Assembly (NCBI GenBank): GCA_026003255.1
Contig: BPGX01000004.1
Location: 62,001 to 126,000 of the forward strand
Reading direction: 5' to 3'
Length of the DNA: 64,000 nucleotides
Source of the DNA: Bacteroidia bacterium
Lineage (GTDB): Bacteria; Bacteroidota; Bacteroidia; B-17B0; Aurantibacillaceae
Program-made: the position numbers and the translations under genes
The notes under the pieces: generated by a model
Databases searched by the model: none
What the model was told of the DNA's origin: nothing
What the model saw: the letters and a program-made list of their open reading frames with translations, nothing else
Shown: one piece after another, positions 1 through 64,000 of the stretch
Layout of the letters: every line of letters starts with the position of its first letter
How positions within the stretch are numbered: position 1 is the first letter of the stretch

Positions 1-972
1 CGTTTACCTGATAATAATTATCTTTATCTATTACATTCTTATATGCATATTTTGCAAATTCCAATCGGGTTTGTTCAAATGAAAAGAGTTTCATTATATC
101 TCTTACCTGAGAACTTTTAAGACATTTGGAGTCGCTGATTTGCTTCGCCATTGTTAGTTTACTATCTTCAAAAGATTTGGAGTTGATACTTTTTTTAATG
201 CTTTCAAACTCTGAATCACTCACGGCACATTTTACAACCGTTTTTGGCTTCGGACTTACAGGAGATGGTTTAGGATTTGTAGTTACAGGTGAAGCAGCAG
301 AAGAAGAGGAGGACACTACCGTTGTTGATACAACAGAAGTTGTATAGGAAGAGGAGGTGCTGGAATTTTGAACTAAATCATCGTCTTTAATATGAATGCC
401 AACACCTGTTGGTGAAAAACTTATATTAACTCCGGCAGTTGAATTGGAGTTTGGAGATTGTGCACCAGAATTGGTAGTTACTACGGTAGTAGATGTAACG
501 GTTTGAGTATTAAGAGAAACGTTTGTGTTTTCAGGAGCAGAGATGGTAACATTTGGCGTAGGTTCTTCTGATGTATAGTTTACAACGGTTTGTTCACCAG
601 AATTATCCCTATGAATTTCAGATGCCGTGTAATGTTTAATTTTATATTTACCTGCTTTATTCACAATTTGGTAAACGAATTCCCACCCCTTTTTGTCTTC
701 TCCTTCCCACATTAAAATAGCATTAGTAGTAAGGTCAGGTATTTTTTTATTATCTTCAAAAACAACTTTAAGTCGTACCTGTGAATGTTTGATGTTTGTA
801 ACCCTAACATTCGTTTCTGGTGTAGAATTTTGTTTTACACCATTCACATACAAATAAAATTTTTCTCCATTATCACTAAAAACTACTAAATCATTTTGGG
901 CATTAATGATTCCACCTAAAACCATGCCCACAATTGTTGAAACTTTTACCAGTAAATGTTTTGCTTTCATAG
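1..972 (-). CDS. DUF4476 domain secreted protein, partial at left edge
   Basis: An open minus-strand frame runs from the window edge up to about 925-972 and continues past position 1. It begins with a hydrophobic export signal ending near INAQ, then a beta-rich N-terminal region (FYLYVNGVKQ), then a Ser/Thr/Pro/Val low-complexity linker. It ends in a helical region with CAVSDSEFESIKKSI and FSFEQTRLEFAKYAY, typical of DUF4476, whose role is unknown. The obvious ATG (970-972) is not in frame with the body: MKAK is followed by a stop, and one more A in the A6 run (961-966 plus neighbours on the other strand) would give MKAKKHLLVKVST and a normal signal peptide. Otherwise the first in-frame ATG is at 925, leaving a poor signal. 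I favour a 1-base error or short-tract frameshift. Confidence is high for the family, lower for the start. Confidence 0.75.
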
Positions 973-1079
973 TGTTTAATTTTTGGCAAAAGTAAAAAAC
1001 AAAAATTATTCCTGAATTTATCTTTTGTTATTTTTTAACAATTGTAATCCACAAATTAAATTCCTACAAACATTGAATA

Positions 1080-2357
1080 TCACTTCACACTCAATCGTCC
1101 CTGACGAATTTTGTCTACCGTTAAGTACCATATATCTTTGTAATAATCGCTTCTTTCAAGTATATAATCGGAATTTGTAAAAGGATTGTTTTTGTTTTTA
1201 TGAAATGTAAATACCAGTGCATTTTTTTGACCATTTAAAGAATAATACCATTTTTCTGTTTGAAAATTCTTTTGAATATCTTCTGGTTTTCCAAATACAA
1301 TGTAAATCATTCCTCTATCGCTTTGCCATCCATAATGATACGAAGTAAATAGTCGATTGGCATCAATCACTCTTTGATAATAATTTTTAATCATTTCCTT
1401 TGCTCTTTCTTTACTGCCTCCAATTTGAATCCAGAAATTATCTACACATTTTTTTATTTCATCTAAATTTGAAAGATTAGCACAACGTTCAAATTCGTTT
1501 TTATTCATGATGTATCTGGAAGTATACAACATTTCTCTGCTATCTTTAATATTTGGAAACACGGAGTCAATACTAAACAAAGTAAAACCATCCAATGTAT
1601 TTTGATTGGCTCGAATGTGATAAAAACAATTGGATTGGACAGTAAGAGAATAATAACCTTCTTGTTGTAGTTGTATAGTAAAAGAGGAATCGGGTAAATA
1701 CTGCAAAGAGGGAACGATATTTGAAAAAGGAGGTGGAGCAGGTCTGTGATTGTACCTAAAAACGTCTACATAAAGAAAAGGTAATTTTTTTCGGTGATAG
1801 ATTTTTACTTCATTTTGTTCATAAACATAAGGTTTGAAAAGCATCTTATCTTGAATAGTGGTTAAAAAATTATTTCTACTGTATTCTGTTGTAACCAATA
1901 ATTCAGTAAAATAGCTGTATTGCATTTTTCTGTTTAGGTCTGTAATAAAAATTTTGACCTGATAGTTATCCTGATTAAGTGGAAAAGAAAACGAATAAAA
2001 AAATTGTGGTGTATTTTGATTAATGTGGATAATACGATTGACCGAGTCCGTCCATTTATTTTTTGTAATGGAATATAAGTTGATTGTTATTTTTACAGAT
2101 GCATAAAATTGCAACCCTGTATCTAATCTTGCAAACAACAGAGGTTCTGTATTAAACAACGTATAAAAAGTTGCAGTTGTATCAGAGTTTTTGTAAAAAT
2201 AAAATTGAGCGTTCAACTCATCTTCTTTTGCAATGCTAATGGATGTTTTACTTTTAGGTAAATCAGAATTATAGCGATGAGAAGTACATTGCAAAAAGAT
2301 AATCTTAAAGATAAAACACATTCCTAAAAAACACTTATGGACTTTTGTACTAATCAT
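1080..2357 (-). CDS. GWxTD domain-containing protein
   Basis: This 425-residue protein has an N-terminal hydrophobic stretch ending at FLQC, either a signal peptide or an unusual lipobox. The middle is beta-rich and unassigned. The C-terminal third carries the GWxTD signature, here GWQSDRGMIYIVFGKP, followed by a WYY segment, as in the GWxTD family found in Bacteroidota. The function of that family is not established; the fold suggests an envelope or secreted role. It lies upstream of the DUF4476 gene on the same strand with about 107 bases between, and is divergent from the AI-2E permease gene with a 46-base gap. The start could also be the internal Met at residue 13, which keeps the hydrophobic segment. 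Confidence 0.8.
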   Translation of the reverse strand: MISTKVHKCFLGMCFIFKIIFLQCTSHRYNSDLPKSKTSISIAKEDELNAQFYFYKNSDTTATFYTLFNTEPLLFARLDTGLQFYASVKITINLYSITKNKWTDSVNRIIHINQNTPQFFYSFSFPLNQDNYQVKIFITDLNRKMQYSYFTELLVTTEYSRNNFLTTIQDKMLFKPYVYEQNEVKIYHRKKLPFLYVDVFRYNHRPAPPPFSNIVPSLQYLPDSSFTIQLQQEGYYSLTVQSNCFYHIRANQNTLDGFTLFSIDSVFPNIKDSREMLYTSRYIMNKNEFERCANLSNLDEIKKCVDNFWIQIGGSKERAKEMIKNYYQRVIDANRLFTSYHYGWQSDRGMIYIVFGKPEDIQKNFQTEKWYYSLNGQKNALVFTFHKNKNNPFTNSDYILERSDYYKDIWYLTVDKIRQGRLSVK

Positions 2358-2403
2358 TCAATAATTAGTTTGTATTATTGCTCAGTAATATTTTGTTTTG
2401 TAT

Positions 2404-3459
2404 ATGAGCGTTGTAAAGTTAATTAAATGGATTGTCATTTTAATAGTGTTGGGAATTTTAGTACGTTATTTGGGCAATCTTTTGTTATTGTTAATCGGAA
2501 GTTATATTTTGTTCAGTATGTTATTTCCAGTTAAGAAAACCATCCAGAAAAAATTAAAAATTAAATCACATGCATTGTCTTCTATACTGTCACTTTTGCT
2601 ACCATCGTTGATACTTTTTATAGTAATATTATATGTGTTTCCGGTAATTATTACTCAACTTAATTCATTGGTTTACCTGAGTTATGAAGAGGTTTTTGAT
2701 AACATTTTAAAGGAATTTCCATTTATTGAAAATATGAGTAATCATTTAGGAGGTAAAAAATATATGTTGAAAAGTATTCAGGATACGTTGAATCAACTTA
2801 TCAATATTGAAATTATTACCAAATGGTCAAGCGTCTTGTTGAATAATTTCTCCCATATTGTAATTAATTTATTAATTGTTTTTTTCATCACATTTCACTT
2901 ATTAAGAGATGAGGTTTTCTTAAACAACACATTGAAGTTTTTAATAAGCAATGAATATAAAAACGATGTAGATGACATGTTGTTGCATATAAAAGAGATT
3001 TTAGGAAGATATTTTCGTGGTTTATTAATTGATGTGTTTCTTGTAATGCTGATAAATTCAGTGATATTAAGTATTTTAGGTGTAAAAAACAGTGTATTAA
3101 TAGGCATTCTATCGGGTGTATTAAACATTATACCTTATGTAGGTCCGCTGATTACGCTCATCATTGGTCTTTTTTTGGGTGTAAGTGGTAATATTTTAGA
3201 TGGGCATTATGAACTCATTGGTGGAACTGTTATTAAAATTATTTTAACATTAGTAATAGTCAATTTATTAGATGGTACGATTTTTCAACCGTATATTTTT
3301 TCTAATGTCTTGCAAGCACATCCTTTAGAAGTATTTCTGGTAATCATCAGTGCAGGGATGTTAGGAGGTATTATATGGATGATGATGGCTATACCAATGT
3401 ATGTGATTATCAAAATTGTTTTCAAAGAAATTTATATACACTGGAAAAATTGGACTTGA
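2404..3459 (+). CDS. AI-2E family transporter (permease)
   Basis: This is a polytopic inner-membrane protein of about 351 residues with roughly seven to eight hydrophobic helices and the AI-2E/PerM layout: two N-terminal helices, a soluble amphipathic loop (residues about 90-150), then a C-terminal bundle including GILSGVLNIIPYVGPLIT, the most conserved family stretch. Members move small molecules or ions, some as Na+/H+ antiporters; only a few relate to autoinducer-2, so the substrate is unknown. I chose the ATG at 2404; a TTG two codons upstream is also in frame. The stop TGA directly abuts the ATG of the next gene, so the two are surely co-transcribed. Confidence 0.85.
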   Translation: MSVVKLIKWIVILIVLGILVRYLGNLLLLLIGSYILFSMLFPVKKTIQKKLKIKSHALSSILSLLLPSLILFIVILYVFPVIITQLNSLVYLSYEEVFDNILKEFPFIENMSNHLGGKKYMLKSIQDTLNQLINIEIITKWSSVLLNNFSHIVINLLIVFFITFHLLRDEVFLNNTLKFLISNEYKNDVDDMLLHIKEILGRYFRGLLIDVFLVMLINSVILSILGVKNSVLIGILSGVLNIIPYVGPLITLIIGLFLGVSGNILDGHYELIGGTVIKIILTLVIVNLLDGTIFQPYIFSNVLQAHPLEVFLVIISAGMLGGIIWMMMAIPMYVIIKIVFKEIYIHWKNWT

Positions 3460-4191
3460 ATGCCCAAAGATTATTCTGCTTTTAAACAGTTTACAATCTA
3501 CCAGCCTTTTGATGATGTAATGAAAGTAAGCACAGATAGTGTTTTGTTAGGATGTTTTGCAGATGTAGAAAAATTGGAGAATGGGAAAGCGCTTGATATT
3601 GGATGTGGTACAGGATTATTATCGTTAATGTTAGCACAAAAAAATCCATCTCTTGAGTTTATCTTAATTGATATAAACCCCAACGCATGTAAAAACGCTG
3701 AATATAATATTTACAATTCTCCTTTCAAAAATTCATTTTCAGTAATTTTGACTTCTCTAAAAAATTTTTTAGAGAAAACTAAAGATACTTTTGATGTAAT
3801 TATATGCAATCCACCTTATTTTTCTAATTCTCTTAAAAGTTCTTCTTTCACAAAAAATTTGTACAGACATCAGGAAGAATTATCCTACGAAGATTTAATT
3901 TATGGCGTAAAAAAACTATTGAAAGAGCAAGGTAGTTTTTATGTATGTATCCCTTTCAACGAATATAATGCATTTATAGAAAAATGTAGAGAACAAAATA
4001 TGTTTATTCATCGAATGATGATGGTATTTTCAAGTTCTACTAAATCACAACCATATCTCTTTTTATTAGACATAAGAAAAGAAAAAGTAAATGAAGAGGA
4101 AGTTACATCGTTGACTATTCAGGATAAAAACGGGCAATTCACAGAAGATTATTTAAATTTTACTCATTCATTTTATATTTTTGCAAAATAA
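3460..4191 (+). CDS. trmN: tRNA1(Val) (adenine(37)-N6)-methyltransferase family
   Basis: This 243-residue class I SAM-dependent methylase resembles TrmN (YfiC), which makes N6-methyladenosine at position 37 of tRNA-Val. Visible motifs are the SAM-binding loop LDIGCGTGLLSLMLAQ (residues about 45-60), the acidic ribose-binding LIDIN, and the catalytic NPPYF (residues about 114-118) typical of N6-adenine methylases. The N-terminal FKQFTIYQPFDDVMKVSTDSVLLG is characteristic of this subgroup. The ATG follows immediately after the TGA of the AI-2E gene, indicating translational coupling. A tRNA-Cys gene lies 50 bases downstream. The exact target tRNA is inferred from the family. Confidence 0.85.
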   Translation: MPKDYSAFKQFTIYQPFDDVMKVSTDSVLLGCFADVEKLENGKALDIGCGTGLLSLMLAQKNPSLEFILIDINPNACKNAEYNIYNSPFKNSFSVILTSLKNFLEKTKDTFDVIICNPPYFSNSLKSSSFTKNLYRHQEELSYEDLIYGVKKLLKEQGSFYVCIPFNEYNAFIEKCREQNMFIHRMMMVFSSSTKSQPYLFLLDIRKEKVNEEEVTSLTIQDKNGQFTEDYLNFTHSFYIFAK

Positions 4192-4193
4192 TT

Positions 4194-4223
4194 TTTGGAA
4201 ACGAATTTTTGAATGTATATTTG
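4194..4223 (+). promoter_or_regulatory. Predicted Bacteroidota promoter of tRNA-Cys
   Basis: TTTG (4194-4197) and TATATTTG (4216-4223) are separated by 18 bases, a good match to the Bacteroidota -33/-7 pattern TTTG-N~19-TAnnTTTG. It starts just at the end of the methylase gene and places the transcription start close to 4230, about a dozen bases before the tRNA. The same promoter would also serve kdsB. Confidence 0.6.
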
Positions 4224-4241
4224 TCCCGTTTTTAAGAAAAT

Positions 4242-4312
4242 GGTTCCGTGGCCGAGTGGCTAGGCAGAGGTCTGCAAAACCTTGTACAGCGGTTCGAATC
4301 CGCTCGGAACCT
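4242..4312 (+). tRNA. tRNA-Cys (anticodon GCA)
   Basis: A full cloverleaf can be folded by eye. The acceptor is GGTTCCG with CGGAACC (7 perfect pairs). The D stem is GCC/GGC. The anticodon stem GAGGT/ACCTT encloses loop CTGCAAA with anticodon GCA, and the T arm is AGCGG-TTCGAAT-CCGCT. The discriminator base is T73 (U in RNA), the identity base of cysteine tRNA. The 3' CCA is not encoded and must be added by nucleotidyltransferase. The variable loop is short. The kdsB start codon follows only 11 bases after the 3' end. Confidence 0.95.
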
Positions 4313-4323
4313 CTTAAGTTTTT

Positions 4324-5076
4324 ATGCGTTTTCTTGGCATCATTCCGGTTCGTTACAAATCTACCCGTTTTACCGGTAAGCCATTAGTTGATATTGCTGG
4401 AAAATCAATGCTTCAACGCGTTTTCGAACAAGCAAGAAAGTGTAATTTATTGCAAGACGTAATAGTAGCCACGGATGATGATCTTATCTTTCAACACGCT
4501 CAATCATTAGGAGCAAAGGTTATTATGACCTCAGAACATCACCCCAGCGGCACCGACCGATGCTTTGAAGCATATACTAAACTCAATAAGGAATACGATG
4601 TTATCATTAATATTCAAGGTGATGAACCATTTATCGACCCTTCCCAGATAGAATTACTGATTAAGTCCTTTAAAAAAAATGATGAAATAGCCACTTTAAT
4701 GATTCGCTGCAAAACACAAGAGGAATTATTCAATGAAGGGGAAGTCAAAATTGTTTTAGATAAAAATAATTATGCCCTGTATTTTAGTCGCTCCGTGATA
4801 CCTTATTTAAAAAATGTTCCCAAAGAAGAGTGGCATCAAAAACATGACTATTTTAGACATGTAGGTATGTATGCTTATAGAACAGATATTTTAGAATCAA
4901 TTACTCAATTGCCACCTTCTACCTTGGAGCAAAAAGAATCATTAGAACAATTAAGATGGCTTGAAAACGGTTATAAAATTTTATGCATAGAAACGCAACA
5001 TGATAGTCATTGTATTGATTATCCGGAAGATATTGAAAGAGTTTTGAAATTGCTTGGATATCCCAAAGACATTTAA
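4324..5076 (+). CDS. kdsB: 3-deoxy-manno-octulosonate cytidylyltransferase (CMP-KDO synthetase)
   Basis: KdsB activates KDO with CTP to give CMP-KDO, the donor for the inner core of lipopolysaccharide; it is cytoplasmic. The 250-residue length is normal. The nucleotide-binding start GIIPVRYKSTRFTGKPL is at residues 5-21, followed by the conserved ATDD, MTSEHHPSGTDR, NIQGDEPFI and HVGMYAYR blocks, and the C-terminal SLEQLRWLENGYKI. The ATG lies 11 bases after tRNA-Cys, so the mRNA is probably released by tRNA 3' processing or starts within the tRNA transcript. Together with hldD near 58 kb it supports a heptose-KDO LPS core. Confidence 0.95.
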   Translation: MRFLGIIPVRYKSTRFTGKPLVDIAGKSMLQRVFEQARKCNLLQDVIVATDDDLIFQHAQSLGAKVIMTSEHHPSGTDRCFEAYTKLNKEYDVIINIQGDEPFIDPSQIELLIKSFKKNDEIATLMIRCKTQEELFNEGEVKIVLDKNNYALYFSRSVIPYLKNVPKEEWHQKHDYFRHVGMYAYRTDILESITQLPPSTLEQKESLEQLRWLENGYKILCIETQHDSHCIDYPEDIERVLKLLGYPKDI

Positions 5077-5116
5077 ATTTAAAACCTGATAATTATCAAC
5101 AACTTTTTTTTAATAA

Positions 5117-6664
<1,548 letters not shown>

Positions 6665-6669
6665 TTTTT

Positions 6670-6906
6670 ATGTTGCATTTAGAAATATTATCTCCGTCTG
6701 CGAAAATATTTGAAGGTGAAGTAAATTCTGTGATATTCCCCGGAGAAGTAGGGGCATTTGGAGTATTGACCAATCATGCCCCTGTCATCTCTGTATTGAA
6801 AGAAGGAATGATAGAATGGGATATCAATGGCAAAAGAGAACAATTAAAGATAAACGGAGGAGTGGTGGAAGTCCTTCACAACAAGGCATCTGTTTTAGTG
6901 AAGTGA
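6670..6906 (+). CDS. atpC: F1Fo ATP synthase subunit epsilon (short form)
   Basis: Epsilon couples F1 to the rotor. This copy is 78 residues, against about 130 in E. coli, and consists only of the N-terminal beta-sandwich: LHLEILSPSAKIFEGEVNSVIFPGEVGAFGVL with the conserved PGEVG turn and NHAPVISVL. The C-terminal two-helix domain, which inhibits ATP hydrolysis in other bacteria, is missing. Short epsilons of this type are usual in Bacteroidota, so this is not a truncation, but it implies no helix-based autoinhibition. It is co-transcribed with atpD. Confidence 0.95.
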   Translation: MLHLEILSPSAKIFEGEVNSVIFPGEVGAFGVLTNHAPVISVLKEGMIEWDINGKREQLKINGGVVEVLHNKASVLVK

Positions 6907-7096
6907 TTTTATTTGTTTAAATTAAACTGTATTTTTGTTATTAAAACACACCCGTTTATCGGTAGTTTTTGTGAATGTAAATTTTTCATGCATGATTACT
7001 TTATCTCTCTTGCCTGATTGTCTTATTCAATGGTAGCAGGGTTAGCTGGTCGTTGAAATATTTTTGTTTTTTTGTACTTTGTTATTATTTTTTTTA

Positions 7097-7104
7097 TACC
7101 TTTG
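7097..7104 (+). promoter_or_regulatory. Predicted -7 box upstream of the first adhesin gene
   Basis: TACCTTTG (7097-7104) lies 18 bases before the ATG at 7123, with TTTG copies at 7071-7074 and 7078-7081 as possible -33 boxes. Two further TATTTTTG matches (6930 and 7059) occur in the same 216-base gap, so chance matches in this AT-rich sequence cannot be excluded. Nothing else recognisable lies in the gap. Confidence 0.4.
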
Positions 7105-7122
7105 CAGCAAAAATTATTTTGT

Positions 7123-10100
7123 ATGAATAAAAAATTATTATTCAATTGGGGTGTTTTCTCATTATTTGTAATAATGCTGATTCCTAATCAAGGTGTGGCT
7201 CAGTGTACTACGACTTCCATTACTATCCAATTTTCTGGGGCATTCTCATTAGGTTCAGCTTGTACCTCAAGCGGGGGGGTCTGTTTCAGTGACTATCAGT
7301 GTTTTGGCACTTGTGGTTTATGTACAGGTTCTTCTTTTTCAAGTAGTTTCACAGACCCCGTGCCTCCGGGTAACATTGTAGTAGGGGCTCAGGTGAATTA
7401 TTATTATAGTGGTTGTTCCGGTGGTTCCGGGTTTATGACTACATCCCTTAACGGAGTAAACATTGGGAATGCCAACTTCACCGCCGTTAACTGTAGTTGT
7501 GGTTCATGTTTTTTTACATCTACTCCCAATACACCTTTTAATTGCGGTATTCCTTCATACAACTATGGAGGTTCTAATACAGTATCCGGTAATTTTAGTG
7601 GAAGTTCCGAATGTATTGACAGAATAGAAGTGGTATTGTGTTACCGCTCTTCTACTCCTAATCCGGGTACGGCGTCGGCAAGCAGTTCTACTGTTTGTTC
7701 GGGGCAGTCGGTTAATCTTACTTTAGCAGGGTATCAAACAGGAGGAAGTATTCAGTGGCAATCGGCTCCTACTTCAGGCGGACCATGGACAAATATCCCC
7801 GGTGCTACTTCTGCTACATACAATACGGGCGTTCTCACTACCAATACTTGTTACAGAGCACAAGTAACCTGCGGTGGTACGGCATATTCCAATGTAATAT
7901 GTATCACAGTTAATCCCTTGCCTTCTGTATCTGTAAGTAATGCCACTATCTGCGCAGGCCAAAGTGCTACCTTGACCAGCGTTGTCAATCCTCCCGGCGG
8001 TTCATACAACTGGACACCCGGCGGCTTTACAACTTCAAGTATCGTCGTTTCTCCACCTTCTACACAAGTGTATAATCTTACTTATACTGACCTTAATGGT
8101 TGTTCAGCAACGGCTTCCGGTACAGTAGATGTGAATCCCGCACCTTCTATAACAATTAATAATCCAACGATTTGTGCTGGCCAATCCACTACTATAACAG
8201 CGACAGGTAATCCATCAGGTGGTACTTATTTATGGTCACCCGGTGGGGCTACAACTAACTCTATTGTTGTTTCACCTGGTTCTACTTCTACCTACACTGT
8301 TCAATACACAACCGGACCTGGCTGTCCTGGAACCGCTGTGGCTACTGTTGTTGTAAATCCTCTGCCAACAGTAGCGGTCAACAATGCTACGATATGTGGT
8401 GCTGGCAGTGCTACCTTAACTTCTACTGTCAATCCGACAGGCGGAAGTTATTTATGGTCCCCCGGTGGAATGACAACGTCTTCAGTAATAGTATCTCCTG
8501 CTTCTACTTCAAATTATACACTAAGTTATACCTCACCTGCTGGTTGTACCAATACCACTCAAGCCACAGTGTTTGTTAGCTCATTACCGACTGTTGCCGT
8601 GAATAATGCCACTCTTTGTTCTGCTCCGGGTGCCAGCGTTGTATTAACCGCTACTGTTTCACCAGGAGGTGGTACTTACACATGGACACCCATCGGTGGT
8701 GGAGGTCCTATTGTTGTAGTTTCACCTACTTCATCAACAAGTTATACAGTTACATACACAGAACCCGGCGGATGTTCTAATTCAGCAGTATCTTATGTAA
8801 CCGTTCTTCCAGGTTTTAGTTTTGCTGATTTTACTTATCCTAATCACCCTTGTGTAGATAATCAACCCTATACATTTTCTGCGACTGTGAGTGGTAGTGG
8901 TCCTTATTCCTATCAATGGAATTTCGGAAATGGTGCCACACCGCCTACTGCGACAACCCCGTCCGCATCAGTAAATTATTCTTTCTCAGGTATTAAAAAT
9001 GTTTATCTGGTAATCACCAATCTATCATCGGGCTGCAAGGATTCAATTGTACATCAAGTTACTATTGAAGATTTGCCTTTTGTTAATTTTTCCGCTTCAT
9101 CTCCTACCTGTGTTACCGATTCTGTTTTCTTTATTAATTATTCATGGATTGGCGGTAGTGCTACGATTGCCTCGTGGTTCTGGAATTTTGGCGATGGAAA
9201 TACTTCCACTCTATACCAGCCGTCTCATTTATATTCAACAGGCGGAACTTATACAGTATACCTTGTCGCCACTTCGGATTGGGGTTGTGATGATACATTG
9301 TTTAAAACTGTTACTGTTTCACCACTCACCATCCCGGGAAGTGTAAGTGCAAATGATACGGTTTGCGCTGTATCAAATAGTGGCACTTTAACTGTAAATG
9401 GCAATAATGGTAATGTAGTATCCTGGATGTATTCTGTTGATAATGGTAATACATGGATACCAATTGCAAATACCAACACTGTTTATACTTACAATAATTT
9501 ATCCCAAACAACCATCTTCGGTGCAGTGGTTCAAAGTGGTTCCTGTCCCACTGCAACAACTACTCCTAATGCTACAATCACAGTAGATCCTATTTCACAA
9601 GCAGGATTTATCAGACGCGATACACTCGTTTGTTTTATTCCTACTAACCAAGGCACTCTTGCTTTGATAAACTATACTGGAAATGTTGTTGACTGGTTTA
9701 GTTCAACGGATAATGGATTAACTTGGACATCCTTGTCAAACACCAATCCTTATTATGCTTTTTCAGGTTTGACAGATACTACCTATTATACGGCAGTTGT
9801 TCAAAGTGGAATTTGTCCGCCAGATACAACACCGATTACAAAAGTTTTGGTGAGATATTTTAATGGAGCAAAAATTATTCCTTCACCTGATACTTCAATA
9901 AGCATTGGTTTTTCTGTTCAAATTATTGCTAGTGGAGGTAATGGATTTGCATGGTCACCCAACTACAACATCTCCGACACTACTATTAATAATCCTTTTG
10001 TATGGCCGACGAAAGACACTACTTACATTGTTTATGTTCGCGATCAGTACGGTTGTTTGGATACCGCTACTGTAAAAATATTTGTTCTAAAAGATTACAA

Positions 10101-10377
10101 ACTCATCATTGCCAATACTATGACGCCTAACGGAGATAACTACAACGATTTCTTCTGGATAGGAATGATTGAACATTATCCAAATAATGAAGTAATGGTC
10201 TTCAACCGTTATGGACAAATGATTTACAAAGCATCAAAATACGATAATCAAAAAGTATATTGGGATGGCACTTATCAGGGCAATAAAGTTCCCGATGGGG
10301 CATATTACTATGTGATTAAATTTACCGATAGTAATGTAATTTTCAAAGGAAGCATTAACGTGATTAGTAGTCATTAG
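7123..10377 (+). CDS. Giant secreted PKD/Ig-like protein with gliding-type T9SS C-terminal domain
   Basis: This is an adhesin-like surface protein of about 1084 residues. The ATG at 7123 gives MNKKLLFNWGVFSLFVIML, a signal peptide ending at GVAQ. A Cys/Gly-rich N-terminal domain follows, then five or so Ig/PKD-like units of about 80 residues, each starting like VSNATICAGQSATL and carrying SYxWxPGG and SSIVVSPxST. Next come two PKD domains with WNFGNG and WNFGDGN, then two modules beginning with TVCAVSN and TLVCFIP. The end is a gliding motility-associated CTD (NTMTPNGDNYNDFF, FNRYGQMIYKA, YWDGTYQGNKVPDGAYYY), the signal used by T9SS for export and surface attachment. Ligand unknown. It is the first of five such genes; its last 89 residues are nearly identical to those of the 18784 gene. 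Confidence 0.88.
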   Translation: MNKKLLFNWGVFSLFVIMLIPNQGVAQCTTTSITIQFSGAFSLGSACTSSGGVCFSDYQCFGTCGLCTGSSFSSSFTDPVPPGNIVVGAQVNYYYSGCSGGSGFMTTSLNGVNIGNANFTAVNCSCGSCFFTSTPNTPFNCGIPSYNYGGSNTVSGNFSGSSECIDRIEVVLCYRSSTPNPGTASASSSTVCSGQSVNLTLAGYQTGGSIQWQSAPTSGGPWTNIPGATSATYNTGVLTTNTCYRAQVTCGGTAYSNVICITVNPLPSVSVSNATICAGQSATLTSVVNPPGGSYNWTPGGFTTSSIVVSPPSTQVYNLTYTDLNGCSATASGTVDVNPAPSITINNPTICAGQSTTITATGNPSGGTYLWSPGGATTNSIVVSPGSTSTYTVQYTTGPGCPGTAVATVVVNPLPTVAVNNATICGAGSATLTSTVNPTGGSYLWSPGGMTTSSVIVSPASTSNYTLSYTSPAGCTNTTQATVFVSSLPTVAVNNATLCSAPGASVVLTATVSPGGGTYTWTPIGGGGPIVVVSPTSSTSYTVTYTEPGGCSNSAVSYVTVLPGFSFADFTYPNHPCVDNQPYTFSATVSGSGPYSYQWNFGNGATPPTATTPSASVNYSFSGIKNVYLVITNLSSGCKDSIVHQVTIEDLPFVNFSASSPTCVTDSVFFINYSWIGGSATIASWFWNFGDGNTSTLYQPSHLYSTGGTYTVYLVATSDWGCDDTLFKTVTVSPLTIPGSVSANDTVCAVSNSGTLTVNGNNGNVVSWMYSVDNGNTWIPIANTNTVYTYNNLSQTTIFGAVVQSGSCPTATTTPNATITVDPISQAGFIRRDTLVCFIPTNQGTLALINYTGNVVDWFSSTDNGLTWTSLSNTNPYYAFSGLTDTTYYTAVVQSGICPPDTTPITKVLVRYFNGAKIIPSPDTSISIGFSVQIIASGGNGFAWSPNYNISDTTINNPFVWPTKDTTYIVYVRDQYGCLDTATVKIFVLKDYKLIIANTMTPNGDNYNDFFWIGMIEHYPNNEVMVFNRYGQMIYKASKYDNQKVYWDGTYQGNKVPDGAYYYVIKFTDSNVIFKGSINVISSH

Positions 10378-10506
10378 AGTTAATAAATTGAAAGGAGGTA
10401 GATTATTTTAACCCAAATTATTCATTAAACATTACTCAAACATTGTGCTTTTCCATATTACTGCTAGTTTTCACCTTTCCACAGGTGGAAGGGTAGTTGC
10501 AAGAAT

Positions 10507-10663
10507 AAAGAACAAGCCCGTCATTGCGAGGAACGTAGCGACAAAGCAATCCCGACTGGTATTCCTTCTTTCCATTACGAGATTGCTTCACTCCGTTCGC
10601 AATGACGTGTTGTTCTTTTCGTCATTTCGAAGAAGCATCGCTTCCGAAGATTCTCTTGGGAAT
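10507..10663. repeat. REP-like long inverted repeat (CGTCATTGCGAGG type)
   Basis: The 381-base gap between two adhesin genes (10378-10758) holds no convincing gene. It contains a large imperfect palindrome: CGTCATTGCGAGGAACG (from 10519) pairs with CGTTCGCAATGACG-like sequence ending at 10607, and the arms extend outwards through AAAGAACAA and TTGTTCTTT (10507-10618). A second small palindrome follows, TTCGAAGAAGC-ATC-GCTTCCGAA (10627-10648). The CGTCATTGCGAGG...AGCAATC unit is a dispersed repeat known from many bacterial genomes. A third hairpin, CCTTTCCAC/GTGGAAGGG (10474-10493), lies just upstream and may help end the preceding transcript. Small reading frames across the repeat are not genes. 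Confidence 0.75.
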
Positions 10664-10738
10664 ATTCTTGATTTCTAATGCATAATTTAAGTTGAAAAAT
10701 TTTTTGTGGATTTTTTGGAAAATTGACAAAAAATTGTA

Positions 10739-10746
10739 TAAATTTG
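10739..10746 (+). promoter_or_regulatory. Predicted -7 box of the second adhesin operon
   Basis: TAAATTTG (10739-10746) lies 12 bases before the ATG at 10759, with TTTG at 10714-10717 giving a 21-base spacer. It would drive the three closely spaced genes from 10759 to 21975. The leader would be very short. Confidence 0.5.
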
Positions 10747-10758
10747 CAAAAAAAAAAT

Positions 10759-13700
10759 ATGTTTCTTAAAAAGAGATTTATTCTATTATGTATAAGTGTG
10801 TTTATTTTTAAGTTAATCAAACCACAAATTACTTATACTTTTAATGCATCAAATGGAAGTTTTAATGCTTTACCGGGTGGTGCTACTACAATTTTTGGTG
10901 CTGGTGTGGACGATCAAATAAGTCCACCTATTGCAATTGGTTTTAATTTTCTGTTTGGGTGTCAATTGTATGACACAATGCAGGTGAGCTCTAATGGTTT
11001 TATTTATTTGACAACAACAAGTAATACGATAACGAATTCCTATCCTAATAATGATTTAGCTAATGTAGCAGACAGACCAATCATTGCTCCATTATGGGAT
11101 GATTTAAGGACTTCTCCTATAGGTGGTAAGGTGGTATATAGACGAACAGGGTCGCCCGGTAGTAGAGTGCTGACTGTTGAATGGAATACTATTCGTTGGG
11201 ATAAAGGCGCCTCACAATCTGCCATTCGATTTCAAGTAAAACTGTATGAAGGAAGCAATAAAATTGAATTTATTTATGACCCAATGGCTGGAAACGTTAA
11301 CAATGGCAGTGCTTCTATTGGATTAGCGGGTTTTGTTCCAGGAGATTATTATTCTGTGGATACTTTGGATATTTCAGCGGCCGTGAGTAAAACAGTCGAA
11401 ACTACTACTATCCAAAACAAACCCAGTCCGGGTTTAACTTTTGAATTTGGTCCACAATGTACAAATGTAGATGGAGGTGTCACAAGCATAAATAATCCTT
11501 TAACAACTGGATGTTATGGCAACAGTGAGAATGTTAATGTAACTATTAATAATTTTGGAAGTGTTGATATTTCTAATTTTCCTGTATCAGTAAAAATTAG
11601 TGGTGCAAATTCCCAATTGCTCACAGCAACCTATACCGGTACAATCACTGCCGGTTCAAGCGCTACTATGAATGTTGGTACAGCTAATATGACTAATCCA
11701 GGCACATATTACTTTAAAGCGTATACATCCATTGCGGGTGATTTGAACTTTAATAACGATACTACTTATGCTACTTTCTATAAACCACCAACTTTTGCTT
11801 TACCTCAGTATGTTGATTTTACAAATTACGATGGAACAAACCTGTCTACTTTATTTACGGGTTGGAATGAAGGACAGGGAGGATCAGTTCCAACAGGCAC
11901 CACCAGTGCTTGGGATTATGCCATTGGACTGGGCGATGCTACAAACTATACAGCAAAAGTTAATTTACTTTCAACAGTAAAAAATGAATGGATAATAGGC
12001 CCTATTGCTGTTCCCACTAATAGTACGATTTTAAGTTTTGATGCCGCAGTTACAAACGTAAATGATATAAATACACCCTCTACTATGGGAAGCGATGACG
12101 CATTATATGTGATGATTTCAACTGATTGTGGAATAACCTACACTCCTATCTTTACAGTAAATGCAAGTAATAATTTACCTAATAGTTTAACCAATTTTAC
12201 CGTATCTTTATCGAGTTATTCTAACACTCCAATAATTGTTGCTTTTTATGCTACCGATGGAACAGTAGCTGATCCTAATAATTATGATCTGCATATTGAT
12301 AACATCAATCTATATAACTTATTACCGACCGATGTTGGACCACTAAGTATTCTTCAGCCCACAAATTTTGACAATTGTTTTTTCAATGAAACATTTCTTG
12401 TGAAAGTGAAAAATTATGGAAGCAATGCTGTAAGTAGTAGTAATGTTGGCATTATTATTTCTGGACCTAATAATGGTACATTAAGCGGGACAACAGGAGC
12501 AATTTCATCGTTAGGAACAGCAACAATTAATCTCGGTAATTTCAATATGACAACACCGGGTACATACACAATTAAATTGTATGCCAGTACAGCAGGAGAT
12601 ATGAATGTATACAATGATACTCTTGTTTTTATTTACACAAGTGCAAAATTACCATATCCAACCCTGGAGACATTTGATAGTGCACCGCCGTTTGGCTTAC
12701 CAACTAATTGGAAAAACGATTTAATTAGTACAGAAAACTCATTTTATACTCGAATAACTGATTTAGTTTACGAACATGGTGCTGGTACACCCCCTACCAG
12801 AGGATTATGTTCTAACCTTTATATTTACAGCCCCAAATCCTGGGTGAAAACGCCAGTAGTTGGACCGCTAGGAAGTAATGCTGCTATTTCATTTTTGTAT
12901 AGAATAACAGATAATATCGATTATATAAATCCAGGTGGTCTTGCAACAAATTATAGTAATAATGACTCCATAAAAGTGTATGTTTCAAGTGATTGCGGAA
13001 GCACTTGGAATTTAATAGGATTTATAAATGGTGCTAGACATATTCAAACAACTGATTTTCAAAAAGCACAATTTTGTATAGGATCCTCTTATACCGGCCA
13101 ATATGTAAGATTAAAAATAGAAGCCAAATGGGCCGCTGGTGATTATTGGATAGATATAGATAGCGTACAAGTTTCTACATTTGACAAGCCCTTCATATAT
13201 GCAACCAATAATCCTTTATGTGCAGGGTTAAGTACAACTCTAATAACAACGGGTGGAGATAATTATTCATGGAATACAGGTGCTACAACAAATTCAATCG
13301 TAGTATCACCAACTACTACCACAATTTACACCTTACAGGTCTCAACTATTAATGGCTGCAGTGCAAGTAATACCATTCAAATTAGTGTTTACAATCAACC
13401 AACAATTTCTGTTACAGCTTCTTCTTCAACATTGTGTTTTGGTAATTCTGTTTCTTTAAGTCAAACGGGTTTAAATACATTTACATGGACAAATGGTATA
13501 AGTTCATCTACTCTCGATCCTGTTACATATACTCCCACAACTACTCAATCTTATACAGTATATGGCTATGATAACAATGGTTGCTTTGGTCAAAGTATTA
13601 CTACCATTTCTGTATTCCCAAATCCAACAATTACAACATCTGCTAGTTCATCAACATTGTGTGCACAAACTAATCTTACATTAAATGCTTCGGGTGCCGT

Positions 13701-14055
13701 AAATTATACATGGACAACTCCAACCTCAACCGTTACAAATAATCCTTATGTTTATATTCCAATTGCATCATCACCTGGCGTTCAATCATATACTGTAAGT
13801 GGAACTAACTCATTTGGTTGTCTGTCAACACAAATTCAAACAGTATATGTATATCCGTCTCCTAATCTAAATATTTCTGCTTCATCCAATGCCATTTGTG
13901 TTGGAAGTTCTGCCACGCTTGTTGCATCTGGTGCAAATAGTTACACATGGACAACGCCATCTGGAAATTTCCTACACAAATGTAATTGTTGTAAGTCCTA
14001 CTACAAATACAACTTATTCATTGAGTGGAACCAATTCTTATGGTTGCGTGAGTAA
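10759..14055 (+). CDS. Giant secreted adhesin-like protein, in-frame N-terminal part
   Basis: The ATG at 10759 gives MFLKKRFILLCISVFIF, a signal peptide. Then comes a NIDO-like sandwich (GFNFLFG, MQVSSNGFIYL, APLWDDL, YDPMAGNVNNGSASIGLAG), two CARDB-like segments (NVTINNFGSVDISNFPV and LVKVKNYGSNAVSSS), two MAM/jelly-roll-like segments, and Ig-like repeats with LCAGLSTTL, YSWNTGAT and VSPTTTT. True coding stops near 13968, where the frame shifts; the last about 28 residues given by this frame (from NFLHKCNC) are artefactual. Translation in shifted frames continues the same repeats and ends in a T9SS type A sorting domain (see the next entry). The intact protein would be about 1430 residues. 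Role inferred: surface adhesion or matrix. Confidence 0.75.
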   Translation: MFLKKRFILLCISVFIFKLIKPQITYTFNASNGSFNALPGGATTIFGAGVDDQISPPIAIGFNFLFGCQLYDTMQVSSNGFIYLTTTSNTITNSYPNNDLANVADRPIIAPLWDDLRTSPIGGKVVYRRTGSPGSRVLTVEWNTIRWDKGASQSAIRFQVKLYEGSNKIEFIYDPMAGNVNNGSASIGLAGFVPGDYYSVDTLDISAAVSKTVETTTIQNKPSPGLTFEFGPQCTNVDGGVTSINNPLTTGCYGNSENVNVTINNFGSVDISNFPVSVKISGANSQLLTATYTGTITAGSSATMNVGTANMTNPGTYYFKAYTSIAGDLNFNNDTTYATFYKPPTFALPQYVDFTNYDGTNLSTLFTGWNEGQGGSVPTGTTSAWDYAIGLGDATNYTAKVNLLSTVKNEWIIGPIAVPTNSTILSFDAAVTNVNDINTPSTMGSDDALYVMISTDCGITYTPIFTVNASNNLPNSLTNFTVSLSSYSNTPIIVAFYATDGTVADPNNYDLHIDNINLYNLLPTDVGPLSILQPTNFDNCFFNETFLVKVKNYGSNAVSSSNVGIIISGPNNGTLSGTTGAISSLGTATINLGNFNMTTPGTYTIKLYASTAGDMNVYNDTLVFIYTSAKLPYPTLETFDSAPPFGLPTNWKNDLISTENSFYTRITDLVYEHGAGTPPTRGLCSNLYIYSPKSWVKTPVVGPLGSNAAISFLYRITDNIDYINPGGLATNYSNNDSIKVYVSSDCGSTWNLIGFINGARHIQTTDFQKAQFCIGSSYTGQYVRLKIEAKWAAGDYWIDIDSVQVSTFDKPFIYATNNPLCAGLSTTLITTGGDNYSWNTGATTNSIVVSPTTTTIYTLQVSTINGCSASNTIQISVYNQPTISVTASSSTLCFGNSVSLSQTGLNTFTWTNGISSSTLDPVTYTPTTTQSYTVYGYDNNGCFGQSITTISVFPNPTITTSASSSTLCAQTNLTLNASGAVNYTWTTPTSTVTNNPYVYIPIASSPGVQSYTVSGTNSFGCLSTQIQTVYVYPSPNLNISASSNAICVGSSATLVASGANSYTWTTPSGNFLHKCNCCKSYYKYNLFIEWNQFLWLRE

Positions 14056-15050
14056 TAATCAATTTGTTTTTATCGGTTGTTCCACAACCTACAGTAAGTA
14101 TCTCTATCCCCTCAAATACTGTTTGTTCTGGTCAAAACATTTACAATGAGTGCTTCTGGTGCTACTTCTTATTCATGGATTTCTAGTCAAGGTAATTATT
14201 ATAATAGTTCTACAGTAACCACATCTTTATCGGCTAACACATCTTATACTGTTACTGGGTTTTTCTGGCAATTGTTCCGATACTAAAACTGTTCAAATTT
14301 ATGTTTCCAGCGTACCAAATATTAATGTCCTTTTCAACATCATCGGTTATTTGTGATGTTGGTACTGTAACCTTGTCAGCCAGTGGAGCAAGTAATTACA
14401 CATGGACTGGGTCAGATGGATCTACATATAATAGTAATGTCCATAGTTGTAAGTCCAACAGTAAAACACAACCTACTCTGTACAAGGTAGTCAGGGTATA
14501 TGTACAAGTAATACTAAAACAATTAATATTGCCGTATCCCAAATAACATCTACTATACAAAACACAAGATGCAATTCAACCAATTTGTAATAATGGATCA
14601 GCAACAATAACAGTTAATGGCGGTATTGGAAACTACTCGTATACATGGACGCCGGGTAATTATCATTCCAATCAAGTGAACTTTTTGTATAATGGAACAT
14701 ACACTGTATCAGTAAAAGATCAGGCAGGATGTACTAAAAATTATACACTCAGTATAGGATGTGTTACAGGAATTGAAGAATACTTCTTGGGAAATACCAA
14801 AATATACCCTAATCCAACTTCACAATTTCTATATTTAGAAAGTGATATGGTAAAAAATTTGAATGAATTAAATATTACGATATTAAACTCATTAGGTCAA
14901 AAAATGTTACCAAGAAGTTATTACACTTTAAACAATAAAATCTTGATTGATGTTTCGGATATTGCAGATGGGGTTTATATCTTACTTTTAATGGATAAAG
15001 AAAATACAGTTTTGAAAAACATTAAATTCATTAAATCTATCCACAAATAA
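13968..15050 (+). pseudogene. Frameshifted C-terminal part of the 10759 gene, with T9SS type A sorting domain
   Basis: Reading all three frames together reconstructs a continuous protein: YTNVIVVSPTTNTTYSLSG, VPQPTVSISIPSNTVCSGQN, MSASGATSYSWISSQGNYY, FSTSSVICDVGTVTLSAS, SNTKTINIAVSQITS, ICNNGSATITVNGGIG, then YNGTYTVSVKDQAGC. It ends IEEYFLGNTKIYPNPTSQ...LNSLGQKM...DGVYILLL, a type A sorting domain. Each junction needs the removal of one base from a short run: TTT 13968-13970, TTTTT 14067-14071, TTT 14140-14142, TTTTT 14260-14264, CC/TTTT 14329-14334, CC 14441-14442, AAAA 14463-14466, AAAA 14559-14562. Eight +1 events take frame 1 to frame 3, exactly as observed. The uniform pattern points to consensus errors more than to decay. 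The last in-frame segment spans 14676-15050. Confidence 0.75.
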
Positions 15051-15087
15051 AAAAAATAAACTATGAAAAATAAATTAATTTTTAATT

Positions 15088-18000
15088 GTGATATTTATTT
15101 TGTGGGTAGTACACAATGGTTTAATCTTCGCTCAGATAAACGAAACTGAAATTGAATATCAAGAGAGAAAGTTTGTTGAGAAACTGGCAATATATCCTTT
15201 TGATGAAGATTCTTTAAAGGGATTTGATGAAGCACGGATTTCAAAAGAAATAGAAAGTGAAACAAAAGATCCATTAGAACAAAAATTTTTTAATGTATTT
15301 AAAGAAAAGAGAATTTATATTAATCACAAATATAATTTACATCATGAATTAGAGGATTTAGGTTATGATGTATCCTATTTAAACAATAAATTTGACAACA
15401 ATTCAGTTTTGAGTGTCGCGTGCAACAATGAAGATTTTGAAACAGGGGATTTTACGGGTTGGATTGTCAATACAGGTGTAGTTTCAGACGCATGTTCGGG
15501 TGCTGGTTGTTGTGGGTCTGGTTTTGGTTTAGCCACTGTGATGACTACTCCTTTTAGTGACCCTTATGTAGGTGCCATACCAGCTTCACCTTTTGGTGGT
15601 ACACGAGTAGCAAAATTAAATGATGTCGCAGTGGGAGCAAGAGCTGTAAGAATTCGAAAAAACATCAATGTTACTCCCAATAATGCTTTGTTTCAGTTTG
15701 CTTATATTGCTGTATTGAATGTCCCCTCTAATTCACATCCCTGCTGTGCGGTACCCAAAATCAAAATTCGAATAATAGATCCTTCTGGTAATATTTTAGG
15801 TTGTCCACAAGTAGAAATTTCGGTTCCACAAGGTGGTTGTCCTCCATTACCTGCTGGTTGGGTTAATGCAGGTTCCGTCGTATATAATCCAACATGGCAA
15901 ATTGGTTCTATTGACTTAACGAGTTTTTTAGGACAAAACATTAGTATCATTGTGGATGTATATGACTGCACGTGGACAGGGCATTTTGGCTATGCTTATT
16001 TTGATGCTATATGTAAACCAATCACAATTGATGTAAATGGTATACAATTTCCTGCTGGCAACAATAATATCAATGTAACGGCTTGTGGGGCTTCAACCGC
16101 TACTCTTACTGCCCCTGCTGGATTAGCACCATATAATTGGAATGGACCTCCCAGTAGTGGAATAACAAATAATCCTAATCAAACAATTACAACCACTGTC
16201 GCTGGAGTATACACATTAGTCATGAGTCCACCGGGAATATGTGCCCCTATTGTTAAAACCATGACATTAAATTTTTCGCCACCTATTACACTTTCTGTAA
16301 ATAGTAGTTCTACAACTATATGTTCCGGGCAAAGTGCCACATTATCCGCTAATCCAAGTATGTCGGGCGGAACATTTACATGGATACCTACTGGATCTAA
16401 TTCTTCCAGTGTAATTGTTTCTCCACCTTCATCACAAGTTTATACAGTCAATTATACTGCACCCAATAGTTGTCCTGCTTCTGCTACATTTACATTAAAT
16501 GTTAATCCAACACCAACTATTGCATTATCATCAGGTACATTATGTAGCGGAAATTCAATTATTATAACCTCCACTGTAAATCCTTCTTCAGGATTAAGTT
16601 ATACATGGCTTCCCGGTGGGAATAATTCTCCTAATATCACAGATACTCCTCCTATTACAACCACTTATACACTTTTAGTTCAAACCTCTGCTGGATGCTT
16701 TAATACAACTGCTACTACAATCACAGTTTTCCCTACACCTACTATCACTGTGTCTAATCAAACAATATGTAATCAATCAAGTACAATACTGAATCCAACT
16801 ATTTCGCCATCTGGTGGGAATTATACATGGATGCCAACAGGACAAACTTCTTCTTCAATAGCCGTATCACCAACTACTAATACTTCATATACGGTAAATT
16901 ATCTTTCATTAGATGGTTGTTTTCAATCTGCGGTTATTAACGTAAATGTTAATCCATCTCCAACAGTTTCAATTAGTAATTATACTTATTGTTCATCACC
17001 CAACAATTTTATCATACTTTCTGCCAGTTCAGTTAATCCTCCTGGTGGAACATACATCTGGTGGCCATCAGGAACAATTAATTCAACTATCGCTGTCTCT
17101 CCCTCAGTAACCACAACCTATACTTTAGATTACATTGATCCGAACAATGGTTGTAAAACATCAGCAACATCAACAGTGGTTGTAAGACCAGGATTTTTAA
17201 TATTAAATTTTAATCCTGATAATTGGTATAAATGTGAAGGAAATGCTAGCTTTACTCTCACTCCAAACATTTTAACCTCTACTGGTTCATACAGCATTGC
17301 TTGGAACTTTGGAGCAGCTGGTAACCCTTCTATTTCTTTTTCAAATCCTGGATTTACTCAATACAACACTCCTGGAACATACCCTATCACATTAATTGGT
17401 ACTAATTTATTGAGTAACTGTAAAGATAGCATAACTAAATTTGTTCATGTAGAACCACTTCCTGATTTAGATTTTATTTATAATACTAAAAGTTGTCAAA
17501 GTGATAGTATTTATTTCACTAATTTATCCTGGGTAGGAGGATTAAGTCAAATTACCGGATGGCTCTGGAATTTTGGTGATGGAAATTTTTCTACTCAACA
17601 ACATCCAGCACATCATTATACCAATAATGGAGTTTATTCTGTAACCTTGAGCGCTGTAACTGATTATGGTTGTACATCATCGATTACTAAAACAATAAAT
17701 GTTTCACCAAATAGTGCAGCAGGAATAGTGATTTCTTCTCAAACAGTATGCGCCTCTTCTGCTAATGGTACTTTGCAGTTAAGTGGCAATGTAGGTCAGG
17801 TGCTTCAATGGGAATATTCGGATAACTATGGAGTAAATTGGTATGTAATAAATAATACTTCCATAGTTCAACCATTTAGTAATATACAATCTACAAGATG
17901 GTATAGAGCATTAATTAAAAGCGACGATTGCCCTGCAATGTATACTACACCATTTGCGACAATTACAGTGGATATGCCCAGTAAAGCAGGTGAAATATTA

Positions 18001-18762
18001 ACCAATAGTACTGTAGTTTGTATTGAAGGCAACACTTTATCACTAACAACGAATAATTACATTGGAACAATTGAATACTGGCTTTTATCTCAAGATGGCA
18101 TAAACTGGGATACAATTCCTGGATCTTATGGACAAAATCCTTTGCAAATCACAAACTTAAATGATACTTCTTATTTTCAAGTTTTAGTAAAAAATGGTGT
18201 ATGCCCTGTAGATTCTTCTAATAAAATTACTGTATATGTTCAAAAATTCAATGCAACAACTCCTCTTTCTTATACAAATACTATTAGTTTGGGAGATAGT
18301 ATTCAGCTCGTTGCGGAAGGAGGAACACAATTTAACTGGCAACCACCATATAACATTAATAATCCGTTTATTTTCAATCCAATTGTATGGCCACAGAAAG
18401 ATACTAATTATGCAGTAATAGTCACCAATCAATATGGTTGTAAGGACACATTGTCTTTTAGAATTATCGTTAATAAAGATTTTCAACTTATTATTGCTAA
18501 TACTATTACTCCCAATAACGATGGTAAAAATGACATCTGGTGGATAGGTAATATTGAAAACTACAATGAAAATGAAGTATTTATATTCAATCGTTATGGA
18601 CAAATGATTTATCAAGCAAAAAATTATGATAATAAAAAAATTTATTGGGATGGTACTTATCAAGGTCAAAAAGTACCAGATGGAACTTATTACTACGTAT
18701 TAAAATTTAATAATGCTGAAACAATTTTTAAAGGTCACATTAATGTGATTTCTTCTCATTAA
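15088..18762 (+). CDS. Giant secreted PKD/Ig-like protein with gliding-type T9SS C-terminal domain
   Basis: This protein of about 1224 residues has a helical N-terminal stretch (ERKFVEKLAIYPFDED), a Cys-rich jelly-roll domain (DFETGDFTGWIVNTG; residues about 110-310), and four to five Ig-like repeats (TICSGQSATLSANPSMSGG, YTWLPGGNNS). Two PKD domains (WNFGAAG, WNFGDGN) and a gliding-type CTD follow (NTITPNNDGKNDIWW, FNRYGQMIYQ, YWDGTYQGQKVPDGTYYY, ending INVISSH). The GTG at 15088 gives only half a signal peptide. An ATG at 15063 lies one frame off; removing one base from the T5/A2 run at 15079-15085 joins MKNKLIF to IVIFILWVVHNGLIFAQ, a complete signal. I therefore think the true start is 15063 and that this is a ninth +1 error. 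It starts 13-38 bases after the preceding gene and is likely in one operon with it. Confidence 0.85.
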   Translation: MIFILWVVHNGLIFAQINETEIEYQERKFVEKLAIYPFDEDSLKGFDEARISKEIESETKDPLEQKFFNVFKEKRIYINHKYNLHHELEDLGYDVSYLNNKFDNNSVLSVACNNEDFETGDFTGWIVNTGVVSDACSGAGCCGSGFGLATVMTTPFSDPYVGAIPASPFGGTRVAKLNDVAVGARAVRIRKNINVTPNNALFQFAYIAVLNVPSNSHPCCAVPKIKIRIIDPSGNILGCPQVEISVPQGGCPPLPAGWVNAGSVVYNPTWQIGSIDLTSFLGQNISIIVDVYDCTWTGHFGYAYFDAICKPITIDVNGIQFPAGNNNINVTACGASTATLTAPAGLAPYNWNGPPSSGITNNPNQTITTTVAGVYTLVMSPPGICAPIVKTMTLNFSPPITLSVNSSSTTICSGQSATLSANPSMSGGTFTWIPTGSNSSSVIVSPPSSQVYTVNYTAPNSCPASATFTLNVNPTPTIALSSGTLCSGNSIIITSTVNPSSGLSYTWLPGGNNSPNITDTPPITTTYTLLVQTSAGCFNTTATTITVFPTPTITVSNQTICNQSSTILNPTISPSGGNYTWMPTGQTSSSIAVSPTTNTSYTVNYLSLDGCFQSAVINVNVNPSPTVSISNYTYCSSPNNFIILSASSVNPPGGTYIWWPSGTINSTIAVSPSVTTTYTLDYIDPNNGCKTSATSTVVVRPGFLILNFNPDNWYKCEGNASFTLTPNILTSTGSYSIAWNFGAAGNPSISFSNPGFTQYNTPGTYPITLIGTNLLSNCKDSITKFVHVEPLPDLDFIYNTKSCQSDSIYFTNLSWVGGLSQITGWLWNFGDGNFSTQQHPAHHYTNNGVYSVTLSAVTDYGCTSSITKTINVSPNSAAGIVISSQTVCASSANGTLQLSGNVGQVLQWEYSDNYGVNWYVINNTSIVQPFSNIQSTRWYRALIKSDDCPAMYTTPFATITVDMPSKAGEILTNSTVVCIEGNTLSLTTNNYIGTIEYWLLSQDGINWDTIPGSYGQNPLQITNLNDTSYFQVLVKNGVCPVDSSNKITVYVQKFNATTPLSYTNTISLGDSIQLVAEGGTQFNWQPPYNINNPFIFNPIVWPQKDTNYAVIVTNQYGCKDTLSFRIIVNKDFQLIIANTITPNNDGKNDIWWIGNIENYNENEVFIFNRYGQMIYQAKNYDNKKIYWDGTYQGQKVPDGTYYYVLKFNNAETIFKGHINVISSH

Positions 18763-18783
18763 CTTACTCTCAAAAATAATCTT

Positions 18784-21700
18784 ATGATCAAAAAATACAT
18801 TCTTTTAGTGAATACATTATTGTGTATTGTTGTACTTAAATTGGAAGCACAAAATCAAGGCACTTACGTGAAAACGTTTAATTTTCCGGGTTATACCGGT
18901 GCTCATTCTTTGTATAAGACGCAAGATGATGGATATGTTTTAACTGGTGAAATGAGAGAAACATCCAGTGGCGATGCTAACATGTATTTGTATAAAGCAA
19001 GTGCTTGTGGAAATGTTGAATGGTTTAGAACTTTTGGTTCTTCCACAAACGATGGTGCTAACGAAGTCAAACAACATTCTACTAATGGCTATCTTATAAC
19101 GGGCTATTATGATGATAATAACGGAGGAGGGGATAAAAAAGATGTTTCTATTTTGAAAACCGATGTATTTGGTAACGTCATCTGGCATTCTACATTGAAT
19201 AACAGTGTTGCTAACGATGAAGATGAGGGAAATGATTTAATTGAACTGCCGGGAGGCAATGTAATTGTTGGCGGATACACCAGTAACTTTCCGTGGAGTG
19301 GTAGAAATGGTTTTTTCTCAATTATTTCAGGTGGTACTGGTGCAATGATTGCTACAAAAGTTATTGGAAATAATGGTAATGATGTAGTTGAATTTGTTAT
19401 TGGTGGTAGTTTAAATGATTTTTATATTGGAGGTTACACTAATTCTTTTGGTGCAGGTCAAAATGATATATTTCTTGCTAATGTAGATGCAAGTGGAAAT
19501 ATACTATGGATAAAAACTTATGGGACTTCAGCAAATGAAGGAGGACCAAAAGAAATAAAAGCTATCAGGGTCCCCACAGGGATATTAATTGTAAGTTATA
19601 CCGACAATACAACACTCACAGCTGGTGGAAAGGATATTCTTTTAATCAATGTTGACTTAAGTGGAAATGTATTGTGGGCAAGAGTGTATGGAGGTAATCA
19701 GGATGAAAGTGGAAAAAATATAATAATTTCTTCTCTTGGAGGATACCTCGTAACAGGATACACTAATACATTTACAAATGGAGATAGAGATGCTTTTGTA
19801 ATGAGATTGGACAATAGTGGAAATTACTTATGGTCAAAGAGTTATGGAAATATTGGGTGTGATTATGGAAATGATATCATCGACATGGGCATGGGCTACA
19901 TAATTTCTAACAACTATAATAATACCTTAAATACTTGTTCTTTTAATAATGAGTACGATCCTTTAATAATTAAAATTGATTCTATTGGTAATTCAGGATG
20001 TAATAATGTTTCTGCATTTTTTAGCTCAAATATTATAACTTCAAGCATCATATCTAATAACATTAATGTTAGTTCTAATTCACAGGATATCACAAGTAAC
20101 ATACAAACACAGTATCCGGTTCCGTATTCAACTAATCCAGTTATCAATGAACAATTTAATTGCTATTCCTGCTCAAATGTATCAGCAGCTTTTTCAACTT
20201 CTACCAATACACTTTGTACAGGAGATTATATTATACTTCAAAATACCTCTGGTGGAAGCGGAGGTACCTGTTTTCAGTGGATAATTAACAATTCGCAAAT
20301 AATAAATTACAAAGATACTCTTATTTTACAACCCAACCCTGGTTCCTATGTGGTCCAACTGAATGCTATTTGTGGTAATACCGTATCAAGTTATAATCAA
20401 ACAATAACAGTTTATCCTAAACCATACAGTCAATTTACTTTCACCAATAATACATGTTTTGAAAATCTGCCAACGAATTATCTCAATATAGGTTCGAGTG
20501 GAATTGGATATAGTTATACATGGTACCTTGGTTCAGGGGCTACTCCTTCAACTGTGAATACACCTAATGCCAATAACATTACATACGCTTATCCCGGCAT
20601 CAAAAATGTAGCTTTAGTTATTACTAACTCTTATGGTTGTAAAGATTCTGTAATGCATCTGGTATCAATAGAACCTTCTCCGAGTGTGGATTTTCTGGTC
20701 AGTAAAAACCCTGCTTGTATATCTGATACTATTTACTTTATCAATAATAGTTGGATAGGAAGCGGAAGTATATTAAATAATTTTTACTGGAATTTTGGAG
20801 ACGGAAATACTAGCACACAAAAAAATCCTTTTCATAAGTATTCCACCGCCGGCACCTTTACAGTAACCCTTGTGGCTACTTCTGATTATGGTTGCGATGA
20901 CACAGCTCAATATACTATCCAGATTGATAATTTATCCGTATCTGGGAACATAACTCCATCTTTTACAACGGTCTGTGAAGGATCTAATTTAGGTACCTTA
21001 ATTGTTAATGGCTTTAACAGCGAAATTCAATTCTGGCAAATGAGCGTAGATAGTGGAAAAACATGGTCTGTATTATCTAATACAGCATCTATTCAGGGCT
21101 ATTATAATTTAACCAATACTACACTATTTTCTGCATGGGTTTATAATGGAACATGTCCGCCGGTGGCTACCCCTATTGCAACGGTTCAAGTAGACAAAAA
21201 ATCAGATGCCGGTATATTATTGAAAGACACAGTGGTTTGTTATGGTGTAAATTCTGGCACTCTTACTCTTACGAATTATTTCTCTACAATTCAAAATTGG
21301 ATAATGTATGATGCTACCAATGGTTATCAAATCATTCCAAATACGAACTCAAGTTATACCTTTAATAATTTAACAGATACTACTCAATTTGCAGCAGTGG
21401 TTCAAAACGGTGTTTGCCCATCTGATACATCTAATTATGTTACTGTTTATGTTCAACAATTCAATGGTGCTATTGCTTTTCCACTCGATACTTCCATCAG
21501 CCTGGGATATTCAGTCCAAATAACTGCCACCGGTGGTTCAAATTACGCCTGGACCCCCAACTATAATATTTCAGACACAACTGCTTTCAATCCAATAGTT
21601 TGGCCATATAAAGACACTACTTATTTTGTAATAGTGACAAATCAATATGGTTGTGTTGATACGGCATCAGTAAGAATATTTGTTGAAAAGGATTACAAAC

Positions 21701-21975
21701 TCATCATTGCCAATACTATGACACCTAATGGCGATAACTACAACGACTTCTTCTGGATTGGAATGATTGAACATTATCCAAATAATGAAGTAATGGTATT
21801 CAACCGCTACGGACAAATGATTTACAAAGCCAATAAATACGATAACCAAAAAGTATACTGGGATGGTACTTATCAGGGTAATAAGGTTCCCGATGGGGCT
21901 TATTATTACGTTATCAAGTTTACCGATAGTAATGTAATTTTCAAAGGAAGTATTAATGTGATTAGTAGTCATTAA
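18784..21975 (+). CDS. Secreted beta-propeller/PKD protein with gliding-type T9SS C-terminal domain
   Basis: This 1063-residue protein starts at an ATG 21 bases after the previous stop. Signal peptide MIKKYILLVNTLLCIVVLKLEAQ. Residues about 25-380 form about seven repeats of the type DGYVLTGE...ANMYLYK...GNVEWFRTFG, seen again as GGYLVTGYTNTF...DAFVMRLDNSGNYLWSKSYG, which fits a beta-propeller. Then come a Cys-containing linker, PKD domains (YLGSGATPS, WNFGDGN), two TVCEGSN/VVCYGVN modules and the gliding CTD. The last 89 residues match the 7123 gene with one substitution (KASKYD to KANKYD) although about two dozen codons differ silently. T9SS substrate, probably surface-attached; binding partner unknown. 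Confidence 0.88.
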   Translation: MIKKYILLVNTLLCIVVLKLEAQNQGTYVKTFNFPGYTGAHSLYKTQDDGYVLTGEMRETSSGDANMYLYKASACGNVEWFRTFGSSTNDGANEVKQHSTNGYLITGYYDDNNGGGDKKDVSILKTDVFGNVIWHSTLNNSVANDEDEGNDLIELPGGNVIVGGYTSNFPWSGRNGFFSIISGGTGAMIATKVIGNNGNDVVEFVIGGSLNDFYIGGYTNSFGAGQNDIFLANVDASGNILWIKTYGTSANEGGPKEIKAIRVPTGILIVSYTDNTTLTAGGKDILLINVDLSGNVLWARVYGGNQDESGKNIIISSLGGYLVTGYTNTFTNGDRDAFVMRLDNSGNYLWSKSYGNIGCDYGNDIIDMGMGYIISNNYNNTLNTCSFNNEYDPLIIKIDSIGNSGCNNVSAFFSSNIITSSIISNNINVSSNSQDITSNIQTQYPVPYSTNPVINEQFNCYSCSNVSAAFSTSTNTLCTGDYIILQNTSGGSGGTCFQWIINNSQIINYKDTLILQPNPGSYVVQLNAICGNTVSSYNQTITVYPKPYSQFTFTNNTCFENLPTNYLNIGSSGIGYSYTWYLGSGATPSTVNTPNANNITYAYPGIKNVALVITNSYGCKDSVMHLVSIEPSPSVDFLVSKNPACISDTIYFINNSWIGSGSILNNFYWNFGDGNTSTQKNPFHKYSTAGTFTVTLVATSDYGCDDTAQYTIQIDNLSVSGNITPSFTTVCEGSNLGTLIVNGFNSEIQFWQMSVDSGKTWSVLSNTASIQGYYNLTNTTLFSAWVYNGTCPPVATPIATVQVDKKSDAGILLKDTVVCYGVNSGTLTLTNYFSTIQNWIMYDATNGYQIIPNTNSSYTFNNLTDTTQFAAVVQNGVCPSDTSNYVTVYVQQFNGAIAFPLDTSISLGYSVQITATGGSNYAWTPNYNISDTTAFNPIVWPYKDTTYFVIVTNQYGCVDTASVRIFVEKDYKLIIANTMTPNGDNYNDFFWIGMIEHYPNNEVMVFNRYGQMIYKANKYDNQKVYWDGTYQGNKVPDGAYYYVIKFTDSNVIFKGSINVISSH

Positions 21976-22173
21976 CTTTTCATTTCTTAATTAATTGTCT
22001 TTAAAATTCTATCATTGACGAAAATGCTTTTGTAGTTTTTTAAATTTTCATATAGTCATTTTATATACCCATATTTATTTTCTTACTCATATTACTCTTT
22101 AAAAATGTCATTTTATTGAGCGAACGAGCTATTTGATTTATTGAACGATTATAATTAAGAAAAGTTTAATATT

Positions 22174-22181
22174 TAGATTTG
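22174..22181 (+). promoter_or_regulatory. Predicted -7 box of the SprB-repeat gene
   Basis: TAGATTTG (22174-22181) matches TAnnTTTG and lies 18 bases before the ATG at 22200. The 224-base gap after the previous adhesin gene suggests separate transcription. No clear terminator is visible in that gap, which is otherwise unremarkable AT-rich sequence. Confidence 0.5.
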
Positions 22182-22199
22182 CATCAACAAAAATAAAAT

Positions 22200-25100
22200 A
22201 TGAGAAAAGTATCCCCGTTTGTTTGTCTTTATCTTTTCATTCTCATTCTGTTTTTCTCAAACATTATGCTCGCCCAAACAACTTGTTCTAATGCAGCTCC
22301 TTTTTGCACATCAACCGGAGTTAATTTTCCTGCTGGTGTGAATAATGGCTCCGCTCCTTCAGGACCTGATTATGGTTGTTTATTAACTCAACCCAACCCT
22401 GCTTGGTACTACTTAAATATTGCTACCTCTGGTCCTATTGATATTACATTGACAAATAGTGCTAATGTTGACATTGACTTTATCTTATGGGGGCCTTACT
22501 CCTCTCAAGCCGCAATGTGTCCTAATATTATGACCTCTAGCGGAAGCGGCCCATATATTGTAGATTGTAGCTATTCTACCGCAGCAACAGAATACGTTAA
22601 TATACCCAATGCTATTGCAGGACAGTGGTATATGTTATTGATCACTAATTATTCCAACCAACCTACTAATATTACTGCTACTCAAACAGGTGGCACTGGA
22701 GCAACAAACTGTGCAATTTTATGTAATATTACAGGAATGACTGCTTCTCCAAGTGCTTGTAATCCTTCTAATAACACTTATTCGGTATCAGGAGTAATCA
22801 CAGTTACAGCACCCCCAAGCACAGGTAATCTCACTATCACAAATAGTTGCGGTGGAACTCCAATTACATTAAACCCACCATTTTCTACATCCATTTCTTA
22901 TAGTTTTACTGGTTTAAATTCAAATGGTGCATCTTGTGTTGTAACAGCAGGATTCTCTGCCGACCCCACATGTACTTTTGCAGTTAATTATACTGCTCCT
23001 GCCTCTTGTTCTGTTTCTTGCTCCATGACCGCCTCCGCGTTTCAAACATCAAGTATATCTTGTTATAATGGTTCAAATGGTAGTGCCAGCGTTTCTGTAT
23101 CTTCAGGTACCTCGCCTTTCTCCTATACATGGTCACCAACAGGAGGTAATAGTGCCTCCGCAACAGGTCTAATAGCCGGCAATTATACCGTTACCGTTAA
23201 AGATGCTAACAACTGTTCTGCCAACGCAACTGTCCAAATCACTCAACCTTCTCTCTACACTCTTGCCATGACCACTCAATCCGCCAGCTGTTCAACACCC
23301 GGTTCTGCTACCGTATCTGTAAGCGGTGCTGTAGCCCCTTATTCCTACACATGGTCGCCTAGCGGCGGAAACTCCAACATCGCCACAGGGCTCTCTCCAG
23401 GTTCTTACACCGTAACCATCAAAGATGCAAACAACTGCTATACTACTGCCGTTGCCAATATCACAGGGGCTCCTGCCGTTAGCATTAGTGGTGTGAATAT
23501 TAACTCGGTCGCTTGTAACGGACTTTCCAACGGCTCTGCCACCATCAACCTCTCCGGCGGTGCTACACCCTACTCCTATACATGGACACCTTCCGTTAGT
23601 ACTTCCTCCGTTGCCACAGGATTATCCGGAGGAACTTATTCCGTTCAGGTCAAAGACAATAACAACTGTATCACCAATACCGTCATAACCATTTCTCAAC
23701 CACCTGCTCTTTCTCTCACCGCTACTCAAACCCAAAGCGTAAGTTGTAACGGCGGTAACAATGGTGCTGCTAATGCTTCCCCCAGCGGCGGTGTGGGTGG
23801 ATATACTTATACATGGTCACCTACCGGCGGAAATAGTTCAACTGCTTCCGGTCTTACAACAGGAATCTACACCATCACCGTCAGTGACGCTAACAATTGT
23901 ACTATCTCATCCACCGTCCAGATACTTGAACCGCCTGCCTTATCCCTCACCGCTACTCAAACGCAAAGTGTAAGTTGTAACGGCGGTAACAATGGTGCTG
24001 CTAATGCAACCGCCAGCGGCGGTGTCGGTGGTTACTCCTACACATGGGCACCATCAGGTGGAAATAATGCCAACACATCATCTCTGACCGCCGGCATTTA
24101 TACCATAAATGTATCCGATGCTAATAACTGCGGACCTATTAGCACTACCATCCAAATTATTCAACCGCCCGCATTAAGTATAACAATCACAGGTACCAAT
24201 GTTACCTGTAATGGATACAATGACGGTATTGCTACCGCCTCTGTATCAGGCGGCGTGGGCGGATACACCTATACCTGGTCCCCAACAGGAGGTAATAACA
24301 CTACCGCTTCCAATCTCTTTGCAGGAAATTATACCATACAAGTCAATGACGCCAACGGATGTCCTATTTCTGCCAACATTAACATCACACAACCTTCTGC
24401 TATCAACCTCGCCGTTACACCTAACCCAACCATCTGTTTCGGCAACAGCACCAATATCTCCGCTAATGCCAATGGCGGAACGCCGCCTTACTCCTATTCA
24501 TGGAACCCTAACATCACCTCTACTGGCGGACCAATTACTGTAAACCCAACAGTAACTACTAATTATTATGTCAATGTCAATGATGCTAACGGTTGTACAG
24601 GACCGTCTTCTGTTATCACGGTCTTCGTTAGACCTCCTCTATCAGCTACCGGCTTCACCGCCAATCTCTGCGATGGACAAAGCATCACGCTCTATCCAAC
24701 TATTACCAGTCCAGGTAATAACGGACCATACAATTACATCTGGAGCAATGGCGCCTCCTCGCCCTCTATCACCGTTAATGCTAACATCGCTCTCGGTTCT
24801 TCTAATACTTACTCGGTCATCATAGACGATGGTTGTACAAACCCTTCTGCCATCGCTGAATTTACCATCTTCATCTATCCTAACCCCGTCATCTCTTTCA
24901 GCGCTGACATCACAAAAGGTTGTGTGCCGGTGAATGTCAACTTTACAGCCAATACCAATAGTGTTAGTGTAAGTTCTTATACATGGGATTTTGGAAATGG
25001 ATTGACTGCTACAGGCAATCCTGTTGCTACCAGCTACACTGCTCCCGGCGTTTATTCTCCCACCTTAACTGCTGAAAGTCAATACGGATGTATTACACAA

Positions 25101-25694
25101 ACAGTACTAACTAACTACATTCAAACTTATGGCTATCCAACTGCCGATTTTGAAGCTGATAGCTGGACCGTAACGCCATACGACCCCCTCGTTAATTTTA
25201 TCAATCTATCTTCCGGTGCCGTCAGCTATCAATGGAACTTCGGCGACCCTATGAGCGGATTACTCAATACCAGTACTCAAACCAACCCAAGTCATGAATA
25301 TTTGTACTCCGGAACCTACACGGTAGCACTAATAGCAAAAAATGAATATGGCTGTGCTGACTATATCACTAAAGTAATCTATGTCGATAAAGTATTTAGC
25401 TTATACATCCCGGATGCTTTTACTCCCGATGGTAACGGACTAAACGATGTCTTCCAACCCAAAGGCATCGGTATTGATGAAAGTGATTACAAAATGCTTA
25501 TATTTGACAGATGGGGTGAACTCGTTTTTGAAAGTAATAACTTCCAAAAAGGTTGGGACGGAAGTGTGAAAGGAAGTACAGGTAAAGCCACACAAGATGT
25601 CTATGTGTATAAAATTTATGTGAAAGACCTAAAAGGAAATAGACATGAATTTGTGGGACATGTAACCTGTTTACCTTATACAGGAGAGAAATAA
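22200..25694 (+). CDS. SprB-repeat surface protein with gliding-type T9SS C-terminal domain
   Basis: This 1164-residue protein has a signal peptide (MRKVSPFVCLYLFILILFF ... IMLAQ), an N-terminal Cys-containing sandwich (CSNAAPFCTSTGVNFPAG, DIDFILWGPYSSQ), and six SprB repeats of 75-78 residues (residues about 275-735) with SCNGGNNGAANA, YTYTWSPTGGN and YTITVSDANNC. A PKD-like unit, two PKD domains (WDFGNG, WNFGDP) and a CTD follow (IPDAFTPDGNGLNDVFQP, IFDRWGELVFES, GWDGSVKG). SprB is the mobile gliding adhesin of Flavobacterium johnsoniae, but this protein is far shorter than SprB and the repeat alone does not prove gliding. The repeat region is visibly richer in G+C and C-ending codons than its neighbours. 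It is convergent with thiF, 16 bases between. Confidence 0.88.
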   Translation: MRKVSPFVCLYLFILILFFSNIMLAQTTCSNAAPFCTSTGVNFPAGVNNGSAPSGPDYGCLLTQPNPAWYYLNIATSGPIDITLTNSANVDIDFILWGPYSSQAAMCPNIMTSSGSGPYIVDCSYSTAATEYVNIPNAIAGQWYMLLITNYSNQPTNITATQTGGTGATNCAILCNITGMTASPSACNPSNNTYSVSGVITVTAPPSTGNLTITNSCGGTPITLNPPFSTSISYSFTGLNSNGASCVVTAGFSADPTCTFAVNYTAPASCSVSCSMTASAFQTSSISCYNGSNGSASVSVSSGTSPFSYTWSPTGGNSASATGLIAGNYTVTVKDANNCSANATVQITQPSLYTLAMTTQSASCSTPGSATVSVSGAVAPYSYTWSPSGGNSNIATGLSPGSYTVTIKDANNCYTTAVANITGAPAVSISGVNINSVACNGLSNGSATINLSGGATPYSYTWTPSVSTSSVATGLSGGTYSVQVKDNNNCITNTVITISQPPALSLTATQTQSVSCNGGNNGAANASPSGGVGGYTYTWSPTGGNSSTASGLTTGIYTITVSDANNCTISSTVQILEPPALSLTATQTQSVSCNGGNNGAANATASGGVGGYSYTWAPSGGNNANTSSLTAGIYTINVSDANNCGPISTTIQIIQPPALSITITGTNVTCNGYNDGIATASVSGGVGGYTYTWSPTGGNNTTASNLFAGNYTIQVNDANGCPISANINITQPSAINLAVTPNPTICFGNSTNISANANGGTPPYSYSWNPNITSTGGPITVNPTVTTNYYVNVNDANGCTGPSSVITVFVRPPLSATGFTANLCDGQSITLYPTITSPGNNGPYNYIWSNGASSPSITVNANIALGSSNTYSVIIDDGCTNPSAIAEFTIFIYPNPVISFSADITKGCVPVNVNFTANTNSVSVSSYTWDFGNGLTATGNPVATSYTAPGVYSPTLTAESQYGCITQTVLTNYIQTYGYPTADFEADSWTVTPYDPLVNFINLSSGAVSYQWNFGDPMSGLLNTSTQTNPSHEYLYSGTYTVALIAKNEYGCADYITKVIYVDKVFSLYIPDAFTPDGNGLNDVFQPKGIGIDESDYKMLIFDRWGELVFESNNFQKGWDGSVKGSTGKATQDVYVYKIYVKDLKGNRHEFVGHVTCLPYTGEK
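23706..24170 (+). repeat. Near-identical tandem SprB units within the adhesin gene
   Basis: Units 4 (23706-23936, 77 codons) and 5 (23937-24170, 78 codons) both begin ALSLTATQTQSVSCNGGN and share long stretches at DNA level (for example GTAAGTTGTAACGGCGGTAA in both), unlike the other four units. This points to a fairly recent duplication or to conversion between units. Confidence 0.8.
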
Positions 25695-25710
25695 ACGCGA
25701 TTTTTTTCTT

Positions 25711-26424
25711 TCAAAAAGAAATAATCGTTTGTTTCATATTCCACAGGTCTGAAAGAATGATTTTGTTTGACCATTCGTGTCCCTTGCCAATCGTTGCAAA
25801 TACTATTAATTGTGCCATTAAGGAAGCACAATGAGTAGTTACTGTATTTACAACTCCTGCTTCGGCACAACTTGGTGCTTCTTCAGGAGAAGGTGGTTCA
25901 GGAAAAATATCTCGGAGGTGTTTACTGCCCTTAAAATTTAATAATGCAACCTGTGATGTCCATTTAAATATACTACCAAAAACCAATGGTTTATTTAATT
26001 TTACACAAGTATCATTGATTAAGTAACGAGTATTAAAATTATCCGTGCCATCGGTTATTATATCATAATTTTGAAGAATGCTTTCTATGTTGGATTCATC
26101 TAATAATATTGGATATTCAACAATTTCAATAAAAGGGTTTCGACTGGATATTTTCTCTCTGGCAATTTTTGATTTAGAATGATTAATTTCATCAAAAGTA
26201 TAAAGGTATTGACGATGTAAATTGTGCAGGGAAACAGTATCAAAATCTACAATTCCTATTTTTCCAAATCCAATACCACTGCACATTTGTAATAACGGAC
26301 ATCCCAAACCACCAGCACCAACAATAAGAAGAGAAGTGTTTTTAATTTTTTCCTGATGTTGCAGACCAAAATTTTCAAGAATAATTTGTCTTTGATAGTA
26401 TTTAAATTCTTCTGGTGTTATCAT
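25711..26424 (-). CDS. thiF: ThiF/MoeB-type adenylyltransferase
   Basis: ThiF adenylates the C-terminal glycine of the sulfur carrier ThiS for thiazole synthesis. Visible are the N-terminal YYQRQIILENFG, the ATP loop LLIVGAGGLGCPLLQ (residues about 32-46), the acidic IVDFD, NLHRQYLY with the conserved Arg, and DGTDNFNTRYLIND. The neighbour thiH, six bases upstream, supports a ThiF over a MoeB role. The protein is 237 residues. The usual zinc cysteines are mostly absent: the first pair region reads LRDIFPE, only one Cys remains before AEAG, and the C-terminal CxxC is missing. No thiS, thiG, thiC or thiE is in the window. Confidence 0.85.
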   Translation of the reverse strand: MITPEEFKYYQRQIILENFGLQHQEKIKNTSLLIVGAGGLGCPLLQMCSGIGFGKIGIVDFDTVSLHNLHRQYLYTFDEINHSKSKIAREKISSRNPFIEIVEYPILLDESNIESILQNYDIITDGTDNFNTRYLINDTCVKLNKPLVFGSIFKWTSQVALLNFKGSKHLRDIFPEPPSPEEAPSCAEAGVVNTVTTHCASLMAQLIVFATIGKGHEWSNKIILSDLWNMKQTIISF

Positions 26425-26430
26425 AATGAT

Positions 26431-27546
26431 TTAATCAAACAAAGCATAATCCCAATCTTTCATCACCGCTTCAATACCTTTATTTTTAAGCATCGCGATA
26501 ATTTCTTCCAACGTTCTATTGTCATCAATTTCAAATTGTTCCAGAGATTGTGGTTCTACTACATATCCTCCGGGATTAGTTTTAGATTCGGCACTCATTG
26601 TAGTAAAACCTATTTGTACCAATTTATCTCTTAACTCCCTTCTTTCTCTGGTAGAAAGAGATAGTTCAACATCTGGATTAAACAATCGATACGCACAAAC
26701 TAATTGAATCAATTCATTATCATTAATGTGAATGTTTTCTTTAATAGCCCCTACTGCAGGGCGGATTCGTGGAAAAGAAATAGAATAGCGCGATTTCCAA
26801 TATTTTTTTTGAAGATAATCCAGATGCAAGGCCGTAAGAAAAGAATCTACGCGCCAATCTTCTAAACCTAATAAAACACCTAATCCTATTTTGTGAATTT
26901 CCGCCATTCCAATTCTATCAGGAGTTTCAAGTCGATAATAAAAATTACTTTTTTTACCTTTGGGATGATACGTTTTATACCGTTGAAGATTATAAGTTTC
27001 TTGATACACTAATACGGCATAAACATTTTTATCTGCTAACAGTTTGTATTCTTCTAAATCTAATGGTTGAACTTCTATTGAGATGTTTGCAAAATATTCA
27101 TTTAAAATATCCACAGCATGAGCAATGTAAGAAATACCGACATTCTGATTGTCTTCACCGGTTACGATTAAAATGTGTTCAAATCCTTTATTCTTCAAAA
27201 ACTCTGCTTCTTTGCGTATTTCATTATCTGTAAGTGTTTTTCTTCTGATTTTATTATCAAAACTAAATCCGCAATAGGTACAGATATTTTTACATTCATT
27301 TGATAAATAGAGAGGAGCGTACAAGAAGATATTTTTTCCAAAACGTTGTTTGGTAAGAGATTGACTTTTTTCAATCATTTGAGGTAAAAACTTTTTTGCT
27401 TCAGGAGATACAAGTGCTGCAAAATCCCAAACATTTAATTGTGATTTATTTAATGCTGCTTCAACATTTTCAGGTTTTACAGAGTATATAAAATCCGATA
27501 TTTCATTCCATTGGAATTGATTAAATATATCTGCGAAAGTTTTCAT
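26431..27546 (-). CDS. thiH: 2-iminoacetate synthase (thiazole biosynthesis)
   Basis: This radical-SAM tyrosine lyase cleaves tyrosine to dehydroglycine (2-iminoacetate) and p-cresol for the thiamine thiazole. At 371 residues it has the family length. The cluster motif CKNICTYCGF (CxxxCxxC) is followed by ILIVTGEDNQNVGISYI, VLVYQETYNLQRYKTYHPKGKK, GMAEIHKIGLGVLLGLEDWR and SFPRIRPAVG, all diagnostic of ThiH. The start at 27546 (MKTFADIF) avoids the upstream frame that would overlap tex. It sits between tex and thiF on one strand with gaps of a few bases, so probably one transcript. Confidence 0.95.
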   Translation of the reverse strand: MKTFADIFNQFQWNEISDFIYSVKPENVEAALNKSQLNVWDFAALVSPEAKKFLPQMIEKSQSLTKQRFGKNIFLYAPLYLSNECKNICTYCGFSFDNKIRRKTLTDNEIRKEAEFLKNKGFEHILIVTGEDNQNVGISYIAHAVDILNEYFANISIEVQPLDLEEYKLLADKNVYAVLVYQETYNLQRYKTYHPKGKKSNFYYRLETPDRIGMAEIHKIGLGVLLGLEDWRVDSFLTALHLDYLQKKYWKSRYSISFPRIRPAVGAIKENIHINDNELIQLVCAYRLFNPDVELSLSTRERRELRDKLVQIGFTTMSAESKTNPGGYVVEPQSLEQFEIDDNRTLEEIIAMLKNKGIEAVMKDWDYALFD

Positions 27547-27553
27547 TAAAAAA

Positions 27554-29806
27554 TTATTTTTTACCAAATTTAGATAATAAGAGGTCTAAGGCATTGTCAT
27601 CATTTACTTCTACCGTTGTATTTGAAGTTGACTTCTTCGTGTTTATCCTTGATTTTGGTGTATCTGCAAAAGGATTAGATTTTAGAGATAGTGCTATACG
27701 TCTGCGTGAAATGTCCACATCAATAACTGTAACCTGTACTTTTTGACCAACTTTAATGACATTATTTGGGTCAGAAACAAATTCATCTGATAGATGTGAA
27801 ATATGCACTAAACCATCCTGATGAACGCCCACATCCACAAAAGCACCGAAATTCGTAACATTTGTAACAATGCCCGGTAGTTTCATTCCAATCTTTAAAT
27901 CTTCAATGGTGTGCACGCGTTCGTCAAACTGAAAAATCTCAAATTCTTTACGAGGGTCACGTCCGGGCTTTTCTAATTCATTTAATATATCTTGTAATGT
28001 AGGCAAGCCAACATCTTCTGTAATGTATTTTTCTAATTGTATTTTCTTTCTCAATTCAGGTTTTGCAAGTAAATCTTCTATGGTACAATTTAAGTCGTTT
28101 GCCATTTTTTCTACGATATGATAACTTTCAGGATGAACAGCGCTTTTATCTAATGGATGCATGCCATCACGAATGCGTAAAAAGCCACTGGATTGTTGAA
28201 ATGCCTTTTCACCAAAGCGTGGGACTTTAAGCAAGTCCTTTCTTGATCGAAATGGACCATTTTGTTTTCTGTATTCAACGATATTTTGTGCTAATGAAGG
28301 ACCGATTCCAGAAACATAAGATAATAGTTGTTTGGAAGCAGTATTCAGTTCAACGCCAACAGCATTCACACAACTCATCACAACTTCATCCAATTTTTCT
28401 TTTAAGAGTGTTTGGTCGACATCGTGCTGATATTGTCCCACGCCAATAGATTTAGGGTCAATCTTAACTAGTTCTGCAAGAGGGTCTTGTAATCTTCTGC
28501 CAATTGAAACAGCACCACGAACTGTAACATCCTTATCAGGAAATTCCTCACGTGCAACTTCTGATGCAGAGTAAACAGATGCGCCTGCTTCATTCACCAC
28601 AATTACAGGAATACTTTTAGGTAATTGTTCGATACTTCTGATAAATTGTTCTGTTTCCCGGGACGCGGTTCCATTTCCAATAGCAATGGCTTCTATATTA
28701 TATTTTGCAGCGAGTGCAAGTATAGTATGTTGTGATTTTACAATTTCTCTTTGAGGTTCGTGAGGATAAATTACATCATCATCTAATAAGTTACCTTGTT
28801 CATCAAGGACAACAACTTTGCAACCTGTTCTAAATCCCGGGTCTATTGCTAATACGCGTTTAGTACCTAATGGCGACTGCAATAATAATTCACGGAGGTT
28901 ATTAGCAAATACTTTAATGGCTTCAACATCGGCTTTTTCTTTGGTAAGTATTCTAAATTCTGTCTCTAACGAAGGATGTAACAAACGTTTATATGCATCC
29001 TGAAGGGCTAATTCTAATTGTTCATTGGTGGGATGATTTTTGTTTTTTATTAGGTATTTACGTATGATACTGTAAGCTAATTCTTCATCAATAGAAATAT
29101 CTAAGTACAACACGTCTTCTTTTTCTCCACGGCGCATCGCCAGCATACGATGGGATGGACATTTCATCAATGGTTCAGACCAGTTGTAATAATCTTTGTA
29201 TTTAATTCCGCTTTCTTCTTTGCTTTTAATAACTCTGGATGTTAACACAGCTTCTTCTTCAAATGCTTTTCTCAAGTCAGATCTAATTTCAGCATTTTCA
29301 TTAATGACTTCCGCTATAATGTCACGAGCGCCTTGCAGTACATCGTCTATTGTATGGAGTTCTTTTTCTACATCAATATATTTTGATGCGACTTCTTCGA
29401 TATTGAAAATTTCCTGATGGAGGATTTGAAGGGCTAATGGCTCTAATCCTTTTTCACGAGCAATGGTGGCACGGGTTCTTTTCTTTGGTTTGTAGGGCAA
29501 GTAGAGATCTTCTAATTCGTTCAATGTTTCTGCTATGAGAATTTTGTTTTTTAAATCATCAGTAAGTTTGCCTTGTTCTTCAATGCTTTTTAGTATAGTG
29601 TTTCTTCTATTTTCAAGAGCCAATAACTTTTCAAATAATTCTTTAATAGATGAAATTTGCACTTCATCCAATCCGCCAGTTTTTTCTTTGCGATAGCGGG
29701 CAATAAAAGGAATGGTACATCCTTCTTCAAATAATGAAAGCGTTGAATGTACTTGTTTTTCAGAGATGTTTAATTGTTGTGCAATTTTTGATATAAAGAA
29801 GTTCAT
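27554..29806 (-). CDS. tex: Tex-family RNA-binding transcription accessory protein
   Basis: Tex (YhgF) is a nucleic-acid-binding protein linked to transcription and RNA decay. At 750 residues it is full length. Order: N-terminal helical region with IPFIARYRKEKTGGLDE (residues about 32-48), an RNase H-like domain with LAIDPGFRTGCKVVVLD, the helix-hairpin-helix region YVSGIGPSLAQNIVEYR, and a C-terminal S1 domain with GIVTNVTNFGAFVDVGVHQDGLVH (split by residues), ending in a basic tail. It lies between a sulfotransferase and thiH with tight spacing. Its operon partners look functionally unrelated. Confidence 0.95.
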   Translation of the reverse strand: MNFFISKIAQQLNISEKQVHSTLSLFEEGCTIPFIARYRKEKTGGLDEVQISSIKELFEKLLALENRRNTILKSIEEQGKLTDDLKNKILIAETLNELEDLYLPYKPKKRTRATIAREKGLEPLALQILHQEIFNIEEVASKYIDVEKELHTIDDVLQGARDIIAEVINENAEIRSDLRKAFEEEAVLTSRVIKSKEESGIKYKDYYNWSEPLMKCPSHRMLAMRRGEKEDVLYLDISIDEELAYSIIRKYLIKNKNHPTNEQLELALQDAYKRLLHPSLETEFRILTKEKADVEAIKVFANNLRELLLQSPLGTKRVLAIDPGFRTGCKVVVLDEQGNLLDDDVIYPHEPQREIVKSQHTILALAAKYNIEAIAIGNGTASRETEQFIRSIEQLPKSIPVIVVNEAGASVYSASEVAREEFPDKDVTVRGAVSIGRRLQDPLAELVKIDPKSIGVGQYQHDVDQTLLKEKLDEVVMSCVNAVGVELNTASKQLLSYVSGIGPSLAQNIVEYRKQNGPFRSRKDLLKVPRFGEKAFQQSSGFLRIRDGMHPLDKSAVHPESYHIVEKMANDLNCTIEDLLAKPELRKKIQLEKYITEDVGLPTLQDILNELEKPGRDPRKEFEIFQFDERVHTIEDLKIGMKLPGIVTNVTNFGAFVDVGVHQDGLVHISHLSDEFVSDPNNVIKVGQKVQVTVIDVDISRRRIALSLKSNPFADTPKSRINTKKSTSNTTVEVNDDNALDLLLSKFGKK

Positions 29807-29818
29807 ATTAGTGCAATT

Positions 29819-31042
29819 TTATAAATAACCCTGTCTTAAAAATTTATCATAAGCAGAAATAGCGTTGATACGATGAGGATATTTTTTTTGCTTGATTTTT
29901 TTTCTTAAAGAAAAGGAGATGTAATTAAAATACAGATTTGCCAGAATAGAAGCCATTTTGACTTTTAAATAGGATTTAAAGCAAGATAATTTTTGGTGTT
30001 TATAATTTTCGTGTTCTTGATAATTTAATTTTATTGCAATGTCTTTCGTATGATACCACGTTCCATTTATTAGTTTAGAAATTTTTTTATCATTCCAGAA
30101 ATTTTTCCATTCATTTACTTTTTGTGGAGAAATGGGTTGTTGTAAACTTTTATGTGTAATTAAAAAATGTTCTTTTAATTTAGGACGTTGAATATTAGAA
30201 AAAAAATCATTGACAATATCTGGGTACTGAAAATACCTTTCTGTAAAAGAGATATGTAAAAAATCAGAAATAGTAGTCATCGTCTGTTTACTGTTATTTA
30301 TAAGATTTTCATAATTAATAATTAAATGTGGACAAGAAGAATTATTTAGAAGTTTAAAATATGTTTCAAATGCTTCTTTCCACGTTTGAATATAAAGACA
30401 TACATCTTTTTTTATTTTTTTTCGTTCAGCTCTTTTATATTTAGAATATACATTATCTCTTGGATCTCTTACTAACAATAATACCTTTGCTTTTGGAAAA
30501 AGATTTAAATAATGATGTGCTAAATAATACCGCAATTGTTTATCAACAATTGTGGTAATCTTTGATAAATCTTTGTTTACGCCAAAAGATAAATAAGACA
30601 AACGAATTACCCGTTCATAATTTAAATGTTCTTTAAATTGGATAAGAAGTTGATATAACACATCTTTTCCAGTGAAAAGTGGATATAATTTACCTTCACT
30701 CATCAATACAAAATCATCGCAATATTCTTGAATTGTTTTTTCATTCCACTTTTTGACAGATGCATACTTTTGCTTTAAGATCACAGGAAAAATTTCTTCT
30801 GAAGTAAATACAACTTGTTCGTTCATCATCAGCATAACGCCGAGTAAAGTAGAAGCAGAACGACCAGTGGTGAAAATGTATGAGATTTGTAAATTGTCCA
30901 CTTGTTCTAAAGTTACTTTTTCTATATTGTAAGGTTTACCAACGATGGGATTAAAGTCAGATAAAATACCATTCGTAAATGTGGAAAACAAGTCGTTTTT
31001 CTGTTTCAAAGGAGTTGTTGAATTGGATACATTAATATTCAT
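29819..31042 (-). CDS. Sulfotransferase family protein
   Basis: PAPS-dependent sulfotransferases move a sulfate group to a sugar, lipid or protein. The 407-residue protein has the 5'-phosphosulfate loop IFTTGRSASTLLGVML (residues about 50-65) and the 3'-phosphate site LLLVRDPRDNVYSKYKRAE (residues about 190-208), followed by LIINYENLINN. There is no signal peptide or clear transmembrane helix; a C-terminal hydrophobic/basic segment may contact the membrane. The acceptor cannot be told; envelope glycan or lipid is plausible. The ATG at 31042 overlaps the end of the response-regulator gene by 11 bases, so translation is probably coupled; an upstream in-frame TTG is less likely. Confidence 0.8.
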   Translation of the reverse strand: MNINVSNSTTPLKQKNDLFSTFTNGILSDFNPIVGKPYNIEKVTLEQVDNLQISYIFTTGRSASTLLGVMLMMNEQVVFTSEEIFPVILKQKYASVKKWNEKTIQEYCDDFVLMSEGKLYPLFTGKDVLYQLLIQFKEHLNYERVIRLSYLSFGVNKDLSKITTIVDKQLRYYLAHHYLNLFPKAKVLLLVRDPRDNVYSKYKRAERKKIKKDVCLYIQTWKEAFETYFKLLNNSSCPHLIINYENLINNSKQTMTTISDFLHISFTERYFQYPDIVNDFFSNIQRPKLKEHFLITHKSLQQPISPQKVNEWKNFWNDKKISKLINGTWYHTKDIAIKLNYQEHENYKHQKLSCFKSYLKVKMASILANLYFNYISFSLRKKIKQKKYPHRINAISAYDKFLRQGYL

Positions 31043-32207
31043 AACAATACATTTCAAGTTCCGAAGAGGTTATTACATCTCCTTCGCATAAAACGTATAA
31101 TCTCTCTATGATATTTTTTAATTGTCTTATATTACCAGTATAATCCATATTTTTCAGAAACTCTTTTGATTTTTTGTCAAATGCTTTTACAGGCACTTTA
31201 TGTTGTTCTGCAAATTGTTTACTAAAATACTCAATCAGAAGTGGTATGTCTTCTCTACGTTCATTTAATGGTGGTACAGCAATATGAATAACATTCAAAC
31301 GATGATATAAATCTTCTCTGAACAATTGTTTTTTAATTTCTTCTTTTAAGTTTTTATTGGTAGCAGCAATCAAACGTACATTAACCACTATATCCTTCTC
31401 ACTTCCTACTCGTTGAATTTTATTATCCTGTATAGCTCTTAAAACTTTTGCCTGTGCCGACAAACTCATATCTCCGATTTCATCTAAAAATAATGTGCCA
31501 CCATCAGCCAATTCAAATTTTCCTTTTTTCTGACTAACTGCTCCTGTGAAGGAACCCTTTTCGTGACCAAATAACTCGCTTTCAATTAATTCAGATGGAA
31601 TAGCAGCGCAATTTACTTCTACAAAAGGATTTTTACTACGATGTGAAAGGGCGTGTATTCTTTTTGCTACTAGTTCTTTTCCACTTCCATTTGGACCAGT
31701 TATCAAAACTTTTGCATCTGTAAGAGCTACTTTATCAATGATTCGTAAAATTTTTTGTATGGCTTCGGATTGTCCAATAATTTCGGGAGTTTCAGAGGTA
31801 TTTTTATTCTTAGTTGTGGTTGTTCTTTTTTGTTGTATGGTTTGATTTCTACTCACAGCGTTTTTGCACGTTTGAATTAACTTATCTAATCCAAATGGTT
31901 TTTGTAAATAATCAAAAGCACCTGCTTTCATAAATTTGACCGCGGTATCAATATCACCGTGTGCGCTCATTACAATAAAGGCAGTAGGATAATTTAGTTG
32001 ATTAATTTTTTCAAACAATTCTTCTCCATTGATCTTTGGCATTTTAATATCGCAAAGTAAAATATCGTATTGTGTTTGTTGAATTTTTTGTAACGCTTCT
32101 TCGCCATTTGCACATTCTTCAACATCAAATTGTTCTGCTTGTAGTATTTCTTTTACTACACTTCTAATAGCTTTTTCATCATCTATGACCAGAACTTTAT
32201 TTCCCAT
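31032..32207 (-). CDS. Sigma-54-type response regulator (receiver + AAA+), no DNA-binding domain
   Basis: The 391-residue protein has an N-terminal receiver domain (VLVIDDEKAIR, phospho-acceptor Asp in LLCDIKMP at about residue 53, conserved Ser in VMSAHG, Lys in LQKPFG) and a sigma-54-interacting AAA+ ATPase. The AAA+ part has the P-loop GPNGSGKE, ESELFGHEKGSFTGA with the GxFTGA loop that contacts sigma-54, Walker B GGTLFLDEIGDM, and LREDLYHRLNVIHI-like sensor motifs. It ends soon after NIRQLKNIIERLYVLC, so the Fis-type helix-turn-helix is absent; I recall related Bacteroidota proteins of similar build. It would then act without its own DNA site or with a partner. No histidine kinase lies next to it. 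Confidence 0.9.
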   Translation of the reverse strand: MGNKVLVIDDEKAIRSVVKEILQAEQFDVEECANGEEALQKIQQTQYDILLCDIKMPKINGEELFEKINQLNYPTAFIVMSAHGDIDTAVKFMKAGAFDYLQKPFGLDKLIQTCKNAVSRNQTIQQKRTTTTKNKNTSETPEIIGQSEAIQKILRIIDKVALTDAKVLITGPNGSGKELVAKRIHALSHRSKNPFVEVNCAAIPSELIESELFGHEKGSFTGAVSQKKGKFELADGGTLFLDEIGDMSLSAQAKVLRAIQDNKIQRVGSEKDIVVNVRLIAATNKNLKEEIKKQLFREDLYHRLNVIHIAVPPLNERREDIPLLIEYFSKQFAEQHKVPVKAFDKKSKEFLKNMDYTGNIRQLKNIIERLYVLCEGDVITSSELEMYCYEY

Positions 32208-32217
32208 ATTTTAATTG

Positions 32218-32225
32218 CAAAAATA
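32218..32225 (-). promoter_or_regulatory. Predicted -7 box of the response-regulator operon
   Basis: On the minus strand the sequence reads TATTTTTG (32225 to 32218), 10 bases before the ATG of the response regulator. It would drive the regulator, sulfotransferase, tex, thiH and thiF genes, which follow with overlaps or gaps of about a dozen bases or fewer. No good TTTG -33 box is seen. Confidence 0.4.
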
Positions 32226-32254
32226 CTAAATTAATATAGTTATTTCAATACCGT

Positions 32255-32707
32255 TTATTCTTTGTTTTTGCTATCCATCCAGATTGTTACAGGGCCATCA
32301 TTAATAAGATGAACTTTCATATCCGCAGCAAATACGCCCGTTTGAATTCTTTTATTCATCAGTTTTTCACAATGTTCTATGAATTTTTCATACAAATGTT
32401 TGGCCATATCAGGTGGAGCACTTTCTGTAAAGGAAGGACGATTGCCTTTTTTTGTAGAAGCATACAATGTAAATTGACTTACGACAAGAATTTCTCCATT
32501 AACATCCACTACACTTTTATTCATCTTCCCGTTTTCATCGGAAAAAATTCTCATCTGAATAATTTTAGAAGCCAGCCATTCCACATCTTCAAGTGTATCT
32601 TCTTTTCCAACAGCTAACAGTACTAATAACCCTTTTCCTATTTTCCCCACCGTTTGATTATCAACAATTACTTTTGATTTAATTACTCTTTGAATAAGTG
32701 CTCGCAT
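32255..32707 (-). CDS. dtd: D-aminoacyl-tRNA deacylase
   Basis: Dtd hydrolyses D-aminoacyl-tRNAs (and Gly-tRNA-Ala), a proofreading task in the cytosol. The 150-residue length is standard. Diagnostic motifs are the start [13 protein letters not shown], the active-site SQFTLYA (residues about 78-84) with [13 protein letters not shown], and the C-terminal [13 protein letters not shown] carrying the NxGPVT cross-subunit motif. It starts directly after the M61 peptidase stop and probably shares its transcript. Confidence 0.96.
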
Positions 32708-32708
32708 C

Positions 32709-34439
32709 TTATATTTTTTTGTAGTGTATAAATAAAACTTTTTCTTTCGGATTCATTTGAGTTTTCGCCTGGATTGAAAGTGTATGATAATATGTTCTCG
32801 TCTTATCTGCATCAATGATAACCTTTTGTATCTTTTGAAACCTTTGAATGATTAATTCTATTTGTTTAGAAAAACTTACTTTTTTGTCAGAAAATATATC
32901 CTTTGCAGTACATTGATTAATTGCTAAAATTTCATCATTCAATGAAAGTTTGTAAAAAGCAGGTGAGTCAGGAATAATGTGAGATACAAAAAATCTTCCA
33001 CTTTGTTCATTGACTTTAAAGCCAAAAAATCTTTCCCAAAAATTAGAAGATTCAGTATATTGTATTATTAAACCAAAATGAGAAATTATTTCCTTAAAGA
33101 AAGGCAGATAATCATTAGGGAATAAAAGTGTTTTATCAAAAAAAATCATGTCTGTTTCATCTTTTGTAAATTCAACAAAAGCTTGTATTAAATCGTGTAG
33201 TGTATATGGTTGCTTCTGATTGATTTGATGGTCATATAATTTCAACAACACATCTCGTAAGGATTTTCTTTTATTAGTTTTATAAAGTAAATACATATCC
33301 ATCATCATAGCAAGGATGCAACCTTCATCATAAATAGAAACTTTCTTGTGTGGAGCGTGATTACTATAACCATCTACCCATGTATCAATACTTGAATTTA
33401 AGAGAGATTGAGAAAACTTACCATAATTAATGTAATGACGATTCAAACGTTCATTAATACATAAAAAAAATTGTTCGTCATTAAATAAGTTAGATTGCCA
33501 GAGTAATTTATCGCCATAATAAGTGGTAAATCCTTCGTAAACAAAGCCCAGTTCAGAATAGTTCTCAGTATAATAATTATATGGATACATTTGTTTGGGA
33601 CGAAGTGTTTTAATATTCCATGCGTGAAATAATTCATGTGAAGCCACACCTAATAACTCATTGTAGAGTTTATCCATTATTTGATGATAGGGACCTAAAA
33701 CAATTACGGTGTTCTTAAGATGTTCTACACCATGATAGTAATGATAAGGTAATAGATGAATGATAAAATGGTATTCTTTGAATGGCGCTGTGCCCCAAAA
33801 TTTCAAGATTTGTTTTGAAAATTGTTCAAAATCCTTTTTTGTTTTTTCTGTATCAAGATAGTGACCATGCGTGTTAATAGTATGAACATAAAATTTTATC
33901 TCATCAATTTTATAAGAAAAAGTTTTAAAGAATTTAGTAGCAACAATAGGACTATCCAGTAATTCATCATAATCTCTCGTTTCAATGATATTATTCTTGA
34001 ATTTAAGTGAAGAAATAATTTTATATTCTTTTGGAACATTTAGTTTGATTTTAAATTTTGGTTTTGTATCTGTAAGTGCTGGATACATCAATAAATGTAC
34101 AGGATTAAAATAAAGAATATTCTCATCAGCAAAACAGGCGCCAGCATTGTATTCATTAGCATAATAATTATATTCTACAACTATTTTACCATCTCCATTA
34201 TCATTAAAAATTTCCCATGAATACGAATTAGGCTTAATCACAAGTAAATTTTTTCCTTCGGAGTTGTATGCTTTGAAGTTCTGAATATTCTTTGAGAAAT
34301 TACCAAGCTCATATCTTCCCGGTCGCCATCTGGGCAATAAAAGTACAATCTTTTTTTGCTGAACATTCTGTAAAACAAGTTTTACATTTATGTAATGTGA
34401 TACTGGATTTTTTTGAAAGATATTAAATAATAGTTCCAT
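32709..34439 (-). CDS. M61 family metallopeptidase with PDZ domain
   Basis: M61 peptidases (glycyl aminopeptidase family) are zinc enzymes. Residues 1-150 form the beta-rich N-terminal domain, the catalytic part has SHELFHAWN (HExxH at about residue 267) followed by [11 protein letters not shown] carrying the third zinc ligand Glu, and the C-terminus has a PDZ domain ([28 protein letters not shown]). At 577 residues it fits the family. The start at 34439 (MELLFNIFQ) is preceded by a minus-strand TAGATTTG box; the longer frame would cross the divergent TPR gene. No signal peptide is visible, so it may be cytoplasmic. Confidence 0.88.
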
Positions 34440-34471
34440 TTGAGTATCTTTATTTGTATTATTAGCCCCCG

Positions 34472-34479
34472 CAAATCTA
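34472..34479 (-). promoter_or_regulatory. Predicted -7 box of the M61 peptidase-dtd unit
   Basis: The minus strand reads TAGATTTG followed by CGGGGGC (34479 to 34472), about 32 bases before the ATG at 34439. It lies in the 54-base divergent gap with the TPR gene and supports choosing the short start of the M61 gene. Confidence 0.5.
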
Positions 34480-34493
34480 TGTAAAATAAAGCA

Positions 34494-35567
34494 ATGCGTA
34501 CTCTGATTTTTGTAACTCTCTATCTTGTTGTTTCTTCTCATATATTTTCTCAACATAATAATTCTGACAGCACTGAATTTTATATCTGTTATGATTATGC
34601 TTATAAATTGAGAAACACCAATGTTGACTCTGCATTTTTCTGGATAAACAAAGCATTAGAAATCTCTCAATTAACAGCCAATTCGGAATGGCGTGCTAAA
34701 GCATTGAATCTAAAAGGCATTTTATATTACAAAAAGAATGATTACTATGCATCTATTGAAAATTTAAATCGGGCATTATCTTTAACAAAAGACAAAACAC
34801 TCAAATCTAAAATTTACATTAATCTTGGAAATACTTTATCTGATTTGAATTACTCTTATTCTGCTATAAAATATTATGAAGAAGCAGTGAGGTTATTCAA
34901 TGAATTGCAGGATTATCGCTTTTTAGTGAGAGCACTAATGAATCTTGCTACTGAAGAATTTAATATTAAACAAATTAACTCCGCTCGCAATCATCTAAAA
35001 CTAGCTTTGTATTATGCAAAGGAAAACGATTTGTTAGAAGAAGAAGCCATGTGCTTAAACAATCTTTCTGCAATATTCATAAAAACAGGACAGGTGGACA
35101 GTGCGTCACGATATATTTATCAATCGTTTAATAATTATGAACAATTAGAAAATTACTATGGACTTGCAGATGCTTACTTAACAGCCATTGAGTTGCATCT
35201 TGAAAAAAAAGAATTAAGCTATGCCAAAGCTCTTATGGATTTAGCAGATTCCATCATTGATAAATTAAGATATTTAGAGGGAAAAAAACTCCTTACAAGT
35301 GAAAAAGTGAATTACTATTTACTACAAAAGGATGTTGATAACGCACAAAAATATTTTAATATATACATTCGTCTGGAAGATAGTTTAAATCGGGCAAAAA
35401 ATACCAGCTTGTCTATTACTGAAAATGTATCATCACAATCAAACACTACACACAAAACCAATACCAACAACACAATTATTTCATGGGTTCAATTAATTTT
35501 AATATCTTTGTGTTCATCTTTAATAGCCATTCTACTTATTAAAAATTATCGTCATGAACAAGAGTAA
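34494..35567 (+). CDS. Secreted TPR-repeat protein with C-terminal membrane anchor
   Basis: The 357-residue protein has a signal peptide (MRTLIFVTLYLVVSSHIFSQ), five to six TPR-like helix pairs (AKALNLKGILYYKKNDYYASIENLNRAL, IYINLGNTLSDLNYSYSAIKYYEEAV in pieces, MCLNNLSAIFIKTG) and a C-terminal transmembrane segment (WVQLILISLCSSLIAILLI) followed by a short basic tail. This layout matches the sensor part of Bacteroidota TPR histidine kinases or LuxR-type regulators, but no kinase or DNA-binding domain follows. Probable role: periplasmic scaffold; partners unknown. It overlaps the next gene by 14 bases. Confidence 0.78.
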   Translation: MRTLIFVTLYLVVSSHIFSQHNNSDSTEFYICYDYAYKLRNTNVDSAFFWINKALEISQLTANSEWRAKALNLKGILYYKKNDYYASIENLNRALSLTKDKTLKSKIYINLGNTLSDLNYSYSAIKYYEEAVRLFNELQDYRFLVRALMNLATEEFNIKQINSARNHLKLALYYAKENDLLEEEAMCLNNLSAIFIKTGQVDSASRYIYQSFNNYEQLENYYGLADAYLTAIELHLEKKELSYAKALMDLADSIIDKLRYLEGKKLLTSEKVNYYLLQKDVDNAQKYFNIYIRLEDSLNRAKNTSLSITENVSSQSNTTHKTNTNNTIISWVQLILISLCSSLIAILLIKNYRHEQE

Positions 35568-35907
35568 AAAATCATCTTCTGGTTCTCTCGTATATTCCAC
35601 CAATGCAGATTATCTGAAGAAAATTCAGGAAGAACAGCAGGAACAAGAACTAGATACATTACCTCCTTCACAACAACAATTAAAAATTTTTTTAGACAGA
35701 ATTGGTGGCAATAAATTTGTGAGTAGAATTTCAGGATTTATTGGAAAAACTGAAGATCTAGAAGCATTGGCTAAATACTTGAAAAATAAATGTGCTACCG
35801 GTGGTAATGTGAAAGATGGGGAAATATTAATTCAAGGCAATCAACGAGAAAAATTACAAAACATTCTCATTCAAATGGGATATAAAGTCAAACTAGCTGG
35901 CGGTTAA
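35554..35907 (+). CDS. SUI1/eIF1-like translation factor (YciH family)
   Basis: The 117-residue cytoplasmic protein has a Ser/Gln/Glu-rich N-terminal tail (residues 1-45) and a SUI1 domain: KIFLDRIGGNKFVSRISGF, then ALAKYLKNKCATGGNVKDG and ILIQGNQREKLQNILIQMGY, which match bacterial YciH and eukaryotic eIF1. YciH-type proteins affect start-site fidelity of translation. The start codon lies within the end of the TPR gene, suggesting coupled translation. It converges with the outer-membrane protein gene with only two bases between. Confidence 0.9.
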   Translation: MNKSKKSSSGSLVYSTNADYLKKIQEEQQEQELDTLPPSQQQLKIFLDRIGGNKFVSRISGFIGKTEDLEALAKYLKNKCATGGNVKDGEILIQGNQREKLQNILIQMGYKVKLAGG

Positions 35908-35909
35908 CA

Positions 35910-36794
35910 TCAATAATCAAAACTATTCACTAAATCACTAATTTCATTATTACTTACTTTGAAATTTTCTTTTCTCTTAAAATTATCTGTAGGTTGATAA
36001 ACCTGCAAATTGTTATCCCCCATCCCCATTTCATTATTCAAATGCTTCATTTCATCAATTGAAGTTCTGTTGTAATAACTTTTTGTTTTACCTAAAAAGA
36101 GTGCCAATCCCAAATTAACGAAAGGATACTTACCCTGTTCATTTTTGAAAAAAGGACGATATTCAAATTGTCTGTTTCTATTATATCGCAAGGAATACAT
36201 TGCTAAAAAATTATTGATGGTGCCTCCACCTGCTACATACAAATTAAAATGCTTCCCAATTTTCACATCTATTCTCAAGCCACTCAAAAACTCATATCTC
36301 CCCAAATACACCACTTTGTTTTCATTCAAAAATGCTGCATATAAGGTGTCTTTATTACTAATACTAAACAATCCGCCCTGTGGTTTTGTAAACAATGAAA
36401 TCTGTAAATAATTTGTTATCGGAACATTCAAACTCACAATCCGTGGAAACTGAAAACTAAAGTTTACTTTATTCAACTGCCCTACTCTAAAACCCACAAA
36501 AGGCAAGTAATACCGATTGCCCCACATAAACGATTTTGTAAGTCCTATGCGTAGGTTGAACCTATCAGAAGGACTATAACTCCATAATAACAAACTTGCC
36601 ATTCGCACTACTCTTGTATTTTTTCTATCATTCACATCAAAAGTAGAAAAAGGAGAAAAATCAATGAAGAAAATGGACTTCTTGCCATTGTTGTATATCA
36701 TCCTCATCCCAATACCACTTTTTTTCAAAATATGTTTCTCTGAAAGCCCTGAAAAATTGGGATTATAGGATAAAAAATAACCCGTTAATAACAA
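35910..36794 (-). CDS. Probable outer-membrane beta-barrel protein, C-terminal part of a frameshifted gene
   Basis: This frame carries a run of alternating hydrophobic strands ending in aromatic residues (SIFFIDFSPFSTFDV, MASLLLWSYSPSDRFNLRIGLT, LQISLFTKPQGGLFSI, FLSGLRIDVKIGKHFNLYVAGGG, YPFVNLGLALFLG), typical of a small outer-membrane barrel. The tail of about 50 residues is hydrophilic. I do not place it in a named family with confidence. Its apparent start overlaps the end of the 36763-37074 frame. Removing one base from the A6 run at 36772-36777 (T6 on the coding strand) joins the two smoothly (NGLFLSYNPNFSG), so both are most likely one gene of about 388 codons. It is last in the ECF sigma operon. 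Confidence 0.65.
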   Translation of the reverse strand: MLLTGYFLSYNPNFSGLSEKHILKKSGIGMRMIYNNGKKSIFFIDFSPFSTFDVNDRKNTRVVRMASLLLWSYSPSDRFNLRIGLTKSFMWGNRYYLPFVGFRVGQLNKVNFSFQFPRIVSLNVPITNYLQISLFTKPQGGLFSISNKDTLYAAFLNENKVVYLGRYEFLSGLRIDVKIGKHFNLYVAGGGTINNFLAMYSLRYNRNRQFEYRPFFKNEQGKYPFVNLGLALFLGKTKSYYNRTSIDEMKHLNNEMGMGDNNLQVYQPTDNFKRKENFKVSNNEISDLVNSFDY

Positions 36795-37074
36795 GATTAA
36801 AATTGGTCCAAGACGAGTCGGACTTAATCACATCCTTTGTCCACACTGGAATACCTAATGCAAACGTTGCTTGCTGTATCCGATAGGATTTTAATTTTTG
36901 ATGTACGAAATCTACTGATGGTAGTTCTACTTTTGGCTTCTGATAGTAATCGAACAATAAAATGGTATTGAAATAATGTTTGGGCAAATGAATTTTTACT
37001 GAATCGTTTTGTCCATAAAACCAGATGCATATAAAAATTAAAATCCACCAATTATCCTTTTGAACAATTTTCAT
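36763..37074 (-). CDS. N-terminal part of the frameshifted outer-membrane protein gene
   Basis: The ATG at 37074 directly follows the stop of the Spy-like gene. It begins with a hydrophobic export segment (NWWILIFICIWFYGQ) and a mature part with WTKDVIKSDSSWTNFNLV. The frame ends at TAA 36 bases into the next frame. The joined product reads on as a beta-barrel without interruption after a one-base correction at 36772-36777. Treat it as one gene with the 35910-36794 frame; a true two-gene arrangement is possible but less likely because the second frame lacks a good start and export signal. Confidence 0.55.
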   Translation of the reverse strand: MKIVQKDNWWILIFICIWFYGQNDSVKIHLPKHYFNTILLFDYYQKPKVELPSVDFVHQKLKSYRIQQATFALGIPVWTKDVIKSDSSWTNFNLVINGLFFIL

Positions 37075-37488
37075 TTAATCCGATTTAAGAATCTTGACCA
37101 GTTCTAATCTAAATTCTTCTTCTGCTTTTATGAAATGAGCCGTTTTAATGACACCTATCACCTGTCGGAATTTTTGAATGTATTCTTGCTTTATCAGTGA
37201 TTCAGCGTTTTCTAATTGAATATACTTTTTGGTAAATTCTTCTGCATCTGCTGGATTAAGAGAATATTGAAATTGTGAAAAAAGTTTTCTTCGCTCTTTT
37301 CGAATCTGTTTTAGTTTATCCACATATTCGTTATAAAGTGGCCAGAATTTCTGACTTTCTGCTTCAGTGAGTTGTAATTTTTGAGCAATATAATTTGCTC
37401 TTGCCTGATCTACTTTTGGATTTTGAGCAAAACATATCAAAGAGATGAATAAGCAAAAAACTAAAATATGTGCCTTAAAATGTTTCAT
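37075..37488 (-). CDS. Spy/CpxP-like periplasmic protein of ECF operon
   Basis: The 137-residue protein has a signal peptide (MKHFKAHILVFCLFISLICFAQ) followed by an all-helical region: QARANYIAQKLQLTEAESQKFWPLYNEYVDKLKQIR (in parts) and ENAESLIKQEYIQKFRQV. The LTEAESQKFWPLYNEY segment is typical of the Spy/LTXXQ-like proteins often labelled sensor of ECF-type sigma factor in Bacteroidota. It probably monitors or buffers envelope stress. The start overlaps the anti-sigma gene by 14 bases, and its stop is adjacent to the next ATG. Confidence 0.75.
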   Translation of the reverse strand: MKHFKAHILVFCLFISLICFAQNPKVDQARANYIAQKLQLTEAESQKFWPLYNEYVDKLKQIRKERRKLFSQFQYSLNPADAEEFTKKYIQLENAESLIKQEYIQKFRQVIGVIKTAHFIKAEEEFRLELVKILKSD

Positions 37489-38053
37489 TTAATTCATTAG
37501 AATTTGTATCCATTGAAGGAGTTGATAATTTTGAATCAAAATATTGTTCAATAGATTCATCCGAGATGCTTTCTCCCACTAATTCTTCATCTAATATCTG
37601 TTGATCTTCCAAAATATCTTGTTTGGTAAGACAGGCAATGGTCTGGCAAGGTTGAGAAAGTGAAGTATTATGGTTTGATGATGAGAAATACAAATGAATT
37701 GCCCATAGAGCAATTAATACAGATGCTGCAGCAGATAAATAAACACTCCATCTGATAATTCTCTTTTTCTTGCTAAACGATTGGTTGATTTTTTCAATAA
37801 TCTCTTCCTTACTCTTTTCAAAATAATTTTCTGGAACATCGAGTCCACTTTCATCTGAATGGGATAAAATCTTTTCTTTTAATTTTAGTTCATTAGTAAT
37901 AAAATAATCATCTGGTGTTAAAAATATTGAAGTATTCTCTGAAGAGAGTTTTTCAAATAATTTTAATTTATTTGATTCAATATAATCTTCAGGCACACTA
38001 AATGGATTGGACTTAAATCCCGGATTATTCAATATGTTTTTCTTTTCATTCAT
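37475..38053 (-). CDS. Probable anti-sigma factor (single transmembrane helix)
   Basis: The 192-residue protein has a charged cytoplasmic part (residues 1-97) containing three similar FxVPEDYIESNKLKL-like segments (NPFSVPEDYIE, FLTPDDYFITNELK, LDVPENYFEKSKEEI), one transmembrane helix (WSVYLSAAASVLIALWAIHLYF) and an acidic periplasmic tail of about 70 residues with a Cys pair (CQTIACLT). No classical zinc anti-sigma motif is seen. Its position directly after the ECF sigma gene and before the Spy-like gene makes an anti-sigma role likely but unproven. The tripled PEDYIE segment is a notable feature. Confidence 0.65.
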   Translation of the reverse strand: MNEKKNILNNPGFKSNPFSVPEDYIESNKLKLFEKLSSENTSIFLTPDDYFITNELKLKEKILSHSDESGLDVPENYFEKSKEEIIEKINQSFSKKKRIIRWSVYLSAAASVLIALWAIHLYFSSSNHNTSLSQPCQTIACLTKQDILEDQQILDEELVGESISDESIEQYFDSKLSTPSMDTNSNELNETF

Positions 38054-38070
38054 ATTTATTAATTAGATGC

Positions 38071-38631
38071 TTAATTTTCAATTTGGTTTAATAAAATTTC
38101 CTCAATTTTCTTGACCGCGTGATGATAGGATGCTTTAAGCGCCCCAACAGAAGTGTCCAATATCTCGGCAATCTCTTCATAACTCAATTCATCGTAATAA
38201 CGCATGTTGAAAACCAATCGTTGTTTTTCTGGTAAGGATAAAATGGCTTGTTGAAATTTTCTTTGAATTTCATCTCCTTTAAAATATGGATCACTGACCA
38301 ATGAATTACTTAAATGTTGAGCTACATGTTCATAAGAGATATGGTTATGTTGTGCATTTTTTCTTAATACTTGTAATGCCTCATTAGTCGCAATTCTATA
38401 AAGCCAAGTAAACAAACTGCTATTCTGATTAAAATTTTTCAATCCCTGCCATGCTTTGATGAACGTGTTTTGCAAAGCGTCATCGGCGTCATCATGATTT
38501 ATCACAATTCGTCGTACTTGCCAGTATAAGCGTTTTTGATACGTATCAATCAATAATTTTAATGCCTGATTCTGCTTATCAGATTGTGCAATAAGTTCTA
38601 AAATCTTTTTATCTATTTCAGAAGTCATCAT
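38071..38631 (-). CDS. ECF-type RNA polymerase sigma factor
   Basis: The 186-residue sigma-70 family protein has region 2 (YQKRLYWQVRRIVINHDDADDALQNTFIKAWQ in parts, with FTWLYRIATNEALQVLRK) and region 4 (LSLPEKQRLVFNMRYYDELSYEEIAEILDTSVGALKASYHHA in parts), joined by a short linker, which is the ECF layout. The start could be either of two adjacent ATGs (38631 or 38628); a TTG further upstream lies inside a terminator stem and is unlikely. It leads an operon with the probable anti-sigma, Spy-like and outer-membrane genes, pointing to an envelope stress circuit. Confidence 0.92.
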   Translation of the reverse strand: MMTSEIDKKILELIAQSDKQNQALKLLIDTYQKRLYWQVRRIVINHDDADDALQNTFIKAWQGLKNFNQNSSLFTWLYRIATNEALQVLRKNAQHNHISYEHVAQHLSNSLVSDPYFKGDEIQRKFQQAILSLPEKQRLVFNMRYYDELSYEEIAEILDTSVGALKASYHHAVKKIEEILLNQIEN

Positions 38632-38665
38632 AAAATATAAAAAAGGGGACAAATTTTGTCCCCTT
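38632..38665 (-). terminator. Intrinsic terminator after the lipoprotein gene
   Basis: On the minus strand AAGGGGAC and GTCCCCTT (38665-38643) form an eight-pair GC-rich stem extended by A/T pairs, followed by TTTTTTATATTTT. It lies 21 bases after the stop of the 38687-39664 gene and just before the ECF sigma start codon, separating the two units. Confidence 0.85.
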
Positions 38666-38686
38666 CATTACTATGAATAGAGTCAA

Positions 38687-39664
38687 CTATGGTAAAGTGA
38701 TATTAGCACAGAAATTGTAGGCCGGAATACATACTTGTGCAAGGAAATCACATCCCCCACCGTACCCAAAATCTATCACTCTGTCAGGTTTTCCAGATGG
38801 TTTGAATGTTATTGTACCAGAAGTAAACGGATGACGGAATGGTCTTAATGGATCGGGAGTGCATTGTGTATCCCAGATAAGATTGCTCAATGTTACATTA
38901 TATGCTATACCATTAGCAGTTGTACCATTAGTAGAACCGTTAATTTTGAGTTTTACTTTGTTCCAAGCAATAGGGAGATTACCGGATGGATCATAAACAG
39001 TGGGGTCATTTGTATTCATTAATTCTATTGTTCTATTACTATTCCATGAAATCGTTCCACCTCCTGCACTGGCCGGTTTTATCACTTGAATATTAGCAGA
39101 TACTGTCCATGTAATATTCGTAGTAGATGGATTAAATCCGGGAGGTGTGGTATTCGTGTGTGTACGATTAATAATATTTACAGTATACGCATCAGCCGGT
39201 GAAGAAGTATTAGACACAAGGTAATTTTGTGAAGTACAGGTAATAGAATAACCGGGTTGTCTTGGCCAAACTGCACCATTCGTAGAAGCGGAATAGTTGT
39301 AGATAAGTTTTCCTGAACGATATCTTCCGTCTTTACATAAACAAAGCGTTGAACCAAAATCCACTGTAAATTGTTTTGCAGATAAATCTAAAGTTACAGT
39401 AGCACAGGGTGCCGATTCAATTCCAAAAACAGAATTACCATTTTCTAAACGATAATTGTTAACACTACCTGTTTCACCTGCTTCCGATCCAATGTTCCCA
39501 ACATCATTGTTGTAGGACTCTGCCAGATTGTGGTCGTTTACGTAAGTGTAATTTGTATCCGGCTGTTCTTCATCTTTTTTGTCTTTTTTTCTGCAACCGC
39601 TTGCAGTTAATGCGGCAATGATGCCGATGGTTACGCTCATCATTAACAAGGATTTTGTTTTCAT
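38687..39664 (-). CDS. Putative lipoprotein of unknown function
   Basis: The 325-residue protein starts MKTKSLLMMSVTIGIIAALTASGC, a lipoprotein signal with lipobox TASGC, followed by a strongly charged KKDKKDEEQPD linker. The rest is beta-rich and contains four Cys in the mature domain (SAPCATV, STLCLCKDGRY, DTQCTPD, GGGCDFLAQVC). Thr/Asn-rich strands suggest a jelly-roll or similar fold. I recognise no family. It is monocistronic: its own TATGTTTG box upstream, an intrinsic terminator downstream. Likely anchored in the outer membrane or periplasm. Confidence 0.8.
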   Translation of the reverse strand: MKTKSLLMMSVTIGIIAALTASGCRKKDKKDEEQPDTNYTYVNDHNLAESYNNDVGNIGSEAGETGSVNNYRLENGNSVFGIESAPCATVTLDLSAKQFTVDFGSTLCLCKDGRYRSGKLIYNYSASTNGAVWPRQPGYSITCTSQNYLVSNTSSPADAYTVNIINRTHTNTTPPGFNPSTTNITWTVSANIQVIKPASAGGGTISWNSNRTIELMNTNDPTVYDPSGNLPIAWNKVKLKINGSTNGTTANGIAYNVTLSNLIWDTQCTPDPLRPFRHPFTSGTITFKPSGKPDRVIDFGYGGGCDFLAQVCIPAYNFCANITLP

Positions 39665-39699
39665 AAGTTTAATTTTTTTTGGTTTCTGTCATTTTGATG

Positions 39700-39707
39700 C
39701 AAACATA
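39700..39707 (-). promoter_or_regulatory. Predicted -7 box of the lipoprotein gene
   Basis: The minus strand reads TATGTTTG (39707 to 39700), 35 bases before the ATG at 39664, matching TAnnTTTG. Combined with the strong terminator after the gene it defines a single-gene transcript. Confidence 0.5.
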
Positions 39708-39783
39708 AAGAAAAGGTTTAAAAGTTTAAAAAAAATATTTTTCAATGGATATTTTATACATTTTTGCCAACTAAAAACAACTT

Positions 39784-41604
39784 ATGGGTAATATTCTTTT
39801 TTTAATTCTTACCTTTTTATCTTTTTTCGGTATTGCAAAAATTTTTAAAGTATTAAATATACCTGTTTGGAATGCGTTTATCCCCATACACAACTTTTTT
39901 AAATTAGCTCATGCACTGAAAAAACCCTGGTGGTGGTCTTTAATTATGGTTGTTCCGGGTGTAAATTTGATAATGTGGGGAGTGTTTGGATTTAATACTG
40001 CTCGTGCATTGGATAAAACAAAAACGTCAGAATTATTGTTAGCTTCACTTTTACCTCCTTTGTTTTTCATATCATTGATTTTTGAAAAGAATCTGAAATT
40101 TGTTGGTTTAGAAAAATATACTCCTGAACCTTCTAAATTCATTAAAGAATGGGTAGATCCGATTGTCTTTGCAACCATTGCCGCTTCTATCATTCGTACA
40201 TTTTTTATTGAAGCATTTACAATTCCTACTTCTTCTCTTGAAAAAACATTATTAGTAGGCGATTTTTTGTTTGTGAATAAACTCGCTTATGGTCCCCGTA
40301 TCCCACAAACAGTGATTGCGTTTCCATTCTCACATCATACTTTAATTGGTACAAATTCCATCCCAGCGTATGTCAATTGGGTCAAATTACCTTACATGCG
40401 CATACCAGTTGGAGGAAAAGTAGAACGAAACGAAATTGTGGTATTCAATTATCCCGATGGCGATACCGTAATACAAAACATGCAGGATATTAGTTACTAT
40501 CAGGCAGTAAGATTAATTGCTCTGATGATGAAAAACGAAGACATTCAGGCGGGTAAATCTTTGAAGACGGACGATGCATATCATCGAATGGCTTGGGAAT
40601 ATGTTCATCAACCCAATAACATCAATCCCTTAAATGAAAAACCATTTGGAAAAATTGTTGCAAGACCAGTAGATAAACGCGAGCACTATGTCAAACGATG
40701 TGTGGCCATAGCTGGTGATACGCTAGAAATTCGGGATGGTATTATTTTCATTAATGGGAAAGAGCAAACCACTCCTGAACATGCTCAATTCAAATATTAT
40801 GTTACAACTAAAGGCGCCCTGTTTGGTGAACGCATTGAGAGAAACGGAAGAATTGTACTAAGTAATTTTCAACTTTTAGATGCGTTAGATATATATGTTG
40901 GAGAAGGGGATTTAATTCAAACCAGAAAAGACACCTGTGTTTATCTACTCACTATGCCAAAATATACAGCCGAAAAAGTAAAGCAATTAGATGGAGTAAT
41001 TTCAGTAGAAAGGAAAATTGATCCCAAAGGACAAAGAGATATTACAATTTTTCCGCATCACGAAAAATTTTTATGGAACAATGATAATTTTGGTCCCCTT
41101 GCTATTCCTTACAAAGGTATGACCATTAAAATGGATAGTACAAACTTTATTCTTTATCGAAAAATCATGGATACTTATGATGATTTTGGGAAAGTGCATC
41201 AAGTAGAGATGAAAAATGGTGTAGTGTACTATGATAATAAACCAATTGAAACGTATACATTTAAGCAAAATTATTATTGGATGATGGGAGATAATCGGCA
41301 TAACAGTGCGGATTCAAGAAGCTGGGGTTTCGTGCCATTTGATCATATCGTTGGTGAGCCCTTCTTTATCTGGCTCAGTGTAAAGTATGAAGACAATAAT
41401 CCCATTAGTGGTAAAGGAGGACTTAATGGATTTATTAGTTCCTTATTTAAAAGCTCAAAAGAAGGCAAATATCGATGGGAACGCTTTTTATGTTATGTAG
41501 GACACAATGGTTTGGTATCATTAAAAATTCCGATTATTGCGTTAGTTGTAGGTATATGGGCATATAATAAATGGAAAAGAAGGAAAAATAGATCTAACAA
41601 ATAA
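39784..41604 (+). CDS. lepB: Signal peptidase I, extended Bacteroidota form
   Basis: Signal peptidase I removes signal peptides from exported proteins at the outer face of the inner membrane. This copy has 606 residues, about double E. coli LepB. Residues 1-120 hold three to four extra hydrophobic helices (ILFLILTFLSFFGIAKIF, PWWWSLIMVVPGVNLIMWG) before the S26 domain. The catalytic Ser lies in FTIPTSSLEKTL (residues about 145-156) and the general-base Lys in HYVKRCVAIAGDTLEI (about residue 302). The ends WMMGDNRHNSADSRSWGFVP and a C-terminal helix (IPIIALVVGIWAYN) are conserved. Long inserts between the boxes are usual in this phylum. It probably serves the many secreted proteins nearby. Confidence 0.92.
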   Translation: MGNILFLILTFLSFFGIAKIFKVLNIPVWNAFIPIHNFFKLAHALKKPWWWSLIMVVPGVNLIMWGVFGFNTARALDKTKTSELLLASLLPPLFFISLIFEKNLKFVGLEKYTPEPSKFIKEWVDPIVFATIAASIIRTFFIEAFTIPTSSLEKTLLVGDFLFVNKLAYGPRIPQTVIAFPFSHHTLIGTNSIPAYVNWVKLPYMRIPVGGKVERNEIVVFNYPDGDTVIQNMQDISYYQAVRLIALMMKNEDIQAGKSLKTDDAYHRMAWEYVHQPNNINPLNEKPFGKIVARPVDKREHYVKRCVAIAGDTLEIRDGIIFINGKEQTTPEHAQFKYYVTTKGALFGERIERNGRIVLSNFQLLDALDIYVGEGDLIQTRKDTCVYLLTMPKYTAEKVKQLDGVISVERKIDPKGQRDITIFPHHEKFLWNNDNFGPLAIPYKGMTIKMDSTNFILYRKIMDTYDDFGKVHQVEMKNGVVYYDNKPIETYTFKQNYYWMMGDNRHNSADSRSWGFVPFDHIVGEPFFIWLSVKYEDNNPISGKGGLNGFISSLFKSSKEGKYRWERFLCYVGHNGLVSLKIPIIALVVGIWAYNKWKRRKNRSNK

Positions 41605-41619
41605 CAAACAAAAAAATTA

Positions 41620-43209
41620 TTATTCAAACTCATTGATAGTATGAAACTTAATTTCCGGATATTTTTCCTGTGCCATTTGTAACAACCACGCCGATTCTGC
41701 CAGAAACACCGGTCTATCACTTTTATCATAAGCAATATACTGCGCACGGTCATTCAAAAACTCTTGTAATTTCTTATTATCGTTAGAAGACAACCAAACT
41801 GCTTTGTAAATAGGTAAACTATCAAAGTCACATTTAGCAGAATATTCATGTGCCAAACGATGTTGCAATACTTCAAATTGCAATTGTCCAACTGTCCCAA
41901 CAATTTTTCTATTATCCGTTTTCTTGTAAAACAACTGCGCCACGCCTTCTTCTGTCAGTTGTTCAAGTCCTTTTTGAAGTTGTTTGGTTTTCATCGGATC
42001 TTTATTCACTACATATTTAAATATCTCAGGAGAAAATGCTGGGATGCCTTTGAAATGAATTTTATCGCCATCAGTTAGTGTGTCTCCAATTTTAAAGTTG
42101 CCAGAATCATACAATCCAATTACATCACCGGGATAAGCTTCATCAATAACACTCTTTTGTTGAGCCATAAAGGCCGTTGGGTTACTAAACTTTAACCATT
42201 TATCCTGACGAACGTGATAATAATTTTTATTTCGCTCAAATTTACCGGATACTATTCTCAAAAACGCTATTCTATCTCTATGTTTCGGATCTAAATTAGC
42301 GTGAATCTTAAATACAAATCCTGTAAACTTGGGATAATCTGCTGGAATCCATTTTTCATTACTTTCTCTACCTTTAGGCGAGGGCGCAATTTCTACAAAA
42401 GTATCCAACAATTCCTGAATTCCAAAGTTATTGACAGCACTACCAAAAAATACAGGACTTAAATTGCCTTTCAAATACTCCTCTTTATCAAACACATCAT
42501 AAACTCCTTGAATAATCTCTACATCTTCTCTTAATTTATTTGCAAAATTTTCTCCAACATTTTCCTCTAATTCTTTAGAATAAATATTCGTTATTGAAAT
42601 ATAATTATCGGCCTTTACAAACTTATTTTCATTATTAAATAAATTCAATCTTTTTTCCTGCAAATGATAAACTCCCTTAAACAATTTTCCAATTCCTATC
42701 GGCCATGTCATTGGAAATACTTTTATTTTCAATTCTTTTTCAATCTCATCTAATAAATCAAAAGGGTCTCTACCTTCTCTATCTAACTTATTGATAAACA
42801 CAATTACAGGAGTATTACGCATTCTACATACTTCCAATAATTTACGAGTTTGACTTTCCACACCCTTCACACAATCTATAACAAGTATTACACTATCAAC
42901 TGCTGTAAGCGTTCTGTATGTATCTTCTGCAAAATCTTCGTGCCCCGGTGTATCAAGGATATTTACTTTGTAACCTTTGTATTCAAATGCCATTACAGAA
43001 GTAGATACAGAAATACCTCTTTGTTTTTCAATTTCCATAAAATCGGAAGTAGTAGCCCTATTAATTTTATTGGACTTTACCGCACCTGCTATTTGAATGG
43101 CACCACCAAACAAAAGCAACTTTTCTGTGAGCGTTGTTTTTCCGGCATCCGGGTGTGCAATAATAGCAAAGGTACGACGCCTTTGAATTTCTGATAACCA
43201 GTTCACCAT
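41620..43209 (-). CDS. prfC: Peptide chain release factor 3
   Basis: RF3 is the GTPase that recycles RF1/RF2 from the ribosome. At 529 residues it is full length. The G1 loop [14 protein letters not shown] (residues about 18-31), switch [12 protein letters not shown]3 [15 protein letters not shown]4 [18 protein letters not shown], and the domain II-III blocks ([34 protein letters not shown]) are all as in RF3. It lies 12 bases after the HIT gene, in a greA-HIT-prfC unit, and converges with lepB. Confidence 0.96.
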
Positions 43210-43221
43210 ATTTTGAGAAAA

Positions 43222-43620
43222 TTATAGAATTACATTTTGACGAATAGATGCAGCAATCGTCTCAAATTCTTCTTTAGACAATTGCAATTTAGGATTCGCA
43301 AAATTGCAATCACTCATGGAATTTATGGGAATTAAATGAACATGTGCATGAGGCACTTCAAGTCCTATTACTTGCATTGAGAGTCGATTACAGGGTATTG
43401 TTTTTTTAATGGCAATGGCTACTTTTTTTGAAAAATCCATTAACCCTAAATAGGTTTCATCGTCCAAATCAAAAATATAATCCACTTCTTTTTTGGGTAT
43501 TACCAATGTATGTCCTTTTGTTAATGGGAAAATATCTAAAAAAGCTAGAAAATGTTCATTTTCCGCTACTTTGTAAGAGGGTATTTCACCATTTACTATT
43601 TTAGAAAAAATGCTTGCCAT
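43222..43620 (-). CDS. HIT family nucleotide-binding hydrolase
   Basis: The 132-residue protein is a Hint-type histidine triad protein. The start MASIFSKIVNGEIPSYKVAE (43620) is the usual N-terminus. TKGHTLVIPK and the triad HAHVHLIP (residues about 97-104) are visible. HIT proteins hydrolyse adenosine phosphoramidates or AMP-amino acid conjugates. Two bases separate its start from the greA stop and 12 bases its stop from prfC, so it is the middle gene of a translation/transcription maintenance operon. Confidence 0.93.
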   Translation of the reverse strand: MASIFSKIVNGEIPSYKVAENEHFLAFLDIFPLTKGHTLVIPKKEVDYIFDLDDETYLGLMDFSKKVAIAIKKTIPCNRLSMQVIGLEVPHAHVHLIPINSMSDCNFANPKLQLSKEEFETIAASIRQNVIL

Positions 43621-43621
43621 A

Positions 43622-44095
43622 TTAGATACTAATTTCAAGAATTTCTAATTTTAATAGACCGGCTGGCACTTTTACTTCCACAATTTCCCCAACAGTTCTT
43701 CCAATCAAACATTTACCAATAGGAGAAGCTATGGACAATTTCCCTTGCGAAATATTTGCTTCATTTTCAGCTACTAAATAATACTCCACTATAGTTTTGG
43801 TAGTATGATTCTTCAGTTTCACTTTTGTAAACATAGAAACTTTTTCAGTATTTAGCTGACTTTGATCAATAACTCTGGCATTTTGAAGAATTTGTTCTAA
43901 TTCACCAATTCTTGCTTCAAGGTGTGCTTGTGCTTCTAATGCTGCATCATATTCAGCATTTTCGCTCAAATCACCTTTTTCTCTTGCTTCGGCAATTTGT
44001 TGAGCTACTTTTTTTCTTTCTTCAGTTTTTAAGCGATGTAATTCATCCTTTAATTTTTGTAATCCCTCCTCAGTATAAAACACAAAATTATTCAT
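43622..44095 (-). CDS. greA: Transcription elongation factor GreA
   Basis: GreA rescues backtracked RNA polymerase by stimulating transcript cleavage. The 157-residue length is standard. The N-terminal coiled coil (EEGLQKLKDELHRLKTEERKKV in parts) carries the acidic tip GDLSENAEYDAA, and the C-terminal FKBP-like domain has ISIASPIG-type sequence (LSIASPIGKCLIGRTVGE) and a final LEILEI strand. The start at 44095 (MNNFVFYTEEG) is chosen over a longer frame that would run through the hairpin upstream. Its leader contains a strong hairpin with U-rich tract starting at the predicted transcription start, which may limit greA expression. Confidence 0.96.
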   Translation of the reverse strand: MNNFVFYTEEGLQKLKDELHRLKTEERKKVAQQIAEAREKGDLSENAEYDAALEAQAHLEARIGELEQILQNARVIDQSQLNTEKVSMFTKVKLKNHTTKTIVEYYLVAENEANISQGKLSIASPIGKCLIGRTVGEIVEVKVPAGLLKLEILEISI

Positions 44096-44118
44096 ACATT
44101 TTATATTTTTAATAAAAA

Positions 44119-44148
44119 GCAAAATCCCGAATGGATTCGGGATTTTGC
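44119..44148 (-). terminator. Intrinsic terminator / greA leader hairpin
   Basis: GCAAAATCCCGAAT (44119-44132) and ATTCGGGATTTTGC (44135-44148) form a perfect 14-pair stem with a minimal loop. On the minus strand it is followed by TTTTTATTAAAAATATAAAA. It ends the PorV-like gene transcript, whose stop is 29 bases upstream, and it also begins at the predicted start of greA transcription. Confidence 0.85.
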
Positions 44149-44152
44149 ACTG

Positions 44153-44184
44153 CAAATATAATAAATTTATTACTAAATTACAAA
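44153..44184 (-). promoter_or_regulatory. Predicted greA promoter, embedded at the end of the PorV-like gene
   Basis: On the minus strand TTTG (44184-44181) and TATATTTG (44160-44153) are separated by 20 bases, a good -33/-7 pair. The start of transcription would fall near 44146-44149, exactly at the base of the terminator hairpin. The -33 box overlaps the last codons of the PorV-like gene. Confidence 0.55.
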
Positions 44185-45254
44185 TTTACTCTAACTCCAA
44201 AAGTATGTACGCCTCCAAAAGGATTGGTTAATCTATAAGAATAATCTAAACCAACTGTACTATTTTTTTCCTTGTTAAAAGGCCATTCTATTGTAAGACC
44301 AGCAGTAGGCCCCGTTAATGCTGTCATTCTCTTGGCACTATCAAAAATATATTTTTCTCCTTGAAAGCCCACTCTCAACATTACCCGCTCTTTCCATGCA
44401 TACTCTACTCCAAACAAATAATTATCATAAGTAAATGAGTTAGACAAATAATTTGCTGCCACAGTAAGCCGATGTTCTCTGATACCATTGATAATCGTAT
44501 CTCCAGTTAAATTAAAATCATAAGAAGCGCCAATATTCATAGCCAAAGGTATTTCAAAAAATGCAGAACGATTTTGAACAGTTCTTTGATATTCAGGTGA
44601 TACCTGAGTAAGTGTTTGAAAGGTTAACGCTTCACCTTTATATTGCATTTTTGGTCCCCAGTTTTTAATAGATACCCCAAAGTGTGTTTGTTTATATTTA
44701 CCAGTATGATATTGGATTCCGCCATCAATAGCAATGCCTGTAGCTTGTGCACCAGGAATTCGTTCATTGATTATTTTTATATTTACACCTCCATAAATAT
44801 CATCGGAAAACATTCTTGAATATGACAAACTTAAGTTTAAAAAATTAGGTGAAAAGGTACCCATACCACCTTCTGGTTGATCTTCTGTGGTACGAACTAA
44901 ATTTCCACCATTTATATTTACAAGGCCAAATCCCAGTGCACCAACCTGACCCACCCTTTGCGTAAAGCCAAGTGTATTAATGTTAATGCCCGTTCCTATT
45001 AACCAATCCGCTCTTGAAAAATAAATTTCAGTTTTTTTTGTAAAAACCGTACCAGCTGCGTTCCAGAAAATTGCTTCAATTCCTCTGGTATTAGCTTGAT
45101 TAGCTCCCGCCCAGCCAGATGATCTGGCAAAAGGATTTATAAGCAATTGCGATGCACCTGCTTGTCCTGCACGTTCAGGGTTACCTGCACTTAAATCACC
45201 ACAAGTAACCAATACAGAGAATCCAATAATGAATGAATATCTCATTTTTATCAT
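44178..45254 (-). CDS. PorV/PorQ-family outer-membrane barrel protein
   Basis: PorV and PorQ are FadL-like barrels of the type IX secretion system; PorV carries substrates from the translocon to the attachment complex. This 358-residue protein has a signal peptide (MRYSFIIGFSVLVTCGDLSAG), AGASQLLINPFARSSGWAGANQANTRGIEAIFWNAAG (in parts), and many amphipathic strands ending in VHTFGVRVNL with a terminal aromatic-poor strand. The start may be 45254 (MIKMRYS) or 45245. It is the third gene after a TonB-receptor-like gene and a giant T9SS-type protein, so it could be a dedicated paralogue for that protein. It is not evidently the housekeeping PorV. Confidence 0.82.
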   Translation of the reverse strand: MIKMRYSFIIGFSVLVTCGDLSAGNPERAGQAGASQLLINPFARSSGWAGANQANTRGIEAIFWNAAGTVFTKKTEIYFSRADWLIGTGININTLGFTQRVGQVGALGFGLVNINGGNLVRTTEDQPEGGMGTFSPNFLNLSLSYSRMFSDDIYGGVNIKIINERIPGAQATGIAIDGGIQYHTGKYKQTHFGVSIKNWGPKMQYKGEALTFQTLTQVSPEYQRTVQNRSAFFEIPLAMNIGASYDFNLTGDTIINGIREHRLTVAANYLSNSFTYDNYLFGVEYAWKERVMLRVGFQGEKYIFDSAKRMTALTGPTAGLTIEWPFNKEKNSTVGLDYSYRLTNPFGGVHTFGVRVNL

Positions 45255-45273
45255 ATTTTGAAATTTAAGAAGG

Positions 45274-48200
45274 TTAGAAGTTTTGTAAATCATAAGGTCT
45301 CATAATTCCAAACCATTTGATGATTTTCTCACCAAATTTTGGAGATTCAATATGAATAATATACATTCCACTTGACACCAATATACCATTTTGATTTTTT
45401 AGATCCCATTCAATGTATGGCAACCATTTTGCTTGTTTAAAGTCATTAGTGTAGGTAAATTGGTCCTCCATGTTTTCCATATTTCTGTTAAGTGTACGAA
45501 TAAGTGTACCATTCAAGGTGTAAATTTTTACAATACAATCGCTTGGCAAATTCGTAATTTTCACTTTTGTTTCAAGACGATTGCCTTCATAAGTTGAATA
45601 ACCATAATATGGATTTGGTACAACACGAATAATATCTAACGCATTTTTAGCAATATCGTCCTTGTTTGTAATAGTATAGATATCACTTGTAGAGAATTGA
45701 TACATTGGGAAATTATTATTTTGCGGATTAGAAGAAACATTTATTACAGAACCTACATTTTGCGGCAATAAAGATGCGAATGGAGAGAATCGCCAGGAAA
45801 CTAAGTCAGCATAATAGGGTGAAGATCCTGGTGTTGTATTCGTATAGAATGTAGAATAACCGTATCTGTATGGTTTTCTCACGCGAATTCTAATTTTTAC
45901 TTCTGTAGGAATCTGTGATGGATTTTTGAACGCATACTTACTACTTGTCAAAACAGGAATATTCACCCACATAAAATCATGTAATAAAGTTTTAAATAAT
46001 CTTATTACCTGATTTCTATTAGTACCAGTTACATTTGTAAATGCTGCTTTCCATTGAGGATAGAGTTGTTTGCAACCATCATATCTGCCTGCTCCAATAG
46101 GCGTACCATCCAATGCTGCAATTGCTGGTACAGAAGAAGTGTTGGTTTTATATACTTCGTATCTATTGTTTCCGATAATGTATATATAATGTCTTCCACC
46201 AAATGGATATTGATAGGCAGAACCAGTTCTGTTTGCAGTTGGATTCCAGATCAAATCATTTCCATTATCGTTTGTATTCCAGCTATCTTCTCCAAATACA
46301 ATGTTTAATCTTTCTCCAGTTTCTACATTTATGGCATAGCCCGGGAACCAACTCATACCTTCCGCTGCTATATAATCTGCGTCGTTTGGATCATTGGTAA
46401 CAACACCATCTCCCGGATTTCCATTTTTATCAACAGATGGATGTTTTCTAATCTCAAATTTTAATGCTCCGCCTTCTGCTAAATTGGGGTCATCCTGCAT
46501 TTCAATCACCATACATCTTGTCCATTTACTTTTATCAGGCGTAATTACCAGGTCAATACTAGATAAATATCCTGGTTCCACTTTGGATGGATTGGCGTCT
46601 CCAATAGTATTAAAACGTATTCTTGAATCGTAACCTGGTCCAGCATAAATCTCACAACCATTGTTTATATTAAATTTACCTGAAAAAGCAGTAATACAAT
46701 ATGGTGCCCAGGTACCTCCAAGAATATTAGCCATTATATTATCTTTATCCGTCCAGTTTGTAGAACCGGCATAACCATAAATCGGTCCACCACATTCGGC
46801 AGGTTCTGTAGATGTCCCAACTCCACTTCTTATCCAATTAAATGGCGAAGGATTAGGAGAAGTAATTCCATCACCTATTCCAGTAAGCCATGATTTATGT
46901 GGCTCAGCAAAGGTCATAGTAGCTTCTAAAAAGTCCCCTTCTTTGTACACATCTCTATCAACTGTATAAGTCGTTGTACCTTTTAATTGAGTTCCGGGGT
47001 CAAGCACTTGTTCCATAGTAATAGATAAACCAATTTCCGGAATTACATATTCTTTACCCATCTTTATAGTAGTATCTAATTGATATGTATTTCCACTATT
47101 GTTATCAATTAGCACCCAGGTTGCTCTGTCCGGATTGACAGCACCCATATTTAAGACATCTCCATCAGTAGGAGTTAATGGTACAGCTGGATTTCCTAAT
47201 CCATTCCATTTCATTAACTTAAGAGTATATGTAGTATTTTTTACTTTTAGTGGATCAATTACTTTAACATTAACAGGACCTCTACCATTAACATAAGTTG
47301 GATTAGGATCAAAGTTATTAGCAAGTATCCTATTCACACTCTCATCAGTAAGATCTAAAATATTACCTCCGTTACCTTGTCCTTCAATACGAGTGATTTT
47401 TGGGCCGTATCCATAGTAGGATTGCATAACCGTACCATCTTTTTCAGGGGAGTTGATATGTGGAATGCCAGAAGCTTTTTTTACTTTTCTACCTTCTAAG
47501 TAGGGTCTTTTTTGACCTAAATAGTTAGCATCAGGGCTACTAATTGGATCAGTATCAGGTTTATATGTTAAGTAATTATTGTACGCATAAGCTACAGCCA
47601 TAAAATAATACTTCTTGTGATTCACCAATCGATTATTAGCAGTACCTCCAGATGTTGATACAGCAAATGCATCAGTAGTTATTCTAAATGATTTTACAAT
47701 TCCTTTGTCTGCTCCATCTACTTTTACTTTTGGAACTAATTGGCCAGATTCGTTATCTGTTTCATAGTTAATTAATCTTGTTACGCCATCTTTAATATCG
47801 CATTGGAAAATCAATCTGGCTTTACTTTGATCTTCTAAATCCGTTTGAGTAACAGTTTCATCTCTTAATTGATAAACTTTATACCCTTGAAATCTATACT
47901 TTCTATCAGGATTTGCTAGAGCTGCAATAGTGCTTCCTGGAACGGGTAAAATTGTAACATCGGTTTCTTCATATCTTTCGGCATAATTGTTGGATGTAGG
48001 CGGATTAGTTAAATAGATAATCAACTCTTGGTCTAATTCTTGAATTGTTAATTCAGGTGCATCTGGACCATTTAAAATTTTAAAGCAGTTATCAAATAAA
48101 GCTTGTGCTTTATCATCTGCAGCTTTCATCAATGGAATAGAGTATAATTGCTGGTTTTTAATAGGAGTTTGAGCCCATGGTAAACCGAAAGTAATATTAT

Positions 48201-49647
48201 TTACAGCCCCGGGTTTAAGTGTAAATGGGCCAGCTGTTTGTAAGAATCTCCTATCACCAGCAGTATTACCGGCAGAATATTCTGTCCATCCTGTTCCAGC
48301 ATAAGGGTCCCCAGAATAAACAAGAACTCTTCCTTCAGGATTAGTTGTATTTAATGGAGTAGCCCCCCCATAAGCAGTACCTCCAAAAGTAAACGGTGAA
48401 CCATCTTTCCATTTACCAATCATGTATCCGTAGTAATGTGCAGCAATTTCAGGATTTGTAGTTTGAGGAGGGAAAGAACCAATATTGTTATTATAATAAG
48501 TAAAATTCGTCATTCCTATTGTTTCACAGGGTTCATCAATTACACCATTAAAATTATTATCAATGCCATCGTTTGGGTCAGCCAATGGACCTCTAAAAAA
48601 GTCAGCTCCAATAGCAGGAGGATAATCTTCGTATCCGGGTGCACCAGAAACACTCTCATCTTTACTATCTGCATTATATATGTAACCTAATCCCCTTGCA
48701 ACATCACACCCTACATAATCATCATTATAATTCCCTAAATCAGCATCTGTCCAAACTGTAAAATAAGTATTCTTTAATTCAAAAGTTGAACGGTTAATAA
48801 CCTGGTAACTATAAAAGGTCATATTATTAATCTCATCCGATGTTTGAAAAGCAAAAGCTTGAGCACGAATCTCCAATCCAATAGGTAACCCTTGGGTTTC
48901 AGTGTGTGCATTTCCCATATCATTAAAAACCCACCATAAACAATAATCGCCAAAAAGTCGCGCTTTACAATTGCCACAATTATCCTTCTCAGCTTTGTTA
49001 TATATATCAAAAGCAGGATAATCTCCTTTAGAAGGATCATAGAACCCATCCCCATCTACATCCTCAAATGGTGCTAAATATTGATCTTGATTGTAAGTAG
49101 GGTCTCCATTACCAGGCCAGATTTGAGCATTATAGGGTATAGGATTCCCAGGGTTTAAAACATAACTTTCTACTTCTGCCCTACTAATTGAGAAGATTTT
49201 ATCGTATTTTTGACATACTTCATCTGTTACTGATGCATTTGTAATATCTAAAGGACCTGGCCAATAATCATAACCACTTTGACGATATGTCATTGCGGCT
49301 ACTCTTAATTGCCCACCTGCATCATAACCACCAATCCAAATAGAACCAGCAAAAAGAGAGGAAGGTGCTTTGCTTCTGTCTTTCTGAGCAGGTACAATAT
49401 AGTAAGCACTAGAACTTCCAAATAAATCCCACCACATGTCACCAGCTGTAAATATGATTGCTCTAACATTATTCACCCATAATTCTTTCGAACCATTTGC
49501 ACCAACACATTGCGCTGAAACTTTAAAGGTATTAGAATTTGAAGAAGCATTTCTGAAACCACTGGCTTTATTTATTTCTCTTCCTTGTACATAGAAGAAA
49601 AAAGTAGCTAATGAAAAACTGAGTAAAATTTTGGTATTTGTTCTCAT
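45274..49647 (-). CDS. Giant secreted protein with T9SS-type C-terminal domain
   Basis: The 1457-residue protein has a signal peptide (MRTNTKILLSFSLATFFFYVQG), then a large region rich in aromatic and Asp/Asn residues with Ca-binding-like loops (EDVDGDGFYDPSKGDYPAFD and DPNDGIDNNFNGVIDEP, similar to MopE/thrombospondin-3 motifs). Fibronectin-like segments in the middle (FQGYKVYQLRDE, YYFMAVAYAYNN) and a C-terminal domain follow: IRVVPNPYYGYSTYEGNRLE, IVKIYTLNGTLIRTLNRN, GMYIIHIESPKFGEKIIKWFG, which fits a type A-like T9SS sorting signal. No enzyme domain is evident. It lies 37 bases after the TonB-receptor-like gene and 19 before the PorV-like gene. Confidence 0.85.
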   Translation of the reverse strand: MRTNTKILLSFSLATFFFYVQGREINKASGFRNASSNSNTFKVSAQCVGANGSKELWVNNVRAIIFTAGDMWWDLFGSSSAYYIVPAQKDRSKAPSSLFAGSIWIGGYDAGGQLRVAAMTYRQSGYDYWPGPLDITNASVTDEVCQKYDKIFSISRAEVESYVLNPGNPIPYNAQIWPGNGDPTYNQDQYLAPFEDVDGDGFYDPSKGDYPAFDIYNKAEKDNCGNCKARLFGDYCLWWVFNDMGNAHTETQGLPIGLEIRAQAFAFQTSDEINNMTFYSYQVINRSTFELKNTYFTVWTDADLGNYNDDYVGCDVARGLGYIYNADSKDESVSGAPGYEDYPPAIGADFFRGPLADPNDGIDNNFNGVIDEPCETIGMTNFTYYNNNIGSFPPQTTNPEIAAHYYGYMIGKWKDGSPFTFGGTAYGGATPLNTTNPEGRVLVYSGDPYAGTGWTEYSAGNTAGDRRFLQTAGPFTLKPGAVNNITFGLPWAQTPIKNQQLYSIPLMKAADDKAQALFDNCFKILNGPDAPELTIQELDQELIIYLTNPPTSNNYAERYEETDVTILPVPGSTIAALANPDRKYRFQGYKVYQLRDETVTQTDLEDQSKARLIFQCDIKDGVTRLINYETDNESGQLVPKVKVDGADKGIVKSFRITTDAFAVSTSGGTANNRLVNHKKYYFMAVAYAYNNYLTYKPDTDPISSPDANYLGQKRPYLEGRKVKKASGIPHINSPEKDGTVMQSYYGYGPKITRIEGQGNGGNILDLTDESVNRILANNFDPNPTYVNGRGPVNVKVIDPLKVKNTTYTLKLMKWNGLGNPAVPLTPTDGDVLNMGAVNPDRATWVLIDNNSGNTYQLDTTIKMGKEYVIPEIGLSITMEQVLDPGTQLKGTTTYTVDRDVYKEGDFLEATMTFAEPHKSWLTGIGDGITSPNPSPFNWIRSGVGTSTEPAECGGPIYGYAGSTNWTDKDNIMANILGGTWAPYCITAFSGKFNINNGCEIYAGPGYDSRIRFNTIGDANPSKVEPGYLSSIDLVITPDKSKWTRCMVIEMQDDPNLAEGGALKFEIRKHPSVDKNGNPGDGVVTNDPNDADYIAAEGMSWFPGYAINVETGERLNIVFGEDSWNTNDNGNDLIWNPTANRTGSAYQYPFGGRHYIYIIGNNRYEVYKTNTSSVPAIAALDGTPIGAGRYDGCKQLYPQWKAAFTNVTGTNRNQVIRLFKTLLHDFMWVNIPVLTSSKYAFKNPSQIPTEVKIRIRVRKPYRYGYSTFYTNTTPGSSPYYADLVSWRFSPFASLLPQNVGSVINVSSNPQNNNFPMYQFSTSDIYTITNKDDIAKNALDIIRVVPNPYYGYSTYEGNRLETKVKITNLPSDCIVKIYTLNGTLIRTLNRNMENMEDQFTYTNDFKQAKWLPYIEWDLKNQNGILVSSGMYIIHIESPKFGEKIIKWFGIMRPYDLQNF

Positions 49648-49684
49648 ATTATTTAGTTTTAATTAAATATTTATGATTATTTTA

Positions 49685-52600
49685 TTAAAAATCAAGTTGA
49701 ATTCCTAATCTTATTTGTCTTGGTTGTGCATAGTTTGAAAATCGGTTAATAAAGATAGAATACTGATCTACAAAAGCAGTTGGGCTATTAGTTAATTGAA
49801 TAGTAGATTGCGCAAGAGGAGAAGAAAGGAAACCGTCGTCGTCTGGCAATCCAGTAAAGTTGTATACATTAAGTACATTTTTTTGATTAAGTACATTCAG
49901 AACTTGTAAATAAACATTTAAATTTGCTTTTCTTTTGTTTTCAGAATCTTTTGAACCAAAAGTCAATTCAAAGTTTTTATCTATTCTTAGGTTACCACGA
50001 ATAGTCCATGGTTTATAAGAACTATTTATACCTCCAACAATGCTTGCTCTTTGACTTCCATTTGCTGCCACAGGAAATGCCCATCTTGTATAAGGAGTTC
50101 CTGAACCAATAAAGAATTGGATATTAAATCCTAAATCTTTGAATATTTGAACAGTTTTCTCTTCAGATTTTTTCCAAACAGGTCCTTTGTAATCTGAACC
50201 TGATCCAAAGCGATAGTCATAAGTTAATACAATAGTGTGTCTTTGATCATAATCCAGAGGTTGAAGTATTCTCAAATTTGGCTGGCCAGACAATGCTAAA
50301 TTAGCGCCAGAATTAGCATTAGACCCCGTACCCTCAGCAAATTGTAAAGTATAATTAGCTTTAAAGCTTGAGCCACCTGTTCTCCTTAAGTCAAATTCTA
50401 ATGTAAGCCCTTTTACAGTTCCAAAATCCTGATTTACATAAGTCACATAATTTCTTGGAAAAGCTCCTACGATATTTTTAACAGTTAACATATCTCTTAA
50501 CTCTCTGTAAAACAATTCTATTTTCAAAACAGAATTTTTTCTTTCATTTAGTATTTGTGCAAATCCAAGAGAGTAATCAATTGTTTTTTCAGGTTTTAAG
50601 CTTGGGTTTGTCAAGAATGGCAATGAACTTTCGTTAGGCAAGAAGTAGTAGTCCATAGGACTAAATCTATTTCCGCCGTCAAAAGAGGTACTTCCTGGTC
50701 TTTTTGTAAGAATATCATAATGTGCGAAGAAATTCGCCATATCTGAAATTGGGAAAGAAAAAGCAATTCGTGGCATTATATTCACCTGGGCCTTATAATT
50801 TGTAAATGCTTCTGGAGAAAAAGGTTGGCCAGATTGATATTCTTGAGGATTTTTCAAGTAAGGTGTTAATTTCCCTGTTACACCTGCAAGTGCATTTGGG
50901 TCAGAAACTTCGTTACCCTGAGCATCGTACCAGATATCTCCATTTCTATAACCAATTACACTTCCTCCATTAATATCGGTTGTATATACCACATAATTAT
51001 CACCCATATTAGCGGGGTGATTGAATTCATTCTTTGTATCTGCTACAGTTTTTGCCGGATGAACTAAATAAGGATCTTTTAAAGTTTTTTGATTAGCATC
51101 ATAACGGTCAACTCTGATACCTACGTTAAATTTCAAATCTCTGTAATCAAATCTATCTTGAATATAACCTGCCATGTAAATTGGTCTAAAAGCACCTACG
51201 AGGAAAGTTTTTTTACCATACTCATCTGTTTTAGTCAAGAAATCTGATAAATTAGTAGATCCATTATATTTTTTTCCTGTATGGTCATATCCAAAATAAT
51301 CTACTAAAGCATTACCACTACTATTCCCTAAAAGGTCTTCAGCACTAAACATATCCATTGAGAATACAGAAGGATCTAATGCATCTATGTTAATTTGTTC
51401 CTTTGAGTTAGTTGGCTTACCAAGTGCTTGTAATAATTTTATAGAAAATTCAGTTTGTTGTGCGGAGTTGTATAAATTTTCATAATAATATGCAGGGTAT
51501 GTATAAGATAAATCAGGATTGTAAATTGGATTCGACTTATCTAATTGAGATATGTGCTGGTTTACAATTTGACGCATTCTTGTCCACAAGCCAGCGGGGC
51601 CAATACTCCATCCTCTTTGTTCTCTTTGGTCAAATTCAAATCCTGCTGTAATGGCATGCGTAGTATGGTTGATATTTAGGTCTGTGTTAATAGATGCTGC
51701 TACTCTAAATTGTCTATAATTGACTTTAGAATACCCATTATAAATAACTCCAGGGAATGTCCACATACCATACACCGTTCCACCACCGGCAAATGCTCCA
51801 CCGCTATTATCACCATTGCGCATTCCACCAAAAGCAGGTAAAAAGTCAATAGAAGGTAATGTAAAAGGAGAATTATTAATCACATATTGAGTAAACGCTA
51901 CTGCCTCTGGATTTTGATTACCAGGAGTAAAATCAAAACCTATTGGGCTTTGTCCCTGGTATTCATAAGCTTTAATGGTATCGTTTCCGACAATTAATTT
52001 TGGATTAAATACATAATTATTAATATTTTCTTTTCCAGAATATTTCTGATCAAATTTTCCAATGTAACCATAATCAAATAATTTATCTTTAAATTTTGCA
52101 TCCTGCGTTACGCTGTTAACACCCTCATAACTTGCAAGAATATTGAAGAAAGTATTAGTAAGCAATTGATTAGATTTTTCCTTTTCATCCTGAGAGCTAA
52201 TATGTTTTCCGAATTTTTGTGTCACTCTTAAAGAAACTCTCCACGTATTTGAAATGGTTTGAGAATTGGATTCAGGAGTAAATAATGAACGAGAGAACGA
52301 AAAATTTCTACCATTATTCAACTCATAAGCGCCGCCTACTGAGATATTTGTATTATCTGTTGGTTTGATGTCAATTTTACCATTAAGAGCTAAATAATAA
52401 GATGCCACATTAACGTGTGATTTTCTTGTTTCTAATTGATCCTTTGTAACATAATCATATCTTTTTACAAAACCAATACCACTGGGGGATGGTTGAAGTG
52501 GATTAGCAATTAAGTCATTTTTCACATCTTCTTTAAGAACATATACAGGCAAGAAAGAAGGCAATGGGTCTTTCACATAATTACCCTGACCTGCTAAGAA

Positions 52601-53455
52601 GTACCCCACAATTGTTTTTTTGTTTCCATTAGTATCTATTTTATTCCAGATAGGACCACCAATACTAAAACCTAATGAATTAAAACCATAAGGGTCTAAT
52701 CCCAACACTTTTCCTTTTTTATTTTCACCTAATCCAGAAGAATAGAATTCAATGCCGCCGAAAAATTTAGATTGAGGACCTCTTGTTGAAACAGAAATAA
52801 CTCCAGAAGTAACATCTCCATACATAGCAGGTACACCACCCGTAATCACATTAATTTGTTCCACCGCTTGTTGTGGAAGCGCTAAACCACCGATTACTTT
52901 AACACCATCCACAAAATAAGTATTTTGCGTATTTCTACCTCCTCTAACATTTAAAGACCTTCCTTCATCTGCCTGGAATATACCAGCATTACTTGCTGCT
53001 GCTGTATTAATATCTTTTGTAGCCATGTTTTGATATTCCTCTCTCGTAACTGTACCTCCTGATTTTGTATCAGGGTCTACAAGTGGCACCTGATATGTTT
53101 CAACTGTAACTTCGTCTAATTTTATACCTTCACCGGCATCCATAAGAATAGTTACATAAGCAGTTTTACCCTCACCTACTAAAATCCCTTTCATTTCTTT
53201 AGGTTGGTAACCAACATAAACAGCTTTCACATCATAAGTTCCAGGGGGAAGTGGCTTTAAGAAGCATTCACCATCCATATCGGTAGTAGTTCCTGCAACT
53301 TGAACACCTTTCATGTAGGCAACTACACTAGCGAATGGTAATGTTTCCCCTGTTTTTTTATCTTTCAAAGTTACTTTAATGGCTCCTGTATTATTTTGAG
53401 CACTGATTCCTAAAAAAGCCAAAACAAACAATGTTGAAATTAAACTTCTTATCAT
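49685..53455 (-). CDS. TonB-dependent receptor-like outer-membrane protein with CarboxypepD_reg domain
   Basis: The 1256-residue protein has a signal peptide (MIRSLISTLFVLAFLGISAQ), a CarboxypepD_reg-like domain (GAIKVTLKDKKTGETLPFASVVAYMKG, residues about 22-105 in parts), a plug (residues about 130-240) with SLNVRGGRNTQNTYFVDGVKVIGG and INVITGGVPAMYGDVTSGVISVSTRG segments, and a long barrel ending PRQIRLGIQLDF with the terminal Phe. It imports or binds large substrates or helps surface assembly. It heads the three-gene cassette with the giant T9SS protein and the PorV-like barrel. No SusD-like lipoprotein is adjacent, so it is not a standard Sus pair. Confidence 0.9.
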   Translation of the reverse strand: MIRSLISTLFVLAFLGISAQNNTGAIKVTLKDKKTGETLPFASVVAYMKGVQVAGTTTDMDGECFLKPLPPGTYDVKAVYVGYQPKEMKGILVGEGKTAYVTILMDAGEGIKLDEVTVETYQVPLVDPDTKSGGTVTREEYQNMATKDINTAAASNAGIFQADEGRSLNVRGGRNTQNTYFVDGVKVIGGLALPQQAVEQINVITGGVPAMYGDVTSGVISVSTRGPQSKFFGGIEFYSSGLGENKKGKVLGLDPYGFNSLGFSIGGPIWNKIDTNGNKKTIVGYFLAGQGNYVKDPLPSFLPVYVLKEDVKNDLIANPLQPSPSGIGFVKRYDYVTKDQLETRKSHVNVASYYLALNGKIDIKPTDNTNISVGGAYELNNGRNFSFSRSLFTPESNSQTISNTWRVSLRVTQKFGKHISSQDEKEKSNQLLTNTFFNILASYEGVNSVTQDAKFKDKLFDYGYIGKFDQKYSGKENINNYVFNPKLIVGNDTIKAYEYQGQSPIGFDFTPGNQNPEAVAFTQYVINNSPFTLPSIDFLPAFGGMRNGDNSGGAFAGGGTVYGMWTFPGVIYNGYSKVNYRQFRVAASINTDLNINHTTHAITAGFEFDQREQRGWSIGPAGLWTRMRQIVNQHISQLDKSNPIYNPDLSYTYPAYYYENLYNSAQQTEFSIKLLQALGKPTNSKEQINIDALDPSVFSMDMFSAEDLLGNSSGNALVDYFGYDHTGKKYNGSTNLSDFLTKTDEYGKKTFLVGAFRPIYMAGYIQDRFDYRDLKFNVGIRVDRYDANQKTLKDPYLVHPAKTVADTKNEFNHPANMGDNYVVYTTDINGGSVIGYRNGDIWYDAQGNEVSDPNALAGVTGKLTPYLKNPQEYQSGQPFSPEAFTNYKAQVNIMPRIAFSFPISDMANFFAHYDILTKRPGSTSFDGGNRFSPMDYYFLPNESSLPFLTNPSLKPEKTIDYSLGFAQILNERKNSVLKIELFYRELRDMLTVKNIVGAFPRNYVTYVNQDFGTVKGLTLEFDLRRTGGSSFKANYTLQFAEGTGSNANSGANLALSGQPNLRILQPLDYDQRHTIVLTYDYRFGSGSDYKGPVWKKSEEKTVQIFKDLGFNIQFFIGSGTPYTRWAFPVAANGSQRASIVGGINSSYKPWTIRGNLRIDKNFELTFGSKDSENKRKANLNVYLQVLNVLNQKNVLNVYNFTGLPDDDGFLSSPLAQSTIQLTNSPTAFVDQYSIFINRFSNYAQPRQIRLGIQLDF

Positions 53456-53586
53456 AGTATTAAAATTGTATTAAATTAAAAATACTTTTGGGCGTAAATT
53501 TATGTAAATTTTTATTAAAACTAAAAAAAAAAACATTTTTTCTTTTTGATAAAGTTTGTGTAAAAGATGTAATTGACAACTACAAA

Positions 53587-54618
53587 CTAATACTGCTCAA
53601 AAAAATGTTCTTCTACATCAAAAGTGGAATTAGAGCCAATTTTATGGAAATTATTTTTTAACCATTCATCGGCTACTCTTCTTCCTTCTTCTTTTAATTT
53701 TTTGAGAAACTGATAAGAAGTGTTTAACTTGCTACTATATCCCAGTTTACTTAACACATTATAACCAGATATGACGTGAATAAATATCTCTCGATTCAGC
53801 TTTCCATCTGATTTAATAATACCATTGCGAATTAATTCATTTCTGTAATGAATAAATTTCATTTCATTTATTAAACTGCTATTAAAAGAGATTTCATTGA
53901 CTCTATCTGCAATATCTTTTGCAGTAACGGGTAAATGGTGAATATTGATTGAATTAATTTTAATAAGCACTATATCTTGAGCGGTTGTATTATTTATCAT
54001 TGGTGAAAGCGGCGGATTGCCCATATATCCACCATCCCAATAATATTCTCCATCAATTTCAACTGCCTGAAATAAAAAGGGTAAACAGGATGATGCAAGC
54101 ACTGCGTCCACGGTAATTTCTTTATTCGTAAAAATTTTGGCACGATTGTTTTTTACATTGGTTGCACAGATAAATAATTTTTTTCGACTGTACTTATGTA
54201 ATTCTTCAAAATCTACCAGTTCATTGAGTATGCCTCTTAAAGGATTATAATTAAAAGGATTAAATGTATAAGGGGAAACATATTGAGTAAACGTATTAAA
54301 TAAAATATACCCAGGTGAATGATAAATATCACCATTGCTCAAAAATGCGTCAAATGGAGAAGGTTTCAGAAAGAAACTGCCGTTGAGTGCAATTTTTTCC
54401 CAAAGTTTATTAAGCAATTCTTTTGCTTTTTGCGGTCCACCAATATGCAATCCGTATGCACACACTACAGTATTAATTGCACCAGCACTCGTTCCAGACA
54501 TTGCTTCAACTTCTAATTCATCCACTTCCAGAAGTCGATCCAAAACTCCCCAGGTAAAAGCACCATGAGCACCTCCACCTTGTAATGCAAGTGTTATTTT
54601 TTTAACATTGGTTGCCAT
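53587..54618 (-). CDS. Patatin-like phospholipase
   Basis: The 343-residue cytoplasmic protein has the patatin signature set: oxyanion loop LQGGGAHGAFTWG (residues about 12-24), nucleophile elbow GTSAGA (Ser at about residue 43), and catalytic Asp in DGGYMGNPPLSPM (about residue 197). It likely hydrolyses acyl esters of phospholipids; the substrate is not known. There is no signal peptide. It lies 130 bases upstream of the TonB-receptor-like gene in the same direction and 104 bases after the phosphatase sensor gene; the 53456-53586 gap is AT-rich with no clear terminator. Confidence 0.9.
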   Translation of the reverse strand: MATNVKKITLALQGGGAHGAFTWGVLDRLLEVDELEVEAMSGTSAGAINTVVCAYGLHIGGPQKAKELLNKLWEKIALNGSFFLKPSPFDAFLSNGDIYHSPGYILFNTFTQYVSPYTFNPFNYNPLRGILNELVDFEELHKYSRKKLFICATNVKNNRAKIFTNKEITVDAVLASSCLPFLFQAVEIDGEYYWDGGYMGNPPLSPMINNTTAQDIVLIKINSINIHHLPVTAKDIADRVNEISFNSSLINEMKFIHYRNELIRNGIIKSDGKLNREIFIHVISGYNVLSKLGYSSKLNTSYQFLKKLKEEGRRVADEWLKNNFHKIGSNSTFDVEEHFFEQY

Positions 54619-54722
54619 ATATTTTAAATAATAGCCACAAATTAAAACATAATGTTTGACTGAAAATAAATAAATTTAGACAAAAAACACATTAGCTTAC
54701 ATAAAAAATAAAATTAAACCGC

Positions 54723-57700
54723 TTAAGAATAAACAACACCTATCACCAATACATCATCTATCTGATCATATTGACCTTTCCAATTTTCAAAATACGTTTC
54801 AAGAATGCTTTTTTGCTCCTCAATTGGTTTCAAGTGTATTTCACTCAGTATAGAAATAAATCTTTTCATCATCATTTTTCTACCTTTATCTCCGCCAAAT
54901 TGGTCTGCATAACCATCTGAAAAAATATAGAACACATCACCTTTTTGAAGTTTAAAGCTATGCAAGGTAAATTGTCTATTACTATCCATTTGTACGCCTC
55001 CTAATGGATATTTGTCGCCTTCTATTTTTTCAACCGTTCCATTAATTCTAACAATGACAATTGGTCTATATGCTCCAGCCCAATAGAGAGTACCATCCTG
55101 AAAAATCTGAACTATCGAAGCGTCCATTCCATCATTGGTTTGTATTTCACTTTGTCCTTGTTTTAGAGCCATTTGAACGCCTTTATTCATCTCATAAAGT
55201 ATTTTATCAGGACTGGTAATATTTTTTTCTATCACAATCTGGTTCAATAAGTTGTTACCTATCATACTCATAAGTGATCCCGGTACACCATGTCCCGTAC
55301 AATCAACTGCTGCAATAATGATGGATCTGTTTTGAGAAGAATCTTTTGGTGTAACTTCGTACACCCAGTAAAAGTCCCCACTAACAATATCTTTAGGTTT
55401 GTATAGAATAAATGCGTTGGGTAATACTTTTTGAATATATTTATCATCTGGCAAGATGGCTTGTTGAATTCGTTTAGCATATTCTATACTGCTTAAAATC
55501 TCGTGATTCTTATCGGCTAACTCTTTTGTTCTTTCCTGTACTTTTTGTTCCAGTTCTTTGTTTCTTTTTTTAATTTGATATGTTCTGTATTGATTAGTAC
55601 CAATTATTCCTCCTAAAATGATTACTGATGCTGTAATAACAAACCACGGAGTCTTCCAAAATGGTGGTATCACTTTGACATAGATATAATATGGTTCTGT
55701 ATTCCATTCACCATCCTGATTAGTCGCTAAAATCAAAAGCTTATATGTTCCACCCGGTAATCCAGTGTAAGATATATAACGAATATCGGTAGGTTCAGAA
55801 TACTCATCATCATAACCAGATAATTTATATTTGTACAACACTTTTTCAGAAGATAGCGGACTAATTGCTGTCACTTCCAATTGAATATTGTTCTGCCTCC
55901 AATCGACTATAAAAAAACGCTTAAGAAAAGTAGCTGTATCAAAAAAATATTCTTTCCCATTTTTTCTAAAAGATGTAACAAAAATAGGTATATTCTTAAA
56001 ACTCGAACGAAATTTTGTAGGATTAATAAAATCTAAACCACTGGTACCGCCATATACTAAGTAGCCATTCAACAACATACAATAAGCATTCTGATCAAAC
56101 TCATAGTTCACTAAACCATCCAATGTAGTGTAATTATATAACACGTTCATATTGGGCTTAAAAGCATTGGGCACAACTATTTTTGCTATACCTTTCACAG
56201 TGCTTACCCATAAATTCTCGTTTTTATCCTTCATTACAGAAAGTACAGTCGAAGCACTCAAACCATCGGACTCATTATAAAATTTTGATAGTTTATTTTT
56301 CTTATCATACATCGCGAGTCCATTGTCAGTAGCAAAATAAACATAATTTGAATCTTCATCAATGCAATACACACAATTATGTGGTAATGATTTATTGTTT
56401 GTATTAAAATGTTCAATCACATTCATATTACTATCCAGTTGAAATGCCCCGTTTTCAATAGTTCCAACCCAGTAATAGTTATTTTTTCGGGTAATAAAGT
56501 TAATCGTAAAGTTTTGAAAAAATTCTACCTTAATCCACTTCTTTGATTTCATATGGTATTTAAACATTCCTTCACCAACAGAACCACACCATAAAGTATC
56601 ATTTTTGTCCAAATAGAGTGAAAGATAATCCCTTGCTTCTGGATTTTTGTCATTCTTTATTGTTTGAATTTTTTTCTTTAAAATATCAAATAAAATTAAC
56701 CCATTACCATACGTTCCAATGAAAAATTGACCAGGATCTCTTGTTGCACAAATACTAATAATCATGATGTTTTTAAATAAATCCTGAAAATCGGCCTCAA
56801 TTTTTTGTGTTTTGTAATTATACAAATACAACTTACCCTCTCCGCCAACTAAAATTTTTCCAGGCAGATATTCATATATTGCAAATGTATTGGAAAACAA
56901 TGAATTTATACGAGGAGGAACTGAATAAAAAACTTTTTGCAATGAAAATGGTAAAATGTAAAAACCATTAAAATAAGTTACTATAAAAAGGTTATCATCA
57001 TAATTAAACATTCGTCTAATTTGTTCTTTTTCACTTCGATCTTTATATGTTAGTTGTTGAATAGTGCTAAATAATGGATTATATTCATAAATATAATTTT
57101 TGGTAGCAATGTAAATTTTATTTTTTATTATCACTAACGATTTAAAGTCATCATTTGTTTCTAACTTTAAAACTTTTGGGTTTATTGGTTCATCAATTTT
57201 CTCAAGCGTTTTAGCATCAACCCTTATTAAACCTAATTTCGAGTATAAAACGTACAAATTATTACCATAATGAACCACATCAACCGGGCGATACGAAACA
57301 TTCTCGATAATTTTTTCAGAAGTAATGATCTTACGAATCGTATCAATCCTTCGAATTCCATAATTAACATCTATCAATAAAAAATAATTTTTATCAATAA
57401 AAAATCTTGTATCACCAGACATTTCATAATCTTCATTTTCATCATTCATTATTTTATACCAAAATATATTATCTTGTTCAAAATGATATTCTATTAACCC
57501 TTTAGAACTTACCACAAAAATACTTTTTCCTCTCACTAAACACTCATAAATATAAACTCCTTCGGTTGCATCCATTAATCTTTTTGGTACGAATATTTTT
57601 TGTTTTATGATATCGTAAAACTTTATTCCATTCTCACACGTCAATATCAGATAATTTTTATATTGACTAATACAAAAAACATTATTACAATTTAAACTTA

Positions 57701-57980
57701 AGCTGTCGTATTTACTATTAAAAACTCTCTCAACTTTATATCCATCGAATTTACACAAACCCAATTGTGTACCAATCCAGTAAAAACCATAAGAATCCTT
57801 AAACACATAATTCACTGCATTAGTAGGCAAACCATTCTTAGCATTTATGTTGATTGTACTGAATTGTACCTGGCTTTTAATACCAAGAGAAAATACCCAA
57901 AAAGAAAAATGAAACCACCAAAGTTTCACTCTTGATATATTCCCTAAACTCCTTTCTAAATAATTACTTAAATATCGCAT
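54723..57980 (-). CDS. Two-component-type propeller sensor with SpoIIE/PP2C phosphatase output
   Basis: The 1085-residue membrane protein has an N-terminal hydrophobic segment (WWFHFSFWVFSLGIK), then a long periplasmic beta-propeller of Reg_prop repeats (KDSYGFYWIGTQLGLCKFDG, KNDTLWCGSVGEGMFKY, KNENLWVSTVKGIAKI), a Y_Y_Y domain (LYKYKLSGYDDEYSEPTDIRYISYTGLPGGTYKL in parts), one transmembrane helix (WFVITASVIILGGIIG, about residue 785), a coiled coil (RNKELEQKVQERTKELADK) and a C-terminal SpoIIE-type phosphatase (residues about 845-1085: GDFYWVYE, AVDCTGHGVPGSLMSMIG, NDGMDASIV, FYIFSDGYADQFGG). The Asp residues of the metal site are in place. It would dephosphorylate a target such as an anti-sigma antagonist; none is adjacent. 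Confidence 0.92.
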   Translation of the reverse strand: MRYLSNYLERSLGNISRVKLWWFHFSFWVFSLGIKSQVQFSTININAKNGLPTNAVNYVFKDSYGFYWIGTQLGLCKFDGYKVERVFNSKYDSLSLNCNNVFCISQYKNYLILTCENGIKFYDIIKQKIFVPKRLMDATEGVYIYECLVRGKSIFVVSSKGLIEYHFEQDNIFWYKIMNDENEDYEMSGDTRFFIDKNYFLLIDVNYGIRRIDTIRKIITSEKIIENVSYRPVDVVHYGNNLYVLYSKLGLIRVDAKTLEKIDEPINPKVLKLETNDDFKSLVIIKNKIYIATKNYIYEYNPLFSTIQQLTYKDRSEKEQIRRMFNYDDNLFIVTYFNGFYILPFSLQKVFYSVPPRINSLFSNTFAIYEYLPGKILVGGEGKLYLYNYKTQKIEADFQDLFKNIMIISICATRDPGQFFIGTYGNGLILFDILKKKIQTIKNDKNPEARDYLSLYLDKNDTLWCGSVGEGMFKYHMKSKKWIKVEFFQNFTINFITRKNNYYWVGTIENGAFQLDSNMNVIEHFNTNNKSLPHNCVYCIDEDSNYVYFATDNGLAMYDKKNKLSKFYNESDGLSASTVLSVMKDKNENLWVSTVKGIAKIVVPNAFKPNMNVLYNYTTLDGLVNYEFDQNAYCMLLNGYLVYGGTSGLDFINPTKFRSSFKNIPIFVTSFRKNGKEYFFDTATFLKRFFIVDWRQNNIQLEVTAISPLSSEKVLYKYKLSGYDDEYSEPTDIRYISYTGLPGGTYKLLILATNQDGEWNTEPYYIYVKVIPPFWKTPWFVITASVIILGGIIGTNQYRTYQIKKRNKELEQKVQERTKELADKNHEILSSIEYAKRIQQAILPDDKYIQKVLPNAFILYKPKDIVSGDFYWVYEVTPKDSSQNRSIIIAAVDCTGHGVPGSLMSMIGNNLLNQIVIEKNITSPDKILYEMNKGVQMALKQGQSEIQTNDGMDASIVQIFQDGTLYWAGAYRPIVIVRINGTVEKIEGDKYPLGGVQMDSNRQFTLHSFKLQKGDVFYIFSDGYADQFGGDKGRKMMMKRFISILSEIHLKPIEEQKSILETYFENWKGQYDQIDDVLVIGVVYS

Positions 57981-57999
57981 TCATTTCTGAATAGTAGCA

Positions 58000-58007
58000 C
58001 AAATTTA
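58000..58007 (-). promoter_or_regulatory. Predicted -7 box of the phosphatase sensor gene
   Basis: The minus strand reads TAAATTTG (58007 to 58000), 19 bases before the ATG at 57980. It matches TAnnTTTG; no clear TTTG -33 box. It separates this gene from hldD, whose stop is 53 bases further upstream. Confidence 0.45.
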
Positions 58008-58060
58008 CAACTATTTTTTTTAATCGCTTATTATCAATTTTAATTATACTTTATCAATTT

Positions 58061-59035
58061 TCAATAATACTCAAAATAATTCACATCCTTCAAATAATTT
58101 TGTACATAATCTTTCACTGCATCTTCTAACTCATAAAAAGGTTCCTTATAGCCGGCATTTCTTAACTTATCCATCTTTGCTTCAGTAAAATATTGATATT
58201 TATCCCTAATATCTTCTGGCGTATCAATAAATTCAATATTCTCTTTCAAATTCAATGCGCTAAACACAGCCCTTGCTAAATCCAAAAATGTCCTCGCCTT
58301 TCCAGTTCCAACATTGTAAATCCCATTCTTTACTCTATTTGCGTATAAGTAATAAATAATTTTTACTACATCTTTTACATAAATAAAATCCCTCAATTGC
58401 TCACCATCTTTGTAATCCGGACGATGTGAACGAAATAATCTTACTTTTCCCGTTTCTTTTATCTGACGAAACGAATGAAACACTACCGACGCCATTCTCC
58501 CCTTGTGATACTCGTTTGGCCCAAATACATTAAAAAATTTTAATCCAACCCAATACGGCGGTTGTTCTTTTTGCTCCATCACCCATAAATCAAACTTGTG
58601 CTTACTCCAACCATAAGGATTCAATGGTTTCAACAAATGCAATTTACTTTCATCATCATCATATCCATGTTCCCCGGCACCATAAGTAGCCGCCGATGAC
58701 GCATAAATCAAAGGAATGGAATACTTCACACACAACTCCCACACTCTTTTAGAATACTCAAAATTCAATTCATCTAATACCTTCTCATCAAATTCTGTGG
58801 TATCCGTTCTTGCTCCTAAATGAATAACAAACTTTATATGCTCGTATCCATGATAATTCAACCAGTTAATAAATTCATCTCTATGCAATAAATCCACATA
58901 ATCTTTCCCATAAAAATTATCATCTTTTATCGTCCCGTATCTATCTACCAAAAAAATATCTTTTAATCCTTTTTGATTAAAATACGACAACACACAACTC
59001 CCTATAAAACCCGCTGCTCCAGTAATAGCAATCAT
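58061..59035 (-). CDS. hldD: ADP-glyceromanno-heptose 6-epimerase
   Basis: HldD (RfaD) converts ADP-D-glycero- to ADP-L-glycero-manno-heptose for the LPS inner core. The 324-residue short-chain dehydrogenase/reductase has the NADP-binding ITGAAGFIGSCVLSYF (residues 4-19), VIHLGARTDTTE, the catalytic SAATYGAGEHGY and YGWSKHKFD (YxxxK), then KFFNVFGPNEYHKGRMASVVFH and DGEQLRDFIYVKDVV, all characteristic of HldD. It follows the GSCFA gene with a 27-base gap, probably in one transcript. Together with kdsB it indicates a heptose-containing core. Confidence 0.94.
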   Translation of the reverse strand: MIAITGAAGFIGSCVLSYFNQKGLKDIFLVDRYGTIKDDNFYGKDYVDLLHRDEFINWLNYHGYEHIKFVIHLGARTDTTEFDEKVLDELNFEYSKRVWELCVKYSIPLIYASSAATYGAGEHGYDDDESKLHLLKPLNPYGWSKHKFDLWVMEQKEQPPYWVGLKFFNVFGPNEYHKGRMASVVFHSFRQIKETGKVRLFRSHRPDYKDGEQLRDFIYVKDVVKIIYYLYANRVKNGIYNVGTGKARTFLDLARAVFSALNLKENIEFIDTPEDIRDKYQYFTEAKMDKLRNAGYKEPFYELEDAVKDYVQNYLKDVNYFEYY

Positions 59036-59062
59036 ATTTTTTTTGTGGCTAATATACTTTAT

Positions 59063-60061
59063 TTAATCTTCTTTGCTTTCTAAAATTTTCTTGAAATATT
59101 CTTTTTCTTCACTAAAATTCAAATAAGGATAATTCTTTTCTAATCTTTCACACTCTCTAAAAATACCTATCGCAAACTTCCTGCTGCTTTCTGAATTCAT
59201 ATTCTGAATCTTATGATTGTATCCATTCAATATCTTTTCAATGTCTTTTACTATACTTCTTGTTTGTTTTGAAATCATACTTTCAGAAAACTTCTCCATA
59301 ACATATTTTACAGCCACTTCATTCGGATGTGCCATATCCTCTTTGAAAAATCTATAGTCCCTCAAATCATCTATTACCAATTCATATGCAGGAAAGTAAT
59401 AAACTTCTTTTATATCACAACACAACTTATGAACAGATAATAATAATATTGACTTACTAATATTATTCTCAACAACCCCATAACTCAAATATTTCACAGG
59501 CGATACTGAAAAAATTATCTTCAAATCAGGATTGAATGCACGAACTTCTTGTATCCATTCTTTATACTTACTTACAATGTCTCCTATCTCCAATAACTTC
59601 CTATCAAAAATACTATGTGGCAATTTATGACAATTGGCTACCACCTCATTTAGTTCCTTATGAACATAAACATACGCCGAACCAAATGTGATAAATAAAT
59701 AATCCGCTTGAATAAGGAAATTGTGTGCTTCCTGCTGTCTTTGAATAATTGCTTTGTATAATTCTTCCTTATCATCTGAAAAAAAATGCGTTTGATGCAA
59801 AAAAGATTTGTAATACACTCCATCATTAAATATAAATCGCCTATCAAAAAAATTTGGCTGATCTAAAATATTTTTTAGATTTATCAAAATACTTTCAGGA
59901 TTAAATAAAATACCATTTGGATTCGAATAAACATTAAACTTCCTTGCCTTCAACCATTCCGATAAATTTTCTGCAAAACACGACCCCATCAAAAAAATTT
60001 TATCCTTTAGATGAATTTCAAAAGGATATTTTTTTACCTCAACATTGAGATGCCACTTCAT
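59063..60061 (-). CDS. GSCFA domain-containing protein
   Basis: The 332-residue protein begins with the family signature FEIHLKDKIFLMGSCFAENLSEWL (residues about 15-38 in parts) including GSCFAEN, and later has LFITFGSAYVYVH, ANCHKLP and a conserved DDLRDYRFFKEDMAHPNEVAV segment, with DxxHP-like residues. GSCFA proteins are thought to be SGNH/GDSL-like esterases; GSC would supply the nucleophile region and the D-x-x-H residues the other catalytic parts. The substrate is unknown. It is the first gene of a GSCFA-hldD unit, divergent from the Asp-box protein. Confidence 0.9.
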   Translation of the reverse strand: MKWHLNVEVKKYPFEIHLKDKIFLMGSCFAENLSEWLKARKFNVYSNPNGILFNPESILINLKNILDQPNFFDRRFIFNDGVYYKSFLHQTHFFSDDKEELYKAIIQRQQEAHNFLIQADYLFITFGSAYVYVHKELNEVVANCHKLPHSIFDRKLLEIGDIVSKYKEWIQEVRAFNPDLKIIFSVSPVKYLSYGVVENNISKSILLLSVHKLCCDIKEVYYFPAYELVIDDLRDYRFFKEDMAHPNEVAVKYVMEKFSESMISKQTRSIVKDIEKILNGYNHKIQNMNSESSRKFAIGIFRECERLEKNYPYLNFSEEKEYFKKILESKED

Positions 60062-60067
60062 AACTCA

Positions 60068-60093
60068 CAAAACTAATAAAATTCCTATACTTG
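60068..60093. promoter_or_regulatory. Overlapping divergent promoter boxes
   Basis: The 49-base divergent gap holds TAGTTTTG on the minus strand (60075-60068) for the GSCFA gene and TATACTTG on the plus strand (60086-60093, one mismatch) for the Asp-box gene. The minus box would put the start about at the GSCFA ATG, that is, a leaderless message, if the box is real. Confidence 0.4.
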
Positions 60094-60110
60094 CAGAAAC
60101 AATAAAATAT

Positions 60111-61394
60111 ATGAAAAATTTTTTCCGCATTATTTTTATTTTTTTACTGTACCACAATATCTTCTCTCAATCCTCATTTCCCGTAATTTTAATTTCAGAC
60201 AAATACGACCCCGAAGAATTAAGTATTGCAATCAATCCCAAAAATCCTGCCCAAATTGTCGCAGGCGCTAATATCAGTAAACTATTTGTAAGCACCGATA
60301 CCGGAAGAACCTGGCAATCCAGCATCATTAAATGCGACTCCTTTGGAGTATATGGCGACCCCGTACTAATATGGGATACATCCAATACTTTTTATTATTT
60401 CCATTTATCCATGCCCAATATGCGATTAGTAAAGGACGCTAATTGGATTGACCGTATTGTTGTTCAAGCTTCTTCTGATTTGGGAAAATCTTTTAATTTT
60501 TGCACAGGCATCGGCAAAAACGGTTCCAAAAATCAAGACAAACACTGGGCCTACTATGACTCAAAAACCAATACTCTTCTGGTATCATGGACACAATTTG
60601 ATAAGTACGAAAGCAAAGACCCAAAAGATAGTTCAATCATCCTTTTTTCAATGTCAAAAGACAATGGTAAAACATGGACAACTCCACTTCGCTTGTCACA
60701 CTTCGCTGGTGATTGTCTTGACAGCGACGGCACCGTGGAAGGTGCTACACCTTTTACTGGACCTAATGGTGAAATCTATGTAGCATGGGCAGGTCCAAAA
60801 GGGATTATGTTTACTTATTCAACCGACGGTGGAAAAACCTTCCTTTACCCAGAAAGAAAATTAGACACCATCTATGGCGGCTGGGACATCAAGGTTGAAG
60901 GACTCTACAGAGCCAACAATTTACCTTTTTTAGTTTGCGATAACAATCCTAAAAGTCCATTCGCCGGCAATATCTACATCTGCTTTGGCGATGAAAAAGA
61001 TGGAGACAAAAATATCTGGCTCCTTAAATCCACTGATGGCGGAAAAACATGGTCCAAAAGAATCAAAGTCAACAACGATAATTCAAAACGCGATCAATTC
61101 ATGCCCATGATGACCATTGATCCTATAACCGGTTACCTTTACATCATTTTCTACGATAGAAGAAATTACAACGATATACAAACCGACGTTTACCTCGCTG
61201 TCTCAAAAGACGGTGGCACATCATTTAATAATTATAAACTCAATTCAAAATCTTTTATACCCGACTCAAGTGTGTTTTTCGGCGACTACATCGGTGTTTG
61301 TGCTTACAACAACATCGTTCGCCCTATATGGATGGAAATGCACAACAAGAAAATTCATGCCTACACTGCTTTAATTGATGGTGGCAAACTTTAA
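60111..61394 (+). CDS. Secreted Asp-box (sialidase-like) propeller protein
   Basis: The 427-residue protein has a signal peptide (MKNFFRIIFIFLLYHNIFSQ). Six Asp-box/BNR motifs of S-x-D-x-G-x-T-W type are visible: STDTGRTWQSS, SSDLGKSFNF, SKDNGKTWTTP, STDGGKTFLYP, STDGGKTWSKR and SKDGGTSFNNY, which indicates a six-bladed beta-propeller as in sialidases and related hydrolases. The Arg triad and Glu/Tyr of real sialidases cannot be assigned with confidence, so enzyme activity is not claimed. There is no T9SS C-terminal domain. The start at 60111 is chosen because it gives a clean signal peptide; a longer frame overlaps the divergent gene. Confidence 0.8.
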   Translation: MKNFFRIIFIFLLYHNIFSQSSFPVILISDKYDPEELSIAINPKNPAQIVAGANISKLFVSTDTGRTWQSSIIKCDSFGVYGDPVLIWDTSNTFYYFHLSMPNMRLVKDANWIDRIVVQASSDLGKSFNFCTGIGKNGSKNQDKHWAYYDSKTNTLLVSWTQFDKYESKDPKDSSIILFSMSKDNGKTWTTPLRLSHFAGDCLDSDGTVEGATPFTGPNGEIYVAWAGPKGIMFTYSTDGGKTFLYPERKLDTIYGGWDIKVEGLYRANNLPFLVCDNNPKSPFAGNIYICFGDEKDGDKNIWLLKSTDGGKTWSKRIKVNNDNSKRDQFMPMMTIDPITGYLYIIFYDRRNYNDIQTDVYLAVSKDGGTSFNNYKLNSKSFIPDSSVFFGDYIGVCAYNNIVRPIWMEMHNKKIHAYTALIDGGKL

Positions 61395-61451
61395 ACCAAT
61401 GTATATTCACCCTTCATGGTCACTCAAAAACGTATCACTTTTAGACAAACT

Positions 61452-61497
61452 AAAATCTGTGTTTATCTGCCAAAATCAGCGTTATCTGTGTTCTATT
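61452..61497. repeat. Possible short dispersed repeat between convergent genes
   Basis: The 126-base gap between the Asp-box gene and the convergent 61521 gene contains AAAATCTGTGTTTATCTGCC and AAAATCAGCGTTATCTGTGT, two similar halves. Sequences of the ATCTGTGTTTATCTG...CAGCGTTATCTG type are familiar as dispersed intergenic elements in several bacterial genomes. Only one copy is seen in this window, so the repeat nature cannot be shown here. Confidence 0.35.
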
Positions 61498-61520
61498 AGT
61501 AAAATTCAATAATTAATTAT

Positions 61521-63113
61521 TTACTTATCCTTCTTCTCTGAAAACACAAATTTACTCAACCTTGGTTTTTCAGTCTTGTATACATTATCCACAAACTTAC
61601 TTCTTGGTTGTCCATAACATTCTGGATGCAAATAATATCCCTTTTCTTGTGCTGGCTTTTCTTCTTCTACTTTGATTCTATACATATTAGCCACAGCATC
61701 ATTTCTTATTCCTGTAACTTGCCAGCTTACTTTTACATTGGGCTTATCTGTTTTAATCACAAACTGATTGTTTTCTATCTCCTTCAAAACAATACATTGT
61801 GCAAACTGACCAATAGGTGTCAGTTGATAACGAAAATCTTTATTCAATGCCTGAAAATATTCTGGTAACTTTACTACTGCTTCACCATTTGCATCCGTTG
61901 TTACAATACCATTGTAGATATTCATCATATCAGGGCTTTCTACACAACTATGTGATAAATATTTGTTTTCAGGATCTAATGGATGATCTATCTTAAATGA
62001 CTTTGTCCCGGCACTCATATTTCCAACAATTGAAATATCATTCAATACTCTTACATAACCAGCGTTAGGAGTACTTGCCAATCCAAAATAGCCGGCGTAA
62101 CCATTTGTATTCGTATAACCATCAATGTTGGGGCTTCCTCTCATGCTAACACCCCATATTCCCAAAGGAAACGCAGTTCCATTGCTACACTCTCCAAACA
62201 CTCCATTTCCATTCAATCCATCACTATAACCTAACATACCTGTTGTTGCAGACGAAGAACCTGAGTTCCATGCATATCCTTCTACACCATTATTACCACT
62301 ACCACTTCCGTTCGTTTCTCCGCTTATTCCAGCACCACTCGGTACATGTGAATATAAACCAATCGTTGTACCTTCAATGTGCATTCTTGTTCCCGCCATA
62401 ATAGGCGTTGTTGTTCCAATACAAACGGCCCCACCTAATGTTGTTTGTAAAATTAAAGTTGCAGCATTTCCAGTGCTGGAATTTCGTGCTTGAATGGAAG
62501 CAACATTATTGAAAGGTGCATTAGACAAAGCACCAATTCCAAGTTCTATATTAGTTGTTGTATTCCTAAAAATAGCGGTATGAATACCATTCCCTCCTCC
62601 TGTTACTTCCAAACCTCTCACTCCTACAATCGGATTCGCCACTCCTATCTGAACTGCTCCATTTGTACCAACACGCACTCTTTCCAGATTATTCGTTCTA
62701 AAAACTAAATCATTATTATCCGTTGTTCCTAAAAAGTTTACAGCAGGATTTGTACCTGCATTACCTGTTGTGAGCCATGCGGGAGAACTGCCTCCCCCAC
62801 TACCCGTTGAACTCAATAAACATACCCATTGCGTTCCATTCCAATAATAATACCCCACTCCACATCCTCCTGTAACTGCTGCATTAGTATTATACACCAA
62901 CAATGAATTAGCAGGACCCGTAATCGGTGCGGGATTATTCACTGCCACTAATGAAACCCTTGGAATAAGAACACCTCTGTTATTATAATCCACATCTAAA
63001 CCCGCCGAAGCATGTGGTAATGCACCGGTAGAATTAATACCCACATTTTGAGAAAATACACTTTGAACCCAAAATAAAAGGGATACTTTTACCCATACTC
63101 CAATTTTCTTCAT
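61521..63113 (-). CDS. Secreted fibre-like protein with conserved C-terminal module
   Basis: The 530-residue protein has a signal peptide (MKKIGVWVKVSLLFWVQSVFSQ), an N-terminal part common in Bacteroidota surface proteins (VGINSTGALPHASAGLDVDYNNRGVLIPRV in parts; YYYWNGTQWVCL), a Gly/Asn/Thr-rich repetitive middle (residues about 115-360) like a trimeric fibre, and a C-terminal module of about 150 residues: KSFKIDHPLDPENKYLSHSCVES (in parts), PDMMNIYNGIV, LPEYFQALNKDFRYQLTPIG, VSWQVTGIRND and YYLHPECYGQP. I recall this module in secreted proteins of several phyla but no known function. No peptidase S74 chaperone domain and no T9SS signal are seen. Role unknown. Confidence 0.8.
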   Translation of the reverse strand: MKKIGVWVKVSLLFWVQSVFSQNVGINSTGALPHASAGLDVDYNNRGVLIPRVSLVAVNNPAPITGPANSLLVYNTNAAVTGGCGVGYYYWNGTQWVCLLSSTGSGGGSSPAWLTTGNAGTNPAVNFLGTTDNNDLVFRTNNLERVRVGTNGAVQIGVANPIVGVRGLEVTGGGNGIHTAIFRNTTTNIELGIGALSNAPFNNVASIQARNSSTGNAATLILQTTLGGAVCIGTTTPIMAGTRMHIEGTTIGLYSHVPSGAGISGETNGSGSGNNGVEGYAWNSGSSSATTGMLGYSDGLNGNGVFGECSNGTAFPLGIWGVSMRGSPNIDGYTNTNGYAGYFGLASTPNAGYVRVLNDISIVGNMSAGTKSFKIDHPLDPENKYLSHSCVESPDMMNIYNGIVTTDANGEAVVKLPEYFQALNKDFRYQLTPIGQFAQCIVLKEIENNQFVIKTDKPNVKVSWQVTGIRNDAVANMYRIKVEEEKPAQEKGYYLHPECYGQPRSKFVDNVYKTEKPRLSKFVFSEKKDK

Positions 63114-63129
63114 ATTATTAATTTTTGTG

Positions 63130-63137
63130 CAAATATA
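63130..63137 (-). promoter_or_regulatory. Predicted -7 box of the fibre-like protein gene
   Basis: The minus strand reads TATATTTG (63137 to 63130), 16 bases before the ATG at 63113. It matches TAnnTTTG in a divergent gap with purQ. Confidence 0.5.
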
Positions 63138-63219
63138 TTAAAAACCATTCAAATAAATATTTTACCAATCATAATGAATGTATTCTGCTATTTTCCTTAT
63201 ACATTCGTGTGTTTTTTCG

Positions 63220-63227
63220 TACTTTCG
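63220..63227 (+). promoter_or_regulatory. Possible -7 box of purQ
   Basis: TACTTTCG (63220-63227) differs from TAnnTTTG by one base and lies 13 bases before the ATG at 63241. TAnnTTCG variants are common in Bacteroidota. No purine riboswitch-like aptamer is visible in the short leader. Confidence 0.4.
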
Positions 63228-63240
63228 CCAAAAATTTTTT

Positions 63241-63951
63241 ATGTCAATTAAATTTGGTGTTATTGTTTTTCCCGGTTCAAACTGTGACGATGACGCAGTA
63301 TATGTTCTTTCAAAAAAACTTAACCAGAAAGTTGTAAAACTATGGCACAAACAATCAGATCTTGAAGATTGTACTCACCTTATTTTACCCGGTGGATTTT
63401 CTTATGGGGACTATTTAAGAAGTGGCGCCATTGCTCGTTTTTCCCCTATCATGAAAAGTGTTATTGAACATGCCAATAAAGGCGGCTTCGTACTCGGTAT
63501 TTGCAATGGCTTCCAAATACTTTGCGAAGCACATCTACTTCCCGGTGCCTTGTTACATAATACAAACAGAAAATTTATTTGTAAAAATGTTTTCATTAAA
63601 CCTGCTAACTACTCTACTATTATTACGCAACATTTACCAAAAGAGAAAAAAGCATTCAAAATACCAATAGCACACGGAGAAGGAAACTATTATACAGATG
63701 AGGATACCTTAAAATCCTTACAAGATAACGAACAAATTATTTTTCAATACTGTGATGAAAATGGTATTGTGTCAAAAGAAAGTAATCCAAATGGTTCTTT
63801 ATTGAATATCGCAGGCATTTGCAACAAACAAAAAAATGTTTTTGGGATGATGCCTCACCCCGAAAGAGCCGCAGATGAAGAACTCAGAAATACAGACGGA
63901 CTCTTCATCTTTCAAAGCATTATAGAATCCTCTCTGGCTTTTTCACTCTAA
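63241..63951 (+). CDS. purQ: Phosphoribosylformylglycinamidine synthase, glutaminase subunit
   Basis: PurQ releases ammonia from glutamine for FGAM synthesis, step 4 of purine synthesis, together with PurL and PurS. The 236-residue length is normal. Signature: FGVIVFPGSNCDDDAVYVL (residues 5-23), PGGFSYGDYLRSGAIA, catalytic Cys in GICNGFQIL, PIAHGEGNYY and the His/Glu pair in MMPHPERA. The ATG at 63241 (MSIKFGV) is preferred over upstream frames, which belong to the promoter region. No purL or purS is in the window; the small-PurL plus PurS arrangement is expected but cannot be verified here. Confidence 0.96.
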   Translation: MSIKFGVIVFPGSNCDDDAVYVLSKKLNQKVVKLWHKQSDLEDCTHLILPGGFSYGDYLRSGAIARFSPIMKSVIEHANKGGFVLGICNGFQILCEAHLLPGALLHNTNRKFICKNVFIKPANYSTIITQHLPKEKKAFKIPIAHGEGNYYTDEDTLKSLQDNEQIIFQYCDENGIVSKESNPNGSLLNIAGICNKQKNVFGMMPHPERAADEELRNTDGLFIFQSIIESSLAFSL

Positions 63952-63954
63952 AAT

Positions 63955-64000
63955 ATGTCAACACTTACATTACCCAAAACTTTTGAAATTCTCAAAAAAG
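63955..64000 (+). CDS. Start of a further gene, cut by right edge
   Basis: An ATG three bases after the purQ stop opens a frame without stops to the end of the window: MSTLTLPKTFEILKK. The tight spacing suggests an operon with purQ. Fifteen codons are too few to recognise the product. Confidence 0.4.
   Translation, partial: MSTLTLPKTFEILKK

What the first reader, a model, noticed from the sequence alone, without database searches (positions are those of the whole stretch)
10090..21975. CTDs of two adhesins almost identical in protein but with about two dozen silent differences
The last 89 residues of the 7123 and 18784 proteins differ at one position, while I count about 23 synonymous codon differences between the DNA segments. 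The regions just before them have diverged clearly. This pattern means strong selection on the exact CTD sequence, not recent copying; the third family member (15088 gene) is more divergent but also ends INVISSH. The terminal domain may therefore be recognised by a specific partner shared by two proteins.
Basis: seen in the sequence. Interest (0 to 1): 0.5.

Follow-up and report, generated by a model that had tools for sequence, protein, structure and literature searches.

The report
Shared secretion tag copied between adhesins
Neighbouring surface-protein genes in this bacterium carry an almost identical 95-residue export tag because the DNA for the tag was copied between them after related species split and was then held constant by selection, probably so that one outer-membrane shuttle can recognise all of them.

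Summary
Over the last 89 residues the 7072 and 18784 genes differ at one residue and 23 silent codons (22 sense codons plus the stop). The domain is a type IX secretion (T9SS) type B sorting domain (PF13585, TIGR04131). Silent change in this domain is 22 of 86 between the two paralogues, but 43 of 80 and 39 of 78 between their true orthologues in a sister genome. Upstream trees group by orthologue. For the tag the orthologue topology is rejected by 76 log-likelihood units and grouping by genome fits. In the sister genome one copied tract runs past the stop codon (47 of 51 noncoding bases identical). So the tags evolve in concert by gene conversion, with strong purifying selection afterwards (dN/dS 0.014). 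The likely shared partner is an orphan PorP/SprF shuttle on another contig; its relative in G036 lies beside a gene with this tag class and is followed by a PorE-like gene. The parts are known; concerted evolution confined to a T9SS tag was not found in five searches.

The parts
10090..10377 (+). Gene A: T9SS type B sorting domain (95 residues) and stop codon
   Evidence: PF13585 78.6 bits (cut-off 27), TIGR04131 65.7 bits (cut-off 35) for the protein; 98.9% identical to the gene C tag
7072..10089 (+). Gene A body: Ig-like (Ig_7) and PKD domains; orthologue of A2 in G002
   Evidence: A0-A2 82% over 835 residues, A0-C0 55% over 600 (whole proteins)
18475..18762 (+). Gene B: type B sorting domain of the same class, not recently homogenised with A or C
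   Evidence: 71% identical to A and C; silent change 26 of 62 and 29 of 62
15088..18474 (+). Gene B body: PKD and weak Ig_7 match; orthologue of B2 in G002
   Evidence: B0-B2 75% over 1229 residues
21688..21975 (+). Gene C: type B sorting domain, partner of the homogenised pair with A
   Evidence: PF13585 81.6 bits, TIGR04131 65.8 bits; silent change with A 22 of 86
18784..21687 (+). Gene C body with PKD domain; orthologue of C2 in G002
   Evidence: C0-C2 70% over 1061 residues

Best explanation
The 95-residue C-terminal domain is the type B sorting signal of the type IX secretion system. Genes A and C are old paralogues whose bodies have diverged, but the DNA for their sorting signals was homogenised by non-reciprocal recombination (gene conversion) after this species split from its sister, and the protein has since been held almost fixed by purifying selection while silent sites drifted. 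The same happened separately in the sister genome G002 (three genes), and probably earlier over a longer stretch in the more distant G036. [quoted passage not shown] That shuttle would take A, B and C from the translocon and hold them on the surface, probably fixed to the cell wall through the PorE-like protein. Shown: domain identity, homogenisation, purifying selection, synteny and co-occurrence with the shuttle. Not shown: binding, secretion, anchoring, and that conversion was favoured because of the shuttle.
For: Domain. Homogenisation: silent change in the tag 22 of 86 (A0-C0) against 43 of 80 (A0-A2, p 2.5e-4) and 39 of 78 (C0-C2, p 2.0e-3); orthologue topology rejected for the tag (dlnL 76, AU 5.5e-4), A0+C0 grouping rejected upstream (dlnL 136); 47 of 51 identical bases after the stop in A2-C2 against 12-16 of 51 in the six other pairs examined; segment tests p below 0.0005 in A2-C2, A2-E2, C2-E2 (2000 permutations). 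Selection. Shuttle: PorP beside the tag gene in G036, 60% identical to the C3 orphan, next best 28.5% among the 17 of 19 PorP rows whose stretches I had fetched; tag at 60% or more in 4 of 87 family genomes, all among the 5 of 87 with this PorP at 60% or more; 13 of 15 next-best PorP rows lie 6-44 bp from a tag match; PorE-like gene after it in 5 of 5.
Against: Bootstrap support for A0+C0 alone in the ten-sequence tag tree is only 64. The A0-C0 segment test is weak (p 0.028) and no tract is left after its stop codon (14 of 51). A0-C0 against C0-A2 silent change is only p 0.033. G001 has the shuttle (86%) but its best tag match is 48%; it is 85% complete in about 250 contigs. Three of the five PorP genomes with... 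the co-occurrence are of one genus, so co-occurrence rests on few independent events. The PorE-like gene is below the NCBIfam PorE cut-off (142 of 600 bits). B uses a 71% identical tag that was not homogenised, so a uniform tag is not strictly needed.
Confidence: 0.75

Rival explanations
1. Selection alone: the tags have been separate since the ancient duplication, and purifying selection kept the protein nearly constant while silent sites diverged.
For: Strong constraint is real: tag dN/dS 0.014 and slower amino-acid change than the body between orthologues.
Against: Silent sites are more alike between paralogues than between orthologues; the orthologue topology is rejected; noncoding bases after the stop match in A2-C2.
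Confidence: 0.04
2. The copying is real, but it is only a by-product of recombination between the most alike stretches of neighbouring genes; no partner drives it, and uniformity has no benefit of its own.
For: The tag is the most conserved stretch and so the best substrate for recombination; one family pair (22200 with L077 5185-6912) shows more recent homogenisation of the body than of the tag (17 of 85 silent in the tag, 34 of 418 in the body).
Against: In ten of 15 pairs with tags at least 80% alike the tag has fewer silent changes than the body; the A0-C0 tag also has very low dN/dS. These do not exclude a by-product.
Confidence: 0.45
3. Independent tandem duplication or exchange of whole 3' gene ends in each lineage rather than conversion within standing paralogues.
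For: The genes lie in tandem, where unequal crossing-over is possible; in the C18 cluster a gene with an 87% identical body carries a 65% identical tag, which looks like a swap.
Against: Bodies of A, B and C have one-to-one orthologues in G002 and group with them at 100 support, so any exchange was confined to the 3' end and is then the same thing as conversion.
Confidence: 0.1
4. Assembly artefact: a collapsed or chimaeric repeat made the two tags look alike.
For: The genome is a 31-contig assembly with estimated contamination 5.26%.
Against: Twenty-two silent differences spread over both halves of the tag (9 of 41 and 13 of 45), and the same pattern in the separate assembly G002.
Confidence: 0.01

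Closest known systems
[quoted passage not shown] abstract, Results parts 1-2 of 3 and Discussion read)
   Same: Several type B adhesins without a neighbouring shuttle gene are assigned to one orphan PorP/SprF protein encoded elsewhere.
   Different: There the tags share >44% identity; here two are 99% and homogenised at the DNA level. [quoted passage not shown]
PorE-PorP-PG1035 complex of Porphyromonas gingivalis (PMC9143113; abstract and Discussion read)
   Same: A type B protein held by a PorP that binds a PorE; the C3 PorP is followed by a PorE-like gene in 5 of 5 genomes.
   Different: Three substrates of one tag class here instead of one; the PorE-like gene is below the NCBIfam PorE cut-off; no binding data.
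Concerted evolution of duplicated prokaryotic genes such as tuf, mtrA, fla (PMC6053082; passages seen)
   Same: Paralogues of one species more alike than orthologues, through gene conversion.
   Different: Here it is confined to about 95 terminal codons of long genes whose bodies keep diverging. The terms 'Bacteroidetes' and 'secretion' did not occur in that paper's main text.
Domain rearrangement and allelic exchange among gingipains and adhesins of P. gingivalis (PMC5266723; passages seen)
   Same: Recombination among paralogous T9SS substrates.
   Different: The passages concern adhesin and catalytic domains and diversity between strains, not homogenisation of the sorting signal.

Membership tests
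T9SS type B sorting domain (TIGR04131 / PF13585) | C-terminal profile match above the curated cut-off | tested here: met
   PF13585 78.6, 82.7, 81.6 bits (cut-off 27); TIGR04131 65.7, 74.6, 65.8 bits (cut-off 35) for A, B, C, at the protein end
T9SS type B sorting domain (TIGR04131 / PF13585) | Beta-sandwich fold like other T9SS sorting domains | tested here: inconclusive
   All-beta model with modest confidence (pLDDT 71.5); best solved match PorZ, E 2.1e-4, TM 0.54; third a NucA substrate complex, E 5.9e-3
T9SS type B sorting domain (TIGR04131 / PF13585) | Directs secretion and surface localisation | not testable with these tools
   Needs a secretion assay
Orphan type B substrates served by one PorP/SprF shuttle (Fjoh_1677 type) | No shuttle gene next to the substrate genes | tested here: met
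   0 of 19 TIGR03519 rows of the genome lie in the window
Orphan type B substrates served by one PorP/SprF shuttle (Fjoh_1677 type) | An orphan shuttle specific for this tag class exists elsewhere | tested here: inconclusive
   Synteny in G036 and co-occurrence point to C3:223642-224598; binding not tested; G001 has the shuttle without the tag
Static PorE-PorP-substrate complex | PorE homologue encoded next to the shuttle | tested here: inconclusive
   A PorE-like gene follows the PorP in 5 of 5 genomes, but scores 142 bits against a cut-off of 600 for NCBIfam PorE
Concerted evolution by gene conversion | Paralogues in one genome closer than orthologues, at silent sites too | tested here: met
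Concerted evolution by gene conversion | Copied tract visible outside coding constraint | tested here: met
   In G002 only: A2-C2 47 of 51 bases after the stop; for the window pair not met (14 of 51)

The most novel reading that the evidence does not exclude
Gene conversion acts as upkeep for a secretion address: it repeatedly re-copies the type B tag among adhesins that depend on one shuttle, so that tags and shuttle change together in each species while the adhesive bodies diversify freely. Swapping tags or shuttles between sister species would then fail.
Probability: 0.4. Interest if true: 0.62.

Novelty: new variant of a known kind. Interest (0 to 1): 0.45.

Why it matters
This genome has many more type B substrates than shuttles (57 PF13585 rows against 19 TIGR03519 rows, 16 over cut-off), and how orphan substrates find their shuttle is largely open. 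If tags that share a shuttle evolve in concert, comparing silent sites and tag classes could sort orphan substrates into shuttle groups from sequence alone. The case also warns that a conserved protein end with many silent differences is not proof of long separate descent.

Tried and rejected
Selection alone as the cause: rejected by silent sites, topology and noncoding identity.

Core PorP (C4:214275, beside a GldK gene) and the PorP beside a GldJ-like gene (C3:57280) as the partner: both are orphans, but the G036 neighbour PorP is 60% identical to the C3:223642 protein, 24% to the core PorP, and had no listed match (E 1e-3) to the C3:57280 or C8:48970 proteins. Two PorP rows at C3:161882-162758 were not fetched and not compared.

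Body dN/dS for A0-C0 could not be measured because silent sites are saturated, so less diverged adhesin families served as the yardstick.

Conversion of B with A or C: no evidence (silent change 26 of 62 and 29 of 62; a tree with A0, B0, C0 together is rejected, dlnL 42). The last residue, H in all three window tags and N in all four G002 tags, is one residue and was left unexplained.

The SprB-repeat family (22200, C9 twice, C3) has fewer silent changes in the tag in five of its six pairs (32-40% against 55-64%), but I did not check its orthologues, so this is weaker. The C1:341-346 kb pair shows no shortage and the three C1:145-149 kb genes only a trend (p 0.058-0.062). No correction for multiple tests was made.

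Searches for papers on gene conversion or concerted evolution of T9SS signals listed none on this subject by title; of the papers listed I opened only the four named in Closest known systems. The library holds open-licence PMC papers only.
Full report
NAMES. A0, B0, C0 are the window genes 7072-10377, 15088-18762, 18784-21975. A2, B2, C2, E2 are genes of the same-genus genome G002 (L045, L046), X3 of G003 (L047), P36 and Q36 of G036 (L048).

WHAT WAS SEEN. A0, B0 and C0 end in a type B sorting domain of the type IX secretion system (PF13585 and TIGR04131 above cut-off in all three). A0 and C0 differ at one of the last 89 residues and at 23 silent codons, one of which is the stop codon. The near-identical block is 95 residues long; the 363 aligned residues before it are 54% identical. 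B0 is 71% identical in the domain. In the own genome the next tag match after these three is 47% identical.

WHEN THE TAGS BECAME ALIKE. G002 holds the same cluster; its contig length and the compared gene agree with JAOAIP010000057.1, titled a Bacteroidia MAG. Whole proteins give clear orthologues: A0-A2 82%, B0-B2 75%, C0-C2 70%, against 55% over 600 residues for A0-C0; E2 pairs with X3 at 72%. So A and C separated before the two species did. In the sorting domain the order is reversed: A0-C0 99%, A0-A2 89%, C0-C2 89%. Silent sites show why. Of identical degenerate residues the codon differs in 22 of 86 for A0-C0, 43 of 80 for A0-A2 and 39 of 78 for C0-C2 (p 2.5e-4 and 2.0e-3). The cross pairs give 37 of 78 for A0-C2 (p 5.4e-3) and 34 of 81 for C0-A2 (p 0.033). 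Within G002 it is 19 of 83 (A2-C2) and 10 of 85 (C2-E2). Upstream, A0-C0 is at 52% and dS is saturated. The same codons have varied fully between species but not between paralogues of one genome.

TREES AND TRACTS. For 90 domain codons and eight sequences the orthologue topology is worse by 76 log-likelihood units (AU 5.5e-4), while grouping by genome fits as well as the free tree. For 361 upstream codons the orthologue topology is best; A0+C0 grouping is worse by 136 units and full genome grouping by 286. Bootstrap support for A0+C0 in the ten-sequence domain tree is only 64, although A0-A2, B0-B2, C0-C2, E2-X3 and P36-Q36 have 100 upstream. In G002 tracts are visible: A2 and C2 match at 47 of the 51 bases after the stop codon, against 12-16 of 51 in the six other pairs examined, and segment tests give p below 0.0005 (2000 permutations) for A2-C2, A2-E2 and C2-E2. 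A2 and E2 also share all 24 codons of the block that leads into the domain. In the window pair the segment test gives p 0.028 and nothing is left after the stop (14 of 51). In G036, P36 is A-like and Q36 is E- or C-like by their N-terminal parts, yet they group together over domain and adjoining body. That reads as an older and longer homogenisation, but their silent sites are near saturation (31 of 63 in the tag) and the segment test is not significant (p 0.08).

SELECTION. For the A0-C0 tag dN is 0.009 and dS 0.68, dN/dS 0.014 [0.002-0.048]. Six unsaturated body comparisons in three other adhesin families give 0.107-0.430, and one more diverged body pair (C1:516-520 kb, dS 5.0) 0.056. Tags are not always so constrained: 0.067-0.121 in G002 and 0.049-0.177 in three pairs of two other families, while one C18 tag pair has no silent change at all, so its ratio is undefined. 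Between orthologues the domain changes about 2-5 times more slowly than the adjoining body.

HOW COMMON IT IS HERE. My profile recovered 56 C-terminal domains in the fetched stretches of this genome, three of them weak; 47 pairs had tags at least 60% alike. Sixteen pairs had tags at least 80% alike; one was dropped because it has no body to compare. The other 15 fall into six families. In ten of the 15 the tag has fewer silent changes than the body at p below 0.05, and these ten lie in four families (C18 cluster, A/C, C1:516-520 kb, SprB-repeat). One pair shows the opposite (22200 with L077 5185-6912) and four show no significant difference. Pairs within a family are not independent. The clearest case is the C18 cluster (L067): three tags with 0-1 silent change of 87-90 but 23-37% in the body, while a fourth gene whose body is 87% identical to one of them carries a 65% identical tag, as if the tag had been swapped.

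THE PARTNER. Type B tags are read by PorP/SprF-family shuttles, and in F. johnsoniae three orphan tags share one orphan shuttle (PMC12618676; abstract, Results parts 1-2 of 3, Discussion read). No PorP match of this genome lies in the window (0 of 19 rows). In G036, P36 is followed directly by a PorP/SprF gene and then a PorE-like gene. Their closest relatives in G000 are the orphan PorP at C3:223642-224598 (L089) and the gene after it, both 60% identical; the next PorP is 28.5%, with 17 of the 19 PorP rows compared. Among 87 family genomes this PorP occurs at 60% or more in five (G000-G003, G036) and the tag at 60% or more in four, all among the five. A simple hypergeometric value is 2e-6, but it ignores that four of the five are one genus. 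G001 is the exception, with the shuttle but no such tag. G036 is the only one of 40 genomes of its genus with either. Of the 15 next-best PorP rows outside G000-G003, 13 lie 6-44 bp from a tag match. The PorP is followed by the PorE-like gene in 5 of 5 genomes; that gene scores below the NCBIfam PorE cut-off. PMC12618676 and PMC9143113 (Discussions read) link PorP-PorE pairs to static anchoring, so A, B and C are more likely fixed adhesins than gliding ones. 'Adhesin' itself rests on PKD and Ig-like domains. Binding is inferred, not shown.

FOLD. A five-sequence model of the domain is all-beta with modest confidence (pLDDT 71.5). Its best solved match is PorZ, a T9SS protein (E 2.1e-4), and the third is a T9SS NucA substrate complex (E 5.9e-3). 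By sequence the best solved relative is the C-terminal end of the grappling hook protein of Aureispira (E 2.5e-11).

VERDICT. Constraint is supported and a shared partner is plausible; separate long descent of the tags is not supported. Concerted evolution is known in prokaryotes (PMC6053082, passages) and recombination among T9SS substrates is known (PMC5266723, passages). Concerted evolution confined to the sorting tag, with a candidate orphan shuttle, was not found in five searches of the held library.

Noticed in passing
window 10765-15035: A further long surface-protein gene between A and B with a type A-like (PF18962) end is broken by several frame changes in its last part, while a sister genome (L043 1-4257) has one open frame. 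Decay or assembly error cannot be told apart here.
   Followed up: partly
L067 2020-10364 (G000:C18): Tandem genes of about 655-668 residues: three share tags with 0-1 silent change, the fourth has an 87% identical body to one of them but a 65% identical tag.
   Followed up: partly
window 22200-25694 and L077 5185-6912 (G000:C9): SprB-repeat proteins whose bodies were homogenised more recently (34 of 418 silent) than their tags (17 of 85).
   Followed up: no
L051 1503-2579 (G000:C8): A 358-residue type B protein 47% identical to the A/C tag; similar-sized proteins (about 346-384 residues) carry top tag matches in many genomes of the family. Function not examined.
   Followed up: no
last codon before the stop of A0, B0, C0 and of A2, B2, C2, E2: The last residue is H in all three window tags and N in all four G002 tags, though B was not homogenised with A or C.
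   Followed up: no
G000 contigs at large: 95 PF18962 (type A) rows and 57 PF13585 (type B) rows in a 3.05 Mb genome.
   Followed up: no

Follow-up and report, generated by a model that had tools for sequence, protein, structure and literature searches.

A conserved cassette joins a TonB-dependent receptor, a giant protein with a PorZ-like CTD, and a PorV-family barrel across much of Bacteroidota

PorU and PorZ are T9SS surface proteins that retain their CTDs and are held by PorV and PorQ, respectively (PMC10202324, PMC7463736), and a shielding of the CTD from cleavage by such cognate barrels has already been proposed (PMC10202324). Both proteins possess an additional beta-ribbon and additional C-terminal residues (PMC11285876). 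For substrates with a type B CTD, which work with PorP/SprF proteins, a dedicated shuttle gene is located immediately downstream of the substrate gene (PMC12618676). Here, we analyzed a window of 64,000 nucleotides from a Bacteroidia bacterium of the family Aurantibacillaceae (assembly GCA_026003255.1, contig BPGX01000004.1, positions 62,001 to 126,000), in which a PorV-family barrel, a giant protein with a type A-like CTD, and a TonB-dependent receptor are encoded together as a cassette. No description of this combination was found in the open-access papers searched, and many families of the class lack the cassette, which may explain why. It is an uncharacterised variant of the known cognate-shuttle and anchor principle that occurs across much of Bacteroidota. 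The cassette and its kept neighbours, in window coordinates, are as follows.

49685..53455, minus strand: TonB-dependent receptor, 1256 aa, with signal peptide, CarboxypepD_reg domain, plug, and beta-barrel with terminal F
45274..49647, minus strand: giant T9SS substrate, 1457 aa, with signal peptide, conserved N-terminal module, middle region, and PorZ-like CTD
49036..49062, minus strand: EF-hand-like loop DVDGDGFYD of the giant, residues 196-204
48532..48570, minus strand: acidic Ca-loop-like motif DGIDNNFNGVIDE of the giant, residues 360-372
45274..45633, minus strand: giant CTD (approximately residues 1339-1457), a 7-strand Ig sandwich followed by the conserved tail MRPxDxQN[FY], short helix last
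44178..45254, minus strand: PorV-family outer-membrane barrel, 358 aa from ATG 45254 or 371 aa from ATG 45293
44119..44148, minus strand: conserved hairpin followed by a T-run in the barrel-greA gap, cassette terminator and/or greA 5' leader
43622..44095, minus strand: greA (Pfam GreA), kept downstream neighbour outside the cassette
43222..43638, minus strand: HIT-domain gene (Pfam HIT), kept downstream neighbour outside the cassette

Compared with the PorZ-PorQ and PorU-PorV pairs of the attachment complex of the T9SS in Porphyromonas gingivalis, the cassette likewise offers a surface protein with an Ig-like CTD, inferred to be uncleaved and to have a PorV-family anchor, and the fold of that CTD is nearest to PorZ. 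It differs in that no domain of PorZ or PorU is apparent in the N-terminal part of the giant, the tail extension of the CTD is longer, the barrel forms a clade of its own, and a TonB-dependent receptor is joined to the unit. The type B arrangement with PorP/SprF (e.g., SprB-SprF of F. johnsoniae) shares the shuttle barrel directly downstream of the substrate, whereas the CTD of the cassette is type A-like, resembling PorZ, the barrel is a PorV-family member, and a receptor gene lies upstream. As in SusCD-type TonB uptake, a receptor with CarboxypepD_reg and plug domains is encoded with a large surface partner; unlike there, no SusD-type lipoprotein gene is adjacent, the partner is of the T9SS type, the unit additionally includes a PorV-family barrel, and the receptor plug is closest to siderophore and colicin receptors in the PDB. 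The fourth comparison lies in the same genome, where a PorV2 gene (NCBIfam PorVQ2) gives a second PorV-family barrel beside its own large CTD protein, with the differences that this partner is PorU-like and that the pair includes no receptor. The PorV2 gene (454 bits) overlaps the gene for this 1696-aa PorU-like CTD protein (contig C4, L034:2896-9109).

The three genes of the cassette are open throughout on the minus strand and transcribed in the order receptor, giant, and barrel, in agreement with the single direction given in the original prediction, as are its gaps of 37 nt between receptor and giant and 19 nt between giant and barrel, the latter with the barrel starting at ATG 45254; the alternative ATG at 45293, further upstream, would make the barrel gene overlap that of the giant. 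The lack of a SusD partner was also borne out, as the flanking genes are a patatin-like gene upstream and greA-HIT downstream. The strong terminator claimed at 44119-44148 was recovered as a 13-bp hairpin followed by a T-run, the best terminator-like site from the barrel to greA, and hairpin plus T-run were present in 29 of 67 relatives in a strict scan. A Bacteroidota-type promoter-like TAnnTTTG was located just before the hairpin (window 44095-44178) in 44 of 67 relatives, against 8 expected; given this position directly before a conserved hairpin, the "terminator" may double as a greA 5' leader. No Rfam family matched the hairpin above threshold, a sigma-70 promoter scan was uninformative (50 found versus 49.9 expected), and the region upstream of the receptor showed no Bacteroidota -33/-7 pair. 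Elsewhere in the window, and outside the cassette finding, very large repeat proteins of about 1060-1220 aa form an array at 7072-25694, several of them with near-identical gliding-type (type B-like) C-termini (e.g., ...NTMTPNGDNYNDFFW...), and a large T9SS-type protein at 10723-15050 is apparently frame-broken into a 1110-aa ORF and then a short ORF with a type A-like CTD (14676-15050).

The receptor matched CarboxypepD_reg (1.3e-12) and Plug (2e-7) in Pfam, which agrees with its earlier description as a CarboxypepD_reg/TonB-type receptor, and it combines the plug and beta-barrel that characterize TonB-dependent receptors. Of 32 orthologues, all had Plug, 31 had CarboxypepD_reg, and 11 matched the TonB barrel model, and a receptor profile matched the plug domains of the receptors for colicin I and enterobactin in the PDB (7e-12). 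It is the family of the receptor that points to a putative transport role for the cassette.

The giant is single copy in its own genome and had no match in Pfam, and searching the PDB directly with the sequences of the window proteins likewise gave no match. Its designation as a 1457-residue T9SS substrate is backed by a structure model, the sequence matches of its CTD being weak (PorZ model, E 1.2e-5; TIGR04183, 14 bits versus a cut-off of 23, with one distant homologue [L157] barely above that cut-off at 23.1 bits). In an AlphaFold2 model that covers residues 780-1457 (mean pLDDT 80, loops low-confidence), the C-terminus was predicted to form a seven-strand Ig sandwich followed by a short terminal helix, and the best PDB match of the CTD fold in Foldseek was PorZ (5m11, E 5.7e-5), with PorU, FlgD-type Ig domains, and translocon-bound substrate CTDs among the lower matches. 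PorZ is therefore the top match by sequence as well as by fold, and the modelled domain is of the seven-strand Ig-like kind, related to known CTDs, by which T9SS CTD proteins are recognised, suggesting that the translocon would recognise it. The giants of the trios run 8-10 conserved residues past the canonical CTD end, with KWFGVMRPLDLQNY in Bacteroidia and KFAVVKKRIQLNTF-like sequences in others, while those of divergent paralogue cassettes have the canonical end ...KFAVIK. Both predicted Ca-loop-like motifs were located (DVDGDGFYD, residues 196-204; DGIDNNFNGVIDE, residues 360-372), and D196 as well as D360, D363, N364, D371, and E372 are invariant among 23 orthologues of the giant. These acidic loops hint at stabilisation of the N-terminal part by calcium. 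The N-terminal part has a predicted structure with a mean pLDDT of 86.5, and its only fold matches were glycoside hydrolases and phosphorylases that bear a beta-supersandwich, at a TM of about 0.24. Such matches are compatible with a carbohydrate-related function, yet they are too weak for use.

The barrel of the window belongs to the PorV/PorQ family (NF033709, 146 bits versus a cut-off of 90), and its profile matched PorV of F. johnsoniae (6h3i, 4.9e-13), consistent with its description as PorV-like. It fell far from the equivalog cut-offs of housekeeping PorV (NF033710, 61.7 bits versus 250), PorQ (NF033711, 64.8 bits versus 220), and PorV2 (NF052325, 44.4 bits versus 325), and did not match the PorP/SprF model TIGR03519 at E<=1. 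The tree placement proposed earlier was carried out by maximum likelihood with 124 PorV-family proteins; in this tree, the trio barrels formed one clade of 54 rows (SH-aLRT 97; 100 for the trios of Bacteroidia), separate from PorV (SH-aLRT 100) and PorQ (99), so that the window barrel lies outside both. The most divergent barrels of distant trios (L162 and L164) clustered with the paralogue cassettes outside the trio clade, and two rows with very long branches (L212_PorV and L250_PorQ) are probably ORF-extraction errors that leave the trio clade untouched. Three PorV-family genes occur in the genome, namely PorV (469 bits, cut-off 250), PorV2 (454 bits, cut-off 325), and the window barrel, which thus is not the housekeeping PorV of the genome; PorQ was not found in this 90%-complete assembly. 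The genes for SprA and PorU are present, indicating that a T9SS is encoded. The SprA translocon gene (contig C5:172709-179854) is broken across several frames and contains internal stops, probably through assembly frameshifts.

To describe the distribution of the cassette, GTDB genomes were scanned, and 80 named loci were kept from more than 500 relatives. Within the order, 83 of 87 genomes encode the giant, including all 62 that are at least 90% complete, and both partners adjoined it at 27 of 29 loci of order-level relatives, the other two being cut by contig ends. The order receptor, giant, and barrel was retained in 69/69 named-genome loci with all three genes, the gaps having medians of 20 and 22 nt, and greA and HIT were located downstream of 73 and 68 named loci, respectively, so that the locus looks vertically inherited. 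A phylum-wide sample revealed a homologue of the giant in 190 of 388 good genomes. Within the class Bacteroidia, only three of the sampled families (f6-f8) had it; many other families encode a shorter homologue of about 1050-1270 aa with the N-module and CTD in common. Family f19 had zero PorV-family genes and was also absent among the genomes with a match to the giant. Of 40 distant loci, 34 held the full trio, three more (L167, L174, and L183) lacked one outer gene only through a contig end, and the remaining three, one of which (L180) has two giants in tandem, were without partners. Taken together (order receptor, giant, and barrel retained in 69/69, 27/29, and 34/40 loci), the synteny of the trio is far beyond chance, as anticipated. 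The cassette is single copy beside greA-HIT in Bacteroidia and often multicopy elsewhere, with PorV-family genes reaching 16 or more per genome outside Bacteroidia. At divergent PorV-family paralogue loci outside Bacteroidia, taken as the higher-scoring non-PorV match of each genome and hence no random draw, a receptor was upstream in 18/18 and the full trio was present in 15/18. Three such loci (L215, L218, and L227) had receptor and PorV-family genes close together or adjacent with no detectable giant and with CTD-like proteins in the vicinity. The older core of the cassette may be the link between receptor and barrel.

The N-module of the giant also occurs in the order on standalone proteins of about 560-920 aa. 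Eight of these were examined, and all showed ordinary type A-like CTD ends and no adjacent PorV, which indicates that the dedicated barrel tracks the variant CTD rather than the N-module. Two standalone loci had a receptor fragment about 4 kb away on the opposite strand, and one locus (L258:4158-12494) encodes three tandem N-module proteins of about 910-920 aa that end in ordinary type A CTDs and lack an adjacent PorV.

Considering these results, we favor, with a probability of about 0.6, the reading that the cassette encodes a three-part outer-membrane surface complex in which its own PorV paralogue collects the uncleaved giant and anchors it beside the receptor. The giant, which has a signal peptide, would use its CTD for export by the T9SS; the cassette paralogue, not housekeeping PorV, would take it from the translocon and remain on the uncleaved CTD as a membrane anchor, in the manner of PorQ on PorZ and PorV on PorU. 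The anchored giant would then act together with the receptor encoded upstream; its most plausible role is that of a lid or capture protein, exposed at the surface, for a substance that the receptor imports. The earlier suggestion that the PorV paralogue is dedicated to its neighbour is thus strongly supported as genetics, by gene order and by the separate clade, and is a probable reading at the biochemical level; specific binding of barrel to CTD, absent cleavage of the CTD, contact with the receptor, and a role in import are what we infer from these data. The barrel may also serve other CTD proteins, since three paralogue loci pair receptor and barrel without a detectable giant.

Alternatively, the giant could be an ordinary type A cargo, shuttled by PorV, cleaved by PorU, and attached to LPS or released, while the barrel has another job such as FadL-like import or receptor assembly. 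PorV and PorU are in the genome, the fold of the CTD is type A-like, and one distant homologue narrowly passes the TIGR04183 cut-off, all as this explanation expects; we nevertheless consider it unlikely, because the nearest relative of the CTD by both sequence and fold is the uncleaved PorZ, the conserved tail is additional to the CTD, and a PorV-family gene almost always adjoins the giant but not the type A proteins with its N-module.

The cassette could also be accessory machinery of the T9SS or envelope, a second attachment or sorting complex like PorQ-U-Z, instead of a nutrient or capture system. Its presence beside greA-HIT in 62/62 good genomes of the order is what core machinery would show, and the PorZ-like CTD of the giant and the parallel pair of PorV2 and PorU-like protein in the same genome fit as well. 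This seems quite improbable given that many PorV-bearing families of the class lack the cassette and that other classes have many copies per genome, more like substrate-specific systems. Moreover, no linkage of PorZ or PorU to receptors is known. Subunits of BAM (the FadL-like barrel BamG, BamP, and BamM) were considered as identities and set aside, with only weak BamG matches in some relatives; BamP and BamM of F. johnsoniae are confined to Flavobacteriaceae/Flavobacterium (PMC12611786), and for BamG, a FadL homologue, a PorV-like way of working is thought unlikely (PMC12578637).

With greA as control, the protein distances of receptor, giant, and barrel still co-vary (partial r 0.63-0.82), as interaction would allow but shared linkage or inheritance would also. 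The tightest pair is receptor and giant (partial r 0.82), as would be expected if the receptor served the export or assembly of the giant and not import, in the way that PopC secretion in Myxococcus xanthus needs the TonB-dependent transporter Oar (PMC6434023); we regard this as very improbable, because the T9SS genes and the T9SS-type CTD make a second export route unneeded and receptor-barrel pairs occur without a detectable giant.

Under the favored reading of an anchored three-part complex, a wider proposal is possible, albeit doubtful, namely that a SusCD-like principle of uptake was built from other parts, with a T9SS-delivered lid or capture protein on a TonB-dependent transporter and a dedicated PorV-family barrel replacing the lipid anchor, and that it was ancestral to Bacteroidota, gave rise to many substrate-specific copies outside Bacteroidia, and was lost in many families of Bacteroidia. 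How substrates of the T9SS are matched to their shuttles is an open question, for which the cassette offers a large natural data set with one PorV-family barrel per neighbouring CTD protein, a visible candidate specificity element in the tail extension of the CTD, and a built-in control in the N-modules on ordinary CTDs without a dedicated barrel. It also connects T9SS-mediated display at the cell surface with TonB transport in a large part of the phylum.
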